Assembly (NCBI RefSeq): GCF_025685425.1
Contig: NZ_JAGTAS010000037.1
Location: forward strand, 1-32,742
Direction: 5' to 3'
DNA: 32,742 nucleotides
DNA from: Terriglobus albidus
GTDB lineage: Bacteria > Acidobacteriota > Terriglobia > Terriglobales > Acidobacteriaceae
The notes beneath the pieces were generated by a model that saw only the letters and a program-made list of their open reading frames with translations, did no database searches and had not been told where the DNA came from. The translations under genes and the position numbers were made by a program. This document shows positions 1-32,742 of the stretch, one piece after another; position 1 is the first letter of the stretch; each line of letters opens with the position of its first letter.

Positions 1-108
1 CTGAAGAAAAAGGCTCCGGCAGAGCTCTTCCTCCCAGAAGGCGCCTTCGACTTCGTGCAGTTCTGGCAAAATCCTGCTAAGTTCACAAACGTTGCACTTG
101 GCGCTTGA
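1..108 (+). CDS. 3' end of an unidentified protein (partial)
   Basis: The first 36 codons of frame 1 are open and end in TGA. They encode a C-terminus that begins LKKKAPAELFLPEG and ends FTNVALGA. Codon use looks like that of the neighbouring genes. The start lies outside the window. I do not recognise the family from this tail and assign no function. The CGGCTGAAGCCG-type palindromes that follow within about 25 bp support a gene end here. Confidence 0.6.
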   Translation: MKKKAPAELFLPEGAFDFVQFWQNPAKFTNVALGA

Positions 109-132
109 ATCCGCCCTGCTTCTCTACACATT

Positions 133-198
133 GCCCTCAGCGGCTGAAGCCGCGTTTTCGTTTGGTCAGCTACGGGACGGCTGAAGCCGTCCCCTTAA
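133..198. repeat. Composite REP-like palindromic repeat
   Basis: Two palindromes lie in tandem: GCGGCTGAAGCCGC and, after a spacer of about 24 bp, GGGACGGCTGAAGCCGTCCC followed by CTTAA. Read on the minus strand this has the layout TTAAGGG-ACGGCTTCAGCCGT-spacer-GCGGCTTCAGCCGC. The same layout is found at 32571-32630 in the opposite orientation. The element fills most of the gap between the partial gene and the sigma factor gene. Confidence 0.65.
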
Positions 199-233
199 CA
201 AGACATGCGCACTGCCGTGCGCAGTGGATGTAT

Positions 234-1127
234 TCACCCGCCAAGACCCTCCAGCATTCCGATCTCAAGCTGTTGCAGTCGTTCTGGATCCGCGATTACA
301 TCGAGCTGCGTGATGCGGCTGTCTGTAAAGGTGAATCGCAGTACCCGGAACAGACGACCTCGCGGCGCCAGAAGAATGCCAACTGCTCCGTCCACCAGGG
401 CGGGCTGTAAGAAACGCAGATGACGCGCGAAGGCGACGGCGTTCCTGGCCCAGTTGCGTGCTCCATGGATCTCGACCGGAACTCCGGTGGCTGCTGCACT
501 CTTGTCAATGTGAACGACCAGACCGGGATCGAGCACCTGCACCAGGGCTTCGATATCGCCGGCGCGTAACGCAGTGAGGAAGCTGTTTACTACCTCCTGC
601 TGTTGTGCAAAATCGATACCCGCATCAGGGCTTACGCCGCGTACCTGACGGCGGGCACGGCTCGCGAGCTGGCGTGTCGCTGTGGAGGTGCGGCCCAGAA
701 TCGGAGCGATCTCATCGAACGGCAGATCCATCAGGTCGTGCAGCACAAAGGCAAAGCGCTCTGCCGGGGTAAGGCGGTTCAACAACACCATCAAGGCGAT
801 GCCGACGGACTCTGCCAGAATTGCTTCCTGCTCCGGGTCAATGCTCGCCTCGTCTTTTGCCCGGATCTCGATAGGGTTTTCATCGATCGAATCTTCGCGG
901 CGTGAGCTGCGGGAGCGCAGCATATCCAGGCACACACGCGAGACAACTGTGGTGAGCCAGCCGCCAAGATTATCGATGCTGTTGGCATCGGAGCGGTTAA
1001 GCCGCATCCACGTCTCCTGAACGGCATCTTCGGCTTCGCTCAATGAGCCTAGCATCCGGTAGGCGATGCCACGCAGATGTCCACGGTTCTGCTCGAACTG
1101 TTTTGTCAGCCAATCTTTTTCCGTCAC
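234..1127 (-). CDS. ECF41/SigJ-type RNA polymerase sigma factor with C-terminal SnoaL-like domain
   Basis: An extracytoplasmic-function sigma factor of 297 residues. Region 2 is near residues 10-75 (HLRGIAYRMLGSLSEAEDAV, WLTTVVSRVCLDMLRSR). Region 4 is near 115-165 (LTPAERFAFVLHDLMDLPFDEIA, then TSTATRQLASRARRQV). A SnoaL-like fold covers about 175-290. This fused layout defines the ECF41 group, where the extension replaces an anti-sigma factor. The DPERL motif near the C-terminus matches the family's NPDKL-like motif. The usual DGGGK linker motif is not obvious; DKSAAATG lies in its place. I chose GTG at 1127 because the protein then starts MTEKDWL like its relatives. GTG at 1136 is also possible but sits only 3 nt after GGAGG. 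Longer open frames upstream are antisense to the next gene. It is divergent from the carboxymuconolactone decarboxylase gene, its usual partner. Confidence 0.9.
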   Translation of the reverse strand: MTEKDWLTKQFEQNRGHLRGIAYRMLGSLSEAEDAVQETWMRLNRSDANSIDNLGGWLTTVVSRVCLDMLRSRSSRREDSIDENPIEIRAKDEASIDPEQEAILAESVGIALMVLLNRLTPAERFAFVLHDLMDLPFDEIAPILGRTSTATRQLASRARRQVRGVSPDAGIDFAQQQEVVNSFLTALRAGDIEALVQVLDPGLVVHIDKSAAATGVPVEIHGARNWARNAVAFARHLRFLQPALVDGAVGILLAPRGRLFRVLRFTFTDSRITQLDVIADPERLQQLEIGMLEGLGG

Positions 1128-1130
1128 CGC

Positions 1131-1159
1131 TGTCACATCCCTCCCGCAGGTTCCGTCAT
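1131..1159 (+). promoter_or_regulatory. Predicted ECF41/SigJ promoter for the carboxymuconolactone decarboxylase gene
   Basis: TGTCACA (1131-1137), exactly 16 bp, then CGTCAT (1154-1159). From memory, ECF41 and M. tuberculosis SigJ promoters have the form TGTCACA-N16-CGTC. The predicted start near 1166 leaves a leader of about 85 nt before the ATG at 1251. The -35 element overlaps the alternative GTG start of the sigma gene, and its Shine-Dalgarno lies in the spacer. Confidence 0.7.
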
Positions 1160-1163
1160 GGTT

Positions 1164-1192
1164 GTGACGAGCGAAACCCGGGCGATGTGACA
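1164..1192 (-). promoter_or_regulatory. Predicted autoregulatory ECF41/SigJ promoter for the sigma factor gene
   Basis: On the minus strand TGTCACA (1192-1186) is followed by exactly 16 bp and CGTCAC (1169-1164), a second match to TGTCACA-N16-CGTC. The predicted start near 1157 gives a leader of 20-30 nt that contains GGGAGGG, the sigma gene's Shine-Dalgarno. The two mirrored promoters are separated by 4 bp, so the sigma factor probably drives both its own gene and its neighbour. Confidence 0.7.
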
Positions 1193-1250
1193 AGGGTACT
1201 CGTCGTGCAACACACCCGCAGACCGCGGGAGAGGAAAAGGAGAAAACACG

Positions 1251-1757
1251 ATGCAGGCAAGGATGAAGAATCCGGCGATGGTTGTTCCCGAAGCCATGCA
1301 GGCGCTGATGGCGCTTAGCGCAGCTACGAAGAATGGAGCGGTCCCGGAGAAGACACTGGGTCTGATGCATCTGCGCGCCAGCCAGATTAACGGCTGCGGC
1401 GTCTGTCTTGATATGCATGCCCGCATAGCCAGGCACGAGGGCGAGACCGATGAGCGTATGTTCGCAGTGGCAGCGTGGAGAGAGGCTCCGTACTTCACGG
1501 ATGCAGAGCGCGCAGCGCTGGCGCTGACAGAAGCAGCCACTCGTTTGAGCGACCGCTCTGATCCGGTTCCGGACGCCGTATGGAACGAGGCAGCGAAACA
1601 CTACGATGAAAAGGCGCTAGCGGTTCTGGTTCTCCAGATCGCTTTGATCAATGTGTGGAACCGTCTGAACGTCACCACCAGACAGATTGCCGGCGAGTGG
1701 ATGAAGTCGGAAGAGGCAAAGAAGTGGGCGCCGGAAGTGGTTCAGAAGGCCTCGTAA
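1251..1757 (+). CDS. Carboxymuconolactone decarboxylase family protein (AhpD-like)
   Basis: A 168-residue all-helical protein of the CMD/AhpD family. The redox motif GCGVCLDMH (Cys49, Cys52, His56) is typical of AhpD-like alkylhydroperoxidase members, which use the CxxC pair to reduce peroxides. The helical segment LNVTTRQIAGEW near the end is also typical. The ATG at 1251 follows AAGGAG at good spacing. The gene is divergent from the ECF41 sigma gene and carries a matching promoter, so it is the expected target of that sigma factor. ECF41 genes usually sit beside a carboxymuconolactone decarboxylase, oxidoreductase or epimerase. The true substrate is unknown. A peroxidase or thiol-redox role is inferred from the CxxC motif. 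Confidence 0.88.
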   Translation: MQARMKNPAMVVPEAMQALMALSAATKNGAVPEKTLGLMHLRASQINGCGVCLDMHARIARHEGETDERMFAVAAWREAPYFTDAERAALALTEAATRLSDRSDPVPDAVWNEAAKHYDEKALAVLVLQIALINVWNRLNVTTRQIAGEWMKSEEAKKWAPEVVQKAS

Positions 1758-1765
1758 ATCAAAAG

Positions 1766-1794
1766 ATCCAGCCACCGGAACCAGGTGGCTGGAT
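1766..1794. terminator. Bidirectional intrinsic terminator between convergent genes
   Basis: ATCCAGCCACC (1766-1776), a 7-nt loop and GGTGGCTGGAT (1784-1794) form a perfect 11-bp stem. T-rich tracts follow on both strands: GCTTATTCTTT on plus and CTTTTGATTT on minus. It sits between the convergent CMD-family and pnkp stop codons. Confidence 0.8.
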
Positions 1795-1803
1795 GCTTAT
1801 TCT

Positions 1804-4359
1804 TTACAGGCGGGGATCGATTGGTTCACTCTCCAGCGCCAGGACACCGAAGACGCATTCGTGTGTCCGGCGAAGCGGTTCATATCGGATGAAACGTTCC
1901 AAAGCTTCAACGCCTAGGGCAAATTCGCGGCTGGCCAGGGAGCGTTTTGCACCGACTGCCCTTGAACGCAAGCGCTCAAGATTGTCAGGCAGTAGATACT
2001 CAGGCCCATAAATAATGCGCAGGTACTCCGGGCCGCGGCATTTGATGGCGGGCTGTACCGTTCCACGCCGACCCTTGCTGATAAAGTCCAGCGGTTTGAC
2101 GACCATACCTTCGCGGCCGGTGTTTGTGAGATCCGTCCACCAGGCGATGGCAGCATCGCAGCTTGTGCTGTCATTCAGGTCTACAACCTGAAACGGTGTA
2201 GCGACCAACAGATGGTTATCGGCTTCGCAAAGCCTGGCGATCAGCTCCATATGCCAGGTATGCCGCTTATTGGTGTGCACATTGCCTTCGCTGGCAAGTA
2301 TGTGGAACGGAGCCAAACGATAGTCGTCCAGAGATGTAGCAGGCCAACAGTATTGCCGGTACTCCCGGACATATTGCTGCAAGGCATTGAGACGTTGAGT
2401 GGTACGTGTTGCCAGCTCTTCAATCTCAGGCAATCGCGCCTGTGTCTGGGCAAGAACGTGCTGTTCCGCGGTCAGTGTACGGATGCCGGCGTTGCCGACT
2501 GGAGCATACTGCTGACGAAGGAGCTCCTGCGCTTTGGCCGACCATGGCATCAGTTCGCAATCGAGACAGATCCAGTCAGTACCAAGCTCTGTCCACAGAC
2601 CTGCTTTTTCCGCCGCGTCGCGCAGCCGGGTTAGAAACGCAGTTTCCAGCGCAGTATCGCTGAAGAAACGGCGTCCGGTACGTGTATAGATCATTCCGAG
2701 TGCCGGTGTGGTTACCCCAAAGCGGCGTTGTGCGGCTTCCTCTTCGCGGCAAAGGATAACAACGGCGCGAGAGCCCATGTGCTTCTGCTCGCAGACAATA
2801 GCCGGAATACCTTCGTTGCGGTAGTAGGCGAAGGCTTCCTGCGGATGCTCCAGAAGAGTCGCGTGCTGACTCGTCTCTGACGGAGACATAGTCGGGGGAA
2901 GATAGATGAGCCATTTGGGATCGACGGCAAAACGGCTGATGACTTCTAACGCCGCGATAGCATTCTCCTCGCGGATGGTGATGCGAGGGACAAGCCGAGT
3001 GTCTATCAGGCGCTTACCGATAACATCTTCGAGATCGAGTGTGTCATCGAGAGCCTGTTGCATGGTCCGTGCAGATTTCTGATCGCCTGCGAGGAATGGC
3101 CGCCTTGGCTCCGCGTAGATTGCACGGGCGTGAACTGAAACGATCTCTCGTTCTGGATAGCGCAGCGCAGAAAGGCTGCCGCCGAAGACGCAACCGGTGT
3201 CAATGTTTGCCGTGTTGTTTAGCCACAGCGGCTCCGGTACAGGAGTATGCCCGTAGACCACCAGTGCTTTGCCGCGATACTCTGCCGCCCAGTTATGACG
3301 CACGGGCAGGCCGAATTCGTCGGTCTCCCCGGTCGTCTCACCATAAAGGGCAAACTCGCGGACGGTGCCGGAGCCCCGCCCCTGCATCGATTCCTTCAAG
3401 CCTGCGTGAGCGACGACCAGATTGCCGTCGTCGAAGACATAGTGGCTGACAAGCCCATCGAGGAAGTCAGCCATTTGCCGGCGGAACTCCGGGGTCTCTT
3501 TTCCTAGCTGCTCCAGCGATGTGTCGAGTCCATGCGTGATTTGTACATTGCGTCCGCGTAACGCCTTGACCAGCTTGATATCGTGGTTCCCGGGAACACA
3601 GATGGCCTGTCCTGCCTGGACCATGCCATGGACCAGGCGCAGGACCTGTGGAGTGCCGGGGCCACGATCGACGAGGTCTCCGACAAAAATAAGTTTTCGG
3701 CCATACGCTGGTTTTACGACGTACGACTCCCCCTCTGCGCAAACGGAGTAGCCGAGTTGCTGCAGCAGCTCCAACAGCTCGTCGATGCAGCCGTGAACAT
3801 CACCCACGATGTCAAACGGACCGTGATCTGTCTTCCTGTTATTCCAGAGCGGTTGCCGTTCGATACTGGCTGCATCGACCTCTTCCGGAGAAGAGAGCTT
3901 GAAGACGTAGCGGACTCCTTCACGCTCCAACCCTCGAAGGCTACGGCGAAGTTGCTGGCATTGGTTCCTGACGACATGCGGGCCAAATTGGCGATCAGGA
4001 CGCAACGCGTTGCGCTCCTGGCAGAGCTTCTCCGGGAGGTCGAAGACGATTGCAACCGTCATGACGTGGTATTCGCGGGCAAGCTCGATCAGCGACCTGC
4101 GCGATTCCGGCTGAACATTGGTGGCGTCAATCACAGTCAGCTTGCCGCGCGCGAGACGTTTCCGAACAATGGTGCGAAGAATATCAAAGGCGTCCGCAGT
4201 CGATGCCTGATCGTTCTCGTCGCCGGAGACAAGTCCCCGACAGAAATCGGACGAGACGACCTCCGTCGGCAAGAAATGCTTCCGCCCGAAGGACGACTTC
4301 CCTGAGCCTGACGGACCGACGAGAAGGACAAGGGAGAGTTCGGGAAATGCGAGTTTCAT
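1804..4359 (-). CDS. pnkp: Polynucleotide kinase-phosphatase-ligase of the bacterial RNA repair system
   Basis: An 851-residue three-domain RNA end-healing and sealing enzyme. The N-terminal 5'-kinase (about 1-165) has the P-loop GPSGSGKSS with Lys21/Ser22, then Asp38. The calcineurin-like 2',3'-phosphatase (about 180-425) shows GDVHG (Asp187, His189), GDLVDRG (228-232), GNHD (257-260), VVAHAG (His318) and GHTP (His371). The C-terminal adenylyltransferase/ligase (about 470-851) has the nucleophile motif EQKHMGSR with Lys526, EGMVVK near 750 and KCRGPEYLRIIYG near 773. All known catalytic motifs seem intact, and the length fits the family. The ATG overlaps the hen1 stop by 4 nt, so the two are translationally coupled. 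In the studied systems, Pnkp heals and seals RNAs cut by ribotoxins, and Hen1 both activates its ligase and methylates the repaired end. Confidence 0.96.
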   Translation of the reverse strand: MKLAFPELSLVLLVGPSGSGKSSFGRKHFLPTEVVSSDFCRGLVSGDENDQASTADAFDILRTIVRKRLARGKLTVIDATNVQPESRRSLIELAREYHVMTVAIVFDLPEKLCQERNALRPDRQFGPHVVRNQCQQLRRSLRGLEREGVRYVFKLSSPEEVDAASIERQPLWNNRKTDHGPFDIVGDVHGCIDELLELLQQLGYSVCAEGESYVVKPAYGRKLIFVGDLVDRGPGTPQVLRLVHGMVQAGQAICVPGNHDIKLVKALRGRNVQITHGLDTSLEQLGKETPEFRRQMADFLDGLVSHYVFDDGNLVVAHAGLKESMQGRGSGTVREFALYGETTGETDEFGLPVRHNWAAEYRGKALVVYGHTPVPEPLWLNNTANIDTGCVFGGSLSALRYPEREIVSVHARAIYAEPRRPFLAGDQKSARTMQQALDDTLDLEDVIGKRLIDTRLVPRITIREENAIAALEVISRFAVDPKWLIYLPPTMSPSETSQHATLLEHPQEAFAYYRNEGIPAIVCEQKHMGSRAVVILCREEEAAQRRFGVTTPALGMIYTRTGRRFFSDTALETAFLTRLRDAAEKAGLWTELGTDWICLDCELMPWSAKAQELLRQQYAPVGNAGIRTLTAEQHVLAQTQARLPEIEELATRTTQRLNALQQYVREYRQYCWPATSLDDYRLAPFHILASEGNVHTNKRHTWHMELIARLCEADNHLLVATPFQVVDLNDSTSCDAAIAWWTDLTNTGREGMVVKPLDFISKGRRGTVQPAIKCRGPEYLRIIYGPEYLLPDNLERLRSRAVGAKRSLASREFALGVEALERFIRYEPLRRTHECVFGVLALESEPIDPRL

Positions 4360-5771
4360 GCCGCACCTCCCACGCGCGAGAAGATTCCCATCTGTGTTGG
4401 TGCACCGAGCATCTGGTCCTGTGGACCTACGGCTTGAAAGCGAACTTCATAGCCATATTGGTCAGCGATGCTTTTTGCCCAGGTCTCGAACTCCGCCCGG
4501 CTCCATTCGAAACGATGGTCGCGATGACGAAACTGTCCAGTGGGCAGCGTCTCAAAGACGGAGTTATATTCCACATTCGGTGTGGTGAGCACCACGTGCA
4601 TGGGACGTGCAAATGCGAAGAGAACACGCTCGAAGGCTTCCAGACGCGGAGCATCGAGATGCTCGATCACCTCAACGACCGTGGCGGCATCGAATCCGGA
4701 GAGCCGTTGATCGCGATACATCAACGAACCCTGCACGAGCTGGATGCGGTCCTTCTGCCGTTCCGGAAGGCGATCCAGATGAAGCCGTTCTTTGGCGACT
4801 TCGAGCGATTTCCACGAGACGTCCATACCGAGCGTGAACTCGAATTGCGGATCTGCCAGAAGGTAACGAAGCAGCTTGCCTTCACCGCATCCAAGGTCGA
4901 TGATCCGCCTTGCACCGAGGCCTCGAAGCACCGACAATACTGTACCCATGCGCTGTTCGTGCAGGCCGAGAGAACGCTCGACCTGCTGCTCTTCTTGGTT
5001 CCGTGTCTCTTCCTGATTTTCCTCTATTTCTGGAGTCTCTTCGGCGAGGCGATCGAGAGCCTCGCGCGTCAGACTGCGCTGGCGCTTGAGATAGCGGGAG
5101 ACGATCAGATCCTTTTCCGGATGCATGGCAAGCCACCCCTCGCCACGTTTCAGCAACTTTTCGACCTCGTCATCGCTGACCCAGTAATGTTTCTCGTTAT
5201 CCAGAACTGGAATCAGCACATAGAGGTGGGTCAACAGATCCCGCAACCGTGTCGTGGCAGCGATCTCGACAGAGGCATACCGCGACTCTCCCCAATCTGG
5301 AAAGGTTTCGTCCAGCAGGCCGCTTTCCGTCGAGATGCGATATCCGAGCGGCTCGAAGAGGCGTCGTACCAGCTCTGATCCCGAACCTGCAGCTATGGCC
5401 GGCAGTTTTGCGTTCAGGGGAAGAGATATGTCGACGAGTTCCTGACGCTCTTTGCTCCGGCCACTGAGGGCCGTCGCAAAAAGCCTGCCCAGCGCAACAC
5501 TCATAAACGAGTTGGCCGCATATGGCCGGTCGTTCACGTATTGCTGCAGTTGTCTGCCGTCTCCTGCAGGACCACGGCGTCCACGCACGAGTGCGATGGG
5601 ATCGACCTCCAGCAAAACCGCCACAGTGCAGCGATCGACGTTCGCTTCGGGATAGAACACATGCGCCTTCCCGAACGAGAGTTCTTCGGTCTGAAGGCGG
5701 GCTGGATTCTTATGTAGGAGATACCCGAGATCCGTCGCAGGAACATGGGCGGTAGAGATGGTTAGCAGCAT
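4356..5771 (-). CDS. hen1: 3'-terminal RNA ribose 2'-O-methyltransferase Hen1
   Basis: A 471-residue protein with the standard bacterial Hen1 layout. The N-terminal half (about 1-240), with YVNDRPYAANSFMSVALG near 78, is the part known to activate the Pnkp ligase. A charged Glu/Gln-rich linker covers about 245-265. The C-terminal SAM-dependent methyltransferase has motif I IIDLGCGEGKLL (290-301). Its metal-binding set is EVIEH (Glu367, Glu370, His371) with histidines in FRHRDHRFEW (416, 419). Methylation of the 2'-OH at the junction protects the repaired RNA from a second cut. It is the first gene of a two-gene operon and overlaps pnkp by ATGA. No good Shine-Dalgarno precedes the ATG. The 84-bp gap to the divergent membrane-protein gene holds at least that gene's promoter. 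Confidence 0.95.
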   Translation of the reverse strand: MLLTISTAHVPATDLGYLLHKNPARLQTEELSFGKAHVFYPEANVDRCTVAVLLEVDPIALVRGRRGPAGDGRQLQQYVNDRPYAANSFMSVALGRLFATALSGRSKERQELVDISLPLNAKLPAIAAGSGSELVRRLFEPLGYRISTESGLLDETFPDWGESRYASVEIAATTRLRDLLTHLYVLIPVLDNEKHYWVSDDEVEKLLKRGEGWLAMHPEKDLIVSRYLKRQRSLTREALDRLAEETPEIEENQEETRNQEEQQVERSLGLHEQRMGTVLSVLRGLGARRIIDLGCGEGKLLRYLLADPQFEFTLGMDVSWKSLEVAKERLHLDRLPERQKDRIQLVQGSLMYRDQRLSGFDAATVVEVIEHLDAPRLEAFERVLFAFARPMHVVLTTPNVEYNSVFETLPTGQFRHRDHRFEWSRAEFETWAKSIADQYGYEVRFQAVGPQDQMLGAPTQMGIFSRVGGAA

Positions 5772-5808
5772 GGAGGTTTTAGTCTACGTGACTGCCTCAT
5801 TTTGCGTG

Positions 5809-5837
5809 TTGACAGACCCGCGAAAGAGGATTACTTT
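5809..5837 (+). promoter_or_regulatory. Predicted sigma-70-type promoter of the membrane protein-regulator unit
   Basis: TTGACA (5809-5814), a 17-bp spacer and TACTTT (5832-5837). The predicted start is only about 12 nt before the ATG at 5856, so the mRNA would be nearly leaderless. The -10 box lies inside the palindromic operator at 5833-5849, which is the layout expected for repression. Confidence 0.55.
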
Positions 5838-5849
5838 GCAATGTAAAGT
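5833..5849. promoter_or_regulatory. Palindromic operator, copy 1
   Basis: ACTTTGCAATGTAAAGT has inverted arms ACTTT/AAAGT around a 7-bp centre. It differs at one of 17 positions from copy 2 at 6859-6875. It overlaps the predicted -10 box and start site, and is the likely binding site of the winged-helix regulator encoded at 6460-6843. Confidence 0.65.
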
Positions 5850-5855
5850 GAAGCG

Positions 5856-6470
5856 ATGAGCGACCTGCACAAAGCGCTTGGTGACATCAGCAGTATTCGT
5901 AAGCAACTGGCGAATACCACGGAGTTTCGTGGATATGGGGCGGCGACGCTGGCTGCTACCGGAGGCTTCGCTGGCCTTGCTGCGATTGCACAGGCGTACT
6001 GGGTGCCGGATCCGGTGCATCATCTGGCGGCGTATCTGGCGGTATGGGTCGCGACCGCAATTGTTTGTGCGGCGCTCACGGGAGTCCAGATGTATACCCG
6101 CACACGCCGTATGCACTCGGGCCTGTCGGATGAGATGCTTCGCATGGCGGTGGTGCAATTCCTGCCTTCGGCAGGTGCTGGTCTGTTGCTGACCGCTGTG
6201 CTGATGTCCTTTGCGCCTACGGTGACGTGGATGCTTCCCGGGCTGTGGCAAGTGATCTTCAGCATCGGCATCTTTTCTTCCTGCCGGTTTTTGCCGCGAG
6301 CTATGAGCGCAGCGGGCGCATGGTATCTTGCGACCGGACTTGGTTGTCTCTCGCTGGCGGGGAACCGCGCGCTTTCGCCATGGACGATGGGTGTTGCCTA
6401 TGGCGTCGGCCAGCTTCTGGTCGCCGGTGTTCTGTATGTGAACGCGGAAGGAGAGGGCGATGAAGTCTAA
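5856..6470 (+). CDS. Small multi-pass membrane protein upstream of winged-helix regulator
   Basis: A 204-residue protein of unknown function. After a short polar N-terminus (MSDLHKALGDISSIRKQL) there are about five or six hydrophobic segments, including AATLAATGGFAGLAAIAQA, LAAYLAVWVATAIVCAAL, AGLLLTAVLMSF and a final segment near GVAYGVGQLLVAGVLYV. The tail is acidic (EGEGDEV). Its 3' end overlaps the regulator gene by 11 nt, so the two are coupled. Such membrane proteins often accompany small winged-helix regulators and may act as sensor or modulator, but nothing in the sequence proves this. A predicted promoter and an operator lie directly upstream. Confidence 0.82.
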   Translation: MSDLHKALGDISSIRKQLANTTEFRGYGAATLAATGGFAGLAAIAQAYWVPDPVHHLAAYLAVWVATAIVCAALTGVQMYTRTRRMHSGLSDEMLRMAVVQFLPSAGAGLLLTAVLMSFAPTVTWMLPGLWQVIFSIGIFSSCRFLPRAMSAAGAWYLATGLGCLSLAGNRALSPWTMGVAYGVGQLLVAGVLYVNAEGEGDEV

Positions 6471-6843
6471 GTCTGTCTACGACGGTGGCCGTTTTGCCTA
6501 CGAGGGGCTCGACCGTGTGATTCATGAGCGGGCGCGTCTCAGCATCCTTACGTCGCTGGTAACAAATCCCAAAGGGCTGACCTTCAACGATCTCAAGCAG
6601 ATGTGCTCTCTGACAGACGGCAATCTGAGCCGGCACCTGAGCGTGCTGGAGAAGGAGAAGATGGTCGAGATCCTGAAAGGACACGATCAGAACCGCCCGC
6701 TTACCGTATGTCGCATGACCTCATCGGGGCGAAAGCGGTATCTCGAATATCTCACCACACTGGAGCAGGTGATTCGCGATGCTGCCGAAGATACGAAGCC
6801 CGTGGGAGCACAGGTGCGTGGCCTGACACCGTCACAAGCCTAA
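6460..6843 (+). CDS. Winged helix-turn-helix transcriptional regulator (MarR/ArsR-like)
   Basis: A 127-residue protein made almost entirely of a winged-helix DNA-binding domain of the PF13601 type. The segment from DRVIHERARLSILTSLV through LTFNDLKQMCSLTDGNLSRH to SVLEKEKMVEI gives the helix-turn-helix. RPLTVCRMTSSGRKRYLEYL forms the wing and last helix. GGAGAGG precedes the ATG, which lies inside the end of the membrane-protein gene. Two near-identical palindromes, one before this unit and one before creD, are its likely operators, giving autoregulation and control of creD. The ligand or signal is not apparent. Confidence 0.88.
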   Translation: MKSKSVYDGGRFAYEGLDRVIHERARLSILTSLVTNPKGLTFNDLKQMCSLTDGNLSRHLSVLEKEKMVEILKGHDQNRPLTVCRMTSSGRKRYLEYLTTLEQVIRDAAEDTKPVGAQVRGLTPSQA

Positions 6844-6858
6844 AAAATTTGTTCATTA

Positions 6859-6875
6859 ACTTTGCAATATAAAGT
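6859..6875. promoter_or_regulatory. Palindromic operator, copy 2
   Basis: ACTTTGCAATATAAAGT matches copy 1 at 16 of 17 positions. It lies in the 64-bp gap between the regulator gene and creD and contains TATAAA, which could be a -10 box. No convincing -35 box is seen at the right distance. Confidence 0.6.
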
Positions 6876-6907
6876 TCTTTGCAGTGGAGAGAAAAGGAGA
6901 GAAATCG

Positions 6908-8305
6908 ATGGCTGAATACTCAATCTTGCAGGTGCCGGTGCGAGGAATCTTTCGCTCATTATCGATGGGCGTAAAGCTGATCCTGATCTGTTTTCTGGCG
7001 TTGTTCATGACCATACCGTCGTTCTTTGTTGAGGGGCTTGTCAGAGAACGTACGAACCGTGCGAAGGAGGTCGCCAACGAGATCGGCAATGGCGTTGGCG
7101 GATCGCAGACCTTTCTCGGACCGACGCTTGCGATCCCCTATACAGCTCCAGGTTCGTTGCCATCAGCTCCTTTGGAACGAGGGACGTATTTTGTCTTCCC
7201 CGCGGATGGAAACGCGGCGATTAAAACGGCCACGGAGGAGCGCCATCGTTCGCTGTTCCGAGTGCCGGTCTTTCAGGCTGATCTGGTCTTCGACGCGAAC
7301 TTCGACCTGACGGGCGTTCCGGCGGCCCTGCCGAAGGACGGGACGCTGCACTGGGATGGAGCTGAGATTCTTGTGGGCGTAAGCGATCCGCGCGGTGCTT
7401 TAGCTGACGCGGTGCTTACGTCCGATGCCGGAACCGTGACGCTCACGCCTGCAAAGACGATCGATAGTGTCGTCATGGGAGAACAGAAGGAGCAGCAGAA
7501 ACTCTCGCTCATTGGAGCGCAGGCCGGCGAGCAGGCGAAGCCCGGAAGCAAATTCCACGTGAAGTCTGTCCTTAGGTTCTCCGGCGCCAACCGGATTGCC
7601 GTTCTTGCCTATGGCAAGACAACTCACCTCACAGCGCAGGGGGACTGGCGCACTCCCGGTTTTGACGGCGGTATTCCACCGGTCACCAGAAACCTCACCG
7701 AGCAGGGATATACCGCCGCCTGGTCCGTGCCTTTCATCGCCCGCAACGTACGCTCTGAAGGGGCAGGAAACATCCTGGCTTCGCTCGACACAACCAGCCT
7801 GGGAATCTCATTTGTAGAAGTCGCAGACCCCTATCAGTCGGTCGACCGGTCGCTGAAATACGCACTTCTCTTTCTCGGTATGGTCTTCCTCTCCTACTTC
7901 GTCTTTGAAGCGACGACGCGCAAGAGCGTACACCCTGCGCAGTATGTACTGGTTGGCATCGCACAGCTTATCTTCTATCTGCTGCTGCTTTCATTTGCGG
8001 AACGTATCGGCTTCAACTACGGATTTTTGATTGCAGGCGCCGCTACGGTGGGGTTGCTGTCCATCAATGCCGCATGGATCTTTGAGAGCCGGTTACAGGG
8101 CGTGCGGGCGCTCGCTATCTTCTCGCTGCTGTACACGATGATCTATCTGTTGCTGACGCTGGAGGACAATGCGCTCCTGGTGGGCTCGGTTGCCAGCTTC
8201 CTCGTCGTAGCGGCTGCGATGTACTTCACGCGGACGATCGACTGGTCTGGATCGGTGTCCGGCGCATCAGGCCCTGTGCCGGTCAATCAGGAAGGCACGC
8301 GATGA
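6908..8305 (+). CDS. creD: CreD-family inner membrane protein
   Basis: A 465-residue member of the CreD family (PF06123). The N-terminal membrane helix (SMGVKLILICFLALFMTIP) is followed by the family stretch FVEGLVRERTNRAKEVANEI. A large periplasmic domain with FLGPTLAIPY comes next. From about residue 310 onward there are five or six membrane helices, starting at KYALLFLGMVFLSYFVFEAT. I chose ATG at 6908, which follows AAGGAGAGAAATCG, over an in-frame GTG 24 nt earlier that lacks a Shine-Dalgarno. CreD is linked to beta-lactam and envelope stress in some gammaproteobacteria, but its biochemical role is unclear. Here it follows a winged-helix regulator and an operator, and overlaps a prenyltransferase gene by 4 nt. 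Confidence 0.9.
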   Translation: MAEYSILQVPVRGIFRSLSMGVKLILICFLALFMTIPSFFVEGLVRERTNRAKEVANEIGNGVGGSQTFLGPTLAIPYTAPGSLPSAPLERGTYFVFPADGNAAIKTATEERHRSLFRVPVFQADLVFDANFDLTGVPAALPKDGTLHWDGAEILVGVSDPRGALADAVLTSDAGTVTLTPAKTIDSVVMGEQKEQQKLSLIGAQAGEQAKPGSKFHVKSVLRFSGANRIAVLAYGKTTHLTAQGDWRTPGFDGGIPPVTRNLTEQGYTAAWSVPFIARNVRSEGAGNILASLDTTSLGISFVEVADPYQSVDRSLKYALLFLGMVFLSYFVFEATTRKSVHPAQYVLVGIAQLIFYLLLLSFAERIGFNYGFLIAGAATVGLLSINAAWIFESRLQGVRALAIFSLLYTMIYLLLTLEDNALLVGSVASFLVVAAAMYFTRTIDWSGSVSGASGPVPVNQEGTR

Positions 8306-9060
8306 CACACGAGGGACTGCATGTCGCCATCATCATGGATGGTAACGGCCGGTGGGCGACGCGGCGCGGGTTACCTCGCGTCGCCGGCCACCGTGCCGGG
8401 GTGGCTACGATCCGGCGTATTGTCGATCGCGCGCTGGATCATGGGATCGCCCGCCTTACGTTGTATGCCTTCTCGTCGGATAACTGGAGACGGCCAACCG
8501 CAGAGGTACAAGGTGTCTTCTGGCTGCTGCGAGCGTTTCTGAGGCTCGAAACGAATCGGCTTCAACAGCGAGGCGTACGGTTGCAGGCGATTGGCCGGCG
8601 TGACCGCTTAGCACCGATCGTTCGCGAGGCAATGGAAAAGGCCGAGATGTTGACGGCAGCGGGAGATCGTCTCGACCTCTGTGTGGCGATCGACTACTCC
8701 TCAAGGGAGACGATTGCACGGGCCGCGGCGGGAATGACGCTATCCGCAGACGAAGCCTCGCTTCAGCCGATACTGTCCCAGCGCCTCATGCGCAACAACA
8801 GTGACGTGGACCTTCTGATTCGTACCGGAGGAGAAAAACGGCTCTCTGACTTCCTTCTATGGGAGTCTGCCTATGCGGAGCTGTACTTTACCGATTGCAT
8901 GTGGCCCGACTTCGACGAGGTTGAATTCGATGCAGCCCTGGCGGAGTTCTATCGCAGGGACCGCCGTTTTGGTGGCCTCTCCGTGGCCTCACCCAGCACA
9001 GCGGTATCGACGCATTCGACTTTTGCCCTGAGTCTGACAGGAGTTCATGACGCACGCTGA
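8302..9060 (+). CDS. uppS: UppS-family cis-prenyltransferase (undecaprenyl diphosphate synthase)
   Basis: A 252-residue cis-prenyltransferase that would condense isopentenyl diphosphate units into the C55 lipid carrier for wall polymers. Visible signatures are IIMDGNGRWA with catalytic Asp13, HRAGVATIRRIV, LTLYAFSSDNWRRP, and the C-terminal RTGGEKRLSDFLLWESAYAE followed by WPDFDEVEF. The last 25 or so residues, after RRFGG, are not conserved. The ATG overlaps the creD stop (ATGA), so the genes are coupled, and AGGAAGG precedes it. The housekeeping uppS usually sits with cdsA or other wall genes, so this copy in a creD operon may be a second paralogue. That is inference, because the rest of the genome is not visible. 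Confidence 0.92.
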   Translation: MTHEGLHVAIIMDGNGRWATRRGLPRVAGHRAGVATIRRIVDRALDHGIARLTLYAFSSDNWRRPTAEVQGVFWLLRAFLRLETNRLQQRGVRLQAIGRRDRLAPIVREAMEKAEMLTAAGDRLDLCVAIDYSSRETIARAAAGMTLSADEASLQPILSQRLMRNNSDVDLLIRTGGEKRLSDFLLWESAYAELYFTDCMWPDFDEVEFDAALAEFYRRDRRFGGLSVASPSTAVSTHSTFALSLTGVHDAR

Positions 9061-9547
9061 GGCTCTTCGCCGCATCCGATTCTGGCTCGTTTTCTTCATC
9101 ATTGGACTGGTTCTCAGCGGCGTCACTGCCTTTCCACTGAAGACCGAGCTGGACTGGCTTGCTGCCGGCCTGCATCATTCATGGATTCAACCAGCCGCGG
9201 CATCCACGCATCTGCTGCCGTGGATCGACCGTGTGCAACAGGCATTGACGGTGACAAGTTCCAGATATCCGTTTCTGGCCTACGGAACAGACTGGTTGGC
9301 ATTCGCGCACCTCGTTATCGCCATTGCCTTTGTTGGGCCGTACGTTGATCCCGTCCGTAACAAGTGGGTGATCACCTTCGGTCTCATCGCCTGCGCGGCA
9401 GTGATTCCCCTCGCCTTGATCGCCGGACAGGTGCGGGGGATTCCGTTTGGCTGGAGGATGATCGACTGCAGTTTCGGTATTTTCGGAGCCATTCCGCTTC
9501 TGCGGTGCAAGCAACTCATCCAAGCGATCGAGTTGGGGAAGCGGTAG
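9047..9547 (+). CDS. Hypothetical four-helix membrane protein, end of creD-uppS operon
   Basis: A 166-residue protein with about four predicted membrane helices: FWLVFFIIGLVLSGVTAF, WLAFAHLVIAIAFVGPYV, WVITFGLIACAAVIPLALIA, and a weaker one near DCSFGIFGAIPLL. The loop between helices 1 and 2 is long and histidine-containing (GLHHSW). I do not recognise the family. The ATG follows AGGAG at short spacing and overlaps the end of uppS by 14 nt, so the protein belongs to the same operon and may act in the envelope. No terminator is evident after it. Confidence 0.8.
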   Translation: MTHAEALRRIRFWLVFFIIGLVLSGVTAFPLKTELDWLAAGLHHSWIQPAAASTHLLPWIDRVQQALTVTSSRYPFLAYGTDWLAFAHLVIAIAFVGPYVDPVRNKWVITFGLIACAAVIPLALIAGQVRGIPFGWRMIDCSFGIFGAIPLLRCKQLIQAIELGKR

Positions 9548-9647
9548 GACAGCGAATTTGATTCCGGTGTTCAGAAAGACTTGCCTGAGCGCCAATTCTT
9601 AGATACTTGTGGATAGGGCCGCAACTGAGCCGGTTGTCCATATCAAG

Positions 9648-10625
9648 ATGCCAAACGTTCAGCTTTACGCACCATCGATTGTTCTCGAGTGGGAGAATGT
9701 GAAAGCAAGCGGTATCGCTCGCGTCACACGTGCTCTTGGTGAAGTCAGCCTCCAACTCAAGGAAGTTCAGAATGAGCTACGCGGACCGGCCGAGCTCATT
9801 GTCTGCTATGAAGAATGTGTGATCTCCGGCATGGCTCTGCGCTCTCTACTGGAACGTGCTGCAGCACCTGGTGGATGGCAGTGTTCTGTGATTACTGTGC
9901 CTGTGCCCTCTGGCACGCACTACTACGAGAAGAAGAACGCCGGTGCGCGAGCATCCAGCAATGACATCGTGCTGTTCCTGGACTCCGATCTGTTGCCTGA
10001 TCCTGGCTGGCTGCGGAACATGCTTACCGTCTTCAACGACTGGTCTGTGTCGGCAATTATCGGAGCGACTCATCTCGACCACGCCACGCCTTATGAAATG
10101 GCCGTAGCTCTGTTCTGGATCTTCGATCCGGCGACGCATGGACGCGGCATTCAGCCGTTGCGGCTCATTACGGCTAATAATCTGGCATTTCGCCGCGCGC
10201 TCTTCATGCGCTTTCCCTACCCATCTCATCCTGTGTTTCGAGGCCAGTGCGGTCATCATGCCAAAACATTGATGGCGGCAGGGATTCTTCTGGAAAGACA
10301 TACGGATGCGCGCGCATCGCATCCACCCCCGGCAGGATTTGCGGGATTCATTCGGCGCGCCTGGGCGGCCGGTAAAGATGAATGCTTCTATCAGAGCCTG
10401 GAAAGACGGGTCTCTCCTATGTCCGCTTTTCGCCAGTGGCAGCACGACCTCGGCGTGGTTAGGCGGCGCATGCAGGAGCGGTGCATTCTGCTGCGGCCGA
10501 CCCCCGTCGGCCAGGCACTCGGCTGGCTATTGGGATGGGTATACTACTCCATCAAGGCGGCTGGGTTCCTAACGTCGGCTTCTTGTCGAGAAACCAAGAC
10601 CGCCGGCCAGCGGCTAACGGTCTGA
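9648..10625 (+). CDS. Family 2-like glycosyltransferase
   Basis: A 325-residue GT-A fold glycosyltransferase resembling GT2. An N-terminal strand (LIVCYEECV) is followed by the nucleotide-sugar region GTHYYEKKNAGARASSNDIV and the metal-binding DxD motif FLDSDLLPDPGWLRN. An acceptor segment (LRLITANNLAFRRALF) and a hydrophobic patch near the C-terminus (LGWLLGWVYYSIKAAGFL) follow. Neither start candidate has a clear Shine-Dalgarno. ATG at 9648 gives MPNVQLYAPSIVLEW, while GTG at 9609 would add 13 residues. The gene converges on the lasso-peptide operon with 13 bp between its stop and that operon's terminator. A role in decorating the peptide is possible but unproven. Confidence 0.8.
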   Translation: MPNVQLYAPSIVLEWENVKASGIARVTRALGEVSLQLKEVQNELRGPAELIVCYEECVISGMALRSLLERAAAPGGWQCSVITVPVPSGTHYYEKKNAGARASSNDIVLFLDSDLLPDPGWLRNMLTVFNDWSVSAIIGATHLDHATPYEMAVALFWIFDPATHGRGIQPLRLITANNLAFRRALFMRFPYPSHPVFRGQCGHHAKTLMAAGILLERHTDARASHPPPAGFAGFIRRAWAAGKDECFYQSLERRVSPMSAFRQWQHDLGVVRRRMQERCILLRPTPVGQALGWLLGWVYYSIKAAGFLTSASCRETKTAGQRLTV

Positions 10626-10638
10626 ATTTTGGCACAGG

Positions 10639-10668
10639 AAAAAGCGTCATCACAAAGGTAGTGACGCT
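10639..10668 (-). terminator. Intrinsic terminator of the lasso-peptide operon
   Basis: On the minus strand AGCGTCA (10668-10662), a 12-nt loop, TGACGCT (10649-10643) and then TTTT (10642-10639). It lies about 34 bp after the precursor stop codon. There is no T-tract on the plus strand, so it serves the lasso operon and not the convergent glycosyltransferase gene. Confidence 0.75.
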
Positions 10669-10701
10669 CTGCACTATCTATCGAAGAACTGCCGGATCTA
10701 G

Positions 10702-10869
10702 CTACGACGCGCAGGTGGTACCATCGGCGGAAGCAGACGCATGTCCGAGCAGGGTTGCCACAGAGACCTCGGCTACTTTAGCAGCCGGTTTGATCCATTC
10801 ACGCAGAGCAGGAGTCCGCTCCTGATTGAGGCCGGTGGGGGATGCATGAAGGTTTACTTCAGGGTTCAT
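10702..10869 (-). CDS. Lasso peptide precursor (A), likely C-terminally phosphorylated
   Basis: A 55-codon gene overlapping the 3' end of the kinase gene by 11 nt, with AGGAG 10 nt before its ATG. The leader holds W25-x-x-P28, a form of the YxxP motif bound by PqqD-like RREs, and Thr39 just before the cleavage region (SVATLLG). The probable core is GHASASADGTTCAS (42-55). Gly42 would bond to Asp49, giving an 8-residue ring. If Thr39 is the canonical -2 residue, the core starts at Leu41 with a 9-residue ring to the same Asp. The peptide ends in Ser55, the residue type that paeninodin-like kinases phosphorylate. The tail is only six residues long and has no bulky plug. Cys53 is the sole cysteine. 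Position last in the operon and before the terminator supports the call. Confidence 0.8.
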   Translation of the reverse strand: MNPEVNLHASPTGLNQERTPALREWIKPAAKVAEVSVATLLGHASASADGTTCAS

Positions 10870-11737
10870 CGGTTGTGGTCTCCTGAGAAATCGATGCAGC
10901 GATTCTACGGCCTACGGTATCTATAAGCAATGTTGCTCTGTCATAGACAGAAGAATCGCTTCGTAAGATGAAAATCTCCGCCGTTGAGGATATCTGGGCG
11001 ACGGTTCTCAGGTGACCTTCCTGGCATCCCAGCGCTTTCAGGTAATTCGGTTTGTACGTATTGGCAGTCACAAGCGCAAGTCTCTCGGGACCACGCACCG
11101 GCAGCACGCATTGTGGAATGCCTCGCTCCAGCAAAAAGACAGCTCGGAGCGGAAGCGGCCCACCGGCTGTTTCGATGGGAAAAAGATACTTATCACGCTC
11201 TCCAGGGAGTGGATTCAAAGTTCCGGTATCGATGTCGAGTCGCTCGCATGCATCGCGCCACAATTTGAGTCCGGCTTTGCTGGGCCATGCCATCACCTGC
11301 GTCCGTTCTACATAGAGGGGTGTCACGTCGTCGCCCAGCAGGGACCATCCGCGTCTGACTAGTTCTGCCGCCAGAGTCGACTTTCCTGCTCCGGAGTGTC
11401 CGGCGACCGCAACTGCGTATCCAGCGGCAGGTGGCGTCAGACAGGCCGCATGCAGCGGCACGCCCCCGCGTTGATGGACCAGGGTTGCGCGTGCCGCTCC
11501 GGTAAGGTACTGGTCCACAGCGATTGGATCCGCGCCTTCGTCCCAGGCTACTTCGATGAGATCTCCGTTGGTGATGCGAAAGCGCGCGACTCCGGGAACG
11601 GTGTGCACCAGGGCGCCTGGTCGTGCGATGGACCAGCCGCCGCACTGCACTGCGCCGTCCAACGTTTCTGGAAGCGTAGGGACTCTTCGTATCTCCGCGC
11701 CTGGGACTCCTGCGACAATATCTCCCCGCGGTTTCAA
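10859..11737 (-). CDS. HPr kinase-like lasso precursor peptide kinase
   Basis: A 292-residue protein with an HprK-like C-terminal kinase core. His96 lies in VPLHAACL, the Walker A motif is GHSGAGKST (113-121) and the acidic pair is LLGDD (Asp136, Asp137). Similar kinases in lasso clusters (paeninodin type) phosphorylate the C-terminal serine of the precursor peptide. The start is TTG at 11737, seven bases after the cyclase stop, with CAGGAG inside the cyclase's last codons as Shine-Dalgarno. The precursor gene starts within its last codons. This gene order (B2, C, kinase, A) makes the precursor its natural substrate. It is not the phosphotransfer-system HprK itself: the N-terminal part differs and no ptsH is nearby. 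Confidence 0.88.
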   Translation of the reverse strand: MKPRGDIVAGVPGAEIRRVPTLPETLDGAVQCGGWSIARPGALVHTVPGVARFRITNGDLIEVAWDEGADPIAVDQYLTGAARATLVHQRGGVPLHAACLTPPAAGYAVAVAGHSGAGKSTLAAELVRRGWSLLGDDVTPLYVERTQVMAWPSKAGLKLWRDACERLDIDTGTLNPLPGERDKYLFPIETAGGPLPLRAVFLLERGIPQCVLPVRGPERLALVTANTYKPNYLKALGCQEGHLRTVAQISSTAEIFILRSDSSVYDRATLLIDTVGRRIAASISQETTTDEP

Positions 11738-11744
11738 AGTAACG

Positions 11745-13601
11745 TTACTCCTGTTTCAGCAGAAAAAGTCCTGCATCCATGACACGGTCAACGGGTGCGG
11801 TTAGTTCCGGCGACCGATTTCCGGCTCCTATCCGATCGAATATTCCAGCGAGTTCCTGAAAATTGAAGAGCTCACGGCAAACCGCGGACTGCTGCATACG
11901 TTCCGCCAGAGAGCGATAACGCGCTAGCGCAACGGCCATTGCCGCAGAGTAGTCCGCCGCCTGTGATCCTCGCTGTGTCCGCAGCCGGATCTCTTCCGGC
12001 AGTCGCCTGCGTCCCAGAGCCCGGGCCAGGCCACGCGATCTTCCTTCCTGCAGAAATGCCACCAGAGGGAATGAGAGCAGAAGTTCCAGCAGGCGTTTGT
12101 CTGCGAGTGGATCGCGCCATTCAGATCCCCACATCGCAAGCGTATCGGCGGCCCAGGGGAAGGCCGGCAGGGTCGCGCTGCGGCTTGCCGCTGCGCGCGT
12201 ACCAGGGGTTGGGCGTCTGGGATGTATCAGCGCGCGGTAGCGTCGTTGAAATGAGTTGGACGTCAGTGAAAGAACCGCAAGGTCAGATCTGTTGACGGCT
12301 GGAAAGAGTTGCCTGATCGCGGGTGGCAAGACTCCGGCGCGAAGGGTCTTCCATATCGGCGAACCCTGACCTTGTCTAAGCTCCCTCGCAGATCGCCATG
12401 CGTGCAGAAAGCGTCCTCCCCTCAGCAACTCGATATTGGCTCCGGCCCCTGAGTAGCTAATGCTGAAGTTTCCACGAGCGCCGACCAGCATGACTCCTTC
12501 ACCAGCGGTTTTGTGAATGGCATCCATCCATAGGTGGTTGGCGCCGTTCCGTACCGGTGTGGCGGAGGTGGCATGAATCTCCGGCAATAGATCGAGTGCA
12601 ATCCGTCCATCACCACGTATGACGAAATGTTCGATGTTCGAATGCATGGCTGCGGTCAACGAAGCACACGCTGCATCGTCGGCATCCCAGCCCCGCCGCT
12701 CAAAGACCGGGACGCCATTTGCTGGCGCTGCCGTGAACGCTTTCAGAGTTTTACCCTGAGCCCGAAGCAACATGGCCGCCGTCGCGGAGACCAGGCCGGA
12801 ATCCAATCCCCCGCTCAGGTTGGCGCTGATGGGCTGAGCCGAGCGCAGGCAGCATGCCACCGCCCGGTCAAAGGCTTCGCGCGCCGCAGCGACATATTCC
12901 TCGGAGCGGAGATATCGTGTGGCGTGAGTTGACGGCTGCCACCATCGGGAAGTCGTAACTTCGCCGTTGCGCCAACGGAGGCAAGATCCTCCTTCGACGC
13001 GATGTATGCGGCGAAACGGCGTTCTCCCCTGGATGTAACGTGCTTCGGCTGAAAGTCCGAGTAGGACCTCATCCACGCCGCCATGTTCTTCAGACTGGGC
13101 CAGGGCTGCCAGTTGAGAACATATCGCCAGTCTCCTGTCGTTTACAACGAAGTAGAGCCGATAGTGTCCGATGTGGTCGACAGCCGCATAGACACTATCC
13201 GTCTCCCCCATGTAGGCGGCGAAGGCGTAGTCTCCGGCGAGATGCTGGTGTATCTCTTCTCCCCAACGCTGCCACGCGGCAAACAGCAGACTGGAGTCAG
13301 CGACGCCGCTGCGCTTGGGCATATCCAGCTTGGGCAACAGCTCCTCGCGGTTGTCCAGTCGGGCCTGGCAGACAAACAGTGTGCGGCCGTCGTGCGACCG
13401 TAGTGGTTGCACGTCGTATTGATCTTCAGGAAGCAAGCCGGGTGCGCGGGCGGCGGCGACTGCATCGTGCCGCGTGACGGAAGGGCCCGGTGGCACAGTC
13501 CGCAGAGGGCCGGCACTCGCCGGTCCGCGCATGCGGACGGCGAGGCGCACGACCTCTTCCTGGGTCGTGCCTTTGTGCTGATCGACAATCAGCGCGAACA
13601 T
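11745..13601 (-). CDS. Lasso peptide cyclase, asparagine synthase-like (C)
   Basis: A 618-residue asparagine synthase homologue. The N-terminal glutaminase-like domain (about 1-200) begins MFALIVDQ and lacks the catalytic Cys2 of true asparagine synthases. The C-terminal synthetase domain has the ATP-binding PP-loop SGGLDSG (263-269). In lasso clusters this enzyme adenylates the side-chain carboxyl of the ring Asp/Glu and joins it to the core N-terminus. Loss of Cys2 fits, because no glutamine-derived ammonia is needed. The ATG overlaps the end of B2 by 13 nt, and the kinase follows after 7 nt, so the genes are co-transcribed. General asparagine synthase is an alternative, but the B2 neighbour and the precursor argue against it. 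Confidence 0.9.
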   Translation of the reverse strand: MFALIVDQHKGTTQEEVVRLAVRMRGPASAGPLRTVPPGPSVTRHDAVAAARAPGLLPEDQYDVQPLRSHDGRTLFVCQARLDNREELLPKLDMPKRSGVADSSLLFAAWQRWGEEIHQHLAGDYAFAAYMGETDSVYAAVDHIGHYRLYFVVNDRRLAICSQLAALAQSEEHGGVDEVLLGLSAEARYIQGRTPFRRIHRVEGGSCLRWRNGEVTTSRWWQPSTHATRYLRSEEYVAAAREAFDRAVACCLRSAQPISANLSGGLDSGLVSATAAMLLRAQGKTLKAFTAAPANGVPVFERRGWDADDAACASLTAAMHSNIEHFVIRGDGRIALDLLPEIHATSATPVRNGANHLWMDAIHKTAGEGVMLVGARGNFSISYSGAGANIELLRGGRFLHAWRSARELRQGQGSPIWKTLRAGVLPPAIRQLFPAVNRSDLAVLSLTSNSFQRRYRALIHPRRPTPGTRAAASRSATLPAFPWAADTLAMWGSEWRDPLADKRLLELLLSFPLVAFLQEGRSRGLARALGRRRLPEEIRLRTQRGSQAADYSAAMAVALARYRSLAERMQQSAVCRELFNFQELAGIFDRIGAGNRSPELTAPVDRVMDAGLFLLKQE

Positions 13602-14041
13602 TCGTCTTGCCCTCCGTCGTTGCGGAAGTGATAGATCGGCGCATATCGCCCCATTTCGCTACGTCCGGTAACGACGATGCCGGCGGCTTCGAGCCAGGCA
13701 TGAGCATTCACCGTCGTACCGGCCGTGGGCAATACCGCCAGCGTCAGGCATGAGGCGACTTGCCGCCGTGCAAGGACGCGTTGTGCGGCAATCGCCCGCA
13801 TCAGGCAGGTCGGTCTCCATGGGATGCGGCGTAGGATGCCACCCATGGCTTCCCGCACCTGGCGAACGATCTCTGGCTGCCTGCCGGGCGCACACTGTTC
13901 ACTTATGGGGGACTGCAGGGTGGCGGCTGTTCTATCGAAGGGCCGGTGGAGGATCATATGTCGCGCGCGGAGCAGTTCGAGAGCACACTCGCCCATCAGA
14001 CACACACGTCTCAGGCGTTTTTGGAGGGATTGCGCGTTCAA
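13589..14041 (-). CDS. Lasso peptide leader protease, transglutaminase-like (B2)
   Basis: A 150-residue stand-alone B2 protein. The catalytic cysteine is in RPTCLMRAIAAQRVLAR (Cys79) and the catalytic histidine in NAHAWLEAAG (His114). The acidic third residue is not obvious. The length matches split B2 proteins, which lack the RRE found in fused McjB enzymes, and a PqqD-like RRE is encoded next door. The start is TTG at 14041, supported by AGGAGA six bases upstream; the first in-frame ATG lies 15 codons later. It is the first gene of the B2-cyclase-kinase-precursor operon. It would cut the leader peptide from the core so that the cyclase can close the ring. Confidence 0.9.
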   Translation of the reverse strand: MNAQSLQKRLRRVCLMGECALELLRARHMILHRPFDRTAATLQSPISEQCAPGRQPEIVRQVREAMGGILRRIPWRPTCLMRAIAAQRVLARRQVASCLTLAVLPTAGTTVNAHAWLEAAGIVVTGRSEMGRYAPIYHFRNDGGQDECSR

Positions 14042-14102
14042 GAAAATCTCCTGCTACAGTCTATGAGAAACATCTTCGGCTGTTTCCGTCACGCAGATTC
14101 TT

Positions 14103-14378
14103 ATGGTTCAGACTTTTCCCATTTTCAAACGCTCCGCTGAGGTCGTTGCCGCTCACGTTGACGATAAGTCACTTCTTTTGCACATCACGGATTGGGTGTA
14201 CCTGGAACTTAATGAGAGCGGCAGCCGCATCTGGGAACTGCTCGGCGACGGGCGTACTCTGGATGACCTGGTCGGCGATCTATGCCGCGAATTCAAGGTC
14301 GATGCCCAAACCTGCTCCGCCGATACATCGGAGCTGCTTGAGATGCTCGAAGCCAAACGCTTTATCCAGCGTGGTTAG
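14103..14378 (+). CDS. PqqD-like RiPP recognition element protein (lasso B1)
   Basis: A 91-residue PqqD-family protein. An N-terminal three-stranded sheet (LLLHITDWVYLELNESGSRI) is followed by a winged-helix part (WELLGDG, then LDDLVGDLCREFKVDA). In split lasso systems this protein binds the leader peptide and delivers it to the B2 protease. It is divergent from B2 with a 61-bp gap, and its last 17 bases overlap the 3' end of the convergent GT17-like gene. This is unusual, since B1 normally lies in the same operon just before B2. The ATG has no clear Shine-Dalgarno. RRE identity is firm from the fold pattern; the assignment to this peptide rests on the neighbours. Confidence 0.88.
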   Translation: MVQTFPIFKRSAEVVAAHVDDKSLLLHITDWVYLELNESGSRIWELLGDGRTLDDLVGDLCREFKVDAQTCSADTSELLEMLEAKRFIQRG

Positions 14379-15483
14379 TTTCTTGCGCTGCATCTTTGAA
14401 CCTCGCTCCGAAGCTGCGTAAGACCACCGCCGCTGCCGCGCGTCCTGTATCCAGCAATAGCAGCAGGGGCGTGAGAAACGGCAGACAGCGTTCGAAGTGA
14501 TCGTCGATACGGCGTACGCCTGCATCGGTCCATAGAGAGAGCTGCCGGAGCCAGGCCCAGGTGCGCACGCACCGTCTACGCCACATCGGTGGAACCGGCC
14601 GTCCCCGGAGTGTCTCAGGGCAGGCTGTTGCAAGCGCGGCGAGATCCGATGGAAGATCTCCGCCCGGAGGTTCTGCGTACCACCAGCCGCGATGATGGAC
14701 GGCATGTTCCTCGCAGCGTGCCAGATGTGGCGGGTATACGCCGCGCTCGCCTGACCACTCAACATGGAAGACGCGTTTGAGCTTCTGCGAAAGCTGGGCG
14801 GAGGGATCAACGGCTGTCAGGTGCCGCCCACATGCGGGAAGAGTCAGTTCGATGTCGGTTTGAAAACGCCATTGGTAGGGTGTTCTTCCGTTCGTTCCGC
14901 GCAGGCATCCCACAGGAACAGCGACCCCTGACCGGCCATGCCACCGTGATCCCGGCTCCCAGCACTCGCCGGCGATGTGGCCCGAGGCAAAGGCAAATGG
15001 CTGTAAGCGGTCAATGCAGCAGGTCGAAGCCGGCGCCAGCAGGTCCAGCCGCTGGTAATGACGCGTCATCTCCAGGCGATGCGGTGCATGTAGTCCCTTG
15101 CTCCGGAGGCGTTCAAGCAGCGACTTGCTCGGAATCTCATCTGCATCCAGAAGTAATACGATTTCATTCTCTGTCGCATCCATCAGAGCGAGTAAGAGGG
15201 CATTGCGTTGGACTGCTGCACGTGTCCGGGGGACGGCATCCGGCGGTCCGAGCGAGTGCAATGTCACCGGTCGGATCTTCTCTGCCGCCCAGGCAAAGCG
15301 TGCACGATTTTCGGCGAAGATGAGTGGTTTGGGGGTGCCGCGATAGGTTTCGGCGGCTTCAATCAGGATAAAAAAATCCGTGGCGTCGAAGTTTTGACGC
15401 AGACGGTGCTCCAGCAAGTCGAGCTCTCCGTCGAAGAGAAAAGTGTCATAGATGCGCCGTGACCTGGATGTGTTCGCGTCCAT
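14362..15483 (-). CDS. GT17-like glycosyltransferase beside the lasso cluster
   Basis: A 373-residue protein resembling glycosyltransferase family 17 (beta-1,4-N-acetylglucosaminyltransferase type). It begins with RIYDTFLFDGELDLLEHRL and FFILIEAAETYRGTPKPL. The metal-binding motif is VLLLDADEIPS. The downstream region contains HVEWSGERGVYPPHLARCEE and HHRGWWYAEPPGGD. GGGGAG precedes the ATG. It is on the same strand as the lasso operon but separated from it by the oppositely oriented PqqD gene, which it overlaps by 17 nt at the 3' ends. It could decorate the lasso peptide or simply be an envelope glycan enzyme; the sequence cannot decide. Confidence 0.8.
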   Translation of the reverse strand: MDANTSRSRRIYDTFLFDGELDLLEHRLRQNFDATDFFILIEAAETYRGTPKPLIFAENRARFAWAAEKIRPVTLHSLGPPDAVPRTRAAVQRNALLLALMDATENEIVLLLDADEIPSKSLLERLRSKGLHAPHRLEMTRHYQRLDLLAPASTCCIDRLQPFAFASGHIAGECWEPGSRWHGRSGVAVPVGCLRGTNGRTPYQWRFQTDIELTLPACGRHLTAVDPSAQLSQKLKRVFHVEWSGERGVYPPHLARCEEHAVHHRGWWYAEPPGGDLPSDLAALATACPETLRGRPVPPMWRRRCVRTWAWLRQLSLWTDAGVRRIDDHFERCLPFLTPLLLLLDTGRAAAAVVLRSFGARFKDAAQETNHAG

Positions 15484-15621
15484 CTTCTCCCCTTCGCATG
15501 GTACCCGGGCACAACGTTACTTCGGGAAAGTGTCTCTCTTTTTCCACCTGAGATTTTGTTCGTATTTCGCGGCGCTGAGCATACACTAGGGGTCGCCCTA
15601 AACATCCTGTGGAGTTCTTCT

Positions 15622-16539
15622 GTGAAAAAACCAGCGCTTCTGGCAGTTGTTACTGCCATGTCTATCTTGTCCTCTGCCTCTGCCATCGCGCAGGCCAGCC
15701 GCACCTGGGTCTCCGGTGTCGGTGACGATGCTAACCCCTGCAGCCGCACTGCACCTTGCAAGACTTTTGCAGGCGCCATCTCGAAGACCGCGCCGAACGG
15801 AGAAATTGACGCACTCGATCCCGGCGGTTTTGGCCCAGTGACTATCACTAAGTCCATTACGATCGACGGTGGACCCAATGCTGGCGGTATTGCGGGAGCC
15901 GGCACGAACGGCATCGTCATTTCGGCCGCATCCACCGATGTCGTTACTATTCGCAACCTCTACATTGAGTGCCAGGGGACCACGCCTTGTAACCAGGGCG
16001 TCCAAATTTATAGCGGGAAGGTTGTTCATCTTAATCACGTTGATATCGGCGGATTTACGAATGGCGTGAACCAGGCCTCCGCCTCGACGACAAATCCGAC
16101 CACTCTCTTCGTGGATTACTCCATGATCCATGACTGCACCGCCGCAGGGATTAACGTCAGCCCCGCTGTTGTGAGTAATGCTTCTATCGCACATACTATG
16201 CTGCAAAACAATCAGAACGGCATCAATGTGAGTGACTATGCCAAGGTCGCCGCGAATGATGTGATTGCCGATGGCAACAGCAATGCCGGTTTCAAGGTGA
16301 CGGCCAACACGGCTTCCGCTTCGCTGAATCTGTTCAACAGCAGTGCTGTCAGCAATACCGTAGCCGGAATACAGGTAACGGGTACCGGTTCGGTAACCGC
16401 CACTGCGCGGATTAGCGGCGTTTCTACAGCGTCGAATGGCGTAGCGATCTCTACGTCAGGACCGTCGGCTGTTTTGAGCTTCCAGAACAATCCCATTATC
16501 GGGGCTGGTTTGCCGACGGGAAACATCGCACTGCAGTAA
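15622..16539 (+). CDS. Secreted right-handed parallel beta-helix protein
   Basis: A 305-residue exported protein. The start is GTG at 15622, seven bases after GGAG. It gives a signal peptide (MKKPALLAVVTAMSILSSAS) with likely cleavage after AIA or AQA. The mature part begins with a cysteine-containing segment (DDANPCSRTAPCKTFAGA). A run of beta-helix coils follows, with repeats of the N-x-G-I-x-V type (DCTAAGINV, NNQNGINV, GNSNAGFKV, SNTVAGIQV). The family is common in acidobacteria and its substrate is unknown. No catalytic residues could be assigned. A strong terminator follows the stop. It is divergent from the GT17-like gene with a 138-bp gap. Confidence 0.85.
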   Translation: MKKPALLAVVTAMSILSSASAIAQASRTWVSGVGDDANPCSRTAPCKTFAGAISKTAPNGEIDALDPGGFGPVTITKSITIDGGPNAGGIAGAGTNGIVISAASTDVVTIRNLYIECQGTTPCNQGVQIYSGKVVHLNHVDIGGFTNGVNQASASTTNPTTLFVDYSMIHDCTAAGINVSPAVVSNASIAHTMLQNNQNGINVSDYAKVAANDVIADGNSNAGFKVTANTASASLNLFNSSAVSNTVAGIQVTGTGSVTATARISGVSTASNGVAISTSGPSAVLSFQNNPIIGAGLPTGNIALQ

Positions 16540-16552
16540 GCTGCCTCTCAAG

Positions 16553-16607
16553 GCCGTGCGCCCTTTGCTGTTCTCACAGGTGAGAGCAGTAAAGCGCACG
16601 GCTTTTT
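16553..16607 (+). terminator. Long-stem intrinsic terminator
   Basis: The outer stem GCCGTGCGC (16553-16561) pairs with GCGCACGGC (16594-16602), and TTTTT follows. The interior also pairs well (TTTGCTG with CAGTAAA, CTCAC with GTGAG), giving one extended hairpin 13 bp after the beta-helix stop codon. Confidence 0.88.
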
Positions 16608-16635
16608 GCGTGAATCAAGGAAGAGTGTGTACGGC

Positions 16636-16667
16636 GCGCAATATCCGTATTAATACGGATATTGCGC
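16636..16667. promoter_or_regulatory. Perfect 32-bp palindrome upstream of the DUF305-LVIVD operon
   Basis: The half-site GCGCAATATCCGTATT (16636-16651) is followed with no spacer by its exact reverse complement (16652-16667). No T-tract follows on plus, so a terminator is unlikely. It lies about 190 bp before the DUF305 start and could be an operator for a dimeric regulator. The target and regulator are unknown. Confidence 0.6.
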
Positions 16668-16859
16668 CTTGGCATGGGTGCATTTATAGTTGGCCACACA
16701 CTGTCCATAAGGGCTGCAACGAAAGTCTTTTGTCCGCTTTGCTGTTGTAGGTCCCATGTTACTGACTGGCTCTATGTATCCTCGCCTGCTCAGGTTTGCA
16801 GCATTTTCCAGGTAGTTTTCAGGTCATGGTTGTCGTGGTCTTTCCACGGTATTGGAGGA

Positions 16860-17588
16860 ATGTTGTCTTCTCTGGTGTATCCATCGCTTCGGTCCGGTAT
16901 CGCAATGGCGCTTGCAGCGTGTGCGACGGCGGCCTTCTCGCAGCAACCGGTTCCCTCACCTGCTTCAGCCCCGGCGATCGTGCAACCCGGAGCTCCCGGC
17001 TCTGCGAACAAAACCTTGTCTACGGCGGCTGCCACGGCAAGTGAGGCGCCGAAGCCGCCCTCCAAGCCGGATGTGGAGTTCATGCAGGGCATGATCATGC
17101 ACCACAATCAGGCAGTCGAGATGACTGAGCTGCTTAAGACTCGCACTAAGGATCCGGCGATTCAGGAGCTGGGGAATAAGATCGATGTCTCGCAGACCGA
17201 TGAGATGCGCTGGATGAAGCAGTGGCTTACGGAGCGTGGCCTGCCTACCTCCATGGACTCGATGGCCGGCATGGATATGTCCGGTATGGATGCCAAAGAG
17301 AAGGAAGAGCACATGAAGATGATGGCCATGAGCATGCCGATGATGCCCGGCATGCTGACGCCGGCGCAGATGGAAGAGCTGCGCAAGGCCAGTGGGCCGA
17401 AGTTCGACCATCTGTTTTTGAAGGGCATGATCCAGCACCATACGGGCGCTCTGCAGATGGTGAAAGAGTTGTTTGCAAATCCAGGAGCCGGCCAGGATCC
17501 GCAGTTGTTCGATTTCGCCAATGATGTCGACAACACCCAACAGGCCGAGATAGACATCATGCGTCACATGCTGAAGGAGAGAGAATGA
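16860..17588 (+). CDS. Secreted DUF305 protein
   Basis: A 242-residue exported protein with two DUF305 units. The first is FMQGMIMHHNQAVEMTEL (His81, His82) and the second is FLKGMIQHHTGALQMVKEL. A methionine-rich linker (GMDMSGMD, then MKMMAMSMPMMPGM) separates them. The fold is ferritin-like and helical. The paired histidines and many methionines suggest soft-metal (copper or silver) binding, which is inference. The N-terminus reads as a signal peptide (SGIAMALAACATAAFSQ) followed by a Pro/Ala-rich spacer. GGAGGA directly abuts the ATG at 16860, so TTG at 16863 is a possible alternative. The 3' end overlaps the LVIVD gene by 4 nt. Confidence 0.88.
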   Translation: MLSSLVYPSLRSGIAMALAACATAAFSQQPVPSPASAPAIVQPGAPGSANKTLSTAAATASEAPKPPSKPDVEFMQGMIMHHNQAVEMTELLKTRTKDPAIQELGNKIDVSQTDEMRWMKQWLTERGLPTSMDSMAGMDMSGMDAKEKEEHMKMMAMSMPMMPGMLTPAQMEELRKASGPKFDHLFLKGMIQHHTGALQMVKELFANPGAGQDPQLFDFANDVDNTQQAEIDIMRHMLKERE

Positions 17589-19603
17589 GCTGGAAGAATT
17601 CCCTGTGCGCTCTGCGCAAGACCCTGGTACTGACGGTTGCATTGTCCGCCGCCGGCCTGGCTGTTGCCCAAACCACCACTGCGTCATCAGCGACTCCCAC
17701 CAAAACGCCACCGAAGCCGCCGAGTGTTTTTGTCAATCCGCGGGTTACTGACGATCCACGAATCGGTCTCAAGGGTGGACTTTATGATGCGGGTCAGGCC
17801 GCCAGCGGTCTGCAACTGCTGATCTCAACGCCCAAGCCTGCGGGATTCGCTCCGGATCTGGACTCCATCAAGGCTGTTGATGCGACACCGCCTCCGCCTC
17901 CGGTTGATCCGGACGCGCCGCGCCAGCCCGGCGCCGCTCGTCCTACCGGCCCGCGGGCGAACTACGGTGGAACGAACTCCGACCTTGCCTTCAACTCGAA
18001 GTATCTCTTCAACGGCAACTACAACGGCATCAACATCTATGACATTACTGATCCGGCACATCTGAAGCTGGTGACGTCGATCGTCTGTCCCGGCGGCCAG
18101 GGTGACGTTTCGGTCTACGGACACCTGATGTTCATGTCGGTGGAAGCAGCGAACGGCCGCATGGATTGCGGTACACAGGGCTTCCCGACCGCAGGGCCTG
18201 AGCCCACGCCGCCAACTCCGACCGGCGATACGGAAAAGGATGCCGCCGCCATGCGCGCCTTCCGCATGCGCCAGCCGCCCCCGAGTGCTGATCGCGTGAA
18301 GGGCGTTCGCATCTTCGACATCTCGGATATCCGCAGTCCGAAGCAAATCGTCGACGTACAGACCTGCCGCGGATCGCACACGCATACGCTGGTGGTCGAT
18401 CCGAAGGATAAGGACAATGTCTACGTCTATGTCTCCGGTTCCGCGGGCGTTCGTCCCGCGGAAGAGCTCTCAGGCTGCTCCGGCGGCGATCCCGATAAAG
18501 ACCCGACTACGGCGGTCTTCACCATCGTGGTCATCAAGGTTCCGCTGGCGCATCCCGAACTGGCGAAGGTGATCAACAGCCCCCGCATCTTCTCTGACCC
18601 GCAGAGCGGTAAGTTCGATGCCCTGTGGCATGGCGGCAACCATGGCGATGGCACGCAGACTACCTCGGCGACGCGTGGCTGCCATGACATCACTGTTTAT
18701 TCGTGGCTTGGTCTTGCGGGTGGCGCCTGCTCGGGCAATGGCATCCTGCTCGATATCAAGGATCCAGCCAATCCTAAGCGGATCGATGCCGTCACTGACC
18801 CGAACTACGCCTTCTGGCACTCGGCCAACTTCTCGAATGATGGCAAGACCGTGCTCTTTACCGATGAGTGGGGCGGCGGCGGGCAGCCGCGCTGTCGTGC
18901 TACTGACCCAATGGCATGGGGCGCCGACGCGATCTTCACCATCACTCCGGATAAGAAGCTGAAGCTTGCTTCGTACTACAAGATGCCCGCTCCGCAGACG
19001 GATAAGGAGAACTGCGTTGCGCACAACGGCTCCATGATTCCGGTGCCGGGACGCAATATCGAGGTCCAGTCCTGGTACCAGGGAGGTATCTCGATTGTGG
19101 ACTACACCGATCCCACGCATCCCTTCGAGATCGGTTATTTCGATCGGGGTCCGGTCGACGACAGCCGTCCGGCGATGGGTGGCCAGTGGTCGACTTACTA
19201 CTACAACGGCTATATCTACGGATCTGAGATTGCTCGCGGTACCGATGTTCTGAAGCTGCTTCCAACCAAATACCTGACTCAGAACGAAATCGACGCGGCG
19301 GCGCAGATCAACCTGCCCGAATTGAATGTGCAGGATCAGCCCCACATCGATTACCCGATGACGTTCGTTACGGCGAAGGCTTATCTCGATCAGCTTGCAC
19401 GCGGAACCAGCCTGCCCGCTGACAAGATCAAGGCGATCGCCGCCGACATCGACGCGAAGAATGCGAAGAAGTTGGCAGCCGATGCGAAGGCAGCGGAGAA
19501 AGCAGCGGCGACTGCCAAGACGCCGGCCGATGTTGAGCGTCTGCATGAATTGGCAAAGATTCTTGCGGGTGGTGGAACTGCCACAACCAAAGCGGGAATG
19601 TAG
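17585..19603 (+). CDS. Secreted LVIVD-repeat beta-propeller-like protein
   Basis: A 672-residue exported protein. The signal peptide is near residues 12-29 (TLVLTVALSAAGLAVAQ) and a Pro-rich linker follows. The body carries LVIVD-type repeats, seen as INIYDITDPAHLKLVTS, VRIFDISDIRSPKQIVD, GNGILLDIKDPANPKRI and GISIVDYTDPTHPFEIG, the signature of a surface-exposed propeller. The C-terminal 100 residues are Ala/Lys-rich and probably helical or coiled (KNAKKLAADAKAAEKAAA). The ATG overlaps the DUF305 stop (ATGA). DUF305-LVIVD pairs occur in several phyla, which suggests a joint function, perhaps in metal or surface processes. The biochemical role is unknown. A clear terminator follows. Confidence 0.88.
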   Translation: MSWKNSLCALRKTLVLTVALSAAGLAVAQTTTASSATPTKTPPKPPSVFVNPRVTDDPRIGLKGGLYDAGQAASGLQLLISTPKPAGFAPDLDSIKAVDATPPPPPVDPDAPRQPGAARPTGPRANYGGTNSDLAFNSKYLFNGNYNGINIYDITDPAHLKLVTSIVCPGGQGDVSVYGHLMFMSVEAANGRMDCGTQGFPTAGPEPTPPTPTGDTEKDAAAMRAFRMRQPPPSADRVKGVRIFDISDIRSPKQIVDVQTCRGSHTHTLVVDPKDKDNVYVYVSGSAGVRPAEELSGCSGGDPDKDPTTAVFTIVVIKVPLAHPELAKVINSPRIFSDPQSGKFDALWHGGNHGDGTQTTSATRGCHDITVYSWLGLAGGACSGNGILLDIKDPANPKRIDAVTDPNYAFWHSANFSNDGKTVLFTDEWGGGGQPRCRATDPMAWGADAIFTITPDKKLKLASYYKMPAPQTDKENCVAHNGSMIPVPGRNIEVQSWYQGGISIVDYTDPTHPFEIGYFDRGPVDDSRPAMGGQWSTYYYNGYIYGSEIARGTDVLKLLPTKYLTQNEIDAAAQINLPELNVQDQPHIDYPMTFVTAKAYLDQLARGTSLPADKIKAIAADIDAKNAKKLAADAKAAEKAAATAKTPADVERLHELAKILAGGGTATTKAGM

Positions 19604-19626
19604 TTGATTTGGAGAAGCAAGCGGAA

Positions 19627-19656
19627 GGGCGAGCCGAGAGGCTCGCCCTTTCGCTT
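19627..19656 (+). terminator. Intrinsic terminator after the LVIVD gene
   Basis: GGGCGAGCC (19627-19635), loop GAGA and GGCTCGCCC (19640-19648) form a perfect 9-bp stem with a tetraloop, followed by TTTCGCTT. It lies between convergent genes and may work in both directions. Confidence 0.85.
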
Positions 19657-19712
19657 AGATGGGTCGAAATATTCGAAACTCCCATGCGCTGGGTGTCCCT
19701 CGAAATGTTCAT

Positions 19713-21308
19713 CTAATAATCAATGTTCCGCAATGCCTGCACTCCCAAACGTTGTTTCAACTGTTCAAGGTAGAGGCTTGCGGGTGCGACCGGTGTTCCT
19801 TCGGAGTCGATGATGCCCTGCGGCAGCATGGGGAGTTCAGGGCCTGGATCGAAGGTGGGCAGCTTGCCGAGGAGTTGTTCGCCACGGTTGCCGATGGCCC
19901 AGTTCGCGGCTCCCGGAGGCATCTGGACAATGTAGGATTTGGCGACGTTGTTCCACAGCACACCCCAGCCCATTGTCCAGCCATGTCCCGATCCCATTGA
20001 GCCACGGTTCATCAGGTCGATGCCGCCTTCAGGAACCTGGCAACTATCGATCAATAATCCGGTCGACCAGCGCTGGTGTGGCTGGACGTGACCGTTTCCA
20101 TGAAAGATGCAGTGCAAGACAACATTCGGACCCTGCATACCAGGACCGACGGCGATGTAGAAGACACTATCGCCGGTGGCGCTGCATCGATCGAAGAGAA
20201 TCTGCGTACCATTGGCGGAGAAGTCCGCGGGTTTGGCGTTGCCGACGATTGATTTGCTCTGTGTCACGTCTACCTGCTGCACTGTGATCCGTCGCGCGTC
20301 CTTACCGATGCCGATTGCTTCGGTCGTGTCGAAGATACGGAGATTACGAAGCCAGCCGTCGACCACGTTATTCATCTGCAGCCCGTTGAAGTGCTTGTCA
20401 TTGAGCGTCACGCTGCGTGCCGGAGCAACTAGTCGCAGGTTCTCCACGCCGACCTGCGAGATTTGCCCGGTGTGTTCCACCCTGGTGATGCTTGCTCCAT
20501 TGGGGCCAAGGTAGCGAGCGTCATACGAGTCGGCGAGAGGAACATCGAAGATGAGCTTTTTACCATTGATTGCGGCAATGGTGCGTTCTGTCTTAAGGTC
20601 GCCGGCGATCCATGTCTGCTTCTTGCCGTTGCGGACCAGCGTGTCCATGCCCATCTGGTGTAGCCACTCAGGTGTAACCGGACGGGTGATCTGCACCCTG
20701 TCGCCGACGTGAAAGAGGGCTGAATCACGAACGTTCAATGAGTTAGACCCGGATGGCACATAGGCATCGGAGATGGTGGTGGAAGGACCGTCTGCCTTGA
20801 TGTTATTTTGTCCCGCGATGGAGATGGCCAGATGCGGATCTCCGGTCATCTCAATCACCGTGCCACCTTCCTCCATTCCACTTCCGTGGAGGACAACGCC
20901 GTCTGCCTCAATCTTCAAGGTAGCCCGGCAATGGAAGCGGCCCTTGGCGAGAACCACGCTTCCCCTCACGCCATTCGCTAGCGGCAGCTTCGATACCTTG
21001 TCGATCGCCGCTTGGATTGCCGGTGTGTCATCGCCTCCGGAAGGAGCAACGGTCGCTTTCACAGGCAAAGATGGAATGGCAACGCCGCCGCCACCGTAAC
21101 CGGCATATGAGAAGTCGAGGATGCGGTCACCGGCTTCGAGTGTTTTGTAGGTCAGTTTTCCGGAGGCATCCGGATAGACCCATTGGCTGCGCGGCGCAGA
21201 GGGAGGCGCTGCATTGATTGCAGCACTCAGAGTTAGGAAGGCGATACCGAAGGATCGAGAGTATTGTGAATACCGCGCCGAGCTCAAAAGGGGTCTCCTC
21301 GTTTCCAT
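19713..21308 (-). CDS. Secreted pectate lyase-like beta-helix protein
   Basis: A 531-residue exported protein of the pectate-lyase-3-like superfamily. The N-terminus carries a signal-like stretch (SFGIAFLTLSAAINAAP). The diagnostic opening GGDDTPAIQAAIDKVSKLP leads to GSVVLAKGRFHCRATLKIE and VLHGSGMEEGGTVIEMTG. Beta-helix coils follow (NGLQMNNVVDGWLRNLRIFD). The C-terminal part contains GPGMQGPNVVLHCIFHGNG and a glycine/tryptophan-rich stretch. The fold suggests a polysaccharide lyase or hydrolase, but no catalytic set can be named. The ATG overlaps the stop of the upstream glycosidase-like gene by one base (TGATG), so both belong to one operon and probably act on the same glycan. Confidence 0.82.
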   Translation of the reverse strand: METRRPLLSSARYSQYSRSFGIAFLTLSAAINAAPPSAPRSQWVYPDASGKLTYKTLEAGDRILDFSYAGYGGGGVAIPSLPVKATVAPSGGDDTPAIQAAIDKVSKLPLANGVRGSVVLAKGRFHCRATLKIEADGVVLHGSGMEEGGTVIEMTGDPHLAISIAGQNNIKADGPSTTISDAYVPSGSNSLNVRDSALFHVGDRVQITRPVTPEWLHQMGMDTLVRNGKKQTWIAGDLKTERTIAAINGKKLIFDVPLADSYDARYLGPNGASITRVEHTGQISQVGVENLRLVAPARSVTLNDKHFNGLQMNNVVDGWLRNLRIFDTTEAIGIGKDARRITVQQVDVTQSKSIVGNAKPADFSANGTQILFDRCSATGDSVFYIAVGPGMQGPNVVLHCIFHGNGHVQPHQRWSTGLLIDSCQVPEGGIDLMNRGSMGSGHGWTMGWGVLWNNVAKSYIVQMPPGAANWAIGNRGEQLLGKLPTFDPGPELPMLPQGIIDSEGTPVAPASLYLEQLKQRLGVQALRNIDY

Positions 21309-22822
21309 CAGCCTTTGTCTGTCTCGACGCGCACAGTTCCGCCGGCGCCGACCGTAACACGAACCGAAGAAAGTGAGCGCCCGTGGTCGTCAGTCTCGAC
21401 GGCAGCCTTCACCGGCTGTCCGTTCACCAAAAGCGAGTCGTGGCGTCCATCGAAGATCGCTCGCCAGATCAGTGCCGGACCGCGTTGGTTGGTGAAGGTA
21501 GTGCGGCGGTTGCCCTCATGGCGAACGCTGACCTCGCAGGCGCGGATGGGAAGGTTGCGTACCTCGGCCCAGCCAATGGTGTTTCCCAGGCCCGAGAGTG
21601 TCTTCACCGTTACCTCAACCCAATTGCCTTCTACCGAGGAGAGCAGAGGCGACGTGAATTGCAGGTTCACTCCCATGATGTCGCTGATGATATCGCCCAC
21701 TCGAGTGAACGAGATCTCGGGATACTCCAGGCGCGCATGACTCAGATCGAGCAAACGGGAGACGACAGCATTCGGATCGTCAGCGCGTGGGAAGCCTCCT
21801 GTGCCGGAGATTCCCTCTGCATTCCAGTCCAGGGTCTGGGCTCCGCCAGCGCCGCGTCCACTGCGGCCTTCGAGTTGATAGTCCTTGTTGAGCCGCGCAT
21901 AAAAACACTGGTCTGTTTGGTTCCACCATGTCTCGCGCAGCAGCTTTTCAACGGCCGCGGCTTTTGCCAGGAATGTAGCCGCCAGTGCAGCGTTCTGACG
22001 CACCTGCTGGATATGCGCATAGGCAAGATAAGCAGCACGTTGCGAGGCAAGCACGTCGAAGCCAAGCACATAGGTGTGATCGCTCTCGTTGTAGCCGGGA
22101 ATACCGCGATTTTTTGGAAACTTCTTCTTCGTGTCGAAGATGCCGCGGACATTCAGCAGGCGCGGCCGCGTCATGATGTGGTCGATATCCAGGCCCCAGC
22201 GCTCAACATAGTCGTTGACGGTGCGGTCGTAGAGATTAAGAAGCCCCGGATCTTCGACGTAAGCCGGATCGCCGGTCCAGACATACATGCGATAGCAGCA
22301 GTCGACCAGGTCGAAGTTCGAGGGAAGGTTGTACCAGAACTCCGCGTCATCTTTGTAGTCCACTGGAGCGGGCCGGTTGAAGCGGCCAATCTCCCAGTAG
22401 CTGCACCAGTCTTTCGAGTCGGAGATGTGCTCGGCGAATCTGCGCAGCATGTTGAGATTGCATCGCGCCAGCCCGAGCATGTGTGCCCCAAGGGCCTGAT
22501 GGCAGGTATCGCGGATACAGAAAGCCTCGCGTCCGGGTTCAACGGCCTCATACCAGGGGCCTACGGGATCGTTCTGGTCAAAGGTGTAGGCCATGGCCTG
22601 TGTTCGAGCCCAATCGAAGACCTCGACGAGCTTTGCGTTGGAGGAGGCAATTTCGAGCTTTGACGGTAGCAGCGCTGGGCCTGGTTTTACCTTGCTTGCC
22701 CCCGTCACTAACTGCGCGAAAGTGGAACGCGATGCGGCGCCGAGCAGGCCTGTCGCTAGAAGGGTTCCGCATAGTTCGCGGCGAGTGAAGTGTCTGCGAT
22801 GTGAAATCCGATCGGTCGGCAT
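21308..22822 (-). CDS. Exported six-hairpin glycosidase-like protein
   Basis: A 504-residue protein with a Tat-like signal (HFTRRELCGTLLATGLLGAA) and an alpha/alpha-barrel body. Recognisable stretches are GPWYEAVEPGREAFCIRDTC, a carboxylate-rich loop seen in six-hairpin glycosidases, DFLYR-like WYNLPSNFDLVDCCYRMYVW, and DCEFY-like WWNQTDQCFYARLNKDYQLE. A C-terminal beta-rich domain ends in VTVGAGGTVRVETD. The ATG at 22822 is chosen for the signal peptide; an in-frame ATG 63 nt upstream has no Shine-Dalgarno either. It is the first gene of a two-gene operon with the pectate-lyase-like protein. The exact glycoside hydrolase family is uncertain. A candidate operator lies 48 bp upstream. Confidence 0.78.
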   Translation of the reverse strand: MPTDRISHRRHFTRRELCGTLLATGLLGAASRSTFAQLVTGASKVKPGPALLPSKLEIASSNAKLVEVFDWARTQAMAYTFDQNDPVGPWYEAVEPGREAFCIRDTCHQALGAHMLGLARCNLNMLRRFAEHISDSKDWCSYWEIGRFNRPAPVDYKDDAEFWYNLPSNFDLVDCCYRMYVWTGDPAYVEDPGLLNLYDRTVNDYVERWGLDIDHIMTRPRLLNVRGIFDTKKKFPKNRGIPGYNESDHTYVLGFDVLASQRAAYLAYAHIQQVRQNAALAATFLAKAAAVEKLLRETWWNQTDQCFYARLNKDYQLEGRSGRGAGGAQTLDWNAEGISGTGGFPRADDPNAVVSRLLDLSHARLEYPEISFTRVGDIISDIMGVNLQFTSPLLSSVEGNWVEVTVKTLSGLGNTIGWAEVRNLPIRACEVSVRHEGNRRTTFTNQRGPALIWRAIFDGRHDSLLVNGQPVKAAVETDDHGRSLSSVRVTVGAGGTVRVETDKG

Positions 22823-22869
22823 GGTTGATGGGCTGGGATCTTGAGGTTTCAGGAGTGGCACCATCATAC

Positions 22870-22885
22870 ATGTATTCGTATACAT
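22870..22885. promoter_or_regulatory. Candidate operator upstream of the glycosidase-lyase operon
   Basis: ATGTATTCGTATACAT has perfect 6-bp inverted arms ATGTAT/ATACAT around four bases. It lies 48 bp before the glycosidase-like start. The overlapping GTATAC core resembles sites of GntR/FCD regulators that control sugar-acid use, but no regulator gene is nearby. Confidence 0.35.
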
Positions 22886-22954
22886 TCCGGCATAGAGCCC
22901 TGGGCTCTTTTTCGGATGGACAGAGAAGACCGAGGGCTAAAAGCCCATTTACTG

Positions 22955-23231
22955 TTACGCCTTTTTCAGCGGGCTGTGCCACCTTTTCAACTGCTCCTTA
23001 GACCCTTCGGATTGAGGATGGGGCGCGATTGTCCTGTACCACACACCCTCCTGCATCGCCTTCCAGAAGTTTTCGCCGGTGTAGGCCTGGATCCCACTCC
23101 ACACCGCTCTCACCTCCCTTGCGGCGCTCTACCATGCACTGGATGGTTTCAAGGCCGGGCGCTTTCGTGCCGTAGGAGCATTGCTCAAGGTATGATTCCC
23201 CTTGTTTCAAGGTGCGCGCCGAATATAGCAA
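22955..23231 (-). pseudogene. Decayed gene remnant, apparently frameshifted
   Basis: On the minus strand one frame gives YLEQCSYGTKAPGLETIQCM and ERRKGGESGVEW, which read like real protein. At about 23070-23110 the protein-like signal moves to another frame, giving IQAYTGENFWKAMQEGVWYR, then TIAPHPQSEGSKEQ and a stop at 22955. Neither frame alone makes a convincing gene. This fits a C-terminal gene fragment with a frameshift. The ERRKGGESGV stretch vaguely recalls some oxidoreductase C-termini, but I cannot name the family. The fragment begins just upstream of the divergent M19 peptidase gene. The rest of the gap (22823-22954) holds the candidate operator and small GGGCT hairpins. Confidence 0.4.
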
Positions 23232-23277
23232 CGCCCTGCGGGTTGCATCTATGGCAATCGACCTAAGGAGAACTGCC

Positions 23278-24489
23278 TTGCTGACAAGACGCCAGCTTCT
23301 GAAGTCTGCCTCGCTTGCTTCCCTTGCCGGCAGTGCGACGACATGGGCCGAGCCGTTCGTGGAGCGTGCGAGAGCGATGCATCAGCAGATGCTGATCTTC
23401 GATGGCCACGTCCATGCGCTCGACCGAGAGTTCTATCACGGCGGCAGTATGGGAGAGCGTTCGAACCAGGGACAGTGGGATCTTGTCCGCGCCAAAGAAG
23501 GTGGAGAAAAGGCCTTCTTTCTCTCCATCTTTGTGCCGGAAGAGTACTATCCGGGCCGCTTCGAAACCAAGCAGACGCTCCGGCGTATCGATCACGCATA
23601 TCGCCAACTGGCGTTGAACCGAGACAAGGTCGTGCTGGTGCGCAAGGCTTCTGAAATTCAAGCGGTAGCGGCATCGGGCAGGCTTGCTGCGGTTCTGGAT
23701 ATTGAGGGTAGTTACGATCTCGACGGAGACCTCGGCGTGCTTCGTGAGCTGCATGCCAGAGGCCTGTGCTCGGCGCAACTCTCCGCTCATAACTGGAACC
23801 AGCACTATGCGGATGCATGCTGCTCTCCGGCAAAAGCCAATGGCCTTACGGAGAATGGCCGCAAGCTCATCCGGGAGATGAACCGGTTGGGTATGATCAT
23901 CAACGTCTCGCACTCGGCGGACACGACGATGGAGCAGGCCATCGAAGTAAGCGATCATCCGGTGGTTGCGACGCATCACGGACTGCGCAGCGTGAATGAC
24001 ATCCCCAGAAACATCCCGGACCGCCTGCTGCAGAAGTTAGCGGCGAAGGGAGGCGTACTCGGCATTCAGATCGGCAGCGAGTTCGCCTATCCCAAGGAGT
24101 ATGCATGGATCACGGAGCATCGCCGCAAGACGTTCTGGGACACTACCGATATCCCGACGCGTGTTAAGGGGAAATCGATCTACGAGGTCGATGAACTTGT
24201 GGCTCCGGGATATCCGATGCTGGGCGCCGAAGTTCCGGCTCAAGTGCAGATGAGCGTGGACAGCTGGGTCGATGTGGTGGACCGCGTGATCCGCCTGGCG
24301 GGTGAAGATCACGTCGCGCTTGGCAGTGACTTCGATGGCGGCCCCACGCTGGCGCGCGGGATGCGCGACGTTCGTGACCTGCCAATGATTACGGAGAGTA
24401 TGCTGCGGCGAGGCTATTCGGAAGAACGGATAAGGAAGTTCTGGGGTGGAAATCTGTTGCGGGTTTTTGGAGAGATTGCCGGAGGTTAG
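23278..24489 (+). CDS. Tat-exported M19-family dipeptidase
   Basis: A 403-residue member of the membrane (renal) dipeptidase family M19, zinc enzymes that cleave dipeptides. The start is TTG at 23278, seven bases after AAGGAG. It gives a compact twin-arginine signal MLTRRQLLKSASLASLAG. Upstream in-frame starts (ATG at 23251) lack a Shine-Dalgarno. Metal-site regions are FDGHVHALD near the N-terminus, VLDIEGSYDLDGD (bridging Glu), NVSHSADTTMEQA, ATHHGLRSVNDIPRN and ALGSDFDGG. The first site normally reads HxD; here it is HxH, a notable change. The gene is monocistronic. A periplasmic peptide-processing role is likely. Confidence 0.88.
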   Translation: MLTRRQLLKSASLASLAGSATTWAEPFVERARAMHQQMLIFDGHVHALDREFYHGGSMGERSNQGQWDLVRAKEGGEKAFFLSIFVPEEYYPGRFETKQTLRRIDHAYRQLALNRDKVVLVRKASEIQAVAASGRLAAVLDIEGSYDLDGDLGVLRELHARGLCSAQLSAHNWNQHYADACCSPAKANGLTENGRKLIREMNRLGMIINVSHSADTTMEQAIEVSDHPVVATHHGLRSVNDIPRNIPDRLLQKLAAKGGVLGIQIGSEFAYPKEYAWITEHRRKTFWDTTDIPTRVKGKSIYEVDELVAPGYPMLGAEVPAQVQMSVDSWVDVVDRVIRLAGEDHVALGSDFDGGPTLARGMRDVRDLPMITESMLRRGYSEERIRKFWGGNLLRVFGEIAGG

Positions 24490-24545
24490 TTTTTGTTTTT
24501 GTCATTTCGGCGCGAAGAGGAGAAATCTGATTTGATGAATCACCC

Positions 24546-24724
24546 CTGCCCGGGTGCCCATCCTCGCAACGCTAGGAGGGGTTGGGTTCACTAGTAAGTC
24601 ACGTCAACTATTCGTACTTATGCTCGTTGGAATTTGGGGTGTTCCTAGCCCACCCTAGCGTTGCGAGCGTTCACCCCAACGAACAGCGTTCGTTGGGGAC
24701 CCCGAAGGTTGGGGCACCCGGCAG
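24546..24724. repeat. Nested inverted-repeat element (MITE- or REP-like)
   Basis: The ends CTGCCCGGGTGCCC (24546-24559) and GGGGCACCCGGCAG (24711-24724) are near-perfect inverted repeats. Inside them CTCGCAACGCTAGG (24563-24576) and CCTAGCGTTGCGAG (24654-24667) form a second perfect 14-bp pair. CCCCAACGAAC-AGC-GTTCGTTGGGG (24674-24698) forms a tight hairpin. No plausible protein is encoded. It fills much of the 384-bp gap between the M19 gene and the methyltransferase gene; I see nothing else there. Confidence 0.7.
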
Positions 24725-24873
24725 TATTGAGAACGAAGAGTCCGCGTATAAATGGCGAGTCCGAAACGACATAGAAGCAATCTGCGGTATACCTCCTAGA
24801 GGTTTCTGCCATCTCTAAAGATAGGTTCTTGCCATAGTCGCGGTGATTTTCCGGTTGCTATGATCTCCGCACT

Positions 24874-25545
24874 ATGCTCCGTCAGTCGATTCGCAAAATC
24901 CCGGGCGTGCCGCAGCTGATCAAACTCAACACCGATTTTGAGAACTGGTGGTTTGACTGGCGTCATGGCACGGATACTTCAGCTGACCGAGCCGACCAGG
25001 CTCGCAAAGGCTGGGAAACCGATCCAACCAACCATACTTATGTGCCGATTCGCCCCAAATGCGCGCGGCGTGTGCTGCATGCCCTGCCTGTAACGAATCC
25101 GCAGGAGTACACCTTCATCGACGTCGGTTGCGGTAAAGGACGTATGCTTCTCCTGGCTCTGGAGGAGTATCCCTTCCGCACCGCCATCGGAATCGAGCTG
25201 CGCAAGGAGCTGAGCGATCTCGCAAAGTTGAATCTCCATAACGACGAGCGTGCCCGCTTATGTGAGGCAACGTGTATGAACGTTAATGCGATGGAATTTG
25301 AGTTTCCCGACGAAAAGCTGGTCGTCTACCTCTTCAATCCGTTCGGTGAAGATGTGATGCGGACTGTACTGGAGAACCTGGGACGCTCACTGGAGTCGTC
25401 TTTCCGCGATGTCTGGGTCGTTATGGATTTCCCCGTCTATGCGAGCGTGGCGGATAGTATGCCGTATCTCTCGTTCGTAAAGGAGGGCTACGACTATCGC
25501 ATCTACCGCGCTAAGAATCCACAGACGATGGCTGTTGCAGCGTAG
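24874..25545 (+). CDS. Class I SAM-dependent methyltransferase
   Basis: A 223-residue protein. The SAM-binding motif I is FIDVGCGKGRMLLLALEEYP, followed by the motif II acidic residue in AIGIELRKELSDLA. A post-motif strand ends in LVVYLFNPFGEDV, where the NPF triad sits in the usual catalytic-loop position. The N-terminal 75 residues (IRKIPGVPQLIKLNTDFENW) are typical of uncharacterised acidobacterial methyltransferases. No Shine-Dalgarno is obvious before the ATG. The gene is monocistronic and ends before a terminator shared with a convergent gene. The substrate is unknown. Confidence 0.85.
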   Translation: MLRQSIRKIPGVPQLIKLNTDFENWWFDWRHGTDTSADRADQARKGWETDPTNHTYVPIRPKCARRVLHALPVTNPQEYTFIDVGCGKGRMLLLALEEYPFRTAIGIELRKELSDLAKLNLHNDERARLCEATCMNVNAMEFEFPDEKLVVYLFNPFGEDVMRTVLENLGRSLESSFRDVWVVMDFPVYASVADSMPYLSFVKEGYDYRIYRAKNPQTMAVAA

Positions 25546-25561
25546 CGTTCACCGCGGAGGG

Positions 25562-25594
25562 CGGCAGCCGCTGCATGTCTCGGCTGCCGTCTTT
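25562..25594 (+). terminator. Intrinsic terminator after the methyltransferase gene
   Basis: CGGCAGCCG (25562-25570), a 10-nt loop and CGGCTGCCG (25581-25589) form a perfect 9-bp stem, followed by TCTTTCGC. It lies in the 51-bp gap between convergent genes. Confidence 0.75.
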
Positions 25595-25596
25595 CG

Positions 25597-26046
25597 CTAA
25601 GCCGTCCGAATCAGACCTAATTGGGTGAGTGCGGTCACGCCATCGTCCAGACCGATCTCCTCGGCGATCTTGCCATCTTTGATGCGGAGAACAGTGGTTC
25701 CTGTGAAGTGCATCCTGCGGCCGCTGTTGGCGGGCAATGAGCCGGCGAGGAAATCACTGAATGCGGGTCCGGTGTGCGTACCCCCGCCTTGCCAGCGCCC
25801 GACAACGTAGTCTCCCTCTGCGATGAGGTCCGCCGCTCCCCAGAAGTTGAGGTTCGGGAAGGCTTGGCGAAATCCCGTCATAAATGCCTTGATGTCGTCG
25901 TGACCCCGGCGTGGTTCGTGCAGCGAATACTGCAGCAACATGTCTGGAGCCGCAAGTTCGTCCACGATGTTGAGATTTACGTTTGGTCCCCAGAACTCCG
26001 TGAACCAGCGGCCTACAAGAGCCTTGTTCTGTACTTCCTTCGACAT
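25597..26046 (-). CDS. SnoaL-like / NTF2-fold protein
   Basis: A 149-residue protein of the SnoaL-like polyketide cyclase / ester cyclase group. The pattern is VGRWFTEFWGPNVNLNIVDE, LAAPDMLLQYSLHEPRRGHD, DIKAFMTGFRQAFPNLNF and RMHFTGTTVLRIKDGKIAEE, with the usual lid-like C-terminus. ATG at 26046 is chosen because AAGGA precedes it by 8 nt; the frame is open further upstream but has no supported start. The protein is small and cytoplasmic. Most relatives are uncharacterised, and no partner enzyme is adjacent. It is divergent from the 2OG oxygenase-alkB operon, with a 204-bp gap that may hold promoters for both, although none is clear. Confidence 0.85.
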   Translation of the reverse strand: MSKEVQNKALVGRWFTEFWGPNVNLNIVDELAAPDMLLQYSLHEPRRGHDDIKAFMTGFRQAFPNLNFWGAADLIAEGDYVVGRWQGGGTHTGPAFSDFLAGSLPANSGRRMHFTGTTVLRIKDGKIAEEIGLDDGVTALTQLGLIRTA

Positions 26047-26250
26047 ACCTGTGTTCCTTTTGGGTTGAAATGGCAGAGGCGAGATGTCGCTCTGCACGTC
26101 AGAACCTAACCTGATAAGGTGTCGATCACACTCCGGATCTTGCCGCCAAATTTTTGAACCGTGCATCGCAGGCGGTCCGAGTTTGAAGGCAAGAATCGGA
26201 GTGTTCCGCATCACGCGTCTCGATAGTGTTGTCCTCAAAGAGAGACACGT

Positions 26251-27024
26251 ATGAAGACTGATCTAAAAAATTCAGGACTGGCCTTGCAGGAGCCTGGCTT
26301 GTCACTTCCAGACGCAACACACGCGTTATCGCGCATCGCATCGATTGACTGGCAGCTTATTGCAAGCGACCTCAATGACTCAGGCAATGCCGTGCTGAAG
26401 AACATCCTTATGGTGCACGAGTGCGAAGCTGTGGCAGCTCAGTATGGGAACGATGAGTTGTTCCGCAGCCGCGTCGTTATGTCGCGGCATGGTTTTGGCC
26501 GTGGCGAGTACAAGTACTTTCGTTATCCGCTGCCTGAGTTATTGCAGGGGTTACGGACGTCTCTCTACGAGAGGCTGGCTCCGGTTGCGAATCATTGGAA
26601 CGAACAGATGGGGATCGGTATCCGCTATCCGGCCCAACACGCCGAGTTCATCGAGCGTTGCCATCGGGCTGGGCAGTTGAGGCCGACACCGCTGCTGTTG
26701 CAGTATGGCGCCGGAGACTATAACTGCCTGCACCAGGACCTGTACGGTGAGCATGTTTTTCCCATCCAGGTGGCATTTCTATTGTCGGAGCCGGGGAGAG
26801 ATTTTACCGGCGGTGAGTTTGTCCTGACCGAGCAGCGCCCGCGCATGCAGAGCCGGGCTGAAGTCGTACCTCTGCGGCAGGGAGATGCGGTTGCCTTTGC
26901 TGTTCATCATCGTCCTGTGCAAGGCACGCACGGCAGCTACCGGGTAAATCTCCGGCATGGTGTCAGCCGTCTTCGCTCAGGACAGCGATATACCCTTGGC
27001 GTTATCTTTCATGACGCCACATAG
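26251..27024 (+). CDS. 2OG-Fe(II) oxygenase paired with alkB
   Basis: A 257-residue non-haem iron dioxygenase. The iron ligands are His161 and Asp163 (NCLHQDLYG) and probably His227 (QGTHGSYR). Arginines in NLRHGVSRLRSGQRYTLG would bind 2-oxoglutarate. The core has the expected jelly-roll strands (PIQVAFLLSEPGRDFTGGEF, VVPLRQGDAVAFAV). About 130 N-terminal residues precede it and contain SRVVMSRHGFGRGEYKYF. The start follows an AGAGAGAC stretch. The stop overlaps a possible alkB GTG start by one base and lies 8 nt before the chosen alkB ATG, so the two genes form an operon. A role in repair of alkylated nucleic acid is suggested by the partner but not proven. Confidence 0.85.
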   Translation: MKTDLKNSGLALQEPGLSLPDATHALSRIASIDWQLIASDLNDSGNAVLKNILMVHECEAVAAQYGNDELFRSRVVMSRHGFGRGEYKYFRYPLPELLQGLRTSLYERLAPVANHWNEQMGIGIRYPAQHAEFIERCHRAGQLRPTPLLLQYGAGDYNCLHQDLYGEHVFPIQVAFLLSEPGRDFTGGEFVLTEQRPRMQSRAEVVPLRQGDAVAFAVHHRPVQGTHGSYRVNLRHGVSRLRSGQRYTLGVIFHDAT

Positions 27025-27032
27025 TGAAGATC

Positions 27033-27686
27033 ATGAATTCCTCACTTTTTGAAGACGGACCCCCGTCCCTGCTGCCGAAGGATCTTCTGGGTCCAGGTAC
27101 GGCAGTCCTCGCAGGCTTCGCGCTTGCCGCTGAGGAAGATTTACTTTCCGCTCTCAAGCGCGTCACTGAGCAGTCGCCATTCCGCAATATGGTGACGCCC
27201 GGTGGGTTCCGCATGTCGGTGGCGATGTCGAACTGCGGTGAGCTGGGATGGGTGACAGATCACACCGGCTATCGGTATGACCACATTGATCCGAGGACGA
27301 GCAAGCCATGGCCTGAGATGCCAATGGAATTCAAAGATCTGGCGAGTTCTGCTGCGAAAGAAGCAGGCTTTGCGGAGTTCAAGCCGGATGCGTGCCTCAT
27401 CAACCGATACGAACCAGGCTCGAAGTTGTCACTGCATCAGGACAAGGATGAACGTGACTATACGCAACCGATCGTCTCGGTGTCGTTAGGCCTGCCTGCG
27501 ACCTTCCTTTTTGGCGGGCTGAAGCGAACGGATACGCTCCAACGCATCCAGGTCGTTCATGGCGACGTGCTGGTGTGGGGAGGGCCTGCGAGGCTGCGTT
27601 ATCACGGCATTGCACCGTTGCGAGATGGAACCCATCCGCGGCTGGGTCCGGTTCGCTACAACCTTACCTTTCGGAAGGCCGGCTGA
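27033..27686 (+). CDS. alkB: Alkylated DNA repair dioxygenase AlkB
   Basis: A 217-residue protein that resembles E. coli AlkB along its full length. It would remove methyl groups from 1-methyladenine and 3-methylcytosine by 2-oxoglutarate-dependent oxidation. Conserved stretches are QSPFRNMVTPGGFRMSVAMS, NCGELGWVTD, INRYEPGSKLSLHQDKDE and PIVSVSLGLPATFLFGGLKR. Iron ligands are His135, Asp137 and His191; 2OG-binding arginines are Arg208 and Arg214. Each is offset by four from the E. coli numbering. The ATG at 27033 is preferred over GTG at 27024, with only a weak GAAG upstream. It is coupled to the preceding 2OG oxygenase. No ada gene or recognisable Ada box is visible. Confidence 0.96.
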   Translation: MNSSLFEDGPPSLLPKDLLGPGTAVLAGFALAAEEDLLSALKRVTEQSPFRNMVTPGGFRMSVAMSNCGELGWVTDHTGYRYDHIDPRTSKPWPEMPMEFKDLASSAAKEAGFAEFKPDACLINRYEPGSKLSLHQDKDERDYTQPIVSVSLGLPATFLFGGLKRTDTLQRIQVVHGDVLVWGGPARLRYHGIAPLRDGTHPRLGPVRYNLTFRKAG

Positions 27687-28299
27687 AGGTTTCGAAGCGC
27701 CAGTTACTCCGCGTCGTCTTTGCCATATTCAGAATCGGATTGTCTGCCGAGATTCTCCCGGCAGACAATCCGGCAAGGACCTTATCGATGTGCAGCTTAA
27801 TCACCGTGCGACGAAGTGGTGCTGTTTGCTGCGGATAAACAGGAACATCACCATCATCCAAAAAAGATTGCGGGCAGAGGCTGCCGTTCCTTCCCGCCTG
27901 AGGAGACTGAGGATTTACCTCGCTCAGCAGTTGCATGTGGATGAATTCGCCGTTCCTCCATAGTTGCTCGGCACGATTTGAAACGGCGGCAACTGTGCAT
28001 CTGCCGGCGGAATCGAATTGAGCGCGTCGACTTATTTGATTCGCACAACAGAATACCGATCTTGTGATCGTCTTTGCCGTCTTTTGCGCTCTTTCATCCT
28101 GTAGTGCTGAAGCCGCGGGGAGTGTGAGTCTCGCGGTAAGATTTGCTCCGCCGCTACGTCAGGTTATAGTCAAATTATCTTCTAACTAGTTCGCATACGA
28201 CGAACTGATACTGGTGCAGTGCAATACTGGCCTTCGGCTTCTTCCATTGGTCTCCACTTGATGTGCGTAGATCAGATCTTGAGAGAGGAAGTTCACGTC
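27687..28299. other. 613-bp intergenic region without a supported gene
   Basis: Open frames here are short, overlap alkB or lack ribosome binding sites. A strong hairpin lies at 27737-27771. TATAGT at 28165-28170, with TTGCTC 16 bp upstream, is a weak promoter candidate for the large secreted protein. A 6-bp inverted repeat AGTTCG/CGAACT is at 28188-28206. The last part is more AT-rich than the surrounding genes. Confidence 0.5.
27737..27771. terminator. Strong hairpin downstream of alkB, possible terminator
   Basis: GGATTGTCTGCCG (27737-27749) pairs perfectly with CGGCAGACAATCC (27759-27771) across a 9-nt loop. It starts 50 bp after the alkB stop. No T-tract follows, so a rho-independent role is uncertain; it may be an mRNA 3'-end stabiliser or a repeat. 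Confidence 0.45.
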
Positions 28300-31023
28300 A
28301 TGAATTACAGTTTTAGGAAGACTTTTACTCACATATTCGCCTGCATGAGGCATCTTGTTCTGCTTCGATTCGCTTGCATGCTGTTCGTTATGGTGGCGTT
28401 GTTTGAAACAACGGTTGCTCAAACTACTGTTGCTAACGTTAACGGCACGATTTTCATCATGGCCTCACCCTATAACGCAAAGTGCGATCTTTTGAAGCCT
28501 GGAGGGACGCTCACAGTCAACACGTCAGGTGTGACAAGCGGTGTCACGTTTTTGAGTACGGACGTGGGAAAAACCATTAATGGCGGTGGGTTCGTTTCGG
28601 GGACCTGGGTTGTCTTCTCTGGTGTTATTGCATCTGTGACTGCGGGCAATGCCACGCTAGCCTCAGGCGCGCCTTCTTCAACGGTAACTACCACGACGTG
28701 GTACTACGGTCATGACGATCAGATAGCAATTCAAGCTGCACTCACCGCGGCGGAAAGCGCAAATGCGCCGGTGCAGCTACCGCCGGGCGCTTGTCTTACG
28801 AGTTCGCTTGTTTGGCATGGGCAAAGCATTTTCGGCGCCGGCATTTCCTTGAGTACGCTGCAGGGAATGCCGGGACAGGATGTTCTTGCAACTCCGGACA
28901 CTCCTACTATCTGGTCTATTCCTCAGAATGGTGTGTTGGTGCATGACTTCACGGTGAATGTAGATGCCAGCGTGAATGCGGCTGCCACAGCAGCGGGAGG
29001 TAACAATAATTTTCCTAATCGCATTAGTGGAACGGCGGGAGGGAGCACGCCACTGTCTTCGCCACCGGCGCCGGGTCCGGTGACGATTAGCCCATCGGAT
29101 GCTTGCGGAGCCTATATCAACGACGGCGTGCATTCGACAAGTTTGTCGACGCTGTATACAACGTGTGGAGGCTTCCAGGCCATTCCAAGTCAGTACGTAA
29201 TTGGAGCTCAGGTTACTGTCATCGGTGCGGGTCCGAGTGGCGGAAATCTTAATGCGACCATTACCGCAATTACTGGAGCGAATACCGTAACAATCTCGCC
29301 AGCTGCCTCGACCGGCATCTCAAATGGATCTGGCAGCTGGGGTGCGGGTGTAATCGCGCCATGGTACGTAGGCAATTGTGCTTTCGCCGCTCCCGATAGC
29401 AACGCCTCAACTGGTGTAGGCAATCAAGGCCTAAATCATTGGTATTGGGAACACATTAATATTCAAGCGGTTGATCAGCCTGCGAACCGCGCAAACAATA
29501 CATGCGGAATCTTCCTGCAGGCCGCATCAAATAAATTAGGCTTCCGGCACATGATAGTAACGAATCTGTGGGGTGGGATCATAGAGGCACTTCCTGCGGC
29601 CGGCCTCGGGTCTCTGACGGCATGGACACCAGACACTAACGATTATGAGGACGTGAATCTGCAGTTCAACCTCATTCCAATGGTCTGGTACAACGGTGCA
29701 CATCGAATCGTTAATGGACTCAGTATCTACGCCGGCGGATTGCAGCCCTTTTCGCTAGGTCTCTTTCAGTTCAATGTTCCAATTGGCATCTCTTCGACTC
29801 CGAGTGCAACATTCAACCGTTACTACGATGAATGCTGGACACCAAACTCGGGAGAACACGCCCGATACACCGGTGTAAACAATGTGATAGACGGTGGTGT
29901 ATTAGGGCAATGTGGCTCTGCAGGAGGCATGTATATCAATTGGGCTACATCACAAGGATTTTCCAGCGCCGCGATTGGGCCGAATTTTCGGATCAATGGA
30001 AGCCACAATACCTTCTTGAATTCGAACCTCTTACCTTCGCAGGTAACCAATAACGGCCCTGCTAACGAAATCGAAGGTGGGACATCCGGAAGTAATCCGA
30101 ACCTATTTCGCAGGGCTTATGCGCAACCGGATGCTCCTTTTCCTCCAGCGGGCTTTGGCGATGGAAGTTCCGCTCTTTCGGGAAATTCAGCGACGCCCTA
30201 TCGGAGTTCTGCAGGACTTGTTGTGAAGGCGGACGACCTTTTTGGCACACTCAATTCAAGCCTGATTTCCTCGGGGATATTTAAGTATGTCGTGGATAAC
30301 GGCCTTGAGACCTATGGCTCTTATCTCGATGTAGCGGGAACTCAATATATCCCTGGTCAGGGTGGGGAACAGATCGGCGCTAATATCTTCTTTCTTCTTG
30401 GAACGAGATGGCCCACTACCAGCGGCTATCTTGTGACGCAGGGCATGTGTGAGGGTGCGGCATCTTGCTCCGCTACCTTCACCGTCAGAGACATTACAAC
30501 ATCTACTAACCTGGGTAGCTGCACTGAGACATATAACGTGCAATACAACGCGGCCACGTATTCTTCGCAGGTGTGGTCTATTTCCGGCGCACCGGGGACG
30601 GCAACAGCTTGTCCGATCAATCTTACGAACGCAACTCCCGGAGATGAGTTTGGCGTCTTCACCAGTACATGGTCCGGAACAGGTCTCTCGGGTTATCGTG
30701 TCGGCTACATCATGTTCGTGCCGGCCAATACAGATGTGGCCTCTGAACTCTCATCAGTATTCGGCAAGGTGTTGAGCGCGACCACCTCAAGTATCGGAGG
30801 TGCTTCTGTCTCCGCTGGCGCATGTGCCAGCGGAACAGTCTCAATTACTGGAGCTACTACGAGCATGGTTGCAGCGGCATCCCCAAACACCAATCCGGGA
30901 TCGGCTTTCACGTGGAACGCCCAAGTCACATCTCCAGGGACGGTAACTGTATACGTATGTACCAACCTTGCTGGAGGCGGAACCCCCGCAGCCTCAACGT
31001 ACAACGTGCGGGTGATTGAATAA
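28300..31023 (+). CDS. Large secreted pectate-lyase-like beta-helix protein
   Basis: A 907-residue exported protein. ATG at 28300 follows GAGAGGAAG at good spacing and opens a long signal peptide, with likely cleavage after ETTVAQ near residue 41. The pectate-lyase-3-like opening is DDQIAIQAALTAAESANAPV followed by QLPPGACLTSSLVWHGQSIF. The middle is Asn/Gly-rich with beta-helix character (NQGLNHWYWEHINIQAVDQ). The C-terminal 75 residues (SSIGGASVSAGACASGTVSI through YNVRVIE) form a separate small beta domain of a type also seen on phage-like surface proteins. Codon use is more relaxed and AT-richer than in the neighbours, which may reflect transfer. No catalytic residues could be assigned. 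Adhesin, tail-like or glycan-binding roles are all possible. Confidence 0.8.
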   Translation: MNYSFRKTFTHIFACMRHLVLLRFACMLFVMVALFETTVAQTTVANVNGTIFIMASPYNAKCDLLKPGGTLTVNTSGVTSGVTFLSTDVGKTINGGGFVSGTWVVFSGVIASVTAGNATLASGAPSSTVTTTTWYYGHDDQIAIQAALTAAESANAPVQLPPGACLTSSLVWHGQSIFGAGISLSTLQGMPGQDVLATPDTPTIWSIPQNGVLVHDFTVNVDASVNAAATAAGGNNNFPNRISGTAGGSTPLSSPPAPGPVTISPSDACGAYINDGVHSTSLSTLYTTCGGFQAIPSQYVIGAQVTVIGAGPSGGNLNATITAITGANTVTISPAASTGISNGSGSWGAGVIAPWYVGNCAFAAPDSNASTGVGNQGLNHWYWEHINIQAVDQPANRANNTCGIFLQAASNKLGFRHMIVTNLWGGIIEALPAAGLGSLTAWTPDTNDYEDVNLQFNLIPMVWYNGAHRIVNGLSIYAGGLQPFSLGLFQFNVPIGISSTPSATFNRYYDECWTPNSGEHARYTGVNNVIDGGVLGQCGSAGGMYINWATSQGFSSAAIGPNFRINGSHNTFLNSNLLPSQVTNNGPANEIEGGTSGSNPNLFRRAYAQPDAPFPPAGFGDGSSALSGNSATPYRSSAGLVVKADDLFGTLNSSLISSGIFKYVVDNGLETYGSYLDVAGTQYIPGQGGEQIGANIFFLLGTRWPTTSGYLVTQGMCEGAASCSATFTVRDITTSTNLGSCTETYNVQYNAATYSSQVWSISGAPGTATACPINLTNATPGDEFGVFTSTWSGTGLSGYRVGYIMFVPANTDVASELSSVFGKVLSATTSSIGGASVSAGACASGTVSITGATTSMVAAASPNTNPGSAFTWNAQVTSPGTVTVYVCTNLAGGGTPAASTYNVRVIE

Positions 31024-31049
31024 CAGCTGGATGCGAAATAGAGAGCCTT

Positions 31050-31085
31050 GCGAAGGGGTGGGGGGATGCGAGCCCGCCCTTTCGC
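31050..31085. terminator. Possible terminator hairpin between convergent genes
   Basis: GCGAAGGGGTGGG (31050-31062) pairs with CCCGCCCTTTCGC (31073-31085) with two G-T wobbles across a 10-nt loop. It starts 26 bp after the stop of the large secreted protein. No T-tract follows. Confidence 0.4.
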
Positions 31086-31182
31086 GCTCAAAGGCGTTCA
31101 AGCTTTTCATATCGTCAGGCCTCGGGAACGCTCCATTCTCGCACGCATTTCAAAGAAAAGACGCAGCGCAGGAGACTTGTTG

Positions 31183-32427
31183 CTAGTCGGCAAGTGTACT
31201 TGCAACTAATACCAGACGTTGAACGCCTTTCCAGGCCTCGGTGATGTCGATGGTCTCGTTCACCGTGTGTGCGTCTTTGCCTGTGCCTCCGGCGCCGAGG
31301 GTTACAGAAGGAATGCCGAGGCTCATAGGAAAATTGGAGTCGGTGGATTGCCGGCTGGTCGTCAACGCCGGCAGGCCCATTGCCTGGTTTACTCCGCGCA
31401 CAGTATCAATCAGCTTCGAGTCTGACGGTGTCGAGCCTGTAGGGCGATAGCCAAGCAGGTCGATCTTCATCGTGAGTTTGCCGCGATCGTGCCAGCGGGC
31501 GTTCTCTTCGTCCAGGGCGGACTGTGCTGCCCGCTCCACGGTGGCTTTGGTTGTTTCGAGTAGGCCTGACTCTTCTGAACGCATATCGATCTCTGCGAAG
31601 GCGCTCGAAGAAATGGTGTTTACCGAGGTGCCGCCGCCGATGCGGCCTACGTTGAAGGTGGTCCGGGGCGTCTCGGGTGTCTGTATCTCGTCTATCTTCG
31701 CGATCGCGCGGCCGAGCGCATGGATGGGGTTGGCGATGCCGAAGGCATTGAAGCTGTGTCCGCCGGGGCCGGAGTAGGTGAGGCGCAGGCGATAGCTGCC
31801 AACTCCTCCGGTGACTGCGTCGGTGATGGATTCCGGTCCATCGATGGAGATGAAGGCGTCGATGTCTAATTTGGTCTTGCCACGAAAGAACTCCTTCATG
31901 CCGCGGAGATCTCCGAGACCTTCTTCTCCGGTATCTGCGACGAAGGTGATAGTGCCTGTGGTCTGTACCTTGCCCGCGTCCAATGCCTGTGCGACACCCA
32001 CCAAAGCCGCGAGACCGCGGCAGTCGTCATAGATCCCTGGGCCCTTAAGTACATTCCCCGTGCGCGTGACGTGCACATCCGTGCCTTCTGGAAAGACAGT
32101 GTCCAGATGTGCGGCGATCACGATATGAGGGCGTGGGTTTTTACCGGGTCTGTCGCCAATGAGGTTTCCTGCGGCGTCCGTATGTATGTTTTGCAGGTGT
32201 GCCGCTTTGAAGAGCTCTTCGACGGCAGCGGCACGCTTCTCCTCGTGGAACTCTGGGGCGGCGATCTCGCAGAGGTGGATCTGGGTCTTGATATTGGCTT
32301 CCGCGTTCGATTGCGCGAAACGCAGCGCATCTGCGACGGCGGGCTGTTGCATCGTGGTTTTGGGGTCGGCAGCGTGAGCGAGGCAGGAGAAGAGGAACAA
32401 CGCGATTGCCGGCTTCAATCGGTTCAT
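31183..32427 (-). CDS. Exported M20-family metallopeptidase
   Basis: A 414-residue M20 peptidase of the PepT/carboxypeptidase type with a signal peptide (MNRLKPAIALFLFSCLAHA). Zinc-site regions are IVIAAHLDTVFP, GIYDDCRGLAAL and ADTGEEGLGDLRG, which holds the catalytic Glu-Glu pair. Others are SIDGPE and, near the end, GKDAHTVNETIDI with the last histidine. The dimerisation domain starts near YSGPGGHSFNAFG. ATG at 32427 opens the signal peptide. The frame stays open upstream to a repeat region, but no supported start exists there. The gene is monocistronic. A secreted or periplasmic di/tripeptide-hydrolysing role is likely. Confidence 0.9.
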   Translation of the reverse strand: MNRLKPAIALFLFSCLAHAADPKTTMQQPAVADALRFAQSNAEANIKTQIHLCEIAAPEFHEEKRAAAVEELFKAAHLQNIHTDAAGNLIGDRPGKNPRPHIVIAAHLDTVFPEGTDVHVTRTGNVLKGPGIYDDCRGLAALVGVAQALDAGKVQTTGTITFVADTGEEGLGDLRGMKEFFRGKTKLDIDAFISIDGPESITDAVTGGVGSYRLRLTYSGPGGHSFNAFGIANPIHALGRAIAKIDEIQTPETPRTTFNVGRIGGGTSVNTISSSAFAEIDMRSEESGLLETTKATVERAAQSALDEENARWHDRGKLTMKIDLLGYRPTGSTPSDSKLIDTVRGVNQAMGLPALTTSRQSTDSNFPMSLGIPSVTLGAGGTGKDAHTVNETIDITEAWKGVQRLVLVASTLAD

Positions 32428-32523
32428 GGCATTCAATGTAGAGCATTTTCCGACGGATTGAGAGCGGGAAAATGTTTGCCAGGGTGTGCCAACATTTTCA
32501 TGTTGAAGCGAGGAATTATGGAG

Positions 32524-32630
32524 CGGGCCTTCAGCCCTTTGACCGAAGCGCCAAAGGCGCTTTGTTTTGCTTAAGGGCACGGCTTTAAGCCGTGCCGTGT
32601 GGATCTCCACTGAGAGCGGCTTTAGCTGTG
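32524..32630. repeat. Cluster of REP-like palindromes
   Basis: Tandem palindromes: GGGCCTTCAGCCC, then AGCGCCAAAGGCGCT, then GGCACGGCTTTAAGCCGTGCC preceded by TTAAG, then GCGGCTTTAGCTG. The last two repeat the layout of the element at 133-198 in inverted orientation. The final palindrome runs into the 3' end of the transposase gene. Confidence 0.65.
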
Positions 32631-32742
32631 GTGTCTCAACAGGTTGTTGTCTTTGAGGCCGGATCTGCTGATGGGTGGAGCTTGATTGAGGCTAGCATGA
32701 GGTCGGTGCCAGTTGTACTGATGGATCCATGGTCTGAGGTGT
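32622..32742 (-). mobile_element. C-terminal end of an IS481/IS3-like transposase (partial)
   Basis: The last 121 bases, read on minus, give 39 codons and a TAA at 32624-32622. The peptide contains WIHQYNWHRPHASLNQAPP. This is the end of the DDE integrase core of IS481-like elements, where YN..RPH.SL....P follows the catalytic glutamate. The rest lies outside the window, so completeness cannot be judged. No terminal inverted repeat was identified; REP-like palindromes lie at the expected downstream edge. Confidence 0.75.

What the first reader, a model, noticed from the sequence alone, without database searches (positions are those of the whole stretch)
10702..14378. Lasso-peptide cluster with a small precursor gene hidden at the end of the kinase gene
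B2 protease, cyclase, kinase and PqqD-like RRE are all recognisable. A 55-codon gene overlaps the kinase 3' end by 11 nt, has AGGAG upstream, a WxxP leader motif, and a core with Gly or Leu at position 1 and Asp at 8 or 9. It is followed at once by an intrinsic terminator. Genes this short are easily missed by standard calling. The core sequence GHASASADGTTCAS is not one I know from a described lasso peptide.
Basis: partly seen in the sequence, partly recalled or inferred. Interest (0 to 1): 0.85.

Follow-up and report, generated by a model that had tools for sequence, protein, structure and literature searches.

The report
Phosphorylated, glycosylated lasso-peptide gene cluster
A soil Acidobacterium carries genes for a small ring-and-tail peptide whose overlooked precursor gene is very probably real, and which a kinase and an unusual sugar-attaching enzyme probably decorate at its tail end.

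Summary
A 55-codon gene (10702-10869, -) overlaps the kinase 3' end by 11 nt and is very probably a lasso-type precursor. A same-genus genome (G007; chromosome length equal to Terriglobus saanensis SP1PR4) keeps the block GT2-A-K-C-B2-B1-GT17 with a homologous precursor in the same slot.

GT17 (14362-15483) belongs to a rare subfamily: 2 of 399 sampled genomes of the class, and 3 of 385, 1 of 246 and 1 of 149 in other (partly overlapping) samples. All seven loci hold a precursor with WxxP, Thr 14 residues after the Trp, one core Asp and the end Asp-x(2-4)-Cys-x(0,1)-Ser (10 of 10 precursors). Of six comparison precursors without GT17, one has that Cys.

[quoted passage not shown] The tail lacks bulky residues, so added groups may act as the stopper (inference).

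Against: no product seen; Thr would sit at -3, not -2; the Tistrella-type loci lack a nearby cyclase. New variant of a known kind.

The parts
10702..10869 (-). precursor gene A, 55 codons; leader to about residue 41, core GHASASADGTTCAS (residues 42-55)
   Evidence: homologue in the same slot in G007; AGGAG 10 nt upstream; 11-nt overlap with K
10859..11737 (-). HPr-kinase-like peptide kinase K (TTG start, AGGAG upstream)
   Evidence: PF07475 28.7 bits (below cut-off 33.3), TIGR04352 33.1 bits (below cut-off 200); H96, K119, D136, D137 invariant in 3 of 3; PDB HPrK matches at E about 3e-6
11745..13601 (-). lasso cyclase C (asparagine-synthetase-like)
   Evidence: PF00733 81.6 bits; NF033535 182.7 bits, below its 525 cut-off; SGGLDSG motif; 46% identical to G007
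13589..14041 (-). leader peptidase B2
   Evidence: NF033537 64.5 over cut-off 33; Cys79 and His114 invariant in 5 aligned B2, third acid not evident
14103..14378 (+). B1, PqqD-like RRE, opposite strand to A, K, C and B2
   Evidence: PF05402 65.2 bits; same inverted placement in G007
14362..15483 (-). family-17 glycosyltransferase GT17, upstream of B2, with invariant D113xD115
   Evidence: PF04724 73.5 bits over cut-off 26; 41-57% identity to GT17 of four other precursor loci
9609..10625 (+). family-2 glycosyltransferase GT2, converging on A; found in 2 of 40 loci scanned, the window and G007
   Evidence: PF00535 30.9 bits over cut-off 23.3; 48% identical in G007; scans

Best explanation
A lasso-peptide-type RiPP cluster. 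B1 binds the leader through WxxP. While the peptide is still linear, the HPr-kinase-like K phosphorylates the C-terminal Ser, and GT17 (with GT2 perhaps extending the sugar) glycosylates the C-terminal segment. B2 then removes the leader, and C closes Gly1 to Asp8 around the tail, giving GHASASADGTTCAS minus water plus phosphate plus sugar. Shown by sequence: the genes, the homologous precursor in the same slot of a second species, the kinase catalytic residues, the shared C-terminus, and the association of GT17 with precursors ending Cys-x(0,1)-Ser. Inferred: order of steps, Ser14 phosphorylation, a sugar on the tail, core start at Gly, and threading. Rough likelihoods: lasso-type precursor 0.93; Ser14 phosphorylation 0.75; GT17 acts on the peptide 0.65; on Cys12 specifically 0.3.
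For: Domain matches. The block GT2-A-K-C-B2-B1-GT17 is conserved in G007 at 43-61% identity (A 49% over 37 columns). Of 20 window genes tested against 16 kb of G007 (3.8 kb beyond GT2, 6 kb beyond GT17), outside the five genes from A to GT17 only GT2 and the gene at 15556 match. GT17 subfamily: 2 of 399 genomes (E <= 1e-25), 3 of 385, 1 of 246 and 1 of 149 (E <= 1e-40), each time with such a precursor within about 4.2 kb. Two of these loci (G847, G976) were found by GT17 alone and then proved to hold precursors ending GCAS, YCVS and YCGS. 10 of 10 precursors at the 7 GT17 loci end Cys-x(0,1)-Ser. Core start at Gly gives ring size 7-9 in 10 of 13 precursors and Gly1 in 7 of 13, against 8 of 13 and 3 of 13 for the Thr(-2) start. 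C-terminal Ser is the known kinase site in paeninodin-type clusters (PMC9266682 passages; PMC8498205 passages).
Against: No product or transcript is known. C scores far below the NCBIfam lasso-cyclase cut-off and K below Pfam's. Neither core start satisfies every rule: Gly1 puts Thr at -3, while Thr(-2) gives ring size 10 in G007. Three of 13 precursors (two in L040, one in L043) have their only Asp at 10-11 from the favoured start. The search with A missed the T. roseus precursor (no match at E <= 0.01), and the L040 and L043 precursors are not among the best-scoring stretches of their loci. The three Tistrella-type loci have A, GT17, K and sulfotransferases but no C, B1 or B2 within the stretches read, so the tailoring set does not always travel with a cyclase. 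No transporter was found among 27 window ORFs scanned with Pfam.
Confidence: 0.72

Rival explanations
1. Ordinary paeninodin-like phosphorylated lasso cluster. GT17 and GT2 are neighbours that make cell-surface sugar and have nothing to do with the peptide; the conserved Cys is part of the kinase recognition site.
For: Kinase, C-terminal Ser and all lasso genes are present. GT2 is kept only in the genus pair. One of six comparison precursors without GT17 also ends in Cys-Ser (L048).
Against: GT17 of this subfamily is rare in four samples of genomes yet sits in one locus with a precursor in 7 of 7 cases (35, 50, 51), in several gene orders. Five of the seven loci were known before those searches.
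Confidence: 0.2
2. Linear decorated RiPP: the product is phosphorylated and glycosylated but not threaded, as proposed for the Bacillota LPP family.
For: Three Tistrella-type loci have A, GT17, K and sulfotransferases without a nearby cyclase. The LPP family has RRE, HprK-like kinase and NTP transferase but no cyclase (PMC13381572 passages). Tails after the Asp are only 5-7 residues, with few bulky residues.
Against: In the window, G007, L040 and L043 the precursor has a cyclase in the same locus, and in the window, G007 and L040 also B1 and B2. One and only one acidic residue is kept in each of the 10 GT17 cores. The Tistrella-type genomes hold Asn-synthetase-like proteins elsewhere, on the same replicon about 34 kb away at the nearest in G811, though that model also matches ordinary control genomes.
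Confidence: 0.12
3. Glyco-phospho peptide: the sugar is put on the phosphate of the C-terminal Ser, as in pseudomycoidin, by GT17 instead of a nucleotidyltransferase; the Cys serves another role such as disulfide dimerisation.
For: Pseudomycoidin carries hexose on phospho-Ser (PMC9266682 passages). All 13 accepted precursors end in Ser.
Against: Would not explain why Cys sits at -2 or -3 from the end in 10 of 10 GT17 precursors.
Confidence: 0.2

Closest known systems
Paeninodin-type phosphorylated lasso peptides (PadeK, ThcoK, SyanK)
   Same: HPr-kinase-like kinase with His-Lys-Asp-Asp residues, split B1/B2, cyclase, precursor ending in Ser
   Different: A lies last, after K, and B1 is on the opposite strand; Trp in the leader motif, with the Thr one residue nearer to it than in canonical precursors; GT17 present; conserved Cys-x-Ser end; no transporter found in the window
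Pseudomycoidin (phosphorylated and glycosylated lasso, PsmK/PsmN)
   Same: kinase plus a sugar-adding step in one lasso cluster
   Different: sugar step ascribed to a nucleotidyltransferase-like protein there (passages), a family-17 glycosyltransferase here
BsfA of Bradymonas sediminis (Ile(-2), phospho-Ser3)
   Same: kinase-bearing lasso cluster departing from Thr(-2); its authors note Ile/Val(-2) precursors in Acidobacteriaceae (abstract)
   Different: kinase site is Ser3 and the precursor ends in Asp; here the C-terminus is Ser and -2 would be Leu
Glycosylated lasso peptide of Sun et al. 2025 (iterative glycosylation on one residue)
   Same: lasso peptide tailored by glycosylation
   Different: paper not held, known only from citations; that it is the Ser glycosylation mentioned in the review is my inference; enzyme family not seen
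Linear polyphosphorylated peptides (LPP)
   Same: HprK-like kinase and RRE
   Different: LPP clusters lack a cyclase and carry a signal-peptidase-like protease (passages); the window has B2 and C

Membership tests
lasso peptide cluster | leader peptidase B2 (transglutaminase-like) | tested here: met
   NF033537 64.5 bits over cut-off 33; Cys79, His114 invariant in 5 of 5
lasso peptide cluster | RRE (B1, PqqD-like) | tested here: met
   PF05402 65.2 over 23.4; lasso-specific NCBIfam models match below their cut-offs
lasso peptide cluster | Asn-synthetase-like lasso cyclase | tested here: inconclusive
   PF00733 over cut-off; best NCBIfam model is the lasso cyclase (182.7 bits) but below its 525 cut-off
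lasso peptide cluster | small precursor with WxxP or YxxP leader and Asp/Glu at core position 7-9 | tested here: met
   W25xxP28, Asp8 or Asp9; homologue in G007; no NCBIfam lasso precursor model was reported for it
lasso peptide cluster | Thr at leader position -2 | tested here: inconclusive
   Thr at -3 with the Gly1 start (ring 7-9 in 10 of 13 precursors), at -2 with the Leu1 start (8 of 13)
lasso peptide cluster | threaded macrolactam product | not testable with these tools
   needs expression and MS/NMR
paeninodin-type phosphorylated lasso | HPr-kinase-like kinase with His-Lys-Asp-Asp residues | tested here: met
   H96, K119, D136, D137 invariant in 3 of 3; motif named in PMC9266682 passages; my matching of residues to the motif is by position, not by a solved structure
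paeninodin-type phosphorylated lasso | C-terminal Ser in the precursor | tested here: met
   Ser55; the same in the 13 accepted precursors of this leader type, window included
pseudomycoidin-type | nucleotidyltransferase beside the kinase | tested here: not met
   none among the nine proteins of 8302-15483 scanned with Pfam; GT17 instead
linear polyphosphorylated peptides | no cyclase in the cluster | tested here: not met
   C is present in the window

The most novel reading that the evidence does not exclude
A class of S-glycosylated, C-terminally phosphorylated lasso peptides, in which a family-17 glycosyltransferase puts a sugar on the conserved tail Cys and the added sugar (with the phosphate) serves as the stopper that holds a tail of small residues in the ring.
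Probability: 0.17. Interest if true: 0.85.

Novelty: new variant of a known kind. Interest (0 to 1): 0.58.

Why it matters
Class II lassos are typically held by bulky side chains (PMC13352647 passages). Here the tail GTTCAS has none, while enzymes for two modifications sit beside the precursor. If the modifications supply the stopper, tailoring would be part of the fold rather than decoration, and the kinase or glycosyltransferase could become tools for making lassos from otherwise unlockable sequences. Searches of 5.39 million open papers for lasso peptide with sulfotransferase (15 papers, 14 listed), glycosyltransferase (81, 25 listed), Terriglobus (1) and S-glycosyl/glycocin/glycosyltransferase family 17 (83, 15 listed) showed no listed title or abstract start that describes this combination; unlisted and subscription papers were not seen.

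Tried and rejected
Another precursor in the cluster: a scan for WxxP/YxxP/FxxP ORFs with Thr at 14 or 15 gave only A plus one hit at 7624-7791. The G008 match lies inside a 354-aa frame and was set aside. Searches printed many other pattern matches in the relatives, mostly without terminal Ser; I rejected them by place and sequence, so 'all 13 end in Ser' partly rests on judgement.

Terminator as evidence for A: dropped, not above chance.

Structure of GT17: predicted from 4 sequences, mean pLDDT 54.8. Best matches are GT-A glycosyltransferases, ThuS/SunS S-glycosyltransferases among them, but none at E <= 0.001; it says GT-A-like at most and does not tell Cys from Ser/Thr. GT17 profile against PDB sequences: no match up to E 1.

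More members: a profile of the 13 precursor tails against 98 genomes of the order of L047 found only its own source genome below E 0.01; ten of 98 had something at E <= 0.1, not followed. GT17 in viral contigs gave 9 partial matches, not followed; in plasmids 9 records, one of them a near-full match, Tistrella pTM1. Five of eight genomes behind the kinase loci L040-L048 (L042 not among them) have no GT17. GT17 searches scored only the first-look candidates (5-13 per genome), on samples that partly overlap.

Cys/GT17 comparison (Fisher p 0.0014 by precursor; 0.024 if counted as 4 GT17 lineages against 6): the groups were chosen by me after seeing the data and are related by descent, so p is only a guide. 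The six comparison precursors (T. roseus, L047, L048, L033, L035, L096) were those judged credible by place and sequence; the last three have another leader type. Nine other Ser-ended ORFs (in L024, L046, L087, L088, L089, L093, two in L097, L098) were left out as doubtful; none ends Cys-x(0,1)-Ser. Precursors not ending in Ser (L094, L097, L098, L101, L103) were left out; many kinase loci gave no credible precursor. The L043 precursor was found only by a search that required the Cys...Ser end, the other nine GT17 precursors without it. Five of the seven GT17 loci were known before the GT17 searches; G847 and G976 are new finds.

Full report
What is there. The window is contig 40 of a 6.1-Mb genome. 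The genus is that of Terriglobus roseus DSM 18391: session genome G011 has the same chromosome length (5,227,858) as NC_018014.1 returned, and is 'same genus'. On the minus strand, in order of transcription, lie GT17 (15483-14362), B2 (14041-13589), C (13601-11745), K (11737-10859) and A (10869-10702). B1 (14103-14378) lies on the plus strand between GT17 and B2 and overlaps the 3' end of GT17 by 17 nt. A second glycosyltransferase, GT2 (9609-10625, +), converges on A. Pfam and NCBIfam support each enzyme, with two matches under curated cut-offs: K (28.7 against 33.3) and the lasso-cyclase model for C (182.7 against 525). No transporter turned up among 27 window ORFs scanned with Pfam. NCBIfam reports nothing for A or for eight related precursors with the limit at E 10 (its filters drop most matches above about 0.1), while a canonical acidobacterial precursor from L097 run beside them matches lasso leader models weakly (best E 0.0014, just under the cut-off). 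The four remaining precursors were not run.

Is A real? In 150 relatives, the search with A finds, besides itself, G007 (E 0.003) and one match inside a long frame of G008 that I set aside; it does not find the T. roseus precursor at E <= 0.01. G007 is also the genome with by far the nearest cyclase (46%). There the precursor starts 30 nt after the K stop (coordinates), in a block GT2-A-K-C-B2-B1-GT17 with the same orientations. Of 20 window genes tested against the 16 kb of G007, which reach 3.8 kb beyond GT2 and 6 kb beyond GT17, GT2 and the gene at 15556 match. Among 305 open stretches of that locus the precursor scores 76 and the next best 36; in T. roseus 54 against 41, in Tistrella 51 against 41, but in L040 and L043 the proposed precursors are not among the four best. 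The G007 chromosome length, 5,095,226 bp, equals that printed for T. saanensis SP1PR4 (PMC3570800 passages); the identification rests on that.

A family across phyla. A profile of three kinases found nine loci in GTDB genomes and matches in 18 of 396 sampled genomes of the phylum, own genome included. Around them and around GT17 matches, precursor ORFs were sought by pattern. Thirteen that I accept share WxxP, a Thr exactly 14 residues after the Trp, and a C-terminal Ser: window, G007, T. roseus, Verrucomicrobia L040 (two), Sphingomonadales L043, Tistrella and two Tistrella-type genomes (five in all), Sphingomonas L047, Oceanicella L048. Canonical acidobacterial kinase clusters (L094, L097, L098, L101, L103) instead have Thr at 15, which is position -2 when the aromatic residue is at -17 as described in PMC10368454. 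Counting the core from residue 17 after Trp gives the first Asp at 7-9 in 10 of 13 and Gly1 in 7 of 13; from residue 16 (Thr at -2), 8 of 13 and 3 of 13; from 18, 7 of 13 and 3 of 13. I therefore favour GHASASADGTTCAS with Thr at -3, as a lean rather than proof; the L040 and L043 precursors fit neither of the first two counts.

GT17. The GT17 proteins of five of these loci align along their length with 41-57% identity to the window's and keep a DxD. The subfamily is rare: 2 of 399 sampled genomes of the class at E <= 1e-25 (G000 and G007), and at E <= 1e-40 3 of 385 in the class of Tistrella, 1 of 246 in the order of L043 (partly the same genomes) and 1 of 149 in the phylum of L040. All seven loci hold at least one such precursor, within about 4.2 kb of GT17, and all ten precursors end Asp-x(2-4)-Cys-x(0,1)-Ser with a single core Asp followed by 5-7 residues. 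Six comparison precursors without GT17 have that Cys end in one case. Two loci (G847, G976) were found through GT17 alone and then showed the expected precursor; they look like congeners of a known one, so this is a modest test.

Other tailoring. In 15 of the 36 loci that hold a kinase match, a sulfotransferase match lies beside it (six of these proteins confirmed with Pfam for L038, L040, L043, L045), and T. roseus adds an APS kinase. The window and G007 have none by that scan and carry GT2 instead. Tistrella mobilis has A, GT17, K and two sulfotransferases on plasmid pTM1, with both precursor genes absent from the record's gene table, which PLSDB distributes incompletely. No B1, B2 or C was found in the stretches read of the three Tistrella-type loci; the one B2-type match of each genome is on another contig, and Asn-synthetase-like matches are scattered, the nearest in T. 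mobilis about 34 kb from GT17. So either a cyclase works in trans or these products are linear.

How it most likely works. Kinases of this type phosphorylate the C-terminal Ser of the linear precursor (PMC9266682 passages; PMC8498205 passages), and an RRE can accelerate such a kinase (PMC10368454: outline, parts 1-3 of 6 of the text, and the discussion). The window's kinase keeps the four residues and its substrate ends in Ser. GT17 is most likely a second tail-modifying enzyme. Whether the sugar goes on Cys12, on Thr, or on the phosphate is open; the Cys association favours Cys or a site read together with it. The tail after Asp8, GTTCAS, has no bulky residue, whereas class II lassos are typically held by such residues (PMC13352647 passages). 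The added groups could serve instead; this is inference.

Literature. Glycosylated lassos are known: pseudomycoidin, and one cited in PMC13352647 (primary papers not held). Kinase-bearing lasso clusters of Acidobacteria are known (PMC9064862 passages; PMC10368454). In the listings I saw no title or abstract start that joins lasso peptides with GT17 or with sulfotransferase tailoring. The Pontixanthobacter paper lists a lasso B2 protein, PqqD, asparagine synthase, sulfotransferases, a nucleotidyltransferase and a glycosyltransferase with neighbouring cluster numbers in a table (passages).

Verdict. Observation confirmed, reading supported and extended. New variant of a known kind.

Noticed in passing
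L038 (T. roseus DSM 18391): 3800-8280 - and 10377-10640 +: Precursor, sulfotransferase, kinase, APS kinase and cyclase in a row, B1 on the other strand: looks like a lasso cluster with its own sulfate-donor supply. The genome's only B2-type match is 2.8 Mb away beside another B1 and kinase (L120).
   Followed up: partly
L045/L147, L085, L086 (Tistrella type): Precursors with GT17, kinase and sulfotransferases but no cyclase, B1 or B2 found in the stretches read; the two T. mobilis precursor genes are absent from the pTM1 gene table. Possibly linear decorated peptides.
   Followed up: partly
loci (e.g. L044, L046, L087, L089, L092, L093, L096, L100): HPr-kinase-like genes next to sulfotransferase genes recur (15 of 36 kinase loci) in Acidobacteriota and other phyla, many of them lasso-type loci.
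   Followed up: no
L028 (own genome, contig 27: 45000-61000): A second lasso-type cluster: B2 7363-7794, C 5495-7369, an APH-like phosphotransferase 7791-9164 and a candidate precursor 5271-5573 (YIKP...).
   Followed up: no
window 15556-16539 +: Protein with no Pfam match, 47% identical to one on the same side of the G007 cluster; may belong to the conserved block.
   Followed up: no
window 1804-5771 -: Pnkp/Hen1 RNA-repair pair (PF16542, PF12623).
   Followed up: no
window 13589-14041 -: B2 keeps Cys and His, but the third catalytic acid (triad recalled, not from a call) is not evident in this clade.
   Followed up: no
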